Positions 1 to 64,000 of a stretch of DNA of 64,000 nt are shown here, piece after piece. A model generated the notes under the pieces. It was not told the origin of the DNA. It ran no database searches and worked only from the letters and a program-made list of their open reading frames with translations. This DNA is from a bacterium (GTDB taxonomy: Bacteria > SAR324 > XYD2-FULL-50-16). The DNA lies in assembly GCA_024275165.1 (NCBI GenBank), contig JAJRZQ010000037.1, positions 124,001 to 188,000 on the forward strand, given 5' to 3'. Made by a program: the position numbers and the translations under genes. Each line of letters begins with the position of its first letter. Position 1 is the first letter of the stretch.

Positions 1-475
1 GAAAACTGACCCATTCGACGCAAAACCTTCCATTGACCTCCCGATCTTGCAGCCGAGGGGAGAACCGATGCTCAATGATCGCAATCGAACTCTCTCCGAT
101 TTCCTCAAAGAGGGGCTCAATTGAGGAATAAAACTGCAAATCCGCATCCAAGTAGGTAACGAAATCGATTTCTGGATTCAGCTCTAACACATATAAAGGG
201 AGACAGGGCGAGAGGGTCCAGCAATATTCGGCGACGCCCCGATTTTTTTTAGCAGAGAGCAAATCTTCATCTTCTAGATCGGCTAAAAGAATACAGGTGA
301 TGAAGGGCAGCTTGAGCTCGGTTAAGATCGCTTCGGTTTGCTCATCCATGCACAGCACATAGACCCGCGCGCCTGGGCAATGCTCATAGAGCGAGCGTAG
401 CATGACTAAGCCTTTGAGTAGATAACCACTATCAAAAAGGGTACAAAAATATCGAGGTATTGGGCTAGTTACCAT
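1..475 (-). CDS. glycosyltransferase, partial (C-terminus runs off the window)
   Basis: Own translation from ATG at 475: MVTSPIPRYFCTLFDSGYLLKGLVMLRSLYEHCPGARVYVLCMDEQ...FVTYLDADLQFYSSIEPLFEEI; DxD-type motif 'YLDADLQFYS'; no stop before position 1. Confidence 0.75.
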   Translation of the reverse strand, partial: MVTSPIPRYFCTLFDSGYLLKGLVMLRSLYEHCPGARVYVLCMDEQTEAILTELKLPFITCILLADLEDEDLLSAKKNRGVAEYCWTLSPCLPLYVLELNPEIDFVTYLDADLQFYSSIEPLFEEIGESSIAIIEHRFSPRLQDREVNGRFCVEWVSF

Positions 476-1511
476 GGTTTATTGTCTTGTCGGGTTTGGC
501 AGATGCGACTAACTGCTTGTAAAGTTTACGCCCCCATTGGGGAGCTAAGGTGACTAGAGAATAAGCGGCATAAGAGGTTGGAATAATCATCAATTGGCGA
601 AAATAATGATAGATCCGGTGGGCGATGAGCTCGTTAAAAATAAAAAGCATATAAAGGGATAGGGTATAGATAGCCACCCCGATGAGTTGGCGTTTTGTTT
701 CAGAACTTAATCGCAATAAACCAGCAGGAATCGCTAAAAATACCAATAAAACAACTAAAGACCCCCGTAAGCTTGATTGAGGATAAATTTGTTTTGAATA
801 TTTAACTTGACTGTAAAGATCAAATTTATAGTTTAATGATTTTAAATATTCATTGTCCCAGGCTTCCCCCAAGACATTGATAAAATCAAAAAAGTCGCGC
901 AATAAGAGCCACAGCCCGTCTCGTCCATCTAGATAAAAGGGGAGTAGGGCGATAGCAACAACTAGGGTATACCCTTTGTTGTATCTGTAAGCGACCACTA
1001 AAGGGAGAAACAACCAGGCAAAGCCATGGAATAAACTGGCAATAATTACATGGCCGATTCTCCAGCGCATGCTTTGAGACATGAGTCCTGCCACCAAGAA
1101 AGATACGGCGACATATTGTCGAACAAGGTGCTGCGTGATCGAGGGCTGGAGATAAACAAACCAAGCAAGGACTAAAAATATAGGGAAAAAAATCCATTGG
1201 CCGAGTCCCTTAGGCGCAATTTTGCGTAAAGCTAGATAGTTCACTACATAAATAAGGGCCATCCAAAAAGGGAGGTAATACTCTGGAGGGAATCGGAAGG
1301 CTTTTAAGAGGAGTGAGGTGCCGCAAAATATAGTTTCAAAGCCATAACAAACTCGTTTGTTGCTCAAAGATAAATTATCATACCAAGCAAGGTAAGCTAA
1401 ACCATCGCTGCTCGGGGTAATTCGATAAAATAAGGCGATTAAAATCAACAATCCAGTTGGGACAATAACTCCTAGCAGATGAAGCCAATCATGGTATTGG
1501 AATTTTTTCAT
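465..1511 (-). CDS. polytopic membrane protein, EpsG/O-antigen-polymerase-like
   Basis: 348 aa, many hydrophobic segments, 'SSDGLAYLAWYDNLS' N-terminal loop and 'LVRQYVAVSFLVAGLMSQ...HGFAWLFLPLV' typical of the EpsG family; sits in a polysaccharide locus. Confidence 0.55.
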   Translation of the reverse strand: MKKFQYHDWLHLLGVIVPTGLLILIALFYRITPSSDGLAYLAWYDNLSLSNKRVCYGFETIFCGTSLLLKAFRFPPEYYLPFWMALIYVVNYLALRKIAPKGLGQWIFFPIFLVLAWFVYLQPSITQHLVRQYVAVSFLVAGLMSQSMRWRIGHVIIASLFHGFAWLFLPLVVAYRYNKGYTLVVAIALLPFYLDGRDGLWLLLRDFFDFINVLGEAWDNEYLKSLNYKFDLYSQVKYSKQIYPQSSLRGSLVVLLVFLAIPAGLLRLSSETKRQLIGVAIYTLSLYMLFIFNELIAHRIYHYFRQLMIIPTSYAAYSLVTLAPQWGRKLYKQLVASAKPDKTINHGN

Positions 1512-1581
1512 GGCAAGCCAAAGCGAGTACTCGATTTCAATAACCGACTCGATAAAAAACCCCTAGCTTGAATTTCTTTAA

Positions 1582-3072
1582 CTACCAACTTTTTATCCCC
1601 CTTGTTCTGGTCAGTTTTTCCATAGCCTCTGAGGTTTTTTCATAATAGATTCCTTGGGTTTTCGTAGGCGTATCTAATGTCACCTCATGAAAGCCAAATT
1701 TTTCAGGATGAAAACGATAGAGGCGATCAAAAACTTTGCAGCCCTGCAGACAAATGATCAAGTCCGGTTTAATCCGCTCTATCAAAGCATCCCCGTCGAT
1801 AGGGACTTCATCATGAAAAATACTGCGTTGAAGATGAGACCAAGCATCGATCTCCGAAACTTGTTTTAGACCCAGTTGGCGAACGGCAAGGTAGGAGTCT
1901 CCAGAGATGATCACGGTTTCCGCTTTGGCTTCCAGCACCCGTTCGCGCACCTCAGCAGTGATAGCGGTTCTTTCTTGATAGAGTGAATACAGCTTTTTAT
2001 TAAAAACTCCCTGCCCTAAGGCAAGGGTAATCAGAAAAAAACATAAGGCCAGCACTGGCGTCTTCATCTGCTCGGCGAACAAGGCAAAAAGGGGCATCCA
2101 TAACACAATTCCAGCCGAGATATAGCCATCCCCTCCGCCGTAATAAGAGGAACTGGCGATTCCTGTGAGCAGCCAAGCCAAAGCGGGAACACTAAAGCTA
2201 TATTTCCGCAACGCTTGGGGTACACCTTTAGGTACTGTGAAGTGGCCAACGGCCATATACCACAGCAGAATAAAACCAATAATTTTACCAGCGAACACTT
2301 GAAAGGAACTTTCGGTTATGGGCATAAAGCTTCTGCCAAAGTGAGCCAGCAGGGCAAACTTAATCGCGCCGTCAATACTGAATAGAATCAACCCTACAAT
2401 GGTTATGCCGACAAAGAAAGCGATCCAATCGTTTCGTTTTTCTTGTCCAGACTGGGCAGAAAACAGTTTTGTCATCATCAGCGCGAGAATTGGAACGAGC
2501 AAAAGGTGCATCAATAAAACCGAGCAGGCAACCGCTAGGGAAATGGTGGCAAACCGCTTTGTGCCCTTTTGTAGGTGATTCATACCTAAAAACAAGGCCA
2601 CATAAAAACACAAGGCCATCGTTTCTGGGCGAAACTCTACGGCATAACCGACCCAAAGAATCAAAAAGGCAAAGGAAACCGATACTGAAAACATCATAAA
2701 GGTCAGCTTAGGCCAAGTTCCACCTATATCCCGATAAACAAAAAACAAGAGCCAGAACAATAAACCGACGCTAGCAATGGTCGCGCCATGCAGCAGCCCG
2801 ACCTGCCAGTCCCCAAAGGGCATCAAAAGATAGGCAATCAGGCTGACACCAGGGAAAAAGGTTGTGGAGGTTAAATAACCATCGGAGGCTCCCCGGCTGT
2901 AGCCCAAGCCCTGAGACAAACGGTCGGCAATGGCGATGGGCTCATACAAATCCCAGCGGCCTCCAAAAGCAAAGGCTTGAAGCGCCATATAGGCAAAAAA
3001 CAAGGCCAGACCAATCCAGGATATCTCATGGATATACCTGCTTAATAATCCCTTAAACCAGTTCATGACCAA
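1582..3072 (-). CDS. polytopic membrane protein, GT-C/GT39-like
   Basis: 496 aa hydrophobic ORF, first luminal loop 'RWDLYEPIAIADRLSQGLGYSRG' and a soluble C-terminal end typical of GT-C-like proteins. Confidence 0.5.
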   Translation of the reverse strand: MVMNWFKGLLSRYIHEISWIGLALFFAYMALQAFAFGGRWDLYEPIAIADRLSQGLGYSRGASDGYLTSTTFFPGVSLIAYLLMPFGDWQVGLLHGATIASVGLLFWLLFFVYRDIGGTWPKLTFMMFSVSVSFAFLILWVGYAVEFRPETMALCFYVALFLGMNHLQKGTKRFATISLAVACSVLLMHLLLVPILALMMTKLFSAQSGQEKRNDWIAFFVGITIVGLILFSIDGAIKFALLAHFGRSFMPITESSFQVFAGKIIGFILLWYMAVGHFTVPKGVPQALRKYSFSVPALAWLLTGIASSSYYGGGDGYISAGIVLWMPLFALFAEQMKTPVLALCFFLITLALGQGVFNKKLYSLYQERTAITAEVRERVLEAKAETVIISGDSYLAVRQLGLKQVSEIDAWSHLQRSIFHDEVPIDGDALIERIKPDLIICLQGCKVFDRLYRFHPEKFGFHEVTLDTPTKTQGIYYEKTSEAMEKLTRTRGIKSW

Positions 3073-3100
3073 TCCTCAAATTGCCCCGCACAGCACCTTT

Positions 3101-3901
3101 TCATGGTTTCTTCTGACAGACATAGGTTCGATTAGCGCTGCCCACTCCCTTATGGATGGATTCGTTCAAGGTATAGGTATGCAGCAATTCCAAACCATGT
3201 CGTGCAAGCAACTCTAAAAAATCAGGCTCATTAAAGTGAATCTCTATCGTTTCCACCCCATAAGCTAATTTTTTAAAAAACTTATTGCTTTCGCCAATCA
3301 CCATGGGAGTGCGGTGAAAAATCGCAAATTGGCTCGCCACTCTGGCCGTTTCCGCTACGGCCCGCTCATAGTCGGGAATATGCAAGATGCAACAGCCGGA
3401 AACCACGATATCAAAGGCATGATCCGGATATCTCAAGGCAGTGGCGTCTTCCACCTCAAAGGATAGGGAAGGGTAGGTTTCACGGGCTAAATCAATGAAG
3501 GCTTTAGAATAATCACACCCAGAATACTCTACTTCGAGCTCTTTAATTTTAAAGACTTCAGAATAAAAACCACTGGAACAACCGACCTCCAACAGGGTCA
3601 TGCCCTTTACTGGTACAGGGAGATTCTCCAAGGCATCACAAAGCATATCATAGACACCAACCGATTCCCCCTGGGCGTAGGCGGCTAATTGCCGATCGAC
3701 CAATTCCCGCTGACGCTTCGGCAGATTGCCGGACTGCCAAGAATCGCGTAAACGCGTCGCCTCTTCACCGCGGTTCGATTCGGACAACTCCACATAGCCG
3801 GAAGAAACCGAAGCATTGGGGAGCCAGGCGTTAACAACCCTCTTTATGGTTTTTTTTAACCAGGGGAAGCGATTTAAAAGGGCAAGAATCGTCGAATTCA
3901 T
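3101..3901 (-). CDS. class I SAM-dependent methyltransferase
   Basis: Motif I 'LLEVGCSSGFYSEVF', 'FDIVVSGCCILHI'. Confidence 0.8.
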   Translation of the reverse strand: MNSTILALLNRFPWLKKTIKRVVNAWLPNASVSSGYVELSESNRGEEATRLRDSWQSGNLPKRQRELVDRQLAAYAQGESVGVYDMLCDALENLPVPVKGMTLLEVGCSSGFYSEVFKIKELEVEYSGCDYSKAFIDLARETYPSLSFEVEDATALRYPDHAFDIVVSGCCILHIPDYERAVAETARVASQFAIFHRTPMVIGESNKFFKKLAYGVETIEIHFNEPDFLELLARHGLELLHTYTLNESIHKGVGSANRTYVCQKKP

Positions 3902-5034
3902 CCTTGTTTCGCCTTGAGATATCGTTCTAAAAGAAGCGCCAACTCTTCCATGCGATGCCGATAGGTATGTTCAAGCAAGGTGCGGGCTTGCCCCGCCTTA
4001 GCAATGGTTTCCGCCTCTTCGGGGTGAGCCAGATAATATTGAATCAATTCGACCGCCTCTTCTTGAGAAGAGTAAGCAACAACCTCCTTGCCAATTTCAA
4101 AGATTTCCTCAAGGTTGTCTTTCATGTCAGTAATGAGCAATGAGCCTACACCAGTGGCCTCATAAAGCCGCATGTTGTTGGCGTTATTTTCGGCGATATT
4201 AATATGGCGATTTATCGTGATCTTACTACGGGCTAGGGCTCGATACATATCCAGGCCCCAAACCTCGCCGTGGTGTCGCTTGCGGATGATCGACTTGCGG
4301 GGCAGCAGCTTGGCCCCATATCCAAAAAATTCGATGGGAGTATTTTGGGCCAAATATTCTAAAAGGGGTACTGCTTTGCTGTGGTGTCGGCTGATCCCCC
4401 CGACAAAGCTCAAATCCACATCTTTTTTTATGGTGCCGAGTAACTCTAACACCTTAGAGTCAAAGGCGATGCGAAAATACTCCGACTCTACCCCAAGTGC
4501 CTGCAAACGCGGCACAAAATGGGGAATCGAGGTCGTGATGAGATCATACCCCTTTAAAAAGGAATCCGGTGGCAGAGGGCAGGCAATCTGCCCCACAATG
4601 AGACCCACTTCACTCTTCAGTTTTTTAATCGCCTCAGGAGGGAAAAAACTCAAGTCTTGGCAGTATAAAACATCAGGCTGGAAGTCTCTCACCTGAGCCA
4701 AAGCTACATCTATCAAGCCAGGCAAAGCAGCTAGCTTTTCACCGATCACAGGAAGGCGAAAAGTTCGGTGCGGCAGACGCAAGGCCCAGGGGTGAAAGGG
4801 GGTTTCTGTCTCTTTTGCCCAAGCAGACTGCAAAGGGACACAGTTGGCAATTAAATCGATGGTTTCACAACCTAAATCAGTTAAATGGCGGGAATAATAA
4901 TCAGAGGTACCAAAAACGGCACCCAGCAGGGCTTTTCGCTGCTCTGCGGCATTTGCCTGTCTTAAGCCGGGATGCTTAGCATAGAATTTTTTTAAAAACC
5001 TTGGATAGTAGGTATCTAAAATAGCGATTCGCAT
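3898..5034 (-). CDS. glycosyltransferase, CgeB-like / GT1_2 family
   Basis: 'VDLSFVGGISRHHSKAVPLLEYL...NNANNMRLYEATGVGSLLITDMKDNLEEIFEIGKEVVAYSSQEEAVELIQYYL' is the canonical C-terminal signature; 4-nt overlap with the next gene. Confidence 0.8.
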   Translation of the reverse strand: MRIAILDTYYPRFLKKFYAKHPGLRQANAAEQRKALLGAVFGTSDYYSRHLTDLGCETIDLIANCVPLQSAWAKETETPFHPWALRLPHRTFRLPVIGEKLAALPGLIDVALAQVRDFQPDVLYCQDLSFFPPEAIKKLKSEVGLIVGQIACPLPPDSFLKGYDLITTSIPHFVPRLQALGVESEYFRIAFDSKVLELLGTIKKDVDLSFVGGISRHHSKAVPLLEYLAQNTPIEFFGYGAKLLPRKSIIRKRHHGEVWGLDMYRALARSKITINRHINIAENNANNMRLYEATGVGSLLITDMKDNLEEIFEIGKEVVAYSSQEEAVELIQYYLAHPEEAETIAKAGQARTLLEHTYRHRMEELALLLERYLKAKQG

Positions 5035-5335
5035 GATCGATTTTTCCCCTGAATGATCCCAAAAAGCAAAAAGGATGCGCTAATTTCAAAATATTGGATA
5101 AGTAGCCTTGAAGTTACTATAGGCACCCCTTTTTGTCATGTTCAAATCAGGGGTGTCAAGAAATAGTGAGGCAATTAGAAGCCGATTCTTTGGCTTTGTT
5201 TTTGGAGGGAACAAAAGGGTCTTTAAGAGTAAAAACAGCCGTTTGGTTTTGTAAAGGGAGCCGATTCGAACCCAAAAGGGGTTTGCTAGGTGAAATCAGC
5301 GCTCAATTAACCTTGCAATGGATTGAATAATTTAA

Positions 5336-6334
5336 TTATCTTTTAATTTGAATCACGACAATCAAACTATCTCCTTGGCCGAGAACATCAAAAAATCGAT
5401 TATTCAACCCAATCAATGGATTGGCCAATGGCCGCACTCGACGGAGTAAACCCTTTGCAATGCGCTTGAAGTTCCATTTGCTGGGGGAGGCTATCGCGTC
5501 CGTTGCCCCCCATGACGATGAGGCATCCCCCTCAATAGGGGGTTTGCCCATTGCTGCCATCTGCAATAAAGTCCAAAGATTGGGGGTGACGGAACGAAAC
5601 CGCGTTACCTCAAAACCCTCTTGCTCTGCCAAGATGGTAAAGGAATGTCGATTGAAATGATGTTGATGATAGGGCACATGCCAATTGATCCAGCGAGAAC
5701 CGGAGAGCTTTCGCTGTAAAGAATCCCCGTTAGGGAAGGAAAGAACAATTTGCCCCCCCTCAGTGAGCCGCTTTTTTACAATCTGCAACAGGGCCGCCGG
5801 GTCGGGCACATGCTCAATCACCTGATTTAAGGTAATCAAATCAAATACTTCGTCTGGAAAAGGATTATCATGAATGTTTCCGATATGCACATGCAAGTCA
5901 AAATGCTCAGCAATCGCTTGCACGCTAGGATCGGCTTCGACTCCATAAGCTTCCACCCCCAGATTGCGCAGTTCCAACAGAGATAAGCAAGAACCGCAAC
6001 CAATATCCAACACCTTTTGCCCTGACTTGGCCAAATAATGACCTTGGTTGTCCGTGCCCTCCCACCAGCGGGTTTGGGCCGCCCCAGGTAATTTGACCCG
6101 ATCTGCTTCTACGGTTAACTCTTCATAAACAACCTTACTCCTTGGATAGTATTTACTGTAAAGCTCAGGTAAATCAGATTCTTGCAGGCGAGGTATCGTT
6201 GCCATCTGACCGCAGTTCGGGCAGCGCTCAATGGCAAAAATCCCAGGGCAGCCGTAACGATCATCCCAAATTTCTTTGATAAAGGGGATCAACTCGGTTC
6301 CGCAAATAATGCACTTTGAATAAATCTGGTTCAT
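5336..6334 (-). CDS. class I SAM methyltransferase with N-terminal CxxC...CxxC zinc-ribbon-like segment
   Basis: 'CIICGTELIPF...CPNCGQ' and 'KVLDIGCGSCLSLLELRNLGVEAYGVEADPS', 'FDLITLNQVIEHVPDP'. Confidence 0.8.
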   Translation of the reverse strand: MNQIYSKCIICGTELIPFIKEIWDDRYGCPGIFAIERCPNCGQMATIPRLQESDLPELYSKYYPRSKVVYEELTVEADRVKLPGAAQTRWWEGTDNQGHYLAKSGQKVLDIGCGSCLSLLELRNLGVEAYGVEADPSVQAIAEHFDLHVHIGNIHDNPFPDEVFDLITLNQVIEHVPDPAALLQIVKKRLTEGGQIVLSFPNGDSLQRKLSGSRWINWHVPYHQHHFNRHSFTILAEQEGFEVTRFRSVTPNLWTLLQMAAMGKPPIEGDASSSWGATDAIASPSKWNFKRIAKGLLRRVRPLANPLIGLNNRFFDVLGQGDSLIVVIQIKR

Positions 6335-6337
6335 GTT

Positions 6338-7201
6338 CTAGTCAGGTTTTTTTTGGTTTAGGCGCGCCCAAGATCGGGAAAGGGCAAAGAGCGCCAACCG
6401 CAAAGGCGCGGTCAGGCGTTGTATCGGGCTACCCACAAGAAGATAAAAGGAAAGCTTATAGATTACATTGGTTGCGGAGCGTTTTCCAAACATTTTCTTC
6501 CACCAAGGCAGCAACACCGCATTGCCATAGACTGGCGGCGAATAGACAAAAGCCTTAGTGCTTACCACCAGAGAAATCTTCGCATCCCTAGCAAAGCGCA
6601 TGGCGATCTCATAATCAGCAAAATAATGGGGCAAGGCCCAAGTCCGCATGGTTCCATATTGTCTAAAAAGAACGGCTGGATAAAGGGTGCCTCGCCCTGA
6701 AAGTGCATCGACCTGGTAAGTAGCTTTTGGGTTGCAAATTTCTTCTGTTGAAAGCACCGAAAACTCATCCCAAACAGCAATCCGATTGAGGTTGATCTTC
6801 GGCCCGATACTGACCAAGGGCGGATCAACCTCTTTTTCATGAATGGCGCTCCCTACCGCTGCCCCGCCATGATCTTGGCTGACATTCACCAGAGTTTGTA
6901 GATAGTTTGCCCCAAACCAAGTGTCGTTGTTTAAAAAAAGGACATAATCCTTATCGGCAGCGGTTTTCAAGGCATATCGCAAGCCCATTTCGATCGCTCC
7001 ACCCCACCAAAGATGGCCATTGCCTAACAATTGAGTCACATCTTCTTGTTCCTCTAAATAGGCCTGTGTGCCATCGGTAGAACCGTCGTTGATAACTACA
7101 ACCTCCAACTGCCCTGTAAATTGCTGTTGACGCAAGGACTCAATCACCTTTTTTGTATGTTCCAGCCGATTAAAAACGGGAATTAAAACAAAGACCTTCA
7201 T
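6338..7201 (-). CDS. family 2 glycosyltransferase
   Basis: 'VFVLIPVFNRLEHTKKVIESL', 'VVINDGSTDGTQAYL', 'LFLNNDTWF'. Confidence 0.85.
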   Translation of the reverse strand: MKVFVLIPVFNRLEHTKKVIESLRQQQFTGQLEVVVINDGSTDGTQAYLEEQEDVTQLLGNGHLWWGGAIEMGLRYALKTAADKDYVLFLNNDTWFGANYLQTLVNVSQDHGGAAVGSAIHEKEVDPPLVSIGPKINLNRIAVWDEFSVLSTEEICNPKATYQVDALSGRGTLYPAVLFRQYGTMRTWALPHYFADYEIAMRFARDAKISLVVSTKAFVYSPPVYGNAVLLPWWKKMFGKRSATNVIYKLSFYLLVGSPIQRLTAPLRLALFALSRSWARLNQKKPD

Positions 7202-7213
7202 CGGCTCACCTTA

Positions 7214-8071
7214 TTAAGCTCGTTTTTTCAGGAACCAACCCTGAAAAGGCGATTGAAAGCCCTCGGGCCCCACTAGGGAACCAGGATGAGGGTCAAAGCG
7301 TTCTAACACCTCGTATCCCGCCGCGTGAAAAACCGTCTCCATTCGCTTGGCATCCATTAACCAGACCGGATAACTCGCCTTGTAAATCGTTTCTGGAACC
7401 TGTTGAATCACCAATCGGTCTTTTCCAAGACGCTGAGCCATCGCCCGGTCAATTAAAACATACTTAATCCCTTGAACCAATAGCCTCTCTAACACTTCAT
7501 AGGGCTTTTCTAAATACTGTAAGACGCTAGAAAGCAGCAAGAAGTTCGGTTCTTGTTCTTGAATACAGCTTTGGATGTCATAATAAAAATGGAGAGCTTC
7601 GGTTTCAAACTCTTCTTTGCCTGTAGTAACAAAGCCTTCCTGTTCCACCACCGACCAAGACAATTCCTTTAAGGACTGCAAATAGGTTCGATTTTGTCGG
7701 TAGGAACTCCCGAGGGCACCTCCAAAGTCTAAAACACTCAAGGAACCCTCCTGCAAGGAAGCGACATATAAAAGCGCTGCGAGCAGAGGGTAGGAGATCT
7801 CGACTTGATCAAACAATACTGTATCCCGTTCAAAGGCAGCTTCTCCCTTACAAACCGCTCGGGTCGCCAGGATTGCCCGGCGCAAGATCTCAGGGGCATC
7901 ATAGCCCCCAGCCTGAGCGCAAGCGTCGGCCCAACTGGAAAACTCCCCCTTATAAAGGATGTGAGTTCGTGCAAACTCTGCTTGAGAACGCCGAATCGCT
8001 TCAGCAGAAACTTTACGATAAAAGCTGCATTCCAGCTTTAAACCAAAGAGGTTGAATCGCGCCCTAGGCAT
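7214..8071 (-). CDS. TIGR04325-type putative methyltransferase
   Basis: 'VLDFGGALGSSYRQNRTYLQSLKELSWSVVEQ...PNFLLLSSVLQYLEKPYEVLERLL'. ORF is open to 8170, but ATG at 8071 (MPRARFNLFG) fits, giving an 8-nt overlap with the upstream gene. Confidence 0.7.
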   Translation of the reverse strand: MPRARFNLFGLKLECSFYRKVSAEAIRRSQAEFARTHILYKGEFSSWADACAQAGGYDAPEILRRAILATRAVCKGEAAFERDTVLFDQVEISYPLLAALLYVASLQEGSLSVLDFGGALGSSYRQNRTYLQSLKELSWSVVEQEGFVTTGKEEFETEALHFYYDIQSCIQEQEPNFLLLSSVLQYLEKPYEVLERLLVQGIKYVLIDRAMAQRLGKDRLVIQQVPETIYKASYPVWLMDAKRMETVFHAAGYEVLERFDPHPGSLVGPEGFQSPFQGWFLKKRA

Positions 8072-8942
8072 GAACCCCCTTGTATAAGCTAGCAAACTCG
8101 ACTCTGGGGAATTCATCCAAGGCGCTGGTCGGGCTGGCATTGACGACATGAACCTCGGCCTTTTCGGCAATCTCTTTAATCACCCGGTACTGCCGCCAGA
8201 GCCTAGCTAAGCCTTGCAGATCATCATAGAGTGGGGTGGCGATGCTGCCATCGGGATTGACTGAATAATCAATCCCCTTTTGTATCCCCAGTTCAAAAGC
8301 ATAGACATAATCCCCGGTAAAAAGCTGATTATGGTCGGCCCCAAGCAGCACAATCTCTTTAAAGCCCATGTGCATCGCAATCATCAAGGTCATCACTGGA
8401 ACCGAGGAAACTCTGGGAATCGGTTGACTGAGATCAATGATCTCCCGAGAAGTCCAATCATCAAAATTCTCTCGCAAAGCGACATAATGCAGCTTGCGAC
8501 CGGGAAAAAGCCCTTGCTTTTCAACCAATTCCGCCTCGGTTTCATTTAAGAACAGTTCGGCCTCCCCGATTTTTTCGTCAATCTCATGAAACCATCGGGT
8601 GACAAAGTCCTCTGTCATGCGCCCATAGGTGATCTGAGGCACGCAATGATAAAGGGGGGCCAACTCGGAATAACCGGCATGCAGATACCCATTACTGACC
8701 GAAAAAACTGTTTCTCCCTTGAGCTTGGTTAAATCCATCTCTTTTACACTGGGGCCATTGGCTAAAATAAAACAGCGCTCCCCTTGGTGGCGGTTTTTCA
8801 ACTTGATATTTTTCGCCAACACCTCTTTGGAAACTAGTTCTGGAGCTGATTTAGGTGTCAATTGCTTTGCCCGCCAGACAAAAAGAAAATGGGGTAGCAC
8901 CCAAGTCGCATATTTGATGATTTGTTTTACCCCTGCAGCCAC
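8064..8942 (-). CDS. DUF115 / MptE-like protein, GT42-like putative glycosyltransferase
   Basis: 'GERCFILANGPSVKEMDLTKLKGETVFSVSNGYLHAGY' and 'TLMIAMHMGFKEIVLLGADHNQ', matching the NGPS...(A)xxxGxKEIxLxGxDxxQ layout of the DUF115/GT42 fold. Confidence 0.7.
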   Translation of the reverse strand: MAAGVKQIIKYATWVLPHFLFVWRAKQLTPKSAPELVSKEVLAKNIKLKNRHQGERCFILANGPSVKEMDLTKLKGETVFSVSNGYLHAGYSELAPLYHCVPQITYGRMTEDFVTRWFHEIDEKIGEAELFLNETEAELVEKQGLFPGRKLHYVALRENFDDWTSREIIDLSQPIPRVSSVPVMTLMIAMHMGFKEIVLLGADHNQLFTGDYVYAFELGIQKGIDYSVNPDGSIATPLYDDLQGLARLWRQYRVIKEIAEKAEVHVVNASPTSALDEFPRVEFASLYKGVHA

Positions 8943-9559
8943 TTGACCACCTCGTAAACCTCGGCGTATTTCACCCCAATCCGCTGCCCTGCGTTTTCAG
9001 CTTCATTGCGAAAAAAATGGATCCATTTCGCCCCGGTGCGCTCCATCTCAGAGACATGGGCGCGAATCGCCTGTTCTTTGGCTTCCCAATATTGGGAGAT
9101 ATCCACATAAAAGTTCCCCCGAAAGTCCTGGGTGGAATGATACCAGTTGCTGCGATACATGAGGTAGCGAGGTACATGGCGGCAACTATGTAAAGAGGCT
9201 TTGCCTACCGCTTGGTGGTCATGGTGGATATCGCTAGTCCAATGGGCGTAAACCAACTCGATCCCTAGGTCTTGTACGATCTGTAAAATCTGGATGTTCA
9301 ACTTGTCAACAAATTCAACCTCTAGAGTTTTAAAATCGCTGCAATACATTTTTTTGACCCCCAGGATTTGCATCGCCTCTTCTGCCTCGCCCTTAGCGAC
9401 TTCACTTGAACGAACCGATTGATCGTACTGGTTGGCAAAACCGGAAACAGTGGCCACAAAAACGAAGACCTCGTCCCCTAGGGCAGCGTGACGGGCTAAA
9501 GCCCCACCGCAACCGAGTTCAACATCGTCAAAATGGGCACCAATTGCCAGTACTTTCAT
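8927..9559 (-). CDS. PIG-L family deacetylase
   Basis: 'MKVLAIGAHFDDVELGCGGALARHAALGDEVFVFVATVSG' (AHFDD motif) and 'HWTSDIHHDHQAVGKASLHSCR'. Start at 9559 overlaps the upstream stop (ATGA). Confidence 0.9.
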   Translation of the reverse strand: MKVLAIGAHFDDVELGCGGALARHAALGDEVFVFVATVSGFANQYDQSVRSSEVAKGEAEEAMQILGVKKMYCSDFKTLEVEFVDKLNIQILQIVQDLGIELVYAHWTSDIHHDHQAVGKASLHSCRHVPRYLMYRSNWYHSTQDFRGNFYVDISQYWEAKEQAIRAHVSEMERTGAKWIHFFRNEAENAGQRIGVKYAEVYEVVKWLQG

Positions 9560-10257
9560 ACTTCTCCTCGTACAAGTTTCCGGGTTCCCTCGACTCCACA
9601 ATTAAACAAGGCATCCAGGGTGCTTAAATAGGGGATAAACTCACCAAATTGTTGGGGATAAACAGGATGCTTAAACTCTTGCCAGATGACCTTAATCCCT
9701 GCTTCTAAAAAGAGATCCGGCCGCATGTAGTCTTTGGCCCCAACCCCCGAGAGATAATGGGTCGCCTCTACCTTTTTTAAAAGATCGATCAAGAGTTCAT
9801 TGCTGGCACCCACAGGGTTTAAATCGCTAGAACGCAGCAGGGGTCGCCGCAAATCTAAGAGATCCATCAACATCTCAATGGAACGCAGATTAAAATCGGC
9901 TAGCAAGCTTGGAGGAGCCTCGTAAAGCTTTTCTACCAAGGGAAAGAGTTCCATAAAATAAGGGGCTTTGCGATAATTTTGCGCTAAAAGGTTCAAATTA
10001 TTTCTGGCCCAATCCACCTTGTCGGAGAGTTGTATCTCATTGATCGCGGTATCCCTCGGTGCCTTTTGCACGCTTAAGGTGAGCCACTTTTCCCCTTGGG
10101 CTGTTTTGATCTTGTCTCGATGCGTCCAGCTCTGGCTCGTTGCGTTGACAAACTGCACATGGTCTAACACCAAATACAAATCCGCAGACACAAAACGGTG
10201 GAAAAAGCCAAGGTAGGGTACAAAATCCGGCTGGTGGATGACAACGGTTTTATTCAT
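9556..10257 (-). CDS. WbqC family protein
   Basis: 'VVIHQPDFVPYLGFFHRFVSADLYLVLDHVQFVNATSQSWTHRDKIKTAQGEKWLTLSV' is the characteristic WbqC N-terminus. Confidence 0.85.
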   Translation of the reverse strand: MNKTVVIHQPDFVPYLGFFHRFVSADLYLVLDHVQFVNATSQSWTHRDKIKTAQGEKWLTLSVQKAPRDTAINEIQLSDKVDWARNNLNLLAQNYRKAPYFMELFPLVEKLYEAPPSLLADFNLRSIEMLMDLLDLRRPLLRSSDLNPVGASNELLIDLLKKVEATHYLSGVGAKDYMRPDLFLEAGIKVIWQEFKHPVYPQQFGEFIPYLSTLDALFNCGVEGTRKLVRGEV

Positions 10258-11201
10258 CCAAGCAGGCCTTCTAATTCTTTAACAACCCGGTCAGCCCCAT
10301 TGAGTCGAACGGTTTCCATGGCTAGGCGGCTCATTCGCGCGATCGGTAGGTCAAGTTGAAACATCGTTGAGTCAAGGTTTTCATGATATCCGGCGAATTT
10401 ACATCCTCCCAAAGATTCTAAGGCACGGCCTACTGGAACCTCGAACCACTCATTGGCAATCACGATGCAGGGCAACCCAGCGGCATTGGCTTCAAAGGGG
10501 GTAACCCCTCCGCCGGTGATCGCCAAGTCATGACGAGCCATCTCTTCCATTAGGGAAGGAACGAAAGATTTTACAACGATTTCTGGCGTGACGGCAAGCT
10601 TTAATTGGGCTTGGTGCATGAACCCAGGGCCGATAACGACGGTGATGGAGGGGTTTGATCCCTTTAAAAATTCCACGACCTTGACGCTCACTCCGTAGGT
10701 ATCCGTTCCCCCTAAAGTCACTAAGAGACTCTTTAACTCCCTACGCTGCCGTTTGTATTTTGCAATTTCGGGATTGAGCGCAAGATAATCAGCACCTTGC
10801 AAAACCCGCTTGCCCTTTAAGGTTTCATCAAAGACTAAGGGGCCAAAATTGAGATCGCTCGCCTCGGCGCCACTCCCCCGGTCGTCAAAGGTAGCGACTA
10901 GAGCCCCAGCGGCCCGCACCGCCTGTACATGCCCAAGGTCGGTATCTAAACGGTCATTGATCCAAACCTGAATCCCAAACCGCTCAATCAGGGCCGCTTC
11001 CCAAGAATTACTACTGGAATCAAAGCGGATCACTTCAAAGGGCAAGCCCGCTTGTTTTAAAATCTCTAAAGCCGGAGGATGCTCATTTAAGAGGTAAAAA
11101 AAGGCATGACCCCTTGCTTTTAGGGCCTGGACTAAGCTTAAGGAGCGGAAAAGGTGACCCATGCCCTTGGCATGGGAACTTTCTATGCAGATTGCGAACA
11201 T
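10254..11201 (-). CDS. SpsG/PseG-like UDP-sugar hydrolase or GT-B-like protein
   Basis: 'MFAICIESSHAKGMGHLFRSLSLVQALKARGHAFFYLL', 'LLVTLGGTDTYGVSVKVVEFL', 'HDLAITGGGVTPFEANAAGLPCIVIA'. Start at 11201 preferred over 11231. Confidence 0.75.
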   Translation of the reverse strand: MFAICIESSHAKGMGHLFRSLSLVQALKARGHAFFYLLNEHPPALEILKQAGLPFEVIRFDSSSNSWEAALIERFGIQVWINDRLDTDLGHVQAVRAAGALVATFDDRGSGAEASDLNFGPLVFDETLKGKRVLQGADYLALNPEIAKYKRQRRELKSLLVTLGGTDTYGVSVKVVEFLKGSNPSITVVIGPGFMHQAQLKLAVTPEIVVKSFVPSLMEEMARHDLAITGGGVTPFEANAAGLPCIVIANEWFEVPVGRALESLGGCKFAGYHENLDSTMFQLDLPIARMSRLAMETVRLNGADRVVKELEGLLG

Positions 11202-11863
11202 AAAGCTATTGCTTCTTCGGTTCCCAGCCAAGGGGTGGAGCTGCGTTGTACTAAATCCACCGCCCGCTGCCAGTCCTCTTTTGTATCCACGGTGAGTCTT
11301 AAGGTAGGGTCGCGCTTGGTGGTAGGAACTTCTAAGACCCCGGTTTGAAAGATTTTCGGATGTTCTTGAATGTACTCATTCACATGCTCTCGGTGATGGG
11401 GCTCTAAGCCCTCCAGCTCACTTTGTTTTAAGGCGGCAAGGCTCATGATTTCGGCCCCTACCCCTAAAGGCATCATGCCAAAGGAATGGGTGTAGGCGTT
11501 TTGTTGGTTAAGATGTAACTCGATCAGCTTTTTGAGTTCGACGATATCGGTGAAGGGATTATCGGCAGTTAGCCGCACGATGTTGGCAAAGCCATGGTAG
11601 AGGGCGCAATCTAAGTAACGCTTTAACACATCCTGCTCACTCCCGCGAAAGACCTCTACCCCTTCTTTTTTACACCATTGGGCAATGGGGCCATCCTGGG
11701 TTAAATTCGAGGTGGCGACCACGATCGGCCAAGACTGGCCCAGGCTTTTTAGGCGGCCAATGACATGGCCTAGCAGGGAAGTCGAACCAATGAGCTTTAA
11801 GACCTTGCCGGGCAGCCTGGACGAGCCCATCCGGGCTTGGATAATGATTCCAACCGGACTCAC
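11183..11863 (-). CDS. SpsF-like acylneuraminate-type cytidylyltransferase
   Basis: 'GIIIQARMGSSRLPGKVLKLIGSTSLLGHVIGRLK...VVATSNLTQDGPIAQWCKKEGVEVFRGSEQDVLKRY'. Confidence 0.85.
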   Translation of the reverse strand: MSPVGIIIQARMGSSRLPGKVLKLIGSTSLLGHVIGRLKSLGQSWPIVVATSNLTQDGPIAQWCKKEGVEVFRGSEQDVLKRYLDCALYHGFANIVRLTADNPFTDIVELKKLIELHLNQQNAYTHSFGMMPLGVGAEIMSLAALKQSELEGLEPHHREHVNEYIQEHPKIFQTGVLEVPTTKRDPTLRLTVDTKEDWQRAVDLVQRSSTPWLGTEEAIALCSQSA

Positions 11864-12876
11864 GCTAGATCACCCCAGGTTAAAACCGATTCCGCTTCCA
11901 GATCATGGGCAACAGCGCGCCCTAGAACCTGCTCATAAAATTTCGGCCCAATCCCCAGCCCAGGGCGTTTGATAGCGAGATGTTCGGCGGTCAGCCGTTC
12001 CCCGGCAAGGATGGATTTTTCTAAGACTAAACTTTTACGGTTGTTTTTGCGGGTAATCGCTTCACTCTCAGCGGGTCGCTTGATCCCCGTACCCCGCATG
12101 ATCTCAAAACTACGAACGGCATCAACAATCCACTTCATTTCTACGGGATCAGCAGAGAGTTGATGATCGGGCCCCTTGGCCTGTTTGTCATAGGTAAAAT
12201 GCCGCTCAATCACCCTAGCCCCCATGGCCACAGCGGCAAGGCAGGCAACCGGGGTCAAGGTGTGATCTGAATAACCGACATCGAAACAAGGAAAAGCTTC
12301 CATCAAGGTCTGCATTGCCTTGAGGTTTACATTTTCTGGGTGCGTCGGGTAGCTGGTGATGGCATGGAGGAGGATAAGCTTATCATTCCCCTCAGCTAAA
12401 ATCGCATCGACCGATTCCTTCACCTCTCCTAGAGTACACATCCCCGTGGAGAGTAAAATTGGCTTTTTGGTTTTGGCCACATACCTTAAAAAAGGCAGGT
12501 TCACCGCATCATCAGAGCCGATTTTGTGAGCCCCAACCCCGCAGGCCTCTAAGAGGTCTACATCGGTCGGGTGGGAGGGGCTGGAAAACCAATCGAGGCC
12601 CTTTGCTTCGGCGTAAGCAAAGACCTCGTGATGCAGCTTTTCATCAATTTCAAATTGCTCAAAAAGCTCAAACTGACTGGTGACCCCAGTGTTTTCCATA
12701 TCAAAAATCGCTTTTTTGCTACTCAAGGTACTCGCTTGATAGGTTTGCAGCTTGACAGCGTCCACCCCGCAGGCAGCCGCCTCAGCGACCAAGCGTTTCG
12801 CTTCGGCTAAGGTGGTAAAATTCCCCCCGATTTCAGCGATGATATAGCAACGACCTTTTTGATAGTTTTTAAACAT
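11860..12876 (-). CDS. N-acetylneuraminate synthase family protein (NeuB/SpsE-like) with C-terminal SAF-like domain
   Basis: 'CYIIAEIGGNFTTLAEAKRLVAEAAACGVDAVKLQTYQA', 'HKIGSDDAVNLPFLRYVAKTKKPILLSTGM', 'VGYSDHT', 'ERHFTYDKQAKGPDHQLSADP', SAF-like tail 'AGERLTAEHLAIKRPGLGI'. Confidence 0.9.
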   Translation of the reverse strand: MFKNYQKGRCYIIAEIGGNFTTLAEAKRLVAEAAACGVDAVKLQTYQASTLSSKKAIFDMENTGVTSQFELFEQFEIDEKLHHEVFAYAEAKGLDWFSSPSHPTDVDLLEACGVGAHKIGSDDAVNLPFLRYVAKTKKPILLSTGMCTLGEVKESVDAILAEGNDKLILLHAITSYPTHPENVNLKAMQTLMEAFPCFDVGYSDHTLTPVACLAAVAMGARVIERHFTYDKQAKGPDHQLSADPVEMKWIVDAVRSFEIMRGTGIKRPAESEAITRKNNRKSLVLEKSILAGERLTAEHLAIKRPGLGIGPKFYEQVLGRAVAHDLEAESVLTWGDLA

Positions 12877-12878
12877 CC

Positions 12879-13814
12879 TTATTTCTCAAGAATATAACAA
12901 TGGAATGCTGCTTCTTCCCCTTGGCATAAAGACGAATCCATTTGCGCAATGGGCTCTATAAATTGTTTTAAAATAGAGATCCATTCTTCCTTGATATCGG
13001 TTAAGTCTTCAGGGGGCAGCTTATCTACCATTTTTTTTAAAACAGGGAAGAGAGGGCGAAAGCCAACATCCCACATTTGAATCACAGTTTTAGATAAATG
13101 TCGTTGATGCCCCACAACCTTCAATTTTGCTTGGGTAAACATGGCTTCCCACTCATCGGCTGAACGGGCTTGGCGAATATTACTGGCAAAACGACCCCGA
13201 TCTAACTTCTTTAAAAAAGACCATTTTGGGTCTTGAGTATCAAGAAAGAGACTTTTATAAAAACTAAATTCAGGTAAAGTTTTATTGGGCAACATAAAAC
13301 AAGCCTTTCCCCCAACTTGCAAAATTCGACTCACCTCTGCAAACACTGCCTGAGGATTGTCTAACCAATACACTATATTTGAAAAAATTGAACGCACTGA
13401 AGTGGATTCAATAGGGAAGGCTAAATTCGCATCTCCAATCTTACTATTTTTATATAGTCCTAGATGGCTGCCTTTTTTTAGCAGGTTTTCTTTATGATCA
13501 AAAGCGAGATCAATTTGGTAATCCGGTTTTTTAACAATAACCGGATTTAATGAAGGATTATACGCATCATAGACATCTACATTCTTAAAAAAATCTCCTA
13601 ATTTATCAACCATCTGAAAAGCGTCAAACTCCGGTGAAAACTGCCCCCCGGCCCGCAAGAAAGAAAAAACACCATCCCCGCAGCCAAAATCCAGAGAAGG
13701 AGATTCAAAATAAAAATCCTTCATCGTCTGAATATCAATTTCTCTCCATAAAGCGGTTTCAGGCCGAAGCCAAAAAACACTCAATAACTGATCTAAGGTA
13801 GAGGTTTGTTTCAT
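12879..13814 (-). CDS. SAM-dependent methyltransferase-like protein
   Basis: 'SPSLDFGCGDGVFSFLRAGG', 'STSVRSIFSNIVYWLDNPQAVFAEVSRILQVGGKACFMLPN'. Confidence 0.75.
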   Translation of the reverse strand: MKQTSTLDQLLSVFWLRPETALWREIDIQTMKDFYFESPSLDFGCGDGVFSFLRAGGQFSPEFDAFQMVDKLGDFFKNVDVYDAYNPSLNPVIVKKPDYQIDLAFDHKENLLKKGSHLGLYKNSKIGDANLAFPIESTSVRSIFSNIVYWLDNPQAVFAEVSRILQVGGKACFMLPNKTLPEFSFYKSLFLDTQDPKWSFLKKLDRGRFASNIRQARSADEWEAMFTQAKLKVVGHQRHLSKTVIQMWDVGFRPLFPVLKKMVDKLPPEDLTDIKEEWISILKQFIEPIAQMDSSLCQGEEAAFHCYILEK

Positions 13815-13819
13815 AATAT

Positions 13820-14845
13820 TTATTTTCCTATTTCCTGCATTCGGTTAATGTAGTTTTTTACAATAAACTTACGCCCACTGACCGAAGATTCCTCATCCTG
13901 GGTCAACCGGGGCAAGTAACATCTACGGCAGACCTCGCTTTCTTTAAAGGCGTTTCTGTGGTGCATCTCTCGCACCGCGTTTAAGGCATCACTATGCCAG
14001 AGTTCATGAACACTTTGTTTTTTAGCGTCCCCGATCACCTCACGGCTTTCTTCATCATTCGAGCATTTCATCACCAACCCGTCAGCCCCAATGACCAGCC
14101 GTTGATACTGCTGGGGGCAGGTGAAGTTTTCAAGGTAATCAATTTCCCTATCCTTGCTCAGGTAGTCGATCAAGGGATTGAAAGCAACCAGGTCAGCGAG
14201 CGGTTCAAAGGTGTCATAGTATTCTTGAAGGTTTTCGCGTACCGCAGGCCAAATCCCTTGAACCTTGATCACCGGACGATGAACCTTTTTTTCCTCCTTG
14301 ATCCGGTTCATGGCCTTAACATTTTCCAAGAGGTCGTTGAACTTGATGGGTTTGCGGATCCGTTCATAGGTTTGCCCAACGCCGTCAATGGAAATGGTGA
14401 TCCAGTCAATCCCAGCATCGACCAATTTTTCAGAAAATTCCGGGGTCATCTTGCCCCCATGGGTTAGAGAAGAGACTTCCTTTATGCCCTTTTGTTTGGC
14501 GTAGCGAACACAATCGATAAATCGTTTATGTAAAAAAGCCTCGCCGCGTAAGCTCAAACGAATGGCAGGCACCTTGCCGCCGATTTCATCAATGATCTTG
14601 GTATACAAATCCCAATCCATTCTGGTGGTATGGACCTGCTTTTTAAAATGGTCGGTGATTGTATAACACATGGGGCAATGGAGGTTGCAGACCGAAGAAA
14701 GCTCAATATCCACTAAAAGAGGATAGCCGGAAACCCTTTGATGTTGAGCCAGTTCAGACCATTGACGGCGGTATTCTTGATAGTCTTTCTCCCACCCCTC
14801 GCCACGGTAGGCATCAAACCGCGCCTCCCTCTCGGTTGTATCCAT
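13820..14845 (-). CDS. radical SAM/SPASM domain protein
   Basis: 'CNLHCPMC' (CxxxCxxC), 'LRGEAFLH', C-terminal 'CSNDEE...CRRCYLP' SPASM-like cysteines. ATG at 14845 (MDTTERE) avoids overlap with the upstream SDR. Confidence 0.85.
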   Translation of the reverse strand: MDTTEREARFDAYRGEGWEKDYQEYRRQWSELAQHQRVSGYPLLVDIELSSVCNLHCPMCYTITDHFKKQVHTTRMDWDLYTKIIDEIGGKVPAIRLSLRGEAFLHKRFIDCVRYAKQKGIKEVSSLTHGGKMTPEFSEKLVDAGIDWITISIDGVGQTYERIRKPIKFNDLLENVKAMNRIKEEKKVHRPVIKVQGIWPAVRENLQEYYDTFEPLADLVAFNPLIDYLSKDREIDYLENFTCPQQYQRLVIGADGLVMKCSNDEESREVIGDAKKQSVHELWHSDALNAVREMHHRNAFKESEVCRRCYLPRLTQDEESSVSGRKFIVKNYINRMQEIGK

Positions 14846-14889
14846 AGAATAGTTTCCCTTGTTGATGGGGATGATTCGTTCGCTCAAAA

Positions 14890-15735
14890 TTACCTCTGGT
14901 TTAACATGCTCTGAATGCCTTGCGTAAAACTTGTTTGCGGGCGCCAATTTAGCACCTCTAAGGCTTGGGAAATGTCGGCCACCACATCGGGGATCTCTTG
15001 AGGTCTAGGGGAATCAGTGGAAAAGACAGGGAGGCTCGTACCCGCCACCTTTTGAATCAAGGCTACAATCTCCCCAACAGAATAAGATTGCCCAGAACCG
15101 AGATTCAATAAATGAAACCCCGACTCAAGACGGCCGGCCCGATAAAAGGCCTCGATCACATCGTCGAGATAAATATAATCCCTTTTGGGGCTAAGGTCAA
15201 AGAGACGGATCTCTTTGCCCTCTTTGATCTGCTTTACAATTAAAGGGAGCAAAAATTCAGGCCGTTGGCCCGGGCCGAAGACATTAAAAACGCGCAACGC
15301 CGTGGCGGTGATGCCCTGATAGGTTGCCGCAAACTCAATGAGTTGCTCCCCCAAGCGTTTGGTCAAGGCGTAGGGGTTATTGGGGCTAACCGGATCTTGT
15401 TCGTTGATCGGTAAACGGGCGGGAATCCCATAAACATAGGCACTGGCATAAACCATCTTGGCAGCGTGCCGGCGGCAATAGCCTAAAGCCAACTCGGTGC
15501 CCAATACATTGGTAGCGACAAAATCACCGCCTTGCTCCCAGCTGTCAGGCACATAGCTCCGCCCAGCCAAGTGGTACAGCACCTTTGCTTTGGGAAAGGC
15601 GTTCCAACTCGCGGAATCGGCAATATCCCCATCCGACCGATCCAAGGCCTTTACCGATTGCCCTTCCGCCTCTAGCCTGGCACAAAGGGCACGGCCTAAA
15701 AAGCCCTTCCCCCCGGTCACCAGAGCATCAATCAT
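14890..15735 (-). CDS. NAD-dependent epimerase/dehydratase (extended SDR)
   Basis: 'ALVTGGKGFLGRALCARL', 'YALTKRLGEQL' (YxxxK), 'RVFNVFGPGQRPEFLLPLIV'. Confidence 0.85.
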   Translation of the reverse strand: MIDALVTGGKGFLGRALCARLEAEGQSVKALDRSDGDIADSASWNAFPKAKVLYHLAGRSYVPDSWEQGGDFVATNVLGTELALGYCRRHAAKMVYASAYVYGIPARLPINEQDPVSPNNPYALTKRLGEQLIEFAATYQGITATALRVFNVFGPGQRPEFLLPLIVKQIKEGKEIRLFDLSPKRDYIYLDDVIEAFYRAGRLESGFHLLNLGSGQSYSVGEIVALIQKVAGTSLPVFSTDSPRPQEIPDVVADISQALEVLNWRPQTSFTQGIQSMLNQR

Positions 15736-16441
15736 GAATAAACCGACTTTTCATGGATTCAAATTCATCAATCGCCTTGGCATAGTCATCAGGGCGACCG
15801 ATATCCAACCAATAACCCTCAAAAGGGCGCACCTGGGCAGGGGTTCCCAAAGAGAGCAGATCCAGCATCAGGTTATCAAAGCCATAGGCTTTGTTTTCAG
15901 GGATTTTAGCCAAAGCTGTTTTTCCGACCATATAAACGCCCATGCTGACCTCATAGGCGACCCCGGGCTTTTCTCTGAACCCGGTCAGTTGGCCGGAGTT
16001 GTTTGTATCCAACACTCCGTAATCAATTTTGTGTTCCCGCCGCATGGAAGAGATGGTAAAGATGTTCCCTTTGGCGATATGCTCATCGTGAAATTGGGCA
16101 AAATCCAGATCGGTCAAAATATCACCGTTTAAGACCAAGAAGTTTGCCGGTAAATCTTGAATCAAACGCAGGGGCCCCATAGTGCCTAGGGGTTGATCTT
16201 CTAAGGAGTAATCAATACGGATGCCCCAGCGTTCGCCGTTTTGAAAAAAGGCCTTGATGATCTCTGCCTGATGGTTGACTGCCAGGGTAATGTGATCAAA
16301 GCCCGCTCGCGCTAATTGGCGGACGATCACCTCTAGAATCGGATAATCCCCAATCGGCATCAAGGGCTTGGGCAATACCACCGTATAGGGGCGTAGCCTA
16401 GTTCCTTTTCCTCCCGCTAAAATAACCGCGCGTCTAGACAT
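15728..16441 (-). CDS. sugar-phosphate nucleotidyltransferase
   Basis: 'AVILAGGKGTRLRPYTVVLPKPLMPIGDYPILEVIVRQL', 'LVLNGDILTDLDF', 'YWLDIGRPDDYAKA'. Confidence 0.85.
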   Translation of the reverse strand: MSRRAVILAGGKGTRLRPYTVVLPKPLMPIGDYPILEVIVRQLARAGFDHITLAVNHQAEIIKAFFQNGERWGIRIDYSLEDQPLGTMGPLRLIQDLPANFLVLNGDILTDLDFAQFHDEHIAKGNIFTISSMRREHKIDYGVLDTNNSGQLTGFREKPGVAYEVSMGVYMVGKTALAKIPENKAYGFDNLMLDLLSLGTPAQVRPFEGYWLDIGRPDDYAKAIDEFESMKSRFIHD

Positions 16442-17414
16442 TAAATTGATCCGCCTTATATCGTTTCAGGTTTTCTGGTTGCCGTAACCATTCAATGGTT
16501 TGCTCCAAACCGGCTCGCAGGCTGTATTGGGGTTGATGCCCCGTTAAAGATTGGATGAGGCTGTTGTCACAGACCAAGCGTTCTACCTCGCTATTGGCGG
16601 GGCGCAAGCGTTGTGCGTCACATTCAATCTCTACCGGATTTCCTACGATCTCCGCGATCAGCTTCACCGTATCTTCGATGGAAATCTCTGTTCCTGAGCC
16701 AATATTCACCGTCTTGCCCAAGGCGTCATCACAGCCTGCGAGGTCGATAAAGCCCTGGCAGGTATCTAAGACAAAATTAAAATCCCTTGTGGGGCTCAAG
16801 GCACCGAGTTTAATCTTTTTATAGCCGCTTAAAAGCTGGGTAATCACCGTGGGGATCACCGCTCTTGCCGATTGACGGGGGCCGTAGGTATTAAAAGGCC
16901 GGGCAATGACTATTGGCAGGTCGAAACTGCTGTAATAACTATATGCCAAGGCATCAGCCCCAATCTTGGTAGCCGAGTAAGGGGACTGGGCTTGTAGAGG
17001 ATGCTCTTCACTAATGGGCACAAAGCGAGCCGTTCCATATACTTCGCTGGTCGAGGTGTGGATGACGCGTCCTACCCCTGTATCCTTCGCTGCCTGTAAG
17101 ATATTCAGAGTTCCCTGCACATTGGTATCCACATAACTGGAAGGGGCCTGGTAAGAATAGGGGATGGCGATTAAGGCAGCCAAGTGAAAAACGGTGTCGA
17201 TCCCTTCACAGATTCGGCGCGTTTGAGCGGGGTCGCGGATATCCCCAAGTACCACCTCCACTTCTTTTTTAAAGGGAGAGTCATCCAGCCATCCCCAACT
17301 GGAAAAGGAGTTGTACTGGCAGAGCGCGCGAACCTGAAACCCTGCTTGAACTAAGGTTTCGCTAAGATGTGAGCCGATAAATCCGTCAGCGCCGGTAACA
17401 AGAACTTGTTTCAT
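16434..17414 (-). CDS. NAD-dependent 4,6-dehydratase-like SDR (LegB-like)
   Basis: 'VLVTGADGFIGSHLSETLVQAGFQVRALCQYNSFSSWGWLDDSP...YSYQAPSSYVDTNVQGTLNILQAAKDTGV...SEVYGTARFVPISEEHPLQAQSPYSATKIGAD'. Confidence 0.8.
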   Translation of the reverse strand: MKQVLVTGADGFIGSHLSETLVQAGFQVRALCQYNSFSSWGWLDDSPFKKEVEVVLGDIRDPAQTRRICEGIDTVFHLAALIAIPYSYQAPSSYVDTNVQGTLNILQAAKDTGVGRVIHTSTSEVYGTARFVPISEEHPLQAQSPYSATKIGADALAYSYYSSFDLPIVIARPFNTYGPRQSARAVIPTVITQLLSGYKKIKLGALSPTRDFNFVLDTCQGFIDLAGCDDALGKTVNIGSGTEISIEDTVKLIAEIVGNPVEIECDAQRLRPANSEVERLVCDNSLIQSLTGHQPQYSLRAGLEQTIEWLRQPENLKRYKADQFNV

Positions 17415-17449
17415 CTTTTTAGTCTATGCTGTTGCCAATCTCAGTCAGC

Positions 17450-18742
17450 TTAAATGGTTTCAACTTGCCATGGTAATTGTAATGCGGAAATCGAGTTTTT
17501 CCGGCTCTGCCCCACCATTTGAATGATTCCCACACTATCATGGACTTCGATCCGCAGCCCTTCAACCACAGAATAGATCGCAGCGGAAGAAGATATTCCG
17601 GCTCGAATATAAAAAGCCCCCGTATTTAAGGCGCAGGGGGGGAACTTCACCACCCCACGATAACGGCCGGCCTTTCTGGTTTCCAGTCTGGAGGGTTCTA
17701 ACTCTGGATCAGGCAGGCTATAGATCGCGGTGTAACCATCTTCCCCAAGAACCTGTAAGCCAACACTGAGGCCCGAAAGGGCCTCTCGCAATTCATAGCA
17801 GACCTCAACCGAGAACCCCTGATTCAACTCTAAGGTTCCGCTTTCCTTGCCTGTATGATCTAAAACAGCCACCCGGAATATAACGGCCTTGCCTTTCAGT
17901 TCTTCAGGGTTTTTAGAATATACGCCATTGGTTCCCACTTGGCCGGAATCTAAATACCGCTGGATTACGGCGGAGGTTTCCCCTTGATCGACTAAACGGC
18001 CATCATGGATATGAATCGCTTCTTTGCAGATGCTATTGATCGCCGTCATGTTATGACTGACAAACAAGATGGTGCGACCCTCTTGGCTCACCTCTTTCAT
18101 GCGGCCCATACATTTTTTTTGAAAGTTCGCGTCCCCCACAGCCAAAACCTCATCAACGAGCAAAATTTCAGGTTCCAGATGCGCCGCGACGGAAAAAGCA
18201 AGACGCACATACATTCCAGAAGAATAACGCTTTACCGGAGTATTGACAAACTCTCCAATCTCGGCAAATTCAACAATCTGATCGAATTTATTGCGGATCT
18301 CTTTTTGGGCCATGCCTAAAATAGCGCCGTTGAGGAATACATTTTCCTTTCCCGTCAACTCAGGATGGAAGCCTGTTCCCACCTCCAATAGGCTGGCAAC
18401 CCGCCCGCGCAAACGAATTTGCCCTGAAGTCGGTGCCGTAATTCGAGAGATTACCTTGAGCAGGGTTGATTTTCCAGCGCCGTTTTTACCAATGAGTCCA
18501 ATCACATCTCCTTGAGCCACCTCAAAAGAGATGTCTTCCAAGGCCTTAAAATGATCCCCAAAGACGCGTTGTGTGTGGCTTGCGTCTTGAGCCAAGTCAC
18601 TGATTTCCGCGTTGGGGTCTGGGCGGCCTTTTACTTTGGCCCACCAACTCTGCAAATCTCGATAAAGGGTGCCATGATTAATCACCCCAAGTCGGTACTC
18701 TTTGCTAACCTTTTCAGCCTGTATCACAACATCTTTAGCCAT
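17450..18742 (-). CDS. wzt: polysaccharide ABC transporter ATP-binding protein (Wzt-like) with C-terminal carbohydrate-binding-type domain
   Basis: Walker A 'GLIGKNGAGKSTLLK', signature 'KRYSSGMYVRLAFSVAAHLEPEILLVDEVLAVGD', ~170-aa C-terminal extension. Confidence 0.9.
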   Translation of the reverse strand: MAKDVVIQAEKVSKEYRLGVINHGTLYRDLQSWWAKVKGRPDPNAEISDLAQDASHTQRVFGDHFKALEDISFEVAQGDVIGLIGKNGAGKSTLLKVISRITAPTSGQIRLRGRVASLLEVGTGFHPELTGKENVFLNGAILGMAQKEIRNKFDQIVEFAEIGEFVNTPVKRYSSGMYVRLAFSVAAHLEPEILLVDEVLAVGDANFQKKCMGRMKEVSQEGRTILFVSHNMTAINSICKEAIHIHDGRLVDQGETSAVIQRYLDSGQVGTNGVYSKNPEELKGKAVIFRVAVLDHTGKESGTLELNQGFSVEVCYELREALSGLSVGLQVLGEDGYTAIYSLPDPELEPSRLETRKAGRYRGVVKFPPCALNTGAFYIRAGISSSAAIYSVVEGLRIEVHDSVGIIQMVGQSRKNSISALQLPWQVETI

Positions 18743-18748
18743 GTTTTT

Positions 18749-19615
18749 TTATACCGTGTCCATGGCGCTGGATTCAGCCCGGGTAAAAACAAGGGTTCCT
18801 AAAAATAACAAGAAAAGAGTAATCCCTAGATTCGCCATCCAAACCGAGGCAGGCACCCCCTGGGTACCAAAGAGCACAGAACGGAGGGTTTCAATGGGAG
18901 CGGTCATGGGGTTGAAATGGAAAAACCATTGATATTTGACCGGAATCTGAGAATAGGGATAGACTACAGGGGTGCCATACATCCAAAGCTGGGTAAAAAA
19001 GCCCACGGCAAAGACGAGGTCGCGAAAACGCACGGTCATCGCCGAGACAATGAGCCCAACCCCAAGCCCTAACAGGGCGATATGCAGGACAATCAAAGGG
19101 ATAAACAAAATGCCCTGAAGATGAAAAACCAAGCTGTTGTCATTGAGCCAAGAAGTGAGGGTGAGGGCCGCCAAAAGAAAAAATTGAATCCCTAAAGCCA
19201 CCATTCCGCTCATGATCACAGAAATGGGAACCACTAAGCGAGGGAAGTAGACCTTGCTAAAAAGGCTTGAGTTCTTGGAAAAAACCTCGGAGTTACTGGT
19301 GAGACAGAAGGAAAAATAAGTCCAGAGGATAATGCCCGACATATAAAACAGCAAGGGCGGCAATCCATCGCTCGATAGATTGGCGATCTTGCCAAAGATG
19401 ACATAATAGGTCAGTGCCGTGGCAATGGGTTGGATAATATACCACAGAGGGCCTAAAATCGTCTGTTTGTAGGTGGTGACAAAATCCCGTTTGAAAAACA
19501 TGAAGATTAAATCGCGATAACGCCATACACTCCCTAAATCAAGGGCAAACACCTTGCTCCGAGGGGCAATGACGATCTCCCAAGACTCTTTTTTAACCGG
19601 TAGCCCTTTGCTCAT
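18749..19615 (-). CDS. wzm: polysaccharide ABC transporter permease (Wzm-like)
   Basis: '[52 protein letters not shown]...RVVSPISV'-type ABC-2 permease (here '[14 protein letters not shown]'). Start at 19615 overlaps the FdtB-like stop. Confidence 0.9.
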
Positions 19616-20715
19616 GCTCTGCCTCCCGCAATCCCTGACTTGGCAATAAACGAGCAAACCTGCTCAATTTCCGCGACCCGATGGCCCACAGAGATGGGCA
19701 GGCTTAATTGCGTGGCGTGCAGTTCATCGGCAATCGGATAGTTCCCCGATAAAATCCCCTTCATCGCCTCTTGTTTGTAGGGAGGGATAGGGTAATGTAT
19801 TTCTGTCTTGATCCCTTGATCCAACAAGAACTGGCGGAGTTGATCTCGTTTTGGGTGGCGGATTCCATAAATATGAAAGACATCGAATTCGTCTGCCTGG
19901 CGCGACGGCTTTCGCACCCAAGCGGGGAGTTGATTAAAATAGACCTCTGCCAGTTCTCTTTTATGCGCTGTCATGGTATCTAGGTGGCGGAGCTTGACCC
20001 GCAGCAAAGCAGCCTGCAATTCATCTAAACGAGAGTTCGCCCCGACATAGCGATTTACATATTTTTTTGCCGATCCATAATTGCGGAGATACCGCAAACG
20101 CTCTGCTAACGCGTCATCATCGGTCACCACCGCGCCCGCGTCCCCGACCGCGCCCAAATTCTTGGTTGGATAAAAGCTAAAACAACCGGCATCGCCAAAG
20201 GTTCCGGTCATCTTTTCTCCAAGCTTAGCCCCATGCGACTGGGCGCAATCTTCAATCAGCTTGAGGCTATGCTCTCTGGCAAAGTCACCGATGGCATCCA
20301 TCCGACAGCTCTTGCCAAAAAGATGGGTTACGCAGATTGCTTTGGTTTTATCGGTCAAGGCGGCAGGCAGGTTGGTAGCGGAGATGTTGAAAGTTTCTAG
20401 TTCCGGTTCGACTAAAACCGTACGATGCCCAGCCCGGACAATGGCTAAAATAGTGGCGATATAGGTATTGGAGGCAACGAGAATCTCGCTGCCAACAGGC
20501 ATATCCAAGGCTTCGATGGAAAGAATTAAGGCGTCTAAGCCATTACCCACGCCAACGCAATGCTTTGCCCCAACATAGCTGGCAAACTCCTGCTCGAATT
20601 GACTCACTTCTGCGCCCAAAATATACCAGCCAGAACGGATCACCTTGGCGGCAGCCTGCTCTAGCTCTTGCATGAATTGCTCATTAGAGCGAGCTAAGCT
20701 TTCATACTCAATCAT
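19612..20715 (-). CDS. DegT/DnrJ/EryC1/StrS aminotransferase (FdtB-like)
   Basis: '[27 protein letters not shown]', '[48 protein letters not shown]' (PLP lysine in SFYPTKNLG); adjacent to an FdtA-like gene. Confidence 0.9.
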
Positions 20716-21091
20716 GGGTTGCTCGTTCATAGGCTTCATCAATGTAGTCGGCACGGTCATAGGGGTGAGAAGACAGAACTAGCAGCACAGACCCAGGCCC
20801 AAAGGTCATGGTGTGCCAATCTCTCGGCTCGACTAAAAGGCATTTATGTGGAGAATCTAAGAGGATATTGTCCTCTGCCAAACCATTATTCATATAGATG
20901 GTAACCGAACCAGTAATCGCGACCAGGGCCTGCCTTGTTTTATGGTGCCGGTGTCCACCCCGAGTTTGACCATCGGCCTTGTAGATCCAGTAAGTTCGTT
21001 TGATCGGAAAGGGTAAGGCATTGTCAAGAACCGTTAGGCCGCCTCGGGAATCACTAAATGTAGGTAAATCAAGAAGCGTGAAGTGGGACAT
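20708..21091 (-). CDS. FdtA/WxcM-like dTDP-4-keto-6-deoxyhexose 3,4-ketoisomerase (cupin)
   Basis: '[56 protein letters not shown]...[32 protein letters not shown]'. Confidence 0.9.
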
Positions 21092-21364
21092 GCAATTTTT
21101 TAAAACAATGAATAAGCAACTGGCCCTATCATGCCAGAGCGCGTTTATATGCAGTTTACGACCTTTAGAATAAGCTGAACTCCGGCTATTCAGTCAAGGC
21201 ATTTTGCCCTGCTTTCAACCCCTCGGTGAACAGATGACCCGGTGTGAGAAAATCAGATCCTACTAAACTGCCCGCGCCTCAAGGTATAAAAATTGAGATT
21301 GCCAAGTGATGGCGCAAACAGTATGAGCAAAGTGTCAACAACTCCGATTCCGCGATTCCAAGCA

Positions 21365-23182
21365 CTAGGGTTTTATCCCTTTTTGAAAAACCTCCGAGCC
21401 TGGAAAGACTAAACAGTAACTCGGAGCTATATATTGTGGTGAAGAAGGGTTTGGTCGATTTTTCAAGATATAATAGCTGGCCGTATCGGCAACCCCAGCA
21501 GACCAGTGGCCTGTTTCCACAGGAACCCAAGAGGGAGTAAATCCGGCGCGATTGATCAAGCATAGGCAATTGCATTGTTTTGCCAACTCAGACCATTGGA
21601 AGTCCGTGTAAGCAAAGCTTCTCGATAGCTCACGAAAACGAAAGACCGGATAATCAAAAACACCCCCTAGCACGGCACTCGTTGTCGGGTCGGTCTGAAT
21701 AGGAACCTTGCCGTGATGCCGCAACCCCTCCAAGAGAGGCTTCCAAGCAGGCCACCAAGGCCGACTGGGCAACTGGATAAAATCTCTTTTGCCGTAAAGA
21801 GGCGCGCTCCGCACCCCGGCGGCCTTAATTAAAATCATCGCCAGCAACAAGACTCCAAGCAACCGCCCCGTATGCCATGAAAAACTAAACAGGGCAGGCT
21901 TCCAACGCCACCAGCCAAGTCGGGCCCAAGCTTCTAAGCCGTAACCAAAGTACGCAATGCCTACCCAATAGATCGTGATATAACAAAGCCGCCAGTACAC
22001 ATCAAAGCGGACTAAGATAGCCCAAACCAGATTGAGCAAAGGAATCAAATAAATTAAAAAGGGTAAAACCGACAACAACCAAATCTTTTTACCTACAGGG
22101 CGAGAACCAAAAACCCATGCAGGATACAAAAACCAAGGCGCTAAAAAAAGGGGTAAGAATCCCATGATGCCTAAGCTGTCGGCAATTCGCACCTGCCAAT
22201 TTGGGCCAATTAAATATTTACCCCCCAGCCGAAATAAATTCGGCGCATTTTCAGCTAGATGCTGCTGCGGATAAAGCTCAAGGAAAAAATTCTGCACTCC
22301 ACCAAGTTGAGGAACCCCCCAGCCGAAAATTAATAAGCCTAGCGTAAAAATCAGATGCCCTCTTCGATTTAATCTCAACCAAAGCATCTGTATGGAAAAA
22401 ACGACCCACCACAACAGGACAACCAGAATTAAAAATACCGCCTCTTGTACATGATTCACCAGCAGAACCGGGATCAACAAAAGGGCTACTCCAAACCCTT
22501 TCAACCCTTCTCTTAAGGTATCTTTAAAAAAAAAGCGTGCTGCCCATAGCCAAACTAACAGCAGAGAAGAAGAACTGGGGGCAAGGCTGTAATAACTAAA
22601 ATAGCTGAAGCGATTGGTGCCAAAATAAAAAAACGCGATGATCAAAGAAATCAATGCCCACCTTCGGGGCAATTTCGCGTTACGGGCAAGAATCACGATC
22701 CCCATAGCCAAGAGCCCCCAAAAAAAACCGTGGGCCAAGTCGATTAACCTTAACTTGATTTCAGGGGACTCTCCAGGGCCAACCCAACAAATGAAGTCTG
22801 ACACCATGCTGTAATGCCATAGCCCGTAATTCAGCGTTTCCAGGCGCGTTGAATTTCCATGGCAAAGCAAATGCGCCCTGCGTAAATGCTCCAAAGGGTC
22901 AACAGGTGGTTCTAAGTAAGGCCCAGTCCATAACCCAAGCAAGACAAAAAGCAGGAAAATCATCCAGCCCCAAAGGCGATCTCGGTTTTGCGCTAGCTCA
23001 TGGTGCCCCCAACCCAACAAGGCCACCCAACCGCCCAAACCAAGCCAAAAAGGGGGAAGGGCAAATAACGACAGCAGATGAATTGTGGAAATTCCTGCCA
23101 TAAGAACAAGCAATAAGGGCCAAAACAAAAAAGAAATTTTTCGAGTCATCGGTCTCATCGAAAAGAAAACAACTGGGCCCAC
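21365..23182 (-). CDS. large polytopic membrane protein of unknown function (GT-C-like)
   Basis: 605 aa with many hydrophobic stretches and a soluble C-terminus; single uninterrupted ORF. Confidence 0.5.
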   Translation of the reverse strand: MGPVVFFSMRPMTRKISFLFWPLLLVLMAGISTIHLLSLFALPPFWLGLGGWVALLGWGHHELAQNRDRLWGWMIFLLFVLLGLWTGPYLEPPVDPLEHLRRAHLLCHGNSTRLETLNYGLWHYSMVSDFICWVGPGESPEIKLRLIDLAHGFFWGLLAMGIVILARNAKLPRRWALISLIIAFFYFGTNRFSYFSYYSLAPSSSSLLLVWLWAARFFFKDTLREGLKGFGVALLLIPVLLVNHVQEAVFLILVVLLWWVVFSIQMLWLRLNRRGHLIFTLGLLIFGWGVPQLGGVQNFFLELYPQQHLAENAPNLFRLGGKYLIGPNWQVRIADSLGIMGFLPLFLAPWFLYPAWVFGSRPVGKKIWLLSVLPFLIYLIPLLNLVWAILVRFDVYWRLCYITIYWVGIAYFGYGLEAWARLGWWRWKPALFSFSWHTGRLLGVLLLAMILIKAAGVRSAPLYGKRDFIQLPSRPWWPAWKPLLEGLRHHGKVPIQTDPTTSAVLGGVFDYPVFRFRELSRSFAYTDFQWSELAKQCNCLCLINRAGFTPSWVPVETGHWSAGVADTASYYILKNRPNPSSPQYIAPSYCLVFPGSEVFQKGIKP

Positions 23183-23479
23183 TTAAAAAAGTCGGATAGA
23201 ATCTGCCTAAGGAGTTGCGATAATTTCACAATCTACCTCAAAGCGATAGCCCAAAATCCCCCCAGGGAGCAAGCAGGGAGTCGATTGATCTTCGATTAGA
23301 GCCAAGAAACAGATTGAAAGAGGCTCTAAAACGGCTATCATGGAGCTACAAACTAGCCTCAAGGTTGAAGGTCAGAGGTCACTGACCACCTTGTGACAAT
23401 TCAACTTGCGCATGCCGATGGGCTATGCTAATTTTTTCAGGTAAATCTGTATTTTTTTAAATTCGGGGTATCGTCTACT

Positions 23480-24570
23480 TTGTCTCTCAACTCCCTTTTA
23501 ATTACAGGTGGTGCTGGATTTGTCGGTTCCCACTTAGCGAAGGCCTATAAGCAGCGTTTCCCTCATCTTAAGGTCGTTGCCTTCGACAACCTAAAGCGTC
23601 GTGGTTCTGAACTGAACCTTGCCAATTTACAAGCCCATGGCATCCATTTTGTTCATGGAGATATTCGACACAAGAGCGACTTAGAGGCAATTGGGAGAAA
23701 TTTCGACCTCCTCATCGAAGCGAGCGCCGAGCCTTCCCCGTTCATGCCGGTAATGACGGTTCCCCTGATTATTTACTGCAAACCAACCTAGTCGGCACCC
23801 TCAATTGTTTAGAATATGCTCGCCAGCATGCGGGCGGGCTCATCTTTCTTTCCACTTCCCGAGTCTATTCCATCCCCGATCTGCTAGACATCCCCCTAAA
23901 AGAAGAATCCACCCGCCTGAGCATTGATCAGAGCCAATCCCTACCCCAGGGACTTTCTACAGCAGGGATTAATGAAAACTTTGCCACCGATCGCTATCGT
24001 TCGCTTTATGAAGCAACCAAACTGGCAAGCGAATTGATGATCCAAGAATATGTAGCTAGTTTTGGCTTGAAAGCGGTGATCAATCGTTGTGGGGTCATTG
24101 CTGGGCCCGGCCAATGGGGCAAAACGGATCAAGGAGTCTTTACCCTCTGGGTAGCGAATCACTATTTCAATCAGCCCCTACACTATACGGGATTTGGCGG
24201 AACGGGCAAGCAGGTACGAGACCTCTTACACCCCGATGACCTTTTTGAATTGCTTTTGTTACAACAAGAGCACTTACAACCAAAGGCAGGGGCTCATTAC
24301 AATGTGGGCGGTGGTTTAGAGGCTTCGACTTCTCTCTTAGAAATGACCGAGCGCTGCCAAAGAGTCACGGGCAATCGCTTGCAAATGACTTCTATCGCCG
24401 AAACCGCTGCCGTAGATGTCCCCTACTATGTAACTTGCAATGACAAGGTGCATCGCCATTTTGGTTGGAGTCCCCAGATTAGAGTAGAGCAAATCGTAGA
24501 AGAAATATACCAGTGGCTCCTTGAAAAAAAAGACCTTGTCACCCCTCTTTTCACCTCAACCTCCGCCTAG
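23480..24570 (+). pseudogene. CDP-paratose/tyvelose-2-epimerase-like SDR, split by a frameshift near 23738
   Basis: ORF 23480..23791 carries 'LLITGGAGFVGSHLAKAYK...FDLLIEASAEPS'. A different frame from 23740 continues 'VHAGNDGSPDYLLQTNLVGTLNCLEYARQHAGGLIFLSTSRVYS...YRSLYEATKLASELMIQEY' with no stop into ORF 24034..24570. TTG start at 23480. Confidence 0.8.
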
Positions 24571-24579
24571 AGAAAAGAT

Positions 24580-25647
24580 ATGGCCGTAGTGATTGTGACT
24601 GGTTCCGCCGGATTAATTGGCAGCGAAACTGCAAAATATTTTCATGCAAAAGGGCTGGAGGTGATTGGCATCGACAACGACATGAGAAAATACTTTTTCG
24701 GAAAGGACAGCTCCACCGTTTGGAATCGCCAAATCCTAGAAAAACAACTGCCCAACTACCGTCACCATTCCCTTGATATCCGGGATCAAGCAGGTATCGA
24801 CAGCTTGTTTAAGCAATACGGCAACAACATTAAAGCGGTGATTCACTGTGCTGCCCAACCCTCCCACGATTGGGCCGCCAAAGAGCCTTTAACCGACTTT
24901 CATATCAACGCTACAGGCACCCTCAATTGTTTAGAATCGACCCGCCTCCATTGCCCTGACGCGGCCTTTATCCATTGCAGCACCAATAAGGTTTATGGAG
25001 ATAGCCCAAACCTCCTTCCCTTGATCGAGCAAGAAACCCGCTGGGAAATCGATTCAAATCACCCCTATTTTCAGGATGGAATTGACGAGCATCTGACGAT
25101 CGATCAAAGCAAGCACAGTATTTTTGGAGCTTCCAAAGCGGCAGGAGATATTTTAGTCCAAGAATATGGACGTTATTTTGGAATGAACACGGCGACCTTT
25201 CGTGGAGGTTGCTTGACCGGCCCAGCCCATTCAGGAGCGGAGTTGCACGGTTTTTTGGCTTGGTTGGTCAAATGTGCGGTCACCGGCCAAGCCTACACGA
25301 TTTTCGGTTATAAGGGAAAACAGGTCAGGGACAACATTCACTCCTATGACCTGGTCAATGCCTTTTACCACTACTTCGAGCAGCCTCGTCCCGGTGAGGT
25401 CTACAACATTGGGGGCAGTCGGTTCAGTAATTGTTCGGTCTTAGAGGCAATTCAAATCATCAAGGAACTCGCCGGTTATCGACTCAATTATACCCATTCT
25501 GATAAAAACCGCGAGGGGGATCATATTTGGTGGATTAGTGATATCAACAAGTTCAAAGAGCATTACCCGCAATGGAACTTAACCTATGATATTCGGCGAA
25601 TTCTGCAAGAAATCATAGATGCGACCATCGAGCGGCAAAAGCAATGA
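24580..25647 (+). CDS. CDP-paratose/tyvelose-2-epimerase-like NAD-dependent SDR
   Basis: '[38 protein letters not shown]', '[12 protein letters not shown]', '[30 protein letters not shown]'. Confidence 0.85.
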
Positions 25648-26396
25648 AACTTTCTCTAATTATACCCGCGCATAACGAAGAAGACTGTATCGCCTCAACC
25701 ATTAGGGGTATTTACGAGGCCTTGACCCCCGAAGGAATTGAATATGAAATTTTAGTGATCAATGACAATTCAACTGATCGAACGATTGAAATTCTGAATG
25801 CGTTGCAACAGCCCATCCCCCAACTGCGCCACATTGACAACCACCTCCCTAATGGCTTCGGCTTTGCAGTCCGCTGCGGCTTAGAGAACTTTCAGGGGGA
25901 TGCCGTGGTCATCGTCATGGCTGATGCCTCCGACCCCCCTGCCGATATCATCCGCTTTTATCGGGAATTAGAAAAAGGATACGACTGCGTCTTTGGAACC
26001 CGCTTTTCCCAGGGAGGTCAGGTCATTGACTACCCCATCGTCAAACTCATTCTCAACCGCTTGGCCAATCTGTTTATTCGAATCATCTTTCAATTTCGCT
26101 ATAATGACACAACCAACGCCTTTAAAATGTACCGCGCCGAAGTGGTTGAAGGGCTCAAACCCTTTTTAAGCCATCATTTTAACCTCACTGTCGAGTTGCC
26201 CCTCAAATGCATCATTCGTAAATACAGCTATTCCGTAATTCCCAACACCTGGGTCAATCGTGCTGCCGGGGTTTCTAAACTGAGGGTCCGAGAAATGGGC
26301 AGCCGCTACCTTTTTATCGTGCTTTATTGCTGGCTGGAAAAATGGCTGAGCCGGGGTGACTATATTGACTCGAAAAATCGACCTAGACTCAAATAA
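25644..26396 (+). CDS. family 2 glycosyltransferase, polyprenyl-phosphate sugar synthase-like (DPM1-like)
   Basis: '[25 protein letters not shown]', '[13 protein letters not shown]', '[33 protein letters not shown]'. Confidence 0.85.
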
Positions 26397-26516
26397 CGAA
26401 GACTCGATCCCCTTTTGACTAAGCTCAATCCGGCCCTACCATGACCGCTTCCTTGTTTCGTCCAGCCGTAATCAACCTGGGATTGAAATTGCGTCCGCTT
26501 CAGTAACAATAGGCCC

Positions 26517-27612
26517 ATGGCCTCTGTCTCGGCTGACAAACTTGGCTTATCGACAACCAAAAAGGTATGGATGTTTTTCCAGCGCACTCTTAAAGAGCTT
26601 CTCGTACTCCTCGCCAAGTTCGTGGTCGCTCTTGGTTTGTTATTTTACCTCTACCAAAACGACAGCATCCACTTTGAACAATTGCTGGTTTTGCAAGATC
26701 AACCGCTTCAATTGGCCTTGATGCTCGGAGCTTTTTTGTTGTTGCTTTTTGCCCTTGCTGGGGGGCCGTCTTTGGATGATCTTAAAGATCGCCGGGTTTC
26801 AGATCTCATTCTTCAGCGCCCTTAGGCTGACCTGGATCGGGATGTTTTTTAGTTTGGCGCTGCCGGGCGCCGTTTCAGGCGACCTGTATAAAGGCTATTA
26901 TCTAGTCAAGGAGCAGGAAAATAAATCACTCAAAAAACCGGTGCTCACCCTTTTGGCAGACCGAATCATTGGACTTTTCAGCCTCATTTTGAGTTCGTTT
27001 ATTGGCATTTTTTTAAATATGGATTTAATTTTAGAACAAACCTTGATGCATTTTCTGGCAGGGAGCATCATTTTAGTTTTTTTTTCAGGAGTGATTTTAT
27101 GGGGCGGAACGATCTTCCTAGGGGGGAAAGCGGCAGAATTAATCTTTAAGGTTCTCTTTTTTCTGCCAAAATCAAAAAGCTTTCACCAGCTCTTGCAGAT
27201 CACCGAAGTTTTTAAAAAACATCGTTTAACATGGTTGGGGATGGTCTTATTGTCCATGGCTTCACATTTGGTTATGATTTTTATTTTTTTACAAATCATT
27301 CATTTATTGCAGATGCAAGCAGTGGATTGGTCTTTGCTCTTGTTAATCATCCCCCTCGGTATGATTACCACAGCCATACCCATCGCCCCAGCTGGAATTG
27401 GGATCGGTCATATTGCGTTTGAAAACCTTTTCATGCTGACTCAGGGGATCAAAGGCGGCGCGGATTTATTTAACCTGTATGTCGCAACCCAGATTTTATT
27501 TTCTTTACTGGGAATGATTCCTCTTTTTTGGGTTAGAAAAAATAATTTTCCAACAGGCCTCCCCTATAGAAAATTTAAAATCAGCTTCTTTTTTTTTAAC
27601 AAATTACGATGA
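26517..27612 (+). pseudogene. flippase-like / LPG_synthase_TM-type membrane protein, frameshifted at a G6 tract (26760-26765)
   Basis: ORF 26517..26825 (frame 0) and ORF 26749..27612 (frame 1). Deleting one G gives continuous '...LLLLFALAGGRLWMILKIAGFQISFFSALRLTWIGMFFSLALPGAVSGDLYKGYYLVKE', matching the layout of the paralogue at 56038..57042 ('AAWRWKLLLTALNLPLEWSKALLLTFIGNFFNAVLPGSVTGDVLKGYYVV'). Confidence 0.8.
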
Positions 27613-30032
27613 AATTAAAAATTCAATTATCAATCTCCTCGCTTCTAATTTTGACAACCCTCTTGTTTTCAAAGGAGATTGATAATGCATATTATTTAGT
27701 CGCTGCCGATGCAATCCGCCGGGGGCTCATCCCCTACCATGACTTTTTTCAATTTCAATACCCCCCTGGCGCAGTTTACCTTTACGCGGCGATTTTGGAT
27801 CTCTTAAAAAACCTGTTACTGCAACGCCTGCTCTTTGCGGGGATAATATTACTGGCATCCTGGCTCCTCATCAAGTTTTTGATTAAACGCCTATCTCTAG
27901 AAATCACGCCGATTTATGCCTTTGCCGTTACCGCCTTGTTTCTTGCGGTTTCCCCCAATAGCTTGCGTAGTTACCTGCTTGTTGAATCCAAAGGTTTTTT
28001 TAATGTTCTCTCCTTTATGATTTTGACGATTTTGTTGCCGCTAGACATAAAAAAACGAGAATTTGATAAAGTCTTATCGAGTTGGGTGATTGGGGCGGCT
28101 ATTGTTTTTATCGGCCAAAAGCTTTTAAATGGCCCCATTCTTCTCTGTTTTCTTGGGTTTATCGGGGTTTATCAATATTTCAACAAACAAACCCTGGGCA
28201 TCAAATATTGGCTTTACCTCTTCGGTAGTTTCTCGCTGATTTCGGCCCTCGCGCTCATTTTACTTTTAGACCAAGCGGTTTATTTTCAAGCTTATCAATC
28301 CCTTTTGTTAGTCTATGGCAATGCGGAACAATTTAGCCTGGAAAAGTTTAACAGCATCCTTTTTTTTAGTTTTTTGAACTATTTTTTCCCCCTCTTGTTG
28401 CTCCCCTTTGTAGCAAAGCGACCTATATTTCAGCAACACCAGCATTTAATTCTACAAGCGAGTAGTTTTGTTGTCGGCTATTGTTTTGTTTATAATGTGG
28501 CCCCTAAAAAGACCTTCCTTCTATATTCTCAGGCCCCGCTGTTAGCGGTTTATGTTTTCTTAGGCTTAATGCTAGCCGATGGGATGCGGCCTCACATCGG
28601 TAAAAGCTATTGGTTAACCATCGCTGCCCCTGCCCTGGCTGTTTTTACTCTACATAACCTGTATAATGACTGGCGAATTCCAGAAGCCTTGGCACATAGC
28701 CACAGCCTGGAAGAATACCACAATATTGCGCAGGCCGAGCCCATCAAGGGAGTAAACTTACCTCCGGCAGAGGCCCCGAAGGATTGGGCCCTGCATGATG
28801 AAGGCTCCTGGCTGCAAGGCTTTGCTGAGCTTTCCAAAGGCGGATTGTATGAATACCTAGGGATGCAAGCACTCGCTGATTATATCGCGGAACACAAGTC
28901 CCAGCTCAACCCAGATGGAGACAAGAAATACCGCTATTTATACTATGCCCTGCCAATCCTCATGGCTGGGGAACAACCGGCTTTGGAAAACATCTCCGGC
29001 CATGTCTTTTTGTTGCATAAACCCGACCCAACCTACGCTGAAGAGCTGCAAAAAAATCAGGTCATGACCTTAGATCGCTTTTCCAGTTATTTGAAGGACG
29101 ATGAGTCCGCTGGCTGGATTTTATCCCATGAAGACATCGATTCTCTTTTTACTTTAAGAAAGACCGATTTTCCCTGTCTAGAAATTCAGCCTCTCTTTGT
29201 TCATCCGCCCTTTGGCTTGTACCGTTTAATCAACAAGGAACAGCGCTTCGAACAAAAACCCTTCGCTAACTTGATTTCTCAGCTCAATCAGGAAACGAGC
29301 ATTGACGAGGTCATCATCCCTCAAGAACTCAAGATGAAACTTTGCGATTTAAAAGACCTTAAAAAACCTTATAAAATCAGAAGAATTTCCGATATCCAGA
29401 GATGTTTACCCCAGCAGCTCAAATCCCCTAAGGCTCATGTCGCCCTCCTACTACCCACAAAGGGCATCGACTCACCCCCCTTTCAAGCAGAAGCGGTAAG
29501 TCAGATAAAACTCAAAATCAATTCGGCCAATTTATTATCTACCTCTGCTCTCGGGGCTACTCCAGGGGTAGAGAAACACTTACAATCGATAGAGACCTAC
29601 TTGGTCAATGGTGCCACCTCTTGCATTCCAGAGGGCTTTTTACCCTTGGAAGATTTTAAATTCAGCCAGGCCTATTATGTCTCTAGAGAGGGTGAGGTTG
29701 AAATGCCCTCCAACGGGGAGATTACTTCCCCCCTCTATTATCTTAAGCCTGGCAAGTATCAATTTCAATTTAACGCAAGAGGGGTCACCGCCGAGGGAAC
29801 CGGTACGGCAATCATCCTGCAGATCATCGATTTGAGTACGGCAAAACAGGCCTATGGAAATCAATTTTATTTTTCCGAAAAAACGCAAACCATTACCTCG
29901 GAGTTAGATGTAGAAGCGGCAGGCAACTATGTCTTTCGCTTTTCCTTTGTTAATGATGCCATCATTGAAGGGCAGGATCGCAACGCTTTCATCCAGAATG
30001 TTTCCTTAATGCCCTTAAACCAAACCGAGTAA
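27609..30032 (+). CDS. GT-C-like polytopic membrane protein with C-terminal conserved beta-rich (CBM60-like) module, paralogue A
   Basis: 807 aa; N-terminal ~12 hydrophobic segments ('AADAIRRGLIPYHDFFQFQYPPGAVYLYA'); C-terminal module ~29601-30030 with 'TSCIPEG...LSTAKQAYGNQ...FVNDAIIEGQDRNAFIQNVSL'. Confidence 0.75.
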   Translation: MKLKIQLSISSLLILTTLLFSKEIDNAYYLVAADAIRRGLIPYHDFFQFQYPPGAVYLYAAILDLLKNLLLQRLLFAGIILLASWLLIKFLIKRLSLEITPIYAFAVTALFLAVSPNSLRSYLLVESKGFFNVLSFMILTILLPLDIKKREFDKVLSSWVIGAAIVFIGQKLLNGPILLCFLGFIGVYQYFNKQTLGIKYWLYLFGSFSLISALALILLLDQAVYFQAYQSLLLVYGNAEQFSLEKFNSILFFSFLNYFFPLLLLPFVAKRPIFQQHQHLILQASSFVVGYCFVYNVAPKKTFLLYSQAPLLAVYVFLGLMLADGMRPHIGKSYWLTIAAPALAVFTLHNLYNDWRIPEALAHSHSLEEYHNIAQAEPIKGVNLPPAEAPKDWALHDEGSWLQGFAELSKGGLYEYLGMQALADYIAEHKSQLNPDGDKKYRYLYYALPILMAGEQPALENISGHVFLLHKPDPTYAEELQKNQVMTLDRFSSYLKDDESAGWILSHEDIDSLFTLRKTDFPCLEIQPLFVHPPFGLYRLINKEQRFEQKPFANLISQLNQETSIDEVIIPQELKMKLCDLKDLKKPYKIRRISDIQRCLPQQLKSPKAHVALLLPTKGIDSPPFQAEAVSQIKLKINSANLLSTSALGATPGVEKHLQSIETYLVNGATSCIPEGFLPLEDFKFSQAYYVSREGEVEMPSNGEITSPLYYLKPGKYQFQFNARGVTAEGTGTAIILQIIDLSTAKQAYGNQFYFSEKTQTITSELDVEAAGNYVFRFSFVNDAIIEGQDRNAFIQNVSLMPLNQTE

Positions 30033-30393
30033 AATCTACGCCCTGCCATGCGCTAAGAGAATGGTGAAGAGATAACGAGGCAAGGTTCGAGGCAAGCCAT
30101 TCATGTTGGCCACTGAGGTCACCGTAGAATCCAAAATGCTGGGTTTTGGACTCGATTTAATTAAGGTGATCTGGTACATCTTGCCTACCATAACACTTAA
30201 AGCTTGGCATTGCTCAAAGTAGTCCGGTTGGGCCTTCCCCTGCCCAAGGTTCGCGAGATGACAAAAGACCAAGATCTTTGATTTATTTTTTATAAAATCC
30301 AAAAACCCCTGCGCCCTACTGTGCAAATATGAGAGCCATCGCCTTCAGAGCCGACTTGATTAAACAATCGCACCTCATTTAAGAAGTTGAACC

Positions 30394-32763
30394 TTGCCAA
30401 ACAACAATCGCTCTAAGCCTTGGATGATCTCTATTCTAGCAATGGAGATGCTAGGCAGCTTTATTTTAAGTCTCTTATTTTCAAAATACTTCTACGACCC
30501 CCTTCATTGGGGGTTAATGATGAGCAACGCCATTGATTTAATCGGCGGTAAGTTGCCTTATAAAGAAATCTTTATTCAATATGGAATTTTAACAACCCTG
30601 TTGCAGGGCTTAGGGCTGATCCTCTTCGGCAAAAAAGTCTATGTCATTGGTATGGTGACGGCTCTATTTTTTGGTTTTTCTTTACTCCTGCTCTATAAAA
30701 TTTGGTCTCATTTCCTACCTTTTTGGCTGTCGCTCATTTTAGTGGTGATTTTTTGGGCACTCAGCCCATATATCCGCTATCCCTGGTCAAACTATTTCTC
30801 CACCCTTTTTCTTTTCATCGCCATTTGGCTGCAGATTCAATTTTTTTATCGGCCTGCCTCAAGAAAAAGAAATCAAGGTTTATTCTTTTTGGGTTTTTTT
30901 TACGCCTTGGCCATATTAGCTAGAGAAACGGTCATCGTTATCGTTGTCCCCTATTGGCTGATTTTTATCCTTGCCGACGCTCTCGCGGCAAGAAACAAAC
31001 AGACCTCTTTTAATATTTCTAGCTATGCTAAGATCAGCCTTGGCTTCCTTGTCCCCTTGATTCCCTTTGGTATTTATCTAATTTCGCAAGGCATCGTTTC
31101 AAATTGGTATTTGCACAGTTTACCGATTTGGGGGGGGTATGTGGAGACACACATCCAAAATGTTGGAGTCCTTGGAAAAATAATACAAATTTTTTCTTTT
31201 AGTACCACCAACCCGAATCACACCTGGAACCCTTGGATAAGCTTTCTTTTAAGCCCCTTACTTTATCTCAATATCGCACTCCTAATTTATATTGCTTACC
31301 AAGTTTTTTTTAAGCGGCAAAGTTTTTCCAAACATGCTCCTGCCTTTATTTGCGCGCTTCATGCGCTGCTCGGTGTTAGCGCTATTCTCCATTACCAAGA
31401 CCCCTTTCGGGTGCAATTAAGCAACCTGATTGGCTTAGCGGGTATTTTTTACTTAGGCCAAGAATTTTTAAAAACCCGGCCTGCATGGCTACAAAACTCG
31501 ATCCGCTTTATCCTTGTTAGTGGCCTCCTGATCACTGTATACGGGCCATTTGTCGAGAATATGCAACTGCTAGTTCATCGCTTAAAGGCTGAAACCATCA
31601 ACCCGGTCACGGTTCACCCTTTTTTAACGGAGCAGAAATTTGACCAAAGCACCATTACCCGTTATGAGGAGCTAAAAGTTCTCTTCAATAAGGCAATGCG
31701 GTTCTCTCGTTGCGACATTTTATATTTAGAAAACCAGACGCAAGATGTCTTTCTCAACTTTATAACGCCTCTACAAATTGCCCACCATGCCTCTTCCTTT
31801 GATCACAACACCGAGATTCTCAATAGAATCGTAGACCCGGCGAACTCTGAAAAAGTCAAACAGCTTGAGAAAAACGGGAACCTCGTAATCTACCAATATA
31901 CGAATGCCCAAATCCCAAAAAATTATTTTATTTATGATATTTATCAAGATGCTCGGGTATTGCTTCCGAATATATGTTTCGGTTCGCATTCAAAACCAGA
32001 CATCTATAGCAATCTAATCCAACGATTAAACCAAATCAATGGCCTGCAAAAGGTAATATTTTCTTATGAATTAGGGCTTATAGAACAAGATTTAACCCCA
32101 TTGAAAATACCCTTTGAAGAGAAGCCCATGCACGAGATCGCCCAATGTTTCACTGCCTTTCCAGGCACAATCGAACAAGCGAGGGTCGTCTCCGTCCTTC
32201 CCGTTAAGCTCAACACAATCAATGCGGTCTATTCACCGGAACTCTCAAAGCGCATTGGAGAAGTTAAAGAGGATAAAGCCCATCAGATTGACCGGATCGC
32301 CGCCAAACCTGATACTGGATTAGGGTTTGATCTGCTGATTTTACCAGTACCCAAAGCGACTTCCTGCCGCCATGAAGGGATTTTTCCCCCCTCGAAATTA
32401 ACCCTCACTGTTCCTTACGATGATCATTTCGGAGAAATCAGAATGGTCTCCAACGGAAGCATCAGCCTACCGCTCTATCAGTTATTAAAAGGCAAATATA
32501 CTTTTCGTTTTAAAGGCAGGGGCACTCCGGCAGGAGGAATCAAGGCGAAAATCCAAGTCAATATTATCCATATTAATACGGCTAAGCAGATTTATGGTAG
32601 TGAAATTGACCTTGATGAGGGAGCCCAGACCTTTCCAATTGACTTTGAAATCGACAAAAACGGAGTTTACCAGATTCGCATCACCTACTTAAACGATGCG
32701 ATCATTGATGGGCAAGATCGAAACGCTTTTATTAAGGATCTTTCCTTAAAATCACTGCCATAA
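30394..32763 (+). CDS. GT-C-like polytopic membrane protein with C-terminal conserved module, paralogue B
   Basis: 789 aa, TTG start; 'SNAIDLIGGKLPYKEIFIQYGILTTLLQ'; C-terminus 'TSCRHEG...INTAKQIYGSE...YLNDAIIDGQDRNAFIKDLSL'. Confidence 0.75.
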   Translation: MPNNNRSKPWMISILAMEMLGSFILSLLFSKYFYDPLHWGLMMSNAIDLIGGKLPYKEIFIQYGILTTLLQGLGLILFGKKVYVIGMVTALFFGFSLLLLYKIWSHFLPFWLSLILVVIFWALSPYIRYPWSNYFSTLFLFIAIWLQIQFFYRPASRKRNQGLFFLGFFYALAILARETVIVIVVPYWLIFILADALAARNKQTSFNISSYAKISLGFLVPLIPFGIYLISQGIVSNWYLHSLPIWGGYVETHIQNVGVLGKIIQIFSFSTTNPNHTWNPWISFLLSPLLYLNIALLIYIAYQVFFKRQSFSKHAPAFICALHALLGVSAILHYQDPFRVQLSNLIGLAGIFYLGQEFLKTRPAWLQNSIRFILVSGLLITVYGPFVENMQLLVHRLKAETINPVTVHPFLTEQKFDQSTITRYEELKVLFNKAMRFSRCDILYLENQTQDVFLNFITPLQIAHHASSFDHNTEILNRIVDPANSEKVKQLEKNGNLVIYQYTNAQIPKNYFIYDIYQDARVLLPNICFGSHSKPDIYSNLIQRLNQINGLQKVIFSYELGLIEQDLTPLKIPFEEKPMHEIAQCFTAFPGTIEQARVVSVLPVKLNTINAVYSPELSKRIGEVKEDKAHQIDRIAAKPDTGLGFDLLILPVPKATSCRHEGIFPPSKLTLTVPYDDHFGEIRMVSNGSISLPLYQLLKGKYTFRFKGRGTPAGGIKAKIQVNIIHINTAKQIYGSEIDLDEGAQTFPIDFEIDKNGVYQIRITYLNDAIIDGQDRNAFIKDLSLKSLP

Positions 32764-32854
32764 GCTCGACGGATTTTTTTTGGTAAGTAAATCGATTCAT
32801 TCATCAAGCTCGATTTTATAACCGAGTTTATTGAATACTTGAAGGAGAATAGAC

Positions 32855-35248
32855 ATGACTGCCAGTTTAAATCGACCTGGGAAAGGGCTAGAAATAAAAT
32901 TCGGGCTCAATTACAAGCTGCTTCTGGCAATCTATTTGTTGGCTCACCTTCCCCATTTAGCCTTTATGAACGCTCGATTTTGGGATGGTTGGAGCATCTA
33001 TAAAGCCAGCCCCGAACTCTTAAGAGAGATCAATCTACAGGTGGGGCTTCCTTTGGCTGGAGAACTACATGTACTCATCAGCCAAATCGGTTGGTGGATA
33101 TATCCCTTCTTGATTCTTCTTGCGATGCTCGCGGTCGTCCTTTGCACCTACAATGTGGCAAGCAAGCATACCTCTTCGACCTCTGCCTTTTGGGTTGCCG
33201 CATTTTCAGCGGTCCTACCGATGAATTTTGCTAGGATTTCTTCTGCTACTCTAACCTATTCATTCTGTTTTGCTTTTTTTATGTTTGCTTGGTGGCTACT
33301 GCTGCTGTCACTCGAAAAAAGAAAAATACTCAATCGAGCCATAGCGATAGTGGGGTTCTTGTTGTCCTTTCAAACCGGTTCTTTGCTGGTTTTCTATGCG
33401 ATGCCATTCCTTTCATATGGGTATTTGGCCGCAAAACAAAACCGGAATTTTACTTTAAGAAACCACGCCCGAACCGTAACCTTTTCCCTGGATCTGATTG
33501 CCGCTCCGGTTGCTTTTTGGATGTTTAAAATCGCCTTCTTTCAGCCCTACGGGATGTTTGAAAACTATAACACCTTAAATATCCGCCTTTCAACCTTTCT
33601 TGATTCCTGGCCCCCTATTTTTTCTTTTTTTGCTGGTACTGGTGTGGGCATTGGGATGGGGGGCATCTTTGTCATTTTATGCCTATTCATTTTCATCCCC
33701 AATAGCTGGCTTCGCGCCTTCCCAGAGCTTGAAAATAGAGGGGTGAAGCAGGCCATTGGCTTGATTCTCATTGGCTTGATTGCTTGTTATGTGGCCGTTT
33801 TCCCTTACGCTGCCGTGGATCGCTGGCCTTCTTATAACACCTGGACATCCACCAGGCATCAGCTTGCCATGCCCATAGGAATGTCCATCATCTTGTATGG
33901 GATTATCGAAATCTTTACCTTTAGGATCAAAGCATTTGCTTCTACCTTGGGTAGCATGATCCCCTTACTAGTTTGTTCCATCGGCATCGCGAGCTGGTGG
34001 AATGTCTATGCTGAAATGTATGTGGATCATTTAAGACAGAAAGCGTTAATTTATGAGTTTGGAAAAAACGATACTTTTGCAAAGGGTAATTTTGTTTTTC
34101 TTGATGCGACGGGAACCTTGGCGTTTAACACCCCAACCGGGGTTTCAGAATATGCCGCATTGCGTAGTGAGGCCGGCCATCCTCATAATTCGCTGATCGT
34201 ACCTTACGACCACTTGATGCAATATCCCAGTTTTGGGGCCTTTACTAAAGCGACAAAAAAATATCTCGGACCCTGGTCTAAGGTTGAGGGGATTGACCCT
34301 AGGATCAGACCCCTTTATTTTAACCTTCGCCTTAAAACACCGATCGAAAATAAAATGCGCTACGCTTTTAATATGTATCTTTTGCATTTATTTTCCCCCG
34401 CCTTAGAAGAACGAAATTTACGAAATTTGCTTTATCTAGACGGCCCCTTTTTACCCTACTCCTCCTCAAACCTTTTTGAAGTCTTAAACGAGGAGGAGGC
34501 AATCGAGTTTTTAATCCTCCCCCAGGAATTAGGGCTTAAAAATATGGAGTTGCAACTTCTCCGTAAGCCCTTTGTAATTAAGCCCATCGCAGAAATTGAA
34601 AAATGCTTTCCAGCGCAAACTGAAACCCCACCTAATGGCGGAAACACGCTTGTTTTGCCCGTTTTTCCTACTGGCGCGCAAAGTTTGAGTGATCCATGGA
34701 CCGAGCGTCTTTTATCTAAAGTAAATCCCTCCAATGAACTGGCGACCATCGAAAACCGCTTTCCTAGGTCGGGTAACGGCAAAGCCATTGCACCCCAGAG
34801 CTTTCAAATTTTCCGAATTGCCGGAACCTCAAACTGTATCCCCAACGGGCAGGTTCCCATGACTGATATCTTTAGAAACCCTCCCTATGGTCATGATTCA
34901 TCAGAAATTCGCATGATTTCAAATGGAGATGTGACCCTGCCCTTCTATTATTTTACCCCAGGGAAATATCGTTTTGAGTTTGAATACAAAGGCAGCCCCG
35001 CAGATCATACCAATGCAAAACTCCTCACCCAGATTGTGCAAATGAATACGGCAAGGCAAATCTACGGCAAGGAGGTTTACGCCACAGAAAAGGAACAACT
35101 TGAAGTCACCTTGTTCGAGATTGAAACGGCTGGATACTACCGCTTACGAGTTTCCTTTGTCAATGACGCAATGATTGATGGTGAAGACCGTAACGCCTTT
35201 ATCAAACGAGTTTCTCTCTATCAGGTTAAAAATGCATCGGTGCCCTAA
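32855..35248 (+). CDS. polytopic membrane protein with C-terminal conserved module, paralogue C
   Basis: 797 aa; C-terminus 'SNCIPNG...MNTARQIYGKE...FVNDAMIDGEDRNAFIKRVSL'. Confidence 0.75.
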   Translation: MTASLNRPGKGLEIKFGLNYKLLLAIYLLAHLPHLAFMNARFWDGWSIYKASPELLREINLQVGLPLAGELHVLISQIGWWIYPFLILLAMLAVVLCTYNVASKHTSSTSAFWVAAFSAVLPMNFARISSATLTYSFCFAFFMFAWWLLLLSLEKRKILNRAIAIVGFLLSFQTGSLLVFYAMPFLSYGYLAAKQNRNFTLRNHARTVTFSLDLIAAPVAFWMFKIAFFQPYGMFENYNTLNIRLSTFLDSWPPIFSFFAGTGVGIGMGGIFVILCLFIFIPNSWLRAFPELENRGVKQAIGLILIGLIACYVAVFPYAAVDRWPSYNTWTSTRHQLAMPIGMSIILYGIIEIFTFRIKAFASTLGSMIPLLVCSIGIASWWNVYAEMYVDHLRQKALIYEFGKNDTFAKGNFVFLDATGTLAFNTPTGVSEYAALRSEAGHPHNSLIVPYDHLMQYPSFGAFTKATKKYLGPWSKVEGIDPRIRPLYFNLRLKTPIENKMRYAFNMYLLHLFSPALEERNLRNLLYLDGPFLPYSSSNLFEVLNEEEAIEFLILPQELGLKNMELQLLRKPFVIKPIAEIEKCFPAQTETPPNGGNTLVLPVFPTGAQSLSDPWTERLLSKVNPSNELATIENRFPRSGNGKAIAPQSFQIFRIAGTSNCIPNGQVPMTDIFRNPPYGHDSSEIRMISNGDVTLPFYYFTPGKYRFEFEYKGSPADHTNAKLLTQIVQMNTARQIYGKEVYATEKEQLEVTLFEIETAGYYRLRVSFVNDAMIDGEDRNAFIKRVSLYQVKNASVP

Positions 35249-35298
35249 GGTTACATTTCATCGACTCAGGATGGGCCTGCCTGAGACGGGAACCCAGC

Positions 35299-35349
35299 AA
35301 TCAGGGGTTTCTGCTCCCAGGCAGCCCAAACAGGCTAGAGCCCCTGATT
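35299..35349. repeat. inverted repeat AATCAGGGG (35299-35307) / CCCCTGATT (35341-35349) downstream of paralogue C
   Basis: Perfect 9-bp arms with a 33-nt spacer in the intergenic region. Confidence 0.5.
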
Positions 35350-35433
35350 ACCCTTTACAAAACCGCCGTAGCTTGCGAACCTGTCATCTAATTAAACTAA
35401 ATTTTTGACTCTTTTGCATCCTTTGAATATTTC

Positions 35434-36522
35434 GTGAAAAAAACAGCGCTCATTACCGGTATCACAGGTCAGGACGGGGCCTATCTAGCCGAATTCCTGC
35501 TCAAAAAAGGCTATGAGGTTCACGGTCTAAAGCGCCGTTCCTCTTTATTTAATACGGATCGGATTGATCACCTTTACCAGGATCCCCACGAGAAAAAACG
35601 AAAATTTTTTCTCCACCATGGCGATTTAACGGACTCAACGAATCTGATTAGAATCATTCAAACGGTTCAACCCACCGAAATCTATAATCTCGCGGCGCAA
35701 AGCCATGTTGCCGTCTCCTTTGAAACCCCAGAATATACCGCCAATGCGGATGGAATTGGCACCCTCAGGGTACTCGAAGCGATCCGCATTCTAGGGCTCG
35801 AAAAAAAGGTGCGTTTTTACCAGGCTTCCACCTCTGAACTCTATGGGCAGGTAGTGGAGACTCCCCAAACAGAAACAACTCCTTTTTATCCCCGTAGTCC
35901 CTACGCCGTAGCTAAACTTTACGCCTACTGGATTACCGTAAACTATCGCGAAGCTTATGGCATTTATGGTTGTAATGGCATCCTGTTCAATCATGAGTCA
36001 CCAATCCGAGGCGAAACCTTCGTAACCCGCAAAATCACCCGTGCCATGGCCCGCATTAAACTCGGGCTACAAAGTTGCCTCTTTTTAGGAAACATGGACG
36101 CATTAAGAGACTGGGGCCACGCCCGCGATTATGTCGAAGTCATGTGGCTCATGCTGCAACAAAAAGAACCGGAGGACTTTGTCATAGCAACGGGCGAGCA
36201 GCACTCGGTACGCGAATTCGTGACCCTTGCCGCCAAAGAATTGGGGATGGAGATTAACTGGCAGGGCAAAGGTATTGAGGAAAAAGGGTATCTCCCTGGA
36301 CAAAGTGAGCCCATCATCGCTGTAGACCCTCGCTACTTTCGTCCCACTGAGGTCGAAACCCTGTTAGGTGACCCGACCAAAGCGAAAAGCAAATTAGGGT
36401 GGAACCCTCGCATCACCTTCCAAGAATTAGTAAAAGAAATGGTGATCAGTGATTTGCAAGACGCAGAGCGAGATACCTTGATCCGCAAGGAAGGATATAA
36501 AAGCTTCGACTATCATGAATAA
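35434..36522 (+). CDS. gmd: GDP-mannose 4,6-dehydratase
   Basis: '[48 protein letters not shown]', '[21 protein letters not shown]'; GTG start. Confidence 0.95.
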
Positions 36523-37462
36523 AAATGCCAAAATTTATGTAGCTGGCCACCTCGGTCTAGTCGGTTCAGCGATTATAAGAAAACTTCAACAAGAAGGGTT
36601 CCACAATCTCTTGACCCGCACCCGGCAGGAGTTAGACCTAATACGCCAAGAAGCGGTTGAGCAGTTTTTTGCCCAAGAAAAACCGGAATATGTTATTCTT
36701 GCCGCTGCTAAGGTCGGTGGAATTCAAGCTAATGATTTCTATCGCGCCGATTTCATCTACGAAAACCTGCAAATTCAAAATAATATCATTTACAACGCCT
36801 ATAAGCAGGGCGTGGCTAAACTTCTCTTTTTAGGCAGTAGCTGCATCTACCCCAAACTAGCACCCCAACCCTTGAAAGAAGAATACCTTTTGACCGGCCT
36901 ACTCGAACCAACCAATGAGGCCTATGCGGTAGCCAAGATTGCGGGCATTATCATGTGCCAAAGCTACAACCGACAATATGGAACTCAGTTTTTATCGATC
37001 ATGCCGACCAACCTTTATGGCCCCTTCGACAACTTCGATCTGAATAATTCCCATGTACTGCCGGCCATGATCCGCAAATTTCATGAGGCAAAGGTCAGCA
37101 ACAACGCTGCCGTCACCCTTTGGGGAAGCGGAAAACCCATGCGAGAGTTTCTCTATTCAGAAGACATGGCGGACGCTTCTCTGTTTGCCTTGCAGCAGAT
37201 CCAGGTTGGCGACACTCCCAGTGATCTATATAATATTGGCTCTGGAAAGGATATCCCCATCAAAGAGTTGGCCCTCCTCATTCAAAAAATTGTGGGTCAT
37301 CAAGGAGACATCCACTGGGATTCAAGCAAGCCCGATGGAACCCCGAGAAAACTCATGGATGTACAAAAAATGACCGACTTGGGCTGGAAAGCCAAAACAA
37401 GTTTACCAGAGGGAATAGAAAAAACCTATCAATGGTTTTTGGCTAATCTCCCTAAAAGCTAA
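36515..37462 (+). CDS. fcl: GDP-L-fucose synthase
   Basis: '[19 protein letters not shown]', '[34 protein letters not shown]', '[41 protein letters not shown]'. Confidence 0.95.
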
Positions 37463-37591
37463 CCGCCTTCGCTTTAATTTCATTGGATTCACCCCTTTTT
37501 ACCCCGACTGAAACCGGGATTTAAAGGCAAACCCCAAGGCCAAGCTTAAGAATCCTATTCACAGCCTTCCCACTATTTCGCTTCCAAGCTT

Positions 37592-38353
37592 GTGAAAGTC
37601 AGTATCATCACCGTCTGTTACAACTCCATCCAAACGCTAAGGCAAACCATAGAATCGGTACTGTCGCAAAACTATCCTGACATTGAGTACATCATAATCG
37701 ATGGGGATTCAACCGATGGCACCGTAGAGCTGATTCAAAATTATGGTAAACGCATAGCCCAATTTGTCAGCGAAAAGGATCAGGGGATTTATGACGCTTT
37801 GAATAAGGGGATTTCAAGAGCAACCGGAGAAGTGGTGGGCATTCTACATGCCGATGACTTTTATGAGCATCGTGAGGTCATTACCCAAGTGGCCCAAGCG
37901 TTAAGCAATCAGCCCTCCGATAGTCTTTACGGCGACTTAGTGTATGTGAATGCCAAAAACCCAGACCAGGTAATCCGTTTTTGGCGTTCTGGAGAGTATC
38001 GGCAAGGGGTGTTTCGCTGGGGTTGGATGCCGCCGCACCCAACCTTTTTTGTTAAAAAATCCGTATATGATCGCTATGGAGCTTTCAACCTGAGACTGAA
38101 AAGCGCGGCGGATTATGAATTAATGCTACGATTACTCCATTGCAAACAGATCAGTACACAATATTTACCTCAAGTCCTCGTGCGCATGCGTGTTGGAGGT
38201 ATGAGCAATCGAAGCTTGAAAAATCGCCTCCACAGCAACCGCGAAGATCAATTAGCGTGGAAGTACAACAACCTGAAAGCACCCTTATTCCTGCGTTGGC
38301 TTAAACCTTTCAGAAAATTATCACAGTACCTTCTTCGTCCCTCAGACGACTAA
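37592..38353 (+). CDS. family 2 glycosyltransferase
   Basis: 'VSIITVCYNSIQTLRQTIESVLSQNYPDIEYIIIDGDSTDGTVELI'; GTG start. Confidence 0.9.
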   Translation: MKVSIITVCYNSIQTLRQTIESVLSQNYPDIEYIIIDGDSTDGTVELIQNYGKRIAQFVSEKDQGIYDALNKGISRATGEVVGILHADDFYEHREVITQVAQALSNQPSDSLYGDLVYVNAKNPDQVIRFWRSGEYRQGVFRWGWMPPHPTFFVKKSVYDRYGAFNLRLKSAADYELMLRLLHCKQISTQYLPQVLVRMRVGGMSNRSLKNRLHSNREDQLAWKYNNLKAPLFLRWLKPFRKLSQYLLRPSDD

Positions 38354-38424
38354 GCTTGTTCATTTTCCTGGCAACCGCTATACTTGCTCAAACTAAAGTT
38401 TGACCTCCTCAACTCTCAGCCAAC

Positions 38425-39864
38425 ATGTATTCTAATACTTCGCTATTTACCGCTGCTCTTGTCTCATTTGCGCTATCCGCTTCTCTGTGTCCGATCGCCA
38501 TATACTTGTTTCGGAGTCATTTTTTGCAGCGATCGGTATTAAGCAAGTATCGACAAATCCATAATGACCCCATTCCTCGAATCGGAGGGGTGGCGATATT
38601 TTTAGGTTTTTGGTTCACCATCGCTCTGCTGATCGTTCTCAACACAGGGCTTGTCGTAACCTATATTCACCAGTCCTTGCGAACCCAGATGCTTTTGCTT
38701 CTGGCCTTGTTGAGTACTGCCGTGTTTTTATTGGGACTAATTGATGATTTTGTGGTAATCCGAGCGCGTTATAAACTCTTGATTCAGGTGCTGATTGCCT
38801 TTGTTACCTCCATCACGATTTTACCCCCTCCCGTGGTACTACTCCCTTTTTTTGGTATGATTGATTTTGGCATGGCTGGTTTTGCCCTTTATACTCTTTG
38901 GATTGTGGGGGCGATGAACGCGATGAACCTGATTGATGGATTAGATGGACTCGCAAGCGGAATCAGCGCCATTGCCTTGGTCGGCTTAGGGGTGACCGCA
39001 TGGATGACGCAAGATCTAACTTCATTGCTGCTCGAAGTCACCTTGATAGCCTCCATCTTCGGTTTTTTGCTCTTTAACTGGCACCCGGCAAAACTCTTCA
39101 TGGGTGATTCAGGAAGCTTATTTTTAGGCTATATGCTTGGAGTCATCCCCCTTTTTCAAGTCTACAATCAACACAATTACTTAGGCATTTCACCCATCAT
39201 TTTATTGGGAGTACCCATTGTAGATACCATTTTTTCCATTTTGCGCAGGTACTTAAGAGGTATCCCCGCTTTTTCAGCAGACCGCAATCACATCCACCAC
39301 AAGTTATTGAGAAAAGGGCTCAGTCATGTGCAGACTGTATTATTTCTCTACTTGACCTCTCTGGCGTTTTTAGGCGTCTTTGTTTTGGAAAATCAACATT
39401 GGGTTGACCAGCGGCTCGCGCTCTTAGCTTTTCTTGTCCTCGCTTTATTGCTGGTATTGATCGCCGGTTATGAAGAAATGACTCAACCATTTGAGGTCTA
39501 CCGCAACCGAAAAAGCTTACGAAAAGATCGAACCTTTTTGCAAAGTCTTTCGGAAAATCTAGAATATTTTTACTATCGCTGCGAGAGCGTTGATGAGCTA
39601 TTTTTTATTTTAGCAATTTGGGCTGAGATCAACCCAGCTATAGAGGTAACTCTGAGCTTTCCAGGGGGCAGTAGACACAAAAATTTTGCCCCCCCCGAAC
39701 AGAAGCAGCGCATCATCGAATTTCAAGAAAATGAAATGACCTTAAAGCTAATTTTTAGTGAGGATTTTTTTGAAATGGACTCGGATGTAAAACACGAAAA
39801 CATCCATCATATTATCAGTCAAACTTTTTCCACCCTGGAAAGAATTCTCCAAAAAGAAACTTAA
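38425..39864 (+). CDS. MraY/WecA family undecaprenyl-phosphate sugar-1-phosphate transferase
   Basis: 'DPIPRIGGVAIFLGF', 'LLGLIDDFVVI', 'AMNAMNLIDGLDGLASG', 'NWHPAKLFMGDSGSLFLG', 'SADRNHIHHKLLRKG'. Confidence 0.9.
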   Translation: MYSNTSLFTAALVSFALSASLCPIAIYLFRSHFLQRSVLSKYRQIHNDPIPRIGGVAIFLGFWFTIALLIVLNTGLVVTYIHQSLRTQMLLLLALLSTAVFLLGLIDDFVVIRARYKLLIQVLIAFVTSITILPPPVVLLPFFGMIDFGMAGFALYTLWIVGAMNAMNLIDGLDGLASGISAIALVGLGVTAWMTQDLTSLLLEVTLIASIFGFLLFNWHPAKLFMGDSGSLFLGYMLGVIPLFQVYNQHNYLGISPIILLGVPIVDTIFSILRRYLRGIPAFSADRNHIHHKLLRKGLSHVQTVLFLYLTSLAFLGVFVLENQHWVDQRLALLAFLVLALLLVLIAGYEEMTQPFEVYRNRKSLRKDRTFLQSLSENLEYFYYRCESVDELFFILAIWAEINPAIEVTLSFPGGSRHKNFAPPEQKQRIIEFQENEMTLKLIFSEDFFEMDSDVKHENIHHIISQTFSTLERILQKET

Positions 39865-39871
39865 GGAGCCT

Positions 39872-39888
39872 CTGAAAAACTCCAGGGA
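39872..39888 (+). repeat. 17-bp exact direct repeat CTGAAAAACTCCAGGGA, copy 1
   Basis: Identical to 44242-44258; lies just after the WecA-like stop and within the IS-end-like 39865-39883 'GGAGCCTCTGAAAAACTCC'. Confidence 0.75.
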
Positions 39889-40012
39889 TGGCGTTTTACG
39901 GTAATGATCCCATACAAAAAGGCAACCTAACCAGATCGATAGAGTACGCCCCTGACAAACTCAGAATCTGCGTCAAACCACCTAGGGACTGAGGATTAAT
40001 TGGCCTGTCAGG

Positions 40013-42281
40013 CTACAGATTATCACAATTTGCTTTATACCAAGTCCCTATTCGACCGATCTTTTTCCCATGATAATGTTGGGTCAATTGTTTGAGAAGG
40101 GAAGGATGATTCTTCCATACCATGGGCCATCGATCAACCACTACAATGTTTTTAACTTTACATTCAGCAAACATTTGCTCCTGAATCGCGATCTGGTTCA
40201 GGAACAGGGTTTCACTACTAGAGGGGAAATCCCACACACTCGGAATAGGGATTCCCTGAGAAAAATAAAAGACTCCGCTATGCCGAGAAAGGACTAAGAC
40301 ATCTTCTTTTCCACTTTCAAGATATTCCTTTTGTAATTGGGTAAAATATTGGCTGATTTCTATATCCGAGATCGTCTTTTCGCCATTGAAATATTTATAG
40401 GCCAAACGAATAATTAGAGTATGGTCCGATCAAAGTTTAGAGTAGGATAATACGCCAAAAGCAACGACCAGCAGAAGAAGTGCCTTTTGCCCGTAGGTTG
40501 GTAGTGGGTTCACCCTGCAAAGAAGATCACTGATCAATAAAAGGGCAAGTAAAATTGCGGGATACCAGGGACTAATTAAGACCATATCATGACTTCTTCC
40601 GACATAATAAGAAAAAAGCCCTGAACCTAAAATAGCAATATAAAAAATAATATGAGTTTTTTCGGTCGCTCGCTGCTGAATCAAACGCAAACTAACCAAA
40701 GCAAAAGTGAGTAAATAGATGAAAACGACGAGTACCCAACTGCCGACTAAGGGTGCCGGTAACATATAAAAACCGGATAGGGCAAAAACTCGTTGAAACT
40801 CCATGGTTAAGGCAAGGTCTGGTGCTTGCCCATAGAACCAAAAATAAGATGCCACCAACAATAAGGCACAGACTAGGGCCGTCCCCAAAGTTCCAGCCCA
40901 CGCCCTAGCTAATCCAATCCAATTGAATCGGCCAATGATCAGGTACTGGTAAGCCAGAAATATAAGCCACGAGGCAAAGCAAACCAAGCCGGTATCAAAA
41001 TTCCAAAAAATGCTCACCGAAGAAATCACACCAAGGGCATAAAACCGCCATGGGCTAGGGGCAGATATATATTTCCACACCATATAAATCATCAAGGCTG
41101 CAAATACAGTCCGAATCGGCATATATTGATAATATGGATCAAAATTTGAATCGGTGAAAACCCGAGCAAATATCTTTCCGATAAGGCTTAAATAGATCCC
41201 TGAAATCACAAGGCTAATTTTGTTGTTTTTTATATAGTCGTGTAAAAACAACACAATAAAACCTATACTTGCCGCCGTCAGAGCCGTCATTACGGCCATA
41301 TATCCCTTAACGCTCTGAATCAATGAGGAAAAAAACAGCCAAATCAGATAATTATACCCTCCGTACTGAGACACTAAATTCCCCATGAACAACCCTTTAT
41401 GATTGGCAAGTTGCACATAGCTAAAGAAAACCGGATCGAAATGGTAAACAGAAGGGAGGTAGTTAATCGTAAAATAATCCCCAAGAGATAAAAGCAGCAC
41501 CGAAACGATCACCAAGCTTTGGCAAGGCTATTGAAAATTCTCTTTGACTCTTCATTAAGTAGGTAAAAAAAGCCGCGATCGCAACGATGTCGGCCAAATT
41601 CAGCCTCATTAAAAACAATTCAAAATGAGAGAACTTGGGAAACTCGATAAAATAGGCCGCAAAAAGGACTAAGCCCAATGAAGCGGTAAGCGACCTTTGC
41701 AAGGATATTTTAGACCAAATCTTTAACCTTTGATTCAAAACATAAACCGCGATCAACGAAACAAAGGGTAAAAAAGCCAACCCGAGCAGGTAAACATAAC
41801 GATCAACTCGATCATCATAAACAAGAGTAAAAGCAATGAGCTTTTTCACCTGCTCTTGCATTTCTAGCCTTGCGGGTAGGGGGAAGACCCCATAGATCAA
41901 GGCAAACAAGACCAGCAGGGAAAAACCTGCCGAGTAAAAAACCGTCAAGCGGTTGCTAAGCGCCGCGGACGAAAGTAAGGGGTTTTGGCGAGCAAGGCGT
42001 GGGATGAAATTAGGTGCCAGCAGAGCTAAAAACAGACCCGATAGAATCAACATGTAAATGACTTTGGGCTGCAAAAGCCAGATCAGCATCATGCTGACTT
42101 CGTTAAATTTATACATCAAAGCATAGCCAACCGTCATCAAGAGGCCTAAAAGAAACATCAAGTTTCTAGTTTGGCGGTTCGCAGCCACCTCGCCCCATTT
42201 ATCTGCAAGCTGCTGAATTAAATTTTGAATCTCTGCTTTTAACATTGAAGTTTTTTTAAGATGAAGATCAATCACAGGCAA
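40013..42281 (-). pseudogene. degraded GT-C-like membrane protein gene in three pieces (41463..42281, 40430..41515, 40013..40405)
   Basis: The first two ORFs are in different frames overlapping at 41463-41515 ('ALPKL' / 'VIVSVLLLSLGDYFT'). The second and third are in the same frame, separated by one TGA at 40430-40432 ('LSYSKL*SDHTLIIRLAYKYFNGE'). Confidence 0.75.
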
Positions 42282-42543
42282 TTTGGCTAGATCTCCAAAA
42301 TATCCCCGTGATAAAAAATCAAAAACCGGGCCTAGACATCATCGCTTCGAGACGATTTTTGCTCAGAACCCTTAATCATACAGAGGCTCCTATACGAGGT
42401 ACGACGCCTGGCAAGGTTGTCTAACCAAATCAATCGCAAAGCGCATTGCTTTGGTTCAGAATGGGGCACGCACTGGCCCTACAATAGGATTAACTCGATG
42501 GTTGTCTAGGCACTCACCTGCCGCATTAAAAAACAGCAGGAAT

Positions 42544-42562
42544 GGAACTTTTCAGCGACTCC
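42544..42562 (-). repeat. IS-end-like sequence, inverted orientation (reverse complement GGAGTCGCTGAAAAGTTCC)
   Basis: Resembles 42982-43000 GGAGGCTCTGAAAAGTTCC and 39865-39883 GGAGCCTCTGAAAAACTCC. Confidence 0.5.
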
Positions 42563-42981
42563 CCAATGCTAACACCTTAAAGCTTTTAAAAAAACAGAAC
42601 CTATAAAAATTGCTTCTTCCCTTCATTGAAGCTTCAAATTCTGCTAGGGACCGAGCACCTCAGGGTTTTCAAAACAATTCGAAGATAAGCTAATCCCTCT
42701 TAAAAGGCAACGCTACTATCTCGCTCGGCAGCCCCCTTTGCTTCAAAATCCTGTTTATGGTGTCGCTCTACAATTGTTGCGTCCCTGTTACTCTGAAATT
42801 AAGTTCCCCAGATCGGGCTGCAAGAAGCCTATTTTTTTGCAAGCCTTTCTGGCAGGTTATGGCAATTGGCTTGGTACCAAACCCCAGGGCTATGGAGGCG
42901 TTTCATCTTATCGCTCAAAGAATGAATACATTTCCCCTTGTAACTAGGTTTGATTTATTTTAAGCTAGGTGAGGTTCCTAA

Positions 42982-43620
42982 GGAGGCTCTGAAAAGTTCC
43001 CCAACTATCTAGAATCTACAGGTTAAATAATAAGCTGAGTCCAACTTAACCCTAGGTGAGGAATGCCATGAGTCAGCTCAGTTTCATTTCCCTTGCCCAC
43101 GCAAAAAAAGAACTTAAACCAGAGAAGTTTCTCAAACAAATGGATCAAGTCGTTCCCTGGCAAAGGCTATGCGAGCTGATTTATCCCTTTTATTCAGAAA
43201 AGAAGCGGGGCCCTAAGAAGGTGCCTTTGGAGAGAAGGATACGGATTCTTTGTTTACAGCAGTGGTATGGGTTTTCCGATCCAGCCATGGAAGAAAAGAT
43301 ATATGATCGCATGACCTTTCAAACCTTTCTAGGTTTGGATTTACTAAAAGATTCGGTTCCCGACGAAACAACGATTCTCAACTTTCGCCATTTCCTTGAC
43401 GCTGCCCGCGCGGGGCAATTAAACGAACCGCAGGCTCACAGAATCAAGAGTTATGAAGTCGCTATCTGAGTTCAACAAGAGCCAGGGTTGAGCATCCCTT
43501 TCAGGTGTTAAAGCGCCAAGGGGATATCGAAAGCTAAGATATCGAGGGTTATTAACTCAGCGTGTCTATAAGTTCCTGATTTTAAAAACCACTGGGGTCT
43601 GGGGCTTTTCAGCCCCAGCC
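42982..43620 (+). mobile_element. IS5-family insertion sequence relic, catalytic core missing
   Basis: IR-like GGAGGCTCTGAAAAGTTCC at 42982-43000; transposase N-terminus 43056-43469; C-terminal transposase remnants 'ARVEHPFQVLKRQ' and 'KLRYRGLLTQRVY' in shifted frames at ~43488-43570. Confidence 0.65.
43056..43469 (+). pseudogene. IS5-family transposase N-terminal fragment
   Basis: 'MSQLSFISLAHAKKELKPEKFLKQMDQVVPWQRLCELIYPFYSEKKRGPKKVPLERRIRILCLQQWYGFSDPAMEEKIYDRMTFQTFLGLDLLKDSVPDETTILNFRHFLD', then truncated. First in-frame Met of the likely real start is at 43068. Confidence 0.85.
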
Positions 43621-43683
43621 TGCGGAGCATATATAAATAGCGGGGCGCTTACGCCCAGCGAGCGCTCGCGCGAGCCGCCCCGC
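43599..43683. repeat. cluster of hairpins/palindromes (CTGGGGC-ttttca-GCCCCAG; GCGGGGC...GCCCCGC enclosing GGGCGcttaCGCCC and palindrome GCGAGCGCTCGC)
   Basis: 43599-43605/43612-43618 perfect 7-bp arms; 43640-43646/43677-43683 perfect 7-bp arms; 43643-43656 5-bp stem; 43658-43669 perfect 12-nt palindrome. Confidence 0.6.
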
Positions 43684-43782
43684 CGGCTTTGGGCAGAGCG
43701 TCATCAAGGCGATCCGCCTTCAAGCGAACTCCGCGAAAGCAAAGGAAGCAGTCTGTAGGCTGAGCCTAGGTCGGTCCAGTTC

Positions 43783-43905
43783 TCGGAAGAACAATATAGG
43801 CGCCGGATTAATAGAAAAGAATTTAGAGAGCTATATCTGCTCTTTAGCCTCCATAACCTTTTCAAGGTAAGGAAAACGCCCAGAAAAAGGGCTAGAATGG
43901 GGTGC
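43783..43905 (+). pseudogene. transposase C-terminal relic
   Basis: Own translation from 43783: 'SEEQYRRRINRKEFRELYLLFSLHNLFKVRKTPRKRARMG', typical of a transposase tail, no preceding start. Confidence 0.4.
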
Positions 43906-44241
43906 AAATTCCTTGCGGAAAAGGTGAATTTCTGCGAGAATTTGCCAATTTTATCATATTCAAATAGAAATCAGTCTATTTGAGGTATTTTTCAGACCTT
44001 CCTTGAGCTCTCCATCAAACTGAAGTAACCTCAATACAAAGTGAAGGCTGAAAAATGGAGGCGAAAGAGGGAAAGCTAGGCAAAAAGACATGTACCCGCA
44101 ATATTGTATTAAATTTTGAGTACTTGAGGAACCCTGAAAAATGAAAAGGTTTCAGGCAAGGCATGAATGCCTTGACAAATAAAAATGTGTACCATGTTGG
44201 TTTTGCGTTGAATTTTAGGATTCTATTCCCAGCGGGCAAGA

Positions 44242-44269
44242 CTGAAAAACTCCAGGGAGGGAGTTTTTC
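44242..44269 (+). repeat. 17-bp direct repeat copy 2 (44242-44258) overlapping a perfect 10-bp hairpin GAAAAACTCC-AGGGAG-GGAGTTTTTC (44244-44269)
   Basis: Direct reading; copy 1 at 39872-39888 has a decayed second arm. Confidence 0.7.
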
Positions 44270-44369
44270 CGAGGTTCCTTGATGGGACTGATTCCATCTG
44301 GGCGATTTTTCAAAACAATCGGCACCGATGAAATAAAACGAAGTTTTTAAGATCCACCGAAACCTTTGC

Positions 44370-45512
44370 ATGAACAAAACTAAGTTTGGAGAGAATAAAA
44401 AATATCTGCTATTTTTTTCAATTTTCCTACTTCTTCTTGCCTTGGTCATTTATCGAATCTCTGCAATTCATGAGGCGATACAAAATGGGCAGGGTCTTGC
44501 CCCCAACCTGGGAAATTGCAATCGAACTCTGCAACCCCATGAACTGCATTCTAAGACCTACCCCTTCACCGCTTTATTAGAGCAAATCAATCCAGCTGAA
44601 CAAATTAAAGAGGTAATTTTTCCCCGCGAAATGATGCTCCATGCCTGCGACTTACAGGCTTTACATAAACCCTTTTCTATCCGCCCTATTAGCGAGCTAG
44701 CAGGATGTTTGCCCGACCAGAGAGGAGCCCTCACAGGGCCTGTAGGCCTTGTTTTACCAAGAGATCCATATCTTTTTCCCTTTGGAAATCCCAAGCGCAT
44801 CGCCCATTTCGCTGAAAGTCATGCATCCAAGACCAACCCAAAGTTTCATCTTCCTCCTATTCAAAGCGACATTAGCGATAAATGGGGGCTGGACAAAGGG
44901 TTGCAAACATTTGTGGTCGCCGGTGTATCGGGGGCTCCCTCATGTTTTCAAGAGGGTGTGGTGTCCTTTTCTGATTATCAACTCAGTAAAAGCTTCCAGC
45001 GCGGTGAAGATGGGGTTCTTAGAATGAATTCCAATGGGGAAGTTGCCTTGTCCTATCATTTCAAACAAGGGCGGTATCGCTTGGAAATTGAAAGTTTCGG
45101 CACTATTGCAGAGAACGAATACGCCAAATTTGCAGTCCACATTGTCAACTCCAATACAGCAAGGCAAATTTACGGGAATGTGTTTATTTCACCCAAAGTC
45201 TTTGGCGTGGATAGCTTGCATTTTGACGCCTCAACCGAAGGGGATTACCGGATAACCGTCTCATTTATCAATGACCTCACAAGTAACGGGCAGGATCGAA
45301 ATTTCAAGCTTAAAAAGATTTCGTTATTTTCCCTCTCGAACCCGCGCCAAGATCCTAACCTATTCGTTGATTGGTTGGAGCAAATTCCACAATATAAATG
45401 GGATGCTTTGCTGATCTTTGCTTTTTTAGTTGTTCAAGATCTTTTGCTTTCTCCCTTTATTCAATTCATGTTCGAAAAAAAATCCTTTCAAAGATTGAAG
45501 GATTTCTCTTAA
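44370..45512 (+). CDS. stand-alone version of the C-terminal CBM60-like module, with N-terminal and C-terminal hydrophobic anchors (paralogue D)
   Basis: N-terminal 'YLLFFSIFLLLLALVIYRI'; 'EVIFPREMMLHACDLQALHKPFSIRPISELAGCLPDQ', 'PSCFQEG', 'SNTARQIYGN', 'FINDLTSNGQDRNFKLKKISLFSL'; C-terminal 'WDALLIFAFLVVQDLLLSPFIQFMF'. Confidence 0.75.
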   Translation: MNKTKFGENKKYLLFFSIFLLLLALVIYRISAIHEAIQNGQGLAPNLGNCNRTLQPHELHSKTYPFTALLEQINPAEQIKEVIFPREMMLHACDLQALHKPFSIRPISELAGCLPDQRGALTGPVGLVLPRDPYLFPFGNPKRIAHFAESHASKTNPKFHLPPIQSDISDKWGLDKGLQTFVVAGVSGAPSCFQEGVVSFSDYQLSKSFQRGEDGVLRMNSNGEVALSYHFKQGRYRLEIESFGTIAENEYAKFAVHIVNSNTARQIYGNVFISPKVFGVDSLHFDASTEGDYRITVSFINDLTSNGQDRNFKLKKISLFSLSNPRQDPNLFVDWLEQIPQYKWDALLIFAFLVVQDLLLSPFIQFMFEKKSFQRLKDFS

Positions 45513-45556
45513 AACAGCTTTGATTTGTTTGTTGACACTTCTTCCAAAGTTTCAAA

Positions 45557-46867
45557 ATGACCAATCCCCTCTTTCGAAAAACAATTCTGTTGGCATTATG
45601 CTGTTTATTTGTCTCCCTATCTTTTTTAGGATCCTATACCTTAGGCGGTGGCGACATGAAGTACTGGATTTCATGGATTGTGAATGCAGAACAACAAGGA
45701 ATTCAGTTAGGTTACGCAGAAAACGGGGATTTTTACCCTCCTTTAGCATTAATATTCTTAAGTGCCTCCTACGATGTTTTTATGGCTTTCTTTGGCGGGC
45801 ATTTTAATGGAGATTGGTATTTTCAACCGGAACTGTCGGAATATTTTTTATCCGTAAAATTATTGATCTCCCTCTTTTTAACTGCTACTATCACAATTTT
45901 TTATCTAATATCTAGAAATTTATTCCTTTCAACTTTATTGTTCATATTTTTGTTTTTCAATTCTGTTTTAGTGGGGTTGATCGATATTTTATTTGCGCCT
46001 TTTTTCATTTTAAGCCTCTGGGCGTTACGAGAAAATCGCCATATTATATTTGCCCTATTCTTTACCATGGCTATGTTCGTCAAATGGCAACCCCTTATCA
46101 CCCTACCCTTCTGCCTGTTTTATATAATAAATAAAAACAAACCAATTTGGTGGCAAGTCAATCCTAAAGTAACTCTGCAAATCTTTTTGACTGCTCTGTC
46201 GACATTTTTAATGATATTTCTGTTTTTTGGAATGCCAATGGTCAACTCATTTTTAAACGCCACGCACGATAATTTTATTAGCGGAAATGCCTTAAATTTC
46301 AATTGGGTATTTACCTGGTTTTTGCGAAAATATCACCCCCACCTATTCGGCGGACTCACGCAAAATGGGGAGAAAATCGAATATATCAGAACGCATTGGA
46401 GCTTGATCTATACAGGAATCGCTATTTTTTATGCTTCTTATGCCGTCACATTTTTGCGTTTTATAAAAAAAGAAAAAACTTTTACATCCTTTTTAACCTA
46501 TACCGGAGTCGGATATTTATTATATGTTACTTTTAACATAGGGGTGCATGAAAACCATATTTTTTTAGCCGTCATTTTGTTTGGGCTGCTCGCAGGGGAA
46601 GACCAAAAACAAACTTGGATGTTTGTAACGGTCGGAATGTTACAGGTAAGTAACCTGCTCTTGTTCATTGGAATCCATTTATCTTTTTTCAATCTATCCA
46701 CCTCTTTTGTGATTGACCGGATCCTTTGGAAAGCGGACATATCCTTATATATAGCTTTGTCAGGTCTATTTTTAGTAGGTTTTCTTTTTTTCAAAACCCA
46801 CCCTGAGCGACAAAAGTTGTCGGAACAAGCAAAGCCTTTACCCACTAAGCATGATCTACTCTCTTGA
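45557..46867 (+). CDS. polytopic membrane protein, GT-C (GT87/DUF2029-like) candidate
   Basis: 436 aa, 'GGGDMKYWISWIVNAEQQGIQLGYAENGDFYPPLALIFLSASY' acidic first loop followed by multiple hydrophobic helices. Confidence 0.55.
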   Translation: MTNPLFRKTILLALCCLFVSLSFLGSYTLGGGDMKYWISWIVNAEQQGIQLGYAENGDFYPPLALIFLSASYDVFMAFFGGHFNGDWYFQPELSEYFLSVKLLISLFLTATITIFYLISRNLFLSTLLFIFLFFNSVLVGLIDILFAPFFILSLWALRENRHIIFALFFTMAMFVKWQPLITLPFCLFYIINKNKPIWWQVNPKVTLQIFLTALSTFLMIFLFFGMPMVNSFLNATHDNFISGNALNFNWVFTWFLRKYHPHLFGGLTQNGEKIEYIRTHWSLIYTGIAIFYASYAVTFLRFIKKEKTFTSFLTYTGVGYLLYVTFNIGVHENHIFLAVILFGLLAGEDQKQTWMFVTVGMLQVSNLLLFIGIHLSFFNLSTSFVIDRILWKADISLYIALSGLFLVGFLFFKTHPERQKLSEQAKPLPTKHDLLS

Positions 46868-46909
46868 GTCAAAAATATGATTCGATTTATCTGAGTTTAA
46901 TTGGGAAGC

Positions 46910-46928
46910 TAGGCAAATTGCTTGCCTA
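46910..46928. terminator. possible hairpin TAGGCAA-ATTGC-TTGCCTA between convergent genes
   Basis: Perfect 7-bp stem, 5-nt loop, 40 nt after the + strand stop; no clear U-tract. Confidence 0.35.
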
Positions 46929-46989
46929 TGCCCCTAGGAAATAACATCTGAAGCGGTTAGAAATGAAATACCGAACTAGAGCGAAAGAG

Positions 46990-47751
46990 TTATTTTTCAG
47001 CAATGACTGTAATCACATCTTTTAAGTTTTTATAAATTTTTATTTTACCTATCTTTGTCCCTTCAAGTGCTTCAAACAATTTAAACATTTTACTCCCTTG
47101 AATTCCCTGCGATAGTCTTTGAAAAATCGTACTAAAAAAAATCACATGCCCAAAATGGTGAACATCTAGATTGTGAAATGAATTTTTCTCTAAGGCCATC
47201 CTTAAAGAAGATCGACTAAAATAGGATAGGTGTTCAGGGGGAATAATAGCATAGAAATTTTTCCCCGACAACTTGGCAAACAAACAAGAACTGTCATGCA
47301 CCTTAACAATGATGATGCCTCCAGGCTTTAAGAGACTATAGCATTTCTTCAGCGCGGCCATGGGGTCTCGCATGTGATCGAGTACATCTTGCAAGGCGAT
47401 GCAATCGAAGAGTACCCCTTCTGGGGGATTGTAATGTTCAAAGGAACCTTCAAAAATATGGTCTCCATATTTTTCCTTTGCAAGCTTCGAATAAATCGGT
47501 GAAAGTTCAATTCCGTAGACCTCGTAGTCCGTCATTACATCGAGAAAATATCCCGCACTGCAACCCACATCTAAAAGATTGCCGCCACTAACTCGAGCCT
47601 TAATTAGATCTCGAAGTTTATAATAATAGTTTAAATTCGCTAAATTCTCCTCATTGAGATAAACACCCGCTTCATCAGCGCTTTTGTTTTCATCTTGATA
47701 AGAATAAAAATAATTGATTTCTTCTTCGCTGACCTGCTCTTGTACAAACAA
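46990..47751 (-). CDS. class I SAM methyltransferase; reading frame extends upstream into a zinc-ribbon-like segment
   Basis: 'NLLDVGCSAGYFLDVMTDYEVYGIELSPIYSKLAKEKYGD', 'FDCIALQDVLDHMRDPMAALKKCYSLLKPGGIIIVKVHD'; upstream in-frame 'PEYSHCIICSSDSLKYKFTVKGYKIGQCQSCKHLFVQEQ'. Confidence 0.8.
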   Translation of the reverse strand: MFVQEQVSEEEINYFYSYQDENKSADEAGVYLNEENLANLNYYYKLRDLIKARVSGGNLLDVGCSAGYFLDVMTDYEVYGIELSPIYSKLAKEKYGDHIFEGSFEHYNPPEGVLFDCIALQDVLDHMRDPMAALKKCYSLLKPGGIIIVKVHDSSCLFAKLSGKNFYAIIPPEHLSYFSRSSLRMALEKNSFHNLDVHHFGHVIFFSTIFQRLSQGIQGSKMFKLFEALEGTKIGKIKIYKNLKDVITVIAEK

Positions 47752-48100
47752 ATGTTTGCAGGATTGGCACTGGCCGATTTTGTACCCTTTAACCGTAAAT
47801 TTGTATTTTAAACTGTCACTACTACAAATAATACAATGACTGTATTCCGGTCTTGCTACCGCTTTGGTTTGCGCTTTGTCATATACTCCCTTAAAACCTT
47901 TGCCTATACCAACTCATTGTAAGTTGTGCTGTCAAAAGAATGTTTATTTATTAAAATCAGAATGCTCAATCAAATTAATTTTTTTTGGTTTTATGCCAAA
48001 CAAACCGACAGCCCCTTTCTGCGCAGGTGCTCTTTAAGTACAAAAAACCTTTAAGTTACCCTGGACTGTTACTAGCCTAGGTCACCCCAGATTTAAACGG

Positions 48101-49162
48101 TTACCATCCTAGATCATTTAGGAGGTTGTAAGATTGGCACATTTCAGGTGCCGCAGTCTTTGGATTGATTAAATTTGTGCGTAGATCGACCAAAGTTGAA
48201 TGATTGTATAATAGTTCTGGTTCAGTATCAAATAAGTTACTATAATTCCCTTCTAGCTTTTCTTCAGTGCCGCAACATAATGTCATCTTACCTTGCATAT
48301 CGCAATTGATTCTTTGCCACAACTGCACACAGCGTTTTTCAACATTTTCTGTTTGCACGATTTCTGGCCAAAGACAAAAATTTGGAATTTCTTTATCTAG
48401 CCTTGTTCGCAAGTTGATATAGTCTTGGTTGTAATCATCCACCAATTCCTCAAGGCTTGGATCTACGCCCATAGGCCGGTAATTCCAAAAGCGGTAACTT
48501 AAACTCCCTGATTGGTGGAAAAACTTTACCGTTTCTAGTATTTCATCCGCTTGATTTTCTAACATACTTTTGGTGAGAACCATGCTCATATGAACAGGAA
48601 AAATACTATTAATCTTTTGGATATTCTTTTTTAAATGATCCATATTTTCGTCGTAGACCGAAATACTAATTCGACTTACTCCCGCATTTTTCAGCGCCTC
48701 GATTTTTTCTGCTAAGGAGATTCCATTGGTGGTGACATTGGTCAAATGACCGTTCTTGGATAAAAATTCAATAATTTGCACAAAATCTTTAACTAGCAAG
48801 GGTTCGCCACCGAGTAGGTCAATCAAAACGCAGTTTTTAAAGAGGGGATTTTTCATAATCTGCTTTATCTTTTCAAGGGTCGCTTCATTTGTCGCTATAT
48901 TTTTTCGCCCCTCCTTCATTACATTTTCGGCACTGCAATATTGGCATTTCAAATTGCACCGAGGCGTTAAAAAAATAGACCCGATCTGAGGGGTATATTT
49001 TTTTAAGGGAATGTAGGCCCGCCGACCATACAAACGGTAGTTAAAATAGTTCAATACCTTTGGTGCAGTGTTGAGAAAATTGATCCTACGAATCATTTCG
49101 AAATAATATGAAAACTTAGACATTAAAGTCACCTTGAAAGCTGTGCCAAATCTGCTTGACAT
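48101..49162 (-). CDS. radical SAM protein
   Basis: 'IFLTPRCNLKCQYCSAENVMKEG' (CxxxCxxC), 'LIDLLGGEPLLVKDFVQIIEFLSKNGHLTNVTTNGI', C-terminal cysteines. Start may be 49123. Confidence 0.85.
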   Translation of the reverse strand: MSSRFGTAFKVTLMSKFSYYFEMIRRINFLNTAPKVLNYFNYRLYGRRAYIPLKKYTPQIGSIFLTPRCNLKCQYCSAENVMKEGRKNIATNEATLEKIKQIMKNPLFKNCVLIDLLGGEPLLVKDFVQIIEFLSKNGHLTNVTTNGISLAEKIEALKNAGVSRISISVYDENMDHLKKNIQKINSIFPVHMSMVLTKSMLENQADEILETVKFFHQSGSLSYRFWNYRPMGVDPSLEELVDDYNQDYINLRTRLDKEIPNFCLWPEIVQTENVEKRCVQLWQRINCDMQGKMTLCCGTEEKLEGNYSNLFDTEPELLYNHSTLVDLRTNLINPKTAAPEMCQSYNLLNDLGW

Positions 49163-49626
49163 CGGCTGTTATTACATTTTTAAGTAGATACATCAAAAAA
49201 ACCAGAATGCCCTACAATCTGCTGGAATTAAAGAATAAATAACACCCCCCCGTTTCATCCCTGTTTTTCTCGCTGATCGTAATTCACCGGAGTTAGGGTC
49301 GTTTCCCTTACCCTAGGCGGATTCATCCTCTTTTTCTAAATCTCTGATACCTGCGACTTCGCTTGAAAAAGAGAAGGTGCTTTTCTACCTTGCTTCCCTC
49401 TTGCGATTACATGGCTAATTAAAGCTTTTTCTTTGGAGTCAAGTTGAGTTTTAACCACATCTATGCCGGTGGCGTCCGTGTCATATTCCCGCAGTTTAGA
49501 CAATTAATAATTGTTTTTAAATCTCCGGCTTCTATGGATGCCCTTTGCCACAAAGAAAGCATTTTGGATAATCTGTCATTAACTTACCTCAAGGATGTGG
49601 GTGGTGGATGAAACAATCCTTTTTGC

Positions 49627-51036
49627 TTACACCTCGTTAGAGCGGTTAAAGTCATCTTGCAGCCGCTCAATATCATCCTCGCCTAAGTACTTCCCCTGCT
49701 GCACCTCAATAATCTCTAAGGGAAGTTTTCCCCGATTTTCTAAGCGATGCACTGCTGTTTGAGGGATAAAGACCGATTCGTTTTCCGCTAAAAAAAGGGT
49801 TTCTTGGTTCCTGGTGACCACCGCCGCCCCTTGAGTGACAATCCAATGCTCGGCACGGTTAAAATGACGCTGCAAAGAAAGGCGTTTTCCAGGGGTGACC
49901 CGAATGCTTTTGATCTTGATTCCCGGTTGCTCAAAGAGAATTTGATAGGTGCCCCAGGGCCGCAACACCTTGGTATGGTGACGGAATTCAACTCGATTAT
50001 CTTGTTTTAGCTGATCCACCAACTGCTTGACCTCTTGGGCACGGCTCATATCGCAAACCAACAGGGCATCATCGGTTTCTACGATAATCATATTTTTAAG
50101 CCCCAACCCGGCGATCAGCCGCTTTTGGCCCAAGATCAAACAATTTTCACTATCACGAAGAATTACATTTCCCTGCGAAACATTGCCTTGAGGGTCTTTG
50201 GGCCTGATTTGATAAATACTCTCCCAACTGCCTAAATCGCTCCATTGTAAATCAAAGGTCACGGTAGCGACCCGTTGGGATTTTTCCAAGATAGCGTAGT
50301 CAATGGAATTCGCTTGAACCTGATTGTAGCATTGGGCAATATCAAGGTTGTAGTTGGGACCCTTGCCTTGGGGGAAAAAACACTGATACAATTCCCCGCA
50401 GTAACTTTGAAACTCCTCTAAAAGAACGCGCGGAGTAGAAAGAAAAATTCCCGCGTTCCAGCTGTAGCTACCCTCTTTTAAATAAGCGACCGCCTGTACA
50501 AGGTCGGGTTTTTCATGAAAAGCGGCAACCTTATTACCTATTTCCAAAGCTTCCCCAGCCTTGATATAGCCATAACCCGTCTCAGGCCGATCCGGCTTAA
50601 CCCCAAAAGTGACCAGCCAGCCTTGATTGGCGAGCTTTTCCCCCTGGCGCAGATAGGCTAAAAAAGCTTCTTCTGGCTGAATCAGGTGGTCTGCCGGGGC
50701 GATCAGCACAGGTTTATCGTAGTCTTCTTCCTTAATCTGCGAAAGAGCCCAAAGAATCGCCGGTGCCGTGTTCATTCCCTTGGGCTCTAAAAGGATGTTT
50801 TTTTCAGGTAAGGTCAGCTGAATTTGTTCTAATTGCTGGTGAATCTCTAAATCATGATTCTTTGAACCAACGATGTAGGTCAGGCCTGGCTCCATCAGGG
50901 GCTCCATCCGGCGAAAAGTCTCTTGAAACAAAGATTCTTCTGTATCTCCCAAACTAAGAAATTGTTTCGGGGATAGGGTTCGGCTCATGGGCCATAAACG
51001 GCTACCCGAGCCCCCGGCGATAAGAATAACGATCAT
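49627..51036 (-). CDS. manC: mannose-1-phosphate guanylyltransferase / mannose-6-phosphate isomerase
   Basis: 'VILIAGGSGSRLWPMSRTLSPKQFLSLGDTEESLFQETFRR', 'LIAPADHLI', 'RPWGTYQILFEQPGIKIKSIRVTPGKRLSLQRHFNRAEHWIVTQGAA'. Confidence 0.95.
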   Translation of the reverse strand: MIVILIAGGSGSRLWPMSRTLSPKQFLSLGDTEESLFQETFRRMEPLMEPGLTYIVGSKNHDLEIHQQLEQIQLTLPEKNILLEPKGMNTAPAILWALSQIKEEDYDKPVLIAPADHLIQPEEAFLAYLRQGEKLANQGWLVTFGVKPDRPETGYGYIKAGEALEIGNKVAAFHEKPDLVQAVAYLKEGSYSWNAGIFLSTPRVLLEEFQSYCGELYQCFFPQGKGPNYNLDIAQCYNQVQANSIDYAILEKSQRVATVTFDLQWSDLGSWESIYQIRPKDPQGNVSQGNVILRDSENCLILGQKRLIAGLGLKNMIIVETDDALLVCDMSRAQEVKQLVDQLKQDNRVEFRHHTKVLRPWGTYQILFEQPGIKIKSIRVTPGKRLSLQRHFNRAEHWIVTQGAAVVTRNQETLFLAENESVFIPQTAVHRLENRGKLPLEIIEVQQGKYLGEDDIERLQDDFNRSNEV

Positions 51037-51191
51037 AAACTTCCAAAGAAAAATAAAGATTGACTATCAGTTTCACTCAAATCCAGAGATTTGGTCAAGG
51101 AAAGGGCAGTAGTAAGGCTAAAGAAAGTAAATCGACAAAATTCCTCTTCTCGGTTAGATTAAGGGATAAAAACAGTTTCATTGACCCAATT

Positions 51192-51773
51192 ATGTTTAAT
51201 ATCCAGCAATATTTTCAAGAGAGCCTCGCGGTAAAAAACCGTTTTTTTGCCAACCCCAACTTAATGGAAACTTTGCGACAAGCTTGTCAACTTTGCGCAA
51301 ATACCTACCAACAAGGCGGCAAACTCCTCCTTGCCGGCAATGGTGGCAGCGCCGCCGACGCGCAGCATATTGCAGCCGAACTGGTCAGCCGTTTTCTCTA
51401 TGATCGCCCTGGCCTGCCCGCCATCGCCTTAACGACCGACACCTCGATTTTAACCGCCGTGGGAAATGACTATGGTTATGAAGCCATTTTCTCCAGACAA
51501 GTTGAGGCCTTAGGCCAGGCAGGCGATGTCTTCCTCGCTATTTCCACCTCGGGCCATTCACCCAACATCTTAAAAGCGCTCCATGTAGCCCATGCTAAAG
51601 GCTTAAAAACCATCGGTTTAAGTGGGGAGAACCCCTCTCCCATGCAAGAAAGTTGTGACCTCCTCCTCCAAGTCCCCTCAACCACCACCTCTTGGATTCA
51701 AGAAGTCCATATCATGATCGGGCATATTCTTTGCGCTTATGTGGAAACGGAACTCTTTCCGAAAACAGATTAG
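51192..51773 (+). CDS. gmhA: D-sedoheptulose-7-phosphate isomerase-like (SIS domain)
   Basis: 'GGKLLLAGNGGSAADAQHIAAELVSRFLYDRPGLPAIALTTDTSILTAVGNDYGYEAIFSRQVEALGQAGDVFLAISTSGHSPNIL'; ATG at 51192. Confidence 0.85.
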   Translation: MFNIQQYFQESLAVKNRFFANPNLMETLRQACQLCANTYQQGGKLLLAGNGGSAADAQHIAAELVSRFLYDRPGLPAIALTTDTSILTAVGNDYGYEAIFSRQVEALGQAGDVFLAISTSGHSPNILKALHVAHAKGLKTIGLSGENPSPMQESCDLLLQVPSTTTSWIQEVHIMIGHILCAYVETELFPKTD

Positions 51774-52756
51774 CTTTGAGCCTGATTCGCCAAATAGGCC
51801 TTCCAAGTGGAGGAAAGAATCGGCTCTAAAGCACTAAATTTTGGCACCCAACCCAGTTTTTCTTGGGCCAAGGCATAATCGGCCAACACACTGCAAGGGT
51901 CTCCCTCGCGGCGACCTACGACCTTATAGGGAACCTTTTTCCCAGAAATTTGCTCTGCTTCTTGAATGATTTCCAAAACCGTATGGGCCGCCCCCGTGCC
52001 CAGGTTGACCGTCAGGTTCTCCCCCCCTTGATTTAAATGCCCTGCCGCCAATCGGTGCGCCCTGGCCAAGTCCGTGACATGGATATAATCTCGCTCCCCA
52101 GTGCCATCTTTGGTATTATAGTCCTGGCCAAAAACCCGCAACTCGTCGCGTTCCCCCAGCAAGGCCTCCATCACAAGGGGGATCAAATTAGCGGGGTTCT
52201 GCTCCAATCCGGTAATCCGCCCTCTCAAGTCGTAACCAGCCGCGTTGAAATAGCGCAACACCACAAACCGCAAGCCCTTCAGCTGAGCAAACCAAGCGAG
52301 GTTCTGCTCAAAACTCAGTTTCGTATAGCCATAATAGTTCATGGGGTTTGTTGGATGCCCTTCATCCAAGGGGAGGTATTGAGGGTTGCCGTACACCGCC
52401 GCAGTGGAAGAAAAAATTAGGTTTTTGCTCGGACTTTGGGCCATTTCTTCCAACAAAACCTGCCCTCCCCCCAGGTTTTGCTGGCAGTAAAGCTCCGGCT
52501 TTACCATGGACTCCCCTGCCGCCTTTTTGGCGGCCAGATACACTACGCTTTGATACCCCTCTCGCAAAAGTTCTTGTAATAACGCACGATCCAACAAATC
52601 CCCTTCCACAAAGCGAGCCTGAGGGTGCAAATTTTGTCGCAAACCACTACTGAGGTTATCCAAGATGGTGACCCGCCAACCTTGATCTATTAGCTCAAAG
52701 ACCACATGGCTGCCAATATAGCCTGCGCCCCCAATGACTAAAACATTTTTTTCCAT
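51770..52756 (-). CDS. galE: UDP-glucose 4-epimerase
   Basis: 'VLVIGGAGYIGSHVVFELIDQGWRVTILDNLSSGLRQNLHP', 'NPMNYYGYTKLSFEQ', 'LRYFNAAGYDLRGRITGLEQNPANLIPLVMEAL'. Confidence 0.95.
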   Translation of the reverse strand: MEKNVLVIGGAGYIGSHVVFELIDQGWRVTILDNLSSGLRQNLHPQARFVEGDLLDRALLQELLREGYQSVVYLAAKKAAGESMVKPELYCQQNLGGGQVLLEEMAQSPSKNLIFSSTAAVYGNPQYLPLDEGHPTNPMNYYGYTKLSFEQNLAWFAQLKGLRFVVLRYFNAAGYDLRGRITGLEQNPANLIPLVMEALLGERDELRVFGQDYNTKDGTGERDYIHVTDLARAHRLAAGHLNQGGENLTVNLGTGAAHTVLEIIQEAEQISGKKVPYKVVGRREGDPCSVLADYALAQEKLGWVPKFSALEPILSSTWKAYLANQAQS

Positions 52757-52959
52757 TTTTTACCCTCGCAATTTCCCCTGCTTGTATCATTCATGCCCCG
52801 CTCCGTCTAGCAGCCCCTGGCAGGAAAAAGCCACACTTTTGCTTGACGGAGGCGAGAGATAAAAGAAATTATCAAGCTCAAGTTCTACCTACTGGCAGCT
52901 TTTTACCCACTACCCATCAACAAGCGATTTCTTTTCACAATACCTTGGCCAGCCTGCCC

Positions 52960-53946
52960 ATGAATCACCCAAATATCGCTATTCTTCTCGCCGCTTACAA
53001 TGGGGGGCGCTATCTAACCGAGCAGGTTGAGTCCATTTTAGCCCAAAGCTATCCTGATTTTACCCTACATCTTTTTGATGACGCCAGTAGCGACAACACC
53101 CCGAAGCTCTGCCAAGCGTTGGCGGCAAAAGACCCCCGAATTCAAAGCCACCGCAACCCCGTAAACTTAGGCATCATCGCAAACATCTCCCAGGCCTTAG
53201 AGCAGGTAAAAGCGGATATCTACTTGCTGGCGGATCAAGACGACATTTGGGAACCGCATAAGCTGAGCCACCTGCTCAAGCTGCTAAAGCCAAAAGAAAT
53301 CATCATGGCCTTTAGCGACCTGGCTTTAATTGATGCCCAAGGACAAGAAATCGGGCCTTCCTTCTGGGCAAGTCAAGGCATCGACCCCGACTGGGGAACC
53401 CAGCCCGAAGTATTAGCCCTCCGCGCCACTGTTACCGGCTGCGCTATGGCTTTTAAAAAACGCTTACTTGAAATCGCCTTGCCCATTCCCTCTCAAGCAA
53501 GCATGCATGATCAATGGCTCGCTTTTTTTGCCGCCTACCTCAGCCAGGTGACCTATAGTAAGCAACCGCTGGTACGCTATCGCCAACATGGCGGAAACCT
53601 CATCGGCGCTTTGGAGGGGCCCAAAGCCCAGCGAGAAAAGCGCTACCAAGACTTCGTCGGCTATAGCCAATTTCACAAAAAGAAATGGAGCGATTTTCTC
53701 GCAGTGAAGGAGCAACTCCAATTATATGCGCAACGATTGAGCGAACAGGGACATGAAATTCCCTCTTACCTGCAACGGGATCTGGATTTTTACCATGCCT
53801 TAGTGGAACGGCAATGGTTGAAGGGATTAAAACTGGCTATGTTTGGCCAGCACAAAACAGGGCACAGCTTTTTTCGCACCTGGCTGACCGCCTTCACCTT
53901 TCCCCTGCTCTACTTTTTTGTGCTTAAAAGAAACTCAAAAGCTTAA
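52960..53946 (+). CDS. family 2 glycosyltransferase (rhamnosyltransferase-like)
   Basis: 'IAILLAAYNGGRYLTEQVESILAQSYPDFTLHLFDDASSDNTPKLCQALA...IYLLADQDDIWEPHKLSHLL'; ATG at 52960. Confidence 0.9.
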   Translation: MNHPNIAILLAAYNGGRYLTEQVESILAQSYPDFTLHLFDDASSDNTPKLCQALAAKDPRIQSHRNPVNLGIIANISQALEQVKADIYLLADQDDIWEPHKLSHLLKLLKPKEIIMAFSDLALIDAQGQEIGPSFWASQGIDPDWGTQPEVLALRATVTGCAMAFKKRLLEIALPIPSQASMHDQWLAFFAAYLSQVTYSKQPLVRYRQHGGNLIGALEGPKAQREKRYQDFVGYSQFHKKKWSDFLAVKEQLQLYAQRLSEQGHEIPSYLQRDLDFYHALVERQWLKGLKLAMFGQHKTGHSFFRTWLTAFTFPLLYFFVLKRNSKA

Positions 53947-54925
53947 CGGCGCCGCGAATAGAAAGATCTAAAAGACTTCCCCCCGCTTTGCCGAGGCGGC
54001 ATAGCCCCTGTAAGGCTAAAGCGGGTGCCCCTTGACTATAGGCAGGCAGCCACTGACCTAAGAGTTTGATCTTCTGATCCGCTGCCGCCCTGTTACCTGT
54101 TTTTAAGTCCAAGGCGATTTCAGGGAGCAGGGTTTGGGCTAAAAGGCGCAAATCAACCGCTTCATCTTCCTTAACCCAGCCTTTGTTTTGCCCCTCTTGG
54201 TGAGCCCAAACCAAAAGATCATGCTCTTCATAAAAGCGACTGCAATCATTCCCCGCCTTGACCGAGGCGTTTTCCCCATGACGGCGATAACGAAAAAGCA
54301 CCTGATCGGTAGCGGCAATGGAATAGCCCGCCAAAAGCGCCCGAAACCAATATTCCCAATCGAGCGCAAGGCCCAAATTGGCGTTGAAATAGCCCACCTG
54401 CTGAACCAATTGCGTGCGATAAATCACACTGGGACAGCAGAAATAATTTCCCCCCTGCAAAAGCCGGTATTCTTCTTTTAAAGGGCGGGTATACTGGCCG
54501 GGTTGAAAAAAGCGTTTTTTCTTAAACGCTTCCTGAGGCGAATTAAAAACTCGGCTCCGCGCGTCAATGGCCTTTGCGGGGCAGTGCCCCAAGGCCGCTT
54601 GCGGAAAGGCATCCATCAATGCGACCATCTCCGCAAAATAGTCAGGCTCTAATTCATCGTCACAGTGCGTTAAGGTAAAATAAGGGGTTTTCACCTGGGC
54701 AAAGGCCCGATTCCAGGCCTGGGCAATCCCTCCATTGGGAAAGGGAAGGATCTCTAAAGGCAGACGCGACAAAAAGCCCTCCGCTATTTTTAAAGAATCG
54801 TCGGTAGAGCCATCATCGGCCAAAAGCACCACAAAATCCTTGTAGCTTTGCCCTTCCAAACTTTCTAGTATCTTGGCCAAAAAAGGGGCCCCATTATAGT
54901 TCGGGATAAAGCAAGTAACCTGCAT
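53924..54925 (-). CDS. family 2 glycosyltransferase
   Basis: 'VTCFIPNYNGAPFLAKILESLEGQSYKDFVVLLADDGSTDDSLKIAEGFL', 'FTLTHCDDELEPDYF'. Confidence 0.9.
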   Translation of the reverse strand: MQVTCFIPNYNGAPFLAKILESLEGQSYKDFVVLLADDGSTDDSLKIAEGFLSRLPLEILPFPNGGIAQAWNRAFAQVKTPYFTLTHCDDELEPDYFAEMVALMDAFPQAALGHCPAKAIDARSRVFNSPQEAFKKKRFFQPGQYTRPLKEEYRLLQGGNYFCCPSVIYRTQLVQQVGYFNANLGLALDWEYWFRALLAGYSIAATDQVLFRYRRHGENASVKAGNDCSRFYEEHDLLVWAHQEGQNKGWVKEDEAVDLRLLAQTLLPEIALDLKTGNRAAADQKIKLLGQWLPAYSQGAPALALQGLCRLGKAGGSLLDLSIRGAVKLLSFF

Positions 54926-54929
54926 GGGG

Positions 54930-55274
54930 CTATTTCTTACCAGAATGAGTCAAACGATATTCCATAATGGCCATTTGTCGGGTCAACTCGGTAATCGTAA
55001 TACTCGAGCGAATATGCTTCAGCCGCTGGTTAAAGGCATGGTAAAACAAAACAGCAATGCCAACATAAACAATCAGGTCAACCCCCCGTTGGATCCCCAT
55101 CCATTGGGCAAGATGAACGGTGATATCTGGATAAACCACCACCACTAAGGCTAGAGTCCAAAAACCTAGCCGAAAGAGCAACTCCGTAAAATGGATCTTC
55201 CCTCGCAACTTTTTTTTGCTCAGAGCAATCAAGTAAATCAGGTAAAAAAGCGCGAAAAAGAGTTGAAACAGCAT
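54930..55274 (-). CDS. DUF2304-like small membrane protein
   Basis: 114 aa, three hydrophobic helices, 'KKKLRGKIHFTELLFRLGFWTLALVVVVYPDITVHLAQWMGIQRGVDLIVYVGIAVLFYHAF', directly downstream of a DPM-like GT2. Confidence 0.75.
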   Translation of the reverse strand: MLFQLFFALFYLIYLIALSKKKLRGKIHFTELLFRLGFWTLALVVVVYPDITVHLAQWMGIQRGVDLIVYVGIAVLFYHAFNQRLKHIRSSITITELTRQMAIMEYRLTHSGKK

Positions 55275-55276
55275 GG

Positions 55277-55984
55277 CTAGTTATCGAAACGGGAAAAGAA
55301 CAGGTCGAGCAAAATCCGCACGCTGCCCCAGTTACTTTGCCCTTTGGACATGGAATACTCTGTGTATTTAATTTCCGTGGGGATCTCCTGGTATTTAAGC
55401 TTTGCCTGGGCAATCCATTCGAGAATTTCAGAAGCGTGGGACATACGGTCTTGCTGAATTTTCAACTTTTCCGCCGCTGCTCTACTTAAGATACGAAACC
55501 CGTTGTGGGTATCGGTTAGGCGGATGCCCGCGGTAAAGTTTGTAAAGAGAATCGCCAGCTTGAGAATGATCTTGCGGGTAAAGGGAACCGCTTGCGGCTT
55601 TAAAAAACGACTGCCAATTAATATATCCAATCCCTGCTCCCGCAAAATTTGCACTGCTTCGGGAATTAATTCAGCGGGATGCTGCCCGTCTGAATCCAGG
55701 GTAACAATTTCCGTTGCCCCTTCTTCCAACGCGAATTCCACCCCCGTTTGCAAGGCGGCGCCTTGCCCCCGATTAACGCAATGGCGTAAAACCAAGGCTT
55801 TTGTTTTCGAGGCTTGAGCAAAGGTATCATCATTCGAACCATCATCCACCACAATAATATGCTCCACAATGTTTAAGGTATCTTCAATCACCTGAGCGAT
55901 CATTGCCCCTTCGTTAAAGGCGGGCATCACCACATAAACCCCACTGAGGTCAGGGTCGGGTTGGATATTTGTTTCTTGAGTCAT
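55277..55984 (-). CDS. DPM1-like family 2 glycosyltransferase (polyprenyl-phosphate sugar synthase)
   Basis: 'VYVVMPAFNEGAMIAQVIEDTLN', 'IIVVDDGSNDDTFAQA', 'EIVTLDSDGQHPAELIPEAVQIL'. Confidence 0.9.
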   Translation of the reverse strand: MTQETNIQPDPDLSGVYVVMPAFNEGAMIAQVIEDTLNIVEHIIVVDDGSNDDTFAQASKTKALVLRHCVNRGQGAALQTGVEFALEEGATEIVTLDSDGQHPAELIPEAVQILREQGLDILIGSRFLKPQAVPFTRKIILKLAILFTNFTAGIRLTDTHNGFRILSRAAAEKLKIQQDRMSHASEILEWIAQAKLKYQEIPTEIKYTEYSMSKGQSNWGSVRILLDLFFSRFDN

Positions 55985-56037
55985 GGATTTTGAGATTATT
56001 TCTTTGTAAATTATGCAGATGACCTCGTTCCGTCAAG

Positions 56038-57042
56038 TCAAGCCCATTGGTCTGGGGGGCTGGGAGTCTTATAAAGGAGATAGAAAATCCCTCCACAAAG
56101 ATTACCCACCCAGAGGGCTAAAAAATAGAGGTTGAAAATCTCAGCCCCCTGCTCAATCCCCGCGGAGTGATAAAGCAAGGCAAAGGCCAAATGCCCGACC
56201 CCCATTCCCCCCGGGGCAAGCGGCAGGGTAATGACCAAAAGCCCCGTGACCACCAATACCGCATGGGCGACAAAGGGCCCGGGGGCTGGGTTGTAGGCCC
56301 CATCAATGAGCCAAAACATCCCCAAGATAATCCCATAATTCAGCACCGACAGGGCACAACTGCCCCAAACCAGTTTTGGGGCCCCTCTCAACCGCTCCAA
56401 ACTCTCCATGACCTTCAGCAAAAAGTTTTTCAAGGGCAAACGACCCGCCCAGCGGTGTAACAAGGCAAGCACAAAGGGCGGGGCATAGAGCAAGGCGCAA
56501 AGCCCCAAAAAGGAAATCAACCCTAAACCCAAAATAACCCAAAAATAAAGATGGAGTTCCGCCATCAAAGCAGGTTCAGCCCACCAACCCCAAAACCCGA
56601 TCAACAACGCCCCCCACAAAAAACCGACAAAGCCCAACAAACGATCCGCGATCAGGGAAAGAAAAAGCAAAGTCTTGCCCTCACCCGGTTTAAGCCGAAC
56701 AACATAATAGCCTTTCAACACATCCCCGGTCACCGAGCCCGGTAGCACCGCGTTAAAAAAATTACCGATGAAGGTGAGCAATAAGGCCTTGCTCCATTCC
56801 AAAGGCAAGTTCAAGGCAGTCAGGAGCAATTTCCAACGCCAAGCGGCAAGCCCGACAATAAAGACCAGATTGATACATACCAAAGCGACAAAAAAACGCG
56901 GTCGCTGGTAGACAATCGCCATGGAGGATAAATCAAAGCGACCTGAGTGGAAGAGATAATAAAATATCCCCACAACCAAGGTTAGCTTAAAAAGCCATAA
57001 AACAACTTTCTTCATGGTCACGACAAATCTCGAGGAGGCCAA
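56038..57042 (-). CDS. flippase-like / LPG_synthase_TM-type membrane protein
   Basis: 'NLVFIVGLAAWRWKLLLTALNLPLEWSKALLLTFIGNFFNAVLPGSVTGDVLKGYYVVRLKPGEGKTLLFLSLIADRLLGF', 'LPLAPGGMGVGHLAFALLY'. Confidence 0.8.
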   Translation of the reverse strand: MASSRFVVTMKKVVLWLFKLTLVVGIFYYLFHSGRFDLSSMAIVYQRPRFFVALVCINLVFIVGLAAWRWKLLLTALNLPLEWSKALLLTFIGNFFNAVLPGSVTGDVLKGYYVVRLKPGEGKTLLFLSLIADRLLGFVGFLWGALLIGFWGWWAEPALMAELHLYFWVILGLGLISFLGLCALLYAPPFVLALLHRWAGRLPLKNFLLKVMESLERLRGAPKLVWGSCALSVLNYGIILGMFWLIDGAYNPAPGPFVAHAVLVVTGLLVITLPLAPGGMGVGHLAFALLYHSAGIEQGAEIFNLYFLALWVGNLCGGIFYLLYKTPSPPDQWA

Positions 57043-59390
57043 AAGTTATAATTGGCCACCTTCAGCCCTGCCAAAACCAGCAATAACAAGGTCAAACCCA
57101 ACCAAAAACGAGGGGAAAACTCTTTCCAGTCGCCATCTATATAGTCCATCTTAATCGCTTTGCTGCCCGCGGGAACCAAAATGCCGGTAAACAAGCCATT
57201 GACGGGGAACTTTCTCACCGCCATGCCGGAGGCAAAAAATTGGTAATTCTGCTGGTATTTGGCCGCGACAAAGAGCAAACAATCCACCAAGGGCGACTGA
57301 GCAAAACGAATCTCCCCTTCACCAAGAGGGGTAGCGTGCCAAGTCCACCCCTGACAACTCTTCAATCTTGAAGGCACCAAAGCTTGATCGATCAGGTAAC
57401 GCAAGCTTAATGCCTGAGAGCGATAAGCCACCAGGGCTTGAGGCAGGTTCTCTAGAGCAAGCCGCTCCCAAATTGTTGGGGCCTGCACTCTTGATTGATA
57501 GTTTTTAAATTCATAAAGATATAACCCTTCTTCCTGCTGATACAGGCGGAGCAGGGGATGCTCGACCAATGCGGGACTTACCACAAAGCGGACATTAAAA
57601 TGAGCGAGCAAAGCTAGGTTTTTCCCCAAGCGAAAGACATTGTCATTTTGTACCCTCCTTGGAGCCCCAAAGGTAAAACCCACTCCACCCGAGCCCGGGG
57701 GATAGTCCGAGACGCCATCTAAAGCGGCATACCATTTTTGCACCTCTTCACTATAGATATCATACCCATTTAGGCTAGGGATTTGAAAAAACCCTGGAGT
57801 ATTCCAAGAAAGGGTACCGTCGGCAAAGATACTGTAAAAAAAATCCTGCTCCAATTCCTGCCCAAGGGTCTGCAAAATCGGGTGTTTCCGCTCAAACTTC
57901 ACCTGCCGCGTCCGCGGCTCAAAAGCCCAAAAACCTTGAACCAATAATAAAGCCAGCAGAGTCAAGGCAGTAGGGACAGCCCAAGGGGATCTTTTTGCCC
58001 GAGCCAGACACCACAAACAGAGCCCCAAAACCAGCAAAGAACCATACACAACGGATTCAGTCCAAAAACCGGGCAGCCAATGATGCTTTCGGTTTGCATA
58101 AAAAAACACCGCCAACAGCAACGCCGCCACAGCCAAAACATTCCAACGCAACTTGGTAGAAGATTGAGCGATTTGCTCCCAAGCAAGCGCCATAAAAACA
58201 GCGGGCGCAAAGGCAAAAAGAACAAAAATCCGCTGTGGGTTCACCGAAGTGCTATAGGGCAAGGGATTCAGCCACCCCAGCCCCCCAGGCAGATAAATCA
58301 AAAATTGCATCAACAAGCTTAAACCCGCGCCCACCCAAACCATGCCCGCCGCCGCCCCCTGAACCCTCACCCTGCTCCAGGCCTTTTTGACCCATTGCCC
58401 TTGCGAAAAAAACAAAAGCGTAAAGGCAACGGCAATCAGGTTGGTGCCAAAACTCATTTCACAAATATTAGAATAGGGTAAAATATGCCGTTGAAAAAGC
58501 ACCCACTGCATGGGCCAAGCAGTCCAATCAATCAGCTGGGTCGTGGAATAGTCGATAAAAACGCGTTGGGCAAAACTCGAGGCCAAAATATCACGCGCCC
58601 TGGGGTACCAAGCAAACCAAGCGGCCACCAGTACCAAAATCGCGGCAACCGCCAGCAACCCCCCTGCAAGCCAAATTTGTTTCCGCTGCCTCGGCTCGCT
58701 GATCCATTGCCAAAGATAAAACACCGCAAAAAGAAAAACCAAAAAATAACCGGCAAAAAGCTGAGAGGGAGGATAATGACAAAGAATCAACTCCCAACTC
58801 GCCCAGATAAATACCAGCAACATACCAGGGGCGGGGAAGCGAACAAAACGAGCGGCACTGTACAAGAGTAGGGGAATCAAGGCCCCCGCCAATGCCAATT
58901 GATGCGCCCCCACCAGCCATACTAAGGAATGGGCGGCAAAGGCATAGGTTAGTGCCCCTGCCCAACGGGCTGCCCTATCCTGGAGCAAAAAGCCCAACAA
59001 CAGATACATCCCCAGCAAAGCAGTCAGCAAGATAAAGAAATACCGATAATTTCTCGCCTGCTGGAAGGAAAGCAAAAGAAAAGGGGCCTCATAAAGGGAA
59101 AGAAAATGACTGCGCTGATTAAAAGAAAGCATCCCGAAATTGAGAAAGGGGGTATAGCCCCCCTCTTCCACAAAGGAATGGCGGTTGCCCCGATCAAATA
59201 AAGCTTCTAAGGGCGCGCCAATCAAGGTATCGTCACTGCGAATGGGCTGCGCCTTTTTGATGTGGACTTCTAAGGGCTGAAAAAAGGGATTTTGCGCCAA
59301 GGGAGACAAAGCCAAAAAGGTTTGCTGAGAAAACAAGACCAACAAACCACCCAAGAGCAAAAAAGCGACAACCAGCTTTCGCATGGACAT
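57018..59390 (-). CDS. large GT-C-like (YfhO-like) membrane protein
   Basis: 790 aa, multiple helices plus large soluble C-terminal part ('FNVRFVVSPALVEHPLLRLYQQEEGLYLYEFKNYQSRV'). Confidence 0.6.
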   Translation of the reverse strand: MSMRKLVVAFLLLGGLLVLFSQQTFLALSPLAQNPFFQPLEVHIKKAQPIRSDDTLIGAPLEALFDRGNRHSFVEEGGYTPFLNFGMLSFNQRSHFLSLYEAPFLLLSFQQARNYRYFFILLTALLGMYLLLGFLLQDRAARWAGALTYAFAAHSLVWLVGAHQLALAGALIPLLLYSAARFVRFPAPGMLLVFIWASWELILCHYPPSQLFAGYFLVFLFAVFYLWQWISEPRQRKQIWLAGGLLAVAAILVLVAAWFAWYPRARDILASSFAQRVFIDYSTTQLIDWTAWPMQWVLFQRHILPYSNICEMSFGTNLIAVAFTLLFFSQGQWVKKAWSRVRVQGAAAGMVWVGAGLSLLMQFLIYLPGGLGWLNPLPYSTSVNPQRIFVLFAFAPAVFMALAWEQIAQSSTKLRWNVLAVAALLLAVFFYANRKHHWLPGFWTESVVYGSLLVLGLCLWCLARAKRSPWAVPTALTLLALLLVQGFWAFEPRTRQVKFERKHPILQTLGQELEQDFFYSIFADGTLSWNTPGFFQIPSLNGYDIYSEEVQKWYAALDGVSDYPPGSGGVGFTFGAPRRVQNDNVFRLGKNLALLAHFNVRFVVSPALVEHPLLRLYQQEEGLYLYEFKNYQSRVQAPTIWERLALENLPQALVAYRSQALSLRYLIDQALVPSRLKSCQGWTWHATPLGEGEIRFAQSPLVDCLLFVAAKYQQNYQFFASGMAVRKFPVNGLFTGILVPAGSKAIKMDYIDGDWKEFSPRFWLGLTLLLLVLAGLKVANYNFWPPRDLS

Positions 59391-59532
59391 GAGGGTTCCA
59401 ATTCAGTATTTCTTATCAAGGCTAGGGATCAAACCCCCTTTACAAAAACTTAGCTTTTAAAGCAAAAACAGCATAGCGATAAGAGTGCCCCCCTGCAAGC
59501 GAAACTCCGAATATTACAAAGAGAATCAATCC

Positions 59533-60096
59533 ATGGACTACAGCGAATACCTCCAGGGTCGCCACCCCTTAAGCTTTCCCTATCGCCGTTATTTAGTATA
59601 CCCCTACTACCGTTCCCTGCTGCCCGGCAAAGCCCTAGAAGTGGGCTGCGGCCTAGGCGAGTTTTTAGACCAAGCCCCAGGCATGCTCGGGGTGGAACTC
59701 AACCCCAAGTTGGTAGCTGTCTGCCAGCAAAAGGGTTTGGATGTAAAAGAGGGTTCAGCCTATGCTATTCCTTATCCTGATGAAACCTTTGACAGCTTAA
59801 TGCTAGACAATGTTTTTGAACACCTTGATGAGCCCGAAGTTTGCCTAAACGAAATTTTACGAGTTCTAAAACCGGGGGGAAGGCTATTGCTAGCCCTGCC
59901 CAACCAAAAGGGCTACGCTACTGACTCAACCCATGTGCGTTATTGGAATGAGGCCAACCTACCTTCTTTCATAGAAAAACAAGGCTTTAAGCTAATCAAT
60001 AGTCGTAATTACCCTATCCCCTTTAAAGGAATAGGAAATCTTTTTTGGCCCTATAACTGTTTTCTTTGCCTCGGTGAAAAAACAGCCCCAACCTAA
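59533..60096 (+). CDS. class I SAM methyltransferase
   Basis: 'GKALEVGCGLGEFLDQAPGMLGVELNPKLV', 'FDSLMLDNVFEHLDEPEVCLNEILRVLKPGGRLLLALPN'. Confidence 0.85.
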   Translation: MDYSEYLQGRHPLSFPYRRYLVYPYYRSLLPGKALEVGCGLGEFLDQAPGMLGVELNPKLVAVCQQKGLDVKEGSAYAIPYPDETFDSLMLDNVFEHLDEPEVCLNEILRVLKPGGRLLLALPNQKGYATDSTHVRYWNEANLPSFIEKQGFKLINSRNYPIPFKGIGNLFWPYNCFLCLGEKTAPT

Positions 60097-60195
60097 CCGT
60101 GCGCAGGGGCAGGGCAATTGCTTTTTACCTAGTCCTATGGTAATGCTCATTCTATTTTTATCAATGCGAAGCTCGCGTCTATACAGGGTTACCTT

Positions 60196-61083
60196 ATGAA
60201 AGGAATCATCTTAGCCGGTGGCAGCGGCACCCGCCTCTACCCCTTAACCCAAGCGGTTTCCAAGCAATTGCAGCCTGTTTACGACAAACCCATGATCTAC
60301 TACCCCTTAAGCACCTTAATGCTGGCGGGAATCAACGAAATATTGATCATCACCACCCCTCACGACCAAAAAGCCTTTCAAGACCTTTTAGGCAATGGCC
60401 ACCACATGGGGGTTGAACTCTCCTACGCGGCGCAACCCGAGCCCGGGGGGCTGGCCCAGGCCTTTTTAATCGGGCGCGACTTTGTCCAAGGAGAGGCGAG
60501 TTGCTTGATTTTAGGGGATAATATTTTTTACGGGCACGACTTCGTTCATCTCTTGCAAAAAGGCCGCCGCCAAGTGGAAGAAGAGGGCGGCGCCGCGGTA
60601 TACGGCTATTGGGTCAACGACCCAGAGCGCTACGGGGTGGTGGACTTTGACGACTCCGGTAAGGCCCTATCCATTGAGGAAAAGCCCCGTGAGCCAAAAA
60701 GCAATTACGCGGTAGTCGGCCTCTACTTCTACGATGAAACGGTAGTGGAGGTGACGACTCGACAAAAACCCTCCCCTCGTGGAGAGCTCGAGATTACCAG
60801 TGTCAACCAAGACTATTTAAATCAGGGCAAGCTCCATGTAAACCTCATGGGTCGGGGTTTTGCCTGGTTGGACGCCGGCACCCACGAAAGCCTTTTAGAC
60901 GCGGGAAACTTTGTCAAAACCATTGAAGATCGGCAGGGCTTAAAGGTTTCCTGCCCCGAAGAAATCGCCTATAAGCAAGGCTGGATCAACGAGACGCAAA
61001 TGAGAGAAACCATCTTGCGTTACAAAAAAAACCAATATGGCTCTTACTTAGAGAGCGTTTTAAAGCATAAAAACCGCCCATGA
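60196..61083 (+). CDS. rfbA: glucose-1-phosphate thymidylyltransferase
   Basis: '[46 protein letters not shown]', '[16 protein letters not shown]'. Confidence 0.97.
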
Positions 61084-61643
61084 AGATAACCCAATTCAAT
61101 GTTGAGGGCTTACAACTCCTTGAGCCGAAAGTCTTTGGCGACTCTCGCGGTTATTTTTTGGAAAGTTACAACCAAAACCGCTACGATGAGGCTTTGGGTA
61201 AAGAGGTTCGCTTTGTCCAAGACAACGAGTCCCTCTCCTCTTACGGGGTTTTGCGGGGCCTGCATTACCAACTGCCTCCCTTTGCCCAAAGTAAGCTGGT
61301 GCGGGTCTTGGTGGGTCAAGTCTTGGATGTGGCAATAGACCTTCGCCCAAACAGCCCCACCTTTGGTCAACATGTGAGCGTAACCCTGAGCGCGACGAAC
61401 CACCATCAATTGTTCATCCCTCGCGGCTTTGCCCACGGCTTTGTGGTTTTAAGCGAAGAGGCCCTGTTCAGCTACAAGGTCGATAACTTTTATAGCCCGC
61501 AAGCAGAGCGGAGCATCCGTTTTGACGACCCCGCCTTGGGCATCGACTGGCAGGTTCCCGCCAACAAATTGCAACTGGCCCAAAAAGACGCTGCCGCCCC
61601 CACCCTGGATCAAGCCGAAGCCTTCCCCACAGGAGGGTTATGA
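61080..61643 (+). CDS. rfbC: dTDP-4-dehydrorhamnose 3,5-epimerase
   Basis: '[46 protein letters not shown]', '[28 protein letters not shown]'. Confidence 0.97.
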
Positions 61644-62484
61644 GAGTCTTGGTCACCGGATCCAAGGGGCAGCTGGGCAGCGAGATCAAGGCATTAAACC
61701 CTGCCCATGAGATGTTTTATACGGATCTTGACGAATTGGACCTCGCCGACCCGGTAGCCATAGAACGCTTTATCCAAGACCACCAAATCGAAGCGATCAT
61801 TAATTGCGCGGCCTACACGGCAGTGGATAAAGCGGAAAAAGACCCAAAGACCGCAGACCAAATCAATCACCTCGCCGTCGCTCAATTGGCTCAGCTCGCG
61901 GTAAAGTATCACGCCTTTTTGCTCCATGTCTCGACTGATTATGTCTTTGCCGGGCAAAGCGCGAGGCCTTATCAAGAAACAGACCCCACCCATCCGCTTT
62001 CGGTCTACGGCAAAACCAAACTCGCCGGAGAAGAGGCGATTTACGCCTCCAAGGCGCAAGCGGTGATTGTCCGCACGGCTTGGCTTTATTCCAGTTATGG
62101 GCAAAATTTCGTTAAAACCATCGGCAAGTTGGCTCTTGAAAAGCCCCAGCTCACCGTGGTCGATGATCAAATCGGCAACCCCACCTATGCCCGGGATTTA
62201 GCCCAAGCCCTCTTGGTCATCTTAGACGCCCCCCCACCCCAAGGGGTCGAGATCTATCATTACAGTAACGAAGGGGTGGCCAGCTGGTATGATTTCGCCC
62301 AGGCGATTAAACAAGGGCTCCAGGCCCCCTGCGAAATCCTCCCCGTGGATAGCTCCGCCTTCGCGCGGCCCGCGCCGCGCCCCTCCTACTCGGTCTTTAA
62401 CAAAGGAAAGATCAAAAAAGCCTACTCCATCACCATTCCTTACTGGCGAGACAGCCTTTTAGAATGCCTTAAAAAACTGAATCC

Positions 62485-62488
<4 letters not shown>
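61640..62488 (+). CDS. rfbD: dTDP-4-dehydrorhamnose reductase
   Basis: 'VLVTGSKGQLGSEIKAL', 'IINCAAYTAVDKAEKDP', 'HVSTDYVFAG', 'YGKTKLAGEEAI'. Confidence 0.97.
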
Positions 62489-63488
<1,000 letters not shown>

Positions 63489-63498
<10 letters not shown>

Positions 63499-64000
63499 AG
63501 CTACTCCCTGAGCCCTATCACCCCGATTCTCAAGGGATCTATCGCAAAGGCGAAGCACAGGACTTCGCCTATTCTGATGGAGAAGAAACCGAACGCCGAC
63601 TGCTGGAACAGGTCAAAGCCGCAACCGATGTCAGCCTAGGCAGCGATTCCCTCCAAGCCTGCATCACCGATTGGGCCTCGGAATATCATTTCACCCCTCT
63701 ACGGGCAAACCTGCTGTCTCCCTTTCCCCTAGAACGCTTTACCAAGGTCTTGGAAATCGGTTGCGGCTTAGGGGCGATTACCCGCCTCTTGGGCGAACGC
63801 TGCGGCCAAGTCCTGGCCTTAGAGGGGAGTTACGCCCGCGCCTTAGTCGCCAAGGAACGGGTACGCGATCTCAATAAGGTGCAAGTGGTAGTTGAAAACT
63901 TCAACCAACTTCAAACCGAGGAACGCTTTGACCTCATCACCCTCATCGGGGTTTTGGAATACGCCCCCGGGTTTTTCGGAGGCAACGACCCGATACAAGA
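63489..64000 (+). CDS. SAM methyltransferase, partial (C-terminus off the window)
   Basis: Own translation: 'MELKLLPEPYHPDSQGIYRKGEAQDFAYSDGEETERRLLEQV...KVLEIGCGLGAITRLLGERCGQVLALEGSYARALVAKERV...FDLITLIGVLEYA'; open to the window edge. Confidence 0.8.

Follow-up and report, generated by a model that had tools for sequence, protein, structure and literature searches.

Glycosyltransferases of the GT-C fold have about 7 to 13 transmembrane (TM) helices, with the catalytic acid in the first extracytoplasmic loop. In EmbC, AftD and the GT136 enzyme ORF12, the GT-C core is combined with a C-terminal glycan-binding module. The GT-C core followed by a C-terminal region is found in the mycobacterial arabinosyltransferases EmbC, EmbA, EmbB and AftD (PMC3044687). 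In EmbC, this region consists of a mixed subdomain and a Ca-binding jelly-roll subdomain, which is similar to CBM6 and CBM36 and binds the acceptor arabinan (PMC3044687). The Ca site of EmbC superposes on the Ca site of CBM36, and the Ca ion is described as solvent-shielded and as important for the integrity of the structure (PMC3044687). In CBM36 itself, the Ca at the ligand pocket is held by the side chains of Asp367 and Asp372 (PMC9165906). The GT136 ORF12 of Citrobacter youngae O1 is part of a three-component system, and its CBM binds the O-chain and is dispensable for activity under the tested conditions (PMC11127046).

The locus described here is from the genome of a SAR324 bacterium and was analysed as a stretch of 64,000 nucleotides (the window, positions 124,001 to 188,000 of contig JAJRZQ010000037.1; coordinates are those of the window unless the contig is named). 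It resembles the locus of ORF12 in the presence of putative GT-C proteins with a beta-rich C-terminal module of predicted glycan-binding function, in being probably of the O-polysaccharide kind, and in having a candidate donor synthase and flippase nearby (PMC11127046). Unlike this locus, when compared by description, that of ORF12 has one GT-C only, whose CBM is Ig-like and about 150 aa long, and the portion of its account considered here mentions neither standalone copies of the CBM nor its reuse on unrelated cores (PMC11127046). The Emb and AftD proteins are actinobacterial, unlike the source of the proteins described here. The original prediction had taken the architecture to be an undescribed one, and this does not hold for its kind, because GT-C proteins with a C-terminal glycan-binding CBM have been published (PMC11127046, PMC3044687). 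What is new is the module family, its occurrence in split form and the fact that unrelated cores share it; in the literature searched, neither a CBM60-like module in a GT-C role, nor six copies in one locus, nor the use of one module on unrelated cores, nor a split GT-C/CBM pair was found described. Our preferred reading, to which we assign a probability of roughly 0.6, is that the three fused proteins A, B and C and two split pairs (S1 with G1 and S3 with G3) are extracytoplasmic glycosyltransferases, of which the module holds the acceptor glycan by means of a Ca-dependent site like that of CBM60 and CBM36.

One module on three unrelated cores

The three fused proteins and their modules are located as follows.

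27609..30032, + strand: protein A, 807 aa; GT-C-like polytopic core, linker and C-terminal module
29253..30029, + strand: module of A (residues 549-807), from profile, BLAST, shuffle and CBM60 comparisons
29253-29609, + strand: alpha/beta half of the module of A
29610-30029, + strand: CBM60-like beta-sandwich half of the module of A
30394..32763, + strand: protein B, 789 aa, TTG start; PMT_2-like, GT-C-like polytopic core and C-terminal module
31999..32760, + strand: module of B (residues 536-789), with the CBM60-like half from 32341
32855..35248, + strand: protein C, 797 aa; polytopic core and C-terminal module
34460..35245, + strand: module of C (residues 536-797), with the CBM60-like half from 34820

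The three open reading frames are thus present as originally predicted, and the C-terminal blocks said to be common to them are confirmed by local alignment, in which the last 140 aa score 45-55 SD over shuffled sequence for 3/3 pairs. The proposed length of about 140 aa is too short: the preceding ~120 aa also align above the shuffled sequences (11-23 SD), and therefore the shared module has about 255 aa. The N-terminal parts are as divergent as was claimed, with residues 1-400 of A, B and C being at chance level in every pair (z 0.2-0.9 for cores and linkers), and the similarity of the linkers between core and module is also at chance in every pair, when compared with shuffled controls. The chance-level similarity of the cores rules out that A, B and C are full-length paralogues. 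Since only the C-termini are alike, A, B and C are not ordinary paralogues but one module on three cores without a detectable relation.

Standalone copies of the module

When the whole genome (2.69 Mb in 47 contigs, 98% complete) is searched, six copies of the module are found, all on a single contig, at about 103 to 169 kb, in the window and just upstream of it. The three copies counted originally are therefore an undercount, with one extra copy at 44370-45512 of the window and two more a short way upstream of it. These other three copies are matched by an HMM of the A, B and C modules at E-values of 1.6e-68, 1.7e-65 and 8.9e-54, and the BLAST matches of the standalone copies to the modules have E-values from 6e-24 to 2e-129.

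Contig 103508-104671, - strand: S1, 387 aa, TM helix, module, TM helix; outside the window
Contig 122034-123188, - strand: S2, TM helix, module, TM helix; outside the window
44370..45512, + strand: S3, 380 aa, module flanked by one predicted TM helix on each side (HMM E-value 8.9e-54)
45557..46867, + strand: G3, GT-C-like polytopic protein of 436 aa, directly downstream of S3

The gap between S3 and G3 is 44 bp and that between S1 and G1 is 58 bp, with the enzyme downstream in both pairs. G1 (439 aa, outside the window) and G3 are both polytopic and have 52% sequence identity, and a BLAST comparison of G1 and G3 with the cores of A, B and C gives no match. The split pairs S1 plus G1 and S3 plus G3 tie the module to a fourth core type. 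Directly downstream of S2 there are transposase pieces and no GT-C-like gene, which is a point against the preferred reading. By eye, transposase-like pieces are seen at 43056-43469 of the window, near S3, and at 120838-121664 of the contig, downstream of S2, and they suggest that mobile elements have reshuffled the locus.

A gene pattern in which two parts are fused in some cases and split in others is the usual mark of a functional partnership, and such a partnership is probable for the module, fused to some of the polytopic enzymes and encoded beside others. In S1, S2 and S3, the N- and C-terminal tails outside the two TM helices are basic, so the standalone modules would be periplasmic if the positive-inside rule holds; two cysteines that are invariant in the module are likewise in keeping with this side. 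An unrooted tree built from the six modules places the standalone copies in a single supported group (98/97) and does not resolve the branching order of the A, B and C modules.

Outside its own genome, the full-length module was found in none of 57 relatives and in no other genome of a set of 52 from the phylum, which contains its own. It was also absent from 200 genomes of the phylum of a Pseudomonas relative (described below), from 17 and 77 genomes of two further phyla, searched without a positive control, and from viral contigs and plasmids. Among the sets searched, which sample the diversity in part, the full module is seen in this genome alone.

Fold and family of the module

The beta-sandwich that had been anticipated is predicted by AlphaFold2, and its nearest folds, as found with Foldseek, are jelly-roll CBMs. 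In the model, calculated from a six-row alignment (pLDDT 75, pTM 0.60), residues 1-119 form an alpha/beta half and residues 130-256 a beta-sandwich half, with pLDDT values mostly of 79-93 over residues 151-230. For the sandwich, Foldseek finds CBM4, CBM61, CBM16 and CBM22 at E-values of about 1e-6 to 3e-5, among other beta-sandwich proteins, with target TM-scores of up to 0.66, and the viral fold search gives tail-fibre and other beta-sandwich proteins and nothing specific. The confidence of the module model is moderate, and this weighs against the preferred reading. The arrangement of a mixed and a jelly-roll subdomain in EmbC resembles the two halves of the module (PMC3044687); Emb chains are absent from the PDB profile search (E up to 10) and from the best 50 Foldseek matches.

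The proposed likeness to CBM36 and CBM60 stands as far as homology is concerned, being seen in the profile alignment, in the fold and in a pair of aspartates, and fails with respect to the family threshold. All six copies match PF16841 (CBM60) when E-values of up to 10 are considered, the best being 0.0012 (B, 0.0066; C, 0.0083), and 0/6 copies reach the gathering cut-off of 28.2 bits, the scores being 17.0-22.8 bits among the matches listed. Because this cut-off is not reached, the module is CBM60-like and, strictly, no member of CBM60.

A peptide-pattern scan of 85,462 species genomes, using one short pattern that may miss relatives, identifies three relatives, each of which matches the last part of the module only: a Pseudomonas GH5 cellulase, an Azospirillum three-repeat beta-helix protein and a galactose-oxidase-like protein of the Pseudomonadota. 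In all three, CBM60 is found well above the Pfam cut-off. When the six modules are aligned with these CBM60 domains by hhalign, the probability is 97.6% with an E-value of 3.4e-12 over 96 columns, which start at the SNG strand and include the whole DRN loop, and the CBM60-alignable part comprises the final ~105 aa. Because the ND..DG.D motif had led to the relatives, the comparison was repeated with the motif region removed, and part of the remainder aligns with CBM60 in register over 40 columns (P 0.0015), with a probability of only 17%. The alpha/beta half matches nothing in the CBM60 domains (P 0.88). The best PDB matches of the CBM60 domain of one relative are vCBM60 (2xfd, 2xhh) and CBM36 (1ux7, 1w0n), and these are weak, with E-values of 0.07-0.33; PDB sequence searches with the cores or the module themselves give no useful match. 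The beta-sandwich half is homologous to the CBM60/CBM36 modules, sharing with them the stretch from the SNG strand to the DRN loop and the Asp pair, but unlike them the module has an unrelated alpha/beta half in front. The CBM60 carriers examined are enzymes or repeat proteins, and 0/7 frames recovered from a 399-genome sample and Azospirillum have a predicted TM helix.

Asp236 and Asp243 (numbered within the module and given for the module of C) are invariant in 6/6 copies, and their spacing of 7 is the same as in the compared CBM60 domains. By alignment, they are equivalent to the aspartate pair of CBM36 and are candidate Ca ligands. The ND-x6-DRN loop is also kept in 6/6 copies. It is conceivable, but in our judgement unlikely, that the module is instead a protein-docking or assembly domain, in which the jelly-roll has been kept and sugar binding has been lost, and which unites the transferases in a periplasmic complex with the standalone copies as tethers or subunits. 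The alpha/beta half, without CBM likeness and nevertheless conserved in 6/6 copies, would suit a docking surface, as would the anchoring of the standalone copies at both ends and the solvent-shielded, structural Ca of EmbC (PMC3044687). The conservation of the loop and of the Asp pair throughout the six copies argues for a binding site rather than a docking domain, although a structural Ca would explain this conservation too.

The polytopic cores

For each of A, B, C, G1 and G3, 9-11 TM helices are predicted from hydropathy (about 10 in the core of A), which is within the GT-C range. Acidic residues are present in the first loop of A (Glu23 and Asp25), B (Asp35), C (Asp44, which is also present in a Legionella relative) and G3 (Asp33), and these are candidate catalytic residues only. 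The GT-C nature claimed for all three fused proteins is borne out to different extents. The core of B matches PMT_2 with an E-value of 2.7e-4, which is below the cut-off, over most of the profile. In A, the first-loop motif KEIDNAYY...GLIPYHDFFQFQYPPG resembles a GT-C loop by inspection only, and for C no family match supports the claim. No Pfam family is matched by the core of A or by that of C, which is a further point against the preferred reading. To the NCBIfam family NF046093 (cell-surface glycopolymer), G1 and G3 have weak matches, with E-values of 0.001 and 0.006, and G1 also has a very weak match to GT87; the structure model of G3 (pLDDT 36) is unusable, which does not help the preferred reading either. 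With the PMT_2 match, the first loop of A and the weak family matches of G1 and G3 taken together, the GT-C identity of B is supported, and that of A and of G1 and G3 is likely.

The core of C has a relative of 527 aa (26% identity, E-value 5e-28) in a lipopolysaccharide gene cluster on a plasmid of Legionella adelaidensis, and this relative also matches no GT-C family. It is encoded at positions 7911-9494 of plasmid 20 as an unannotated, module-free polytopic protein. Its length is about that of C minus the module, and so the C core also exists without the module. The core of B and G3 have no relatives in the other genomes of the phylum, and in the plasmids one relative is found for the C core and none for the cores of A, B and G3.

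The gene neighborhood

Upstream of A, and in a second, module-free cassette, the following genes are found.

25644..26396, + strand: GT2-family glycosyltransferase (PF00535, E-value 1.4e-24), candidate polyprenyl-phosphate-sugar synthase
26517..27612, + strand: flippase-like membrane protein (PF03706, E-value 6e-26), in the overlapping frames 26517-26825 and 26749-27612
55277..59390, - strand: second cassette, with a large membrane protein (DUF7657) at 57018-59390, a flippase-like protein and a GT2
56038-57042, - strand: flippase-like protein (PF03706/TIGR00374) of the second cassette
55277-55984, - strand: GT2 of the second cassette

The GT2, the flippase-like protein and A are encoded in tandem, such that the component set of a three-component periplasmic glycosylation system is present, and the start of A overlaps the end of the flippase-like gene by 4 bp. 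The flippase-like protein matches TIGR00374 with an E-value of 8.2e-11 and 41.9 bits, just under the cut-off of 43.2. The donor-synthase and flippase roles of these neighbors are candidate assignments by family name, and the gene set around A fits what would be expected of such a system in a surface-polysaccharide locus. GtrABC-type systems likewise have a GT2 donor synthase, a flippase-like membrane protein and a polytopic transferase side by side; unlike in those systems, the flippase candidate here belongs to PF03706/TIGR00374 and not to GtrA, and the transferase bears a module. In the second cassette, two genes overlap.

Some other features of the surroundings are also of note. A GtrA-family protein (PF04138, E-value 1.2e-16) is encoded at 116431-116880 of the contig (- strand), being a second kind of candidate flippase, and downstream of C, at 35434-37462, GDP-mannose dehydratase-like and GDP-fucose synthase-like genes are seen by eye. 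Several genes are split over two or three neighboring or overlapping frames (23480-24570, 26517-27612 and 40013-42281 of the window, and 105145-106964 of the contig), as if frameshifted by sequence errors or decay.

Even less probable than a docking role is a reading in which the proteins resemble polymerases or ligases and, instead of being GT-C sugar transferases, act in chain-length control, export or ligation, with the module holding the chain for polymerization, ligation or export. Like the cores, polymerases and ligases are polytopic, and they are found in such loci; A, as well as C with its Legionella relative, matches no GT-C family. Against this reading, B matches PMT_2 where such a match would be expected, G1 and G3 have their glycopolymer-family matches and G1 that to GT87, first-loop acidic residues are present in all cores, and A overlaps a flippase-like gene downstream of a GT2.

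Proposed mechanism and implications

In the preferred reading, A, B, C and the pairs S1 plus G1 and S3 plus G3 would be the extracytoplasmic glycosyltransferases of a surface-polysaccharide locus. The donors of the polytopic cores would be polyprenyl-phosphate sugars, which the neighboring GT2 would synthesize and the flippase-like protein would bring across the membrane. We infer that the cores are active enzymes, that the module is located on the periplasmic face, where its CBM60/36-like beta-sandwich would bind Ca and, in a Ca-dependent manner, the acceptor polysaccharide, and that the standalone copies act in trans. Acceptor recognition would thus be the function of the module, which would keep the glycan chain close to the active site.

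Because it is found attached to several unrelated cores as well as in the form of a separate membrane-anchored subunit, the module probably reads one common acceptor, to which each core would add its own donor or linkage. Being fused to three cores and standing alone beside a fourth, the module probably serves as a reusable element for holding the sugar chain as it grows. A more far-reaching proposal, which we put forward tentatively and with somewhat more doubt than trust, is that the module is a lineage-specific glycan reader, fused to at least three unrelated cores and serving also as a trans subunit for a fourth core type, by which several sugar additions are addressed to the same surface glycan. 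A point against the preferred reading is that the module may be present and yet unneeded, since the CBM of ORF12 binds glycan and is nevertheless dispensable for activity (PMC11127046).

If the preferred reading is true, acceptor recognition in periplasmic sugar transfer would be modular and could be detached from the enzyme. The CBM of ORF12 binds the chain and is not needed under the tested conditions (PMC11127046), and a locus having the module in fused as well as separate versions would be a natural test of what the CBM does in GT-C enzymes. The module could also help to predict side-chain additions in surface-glycan loci that have yet to be studied.
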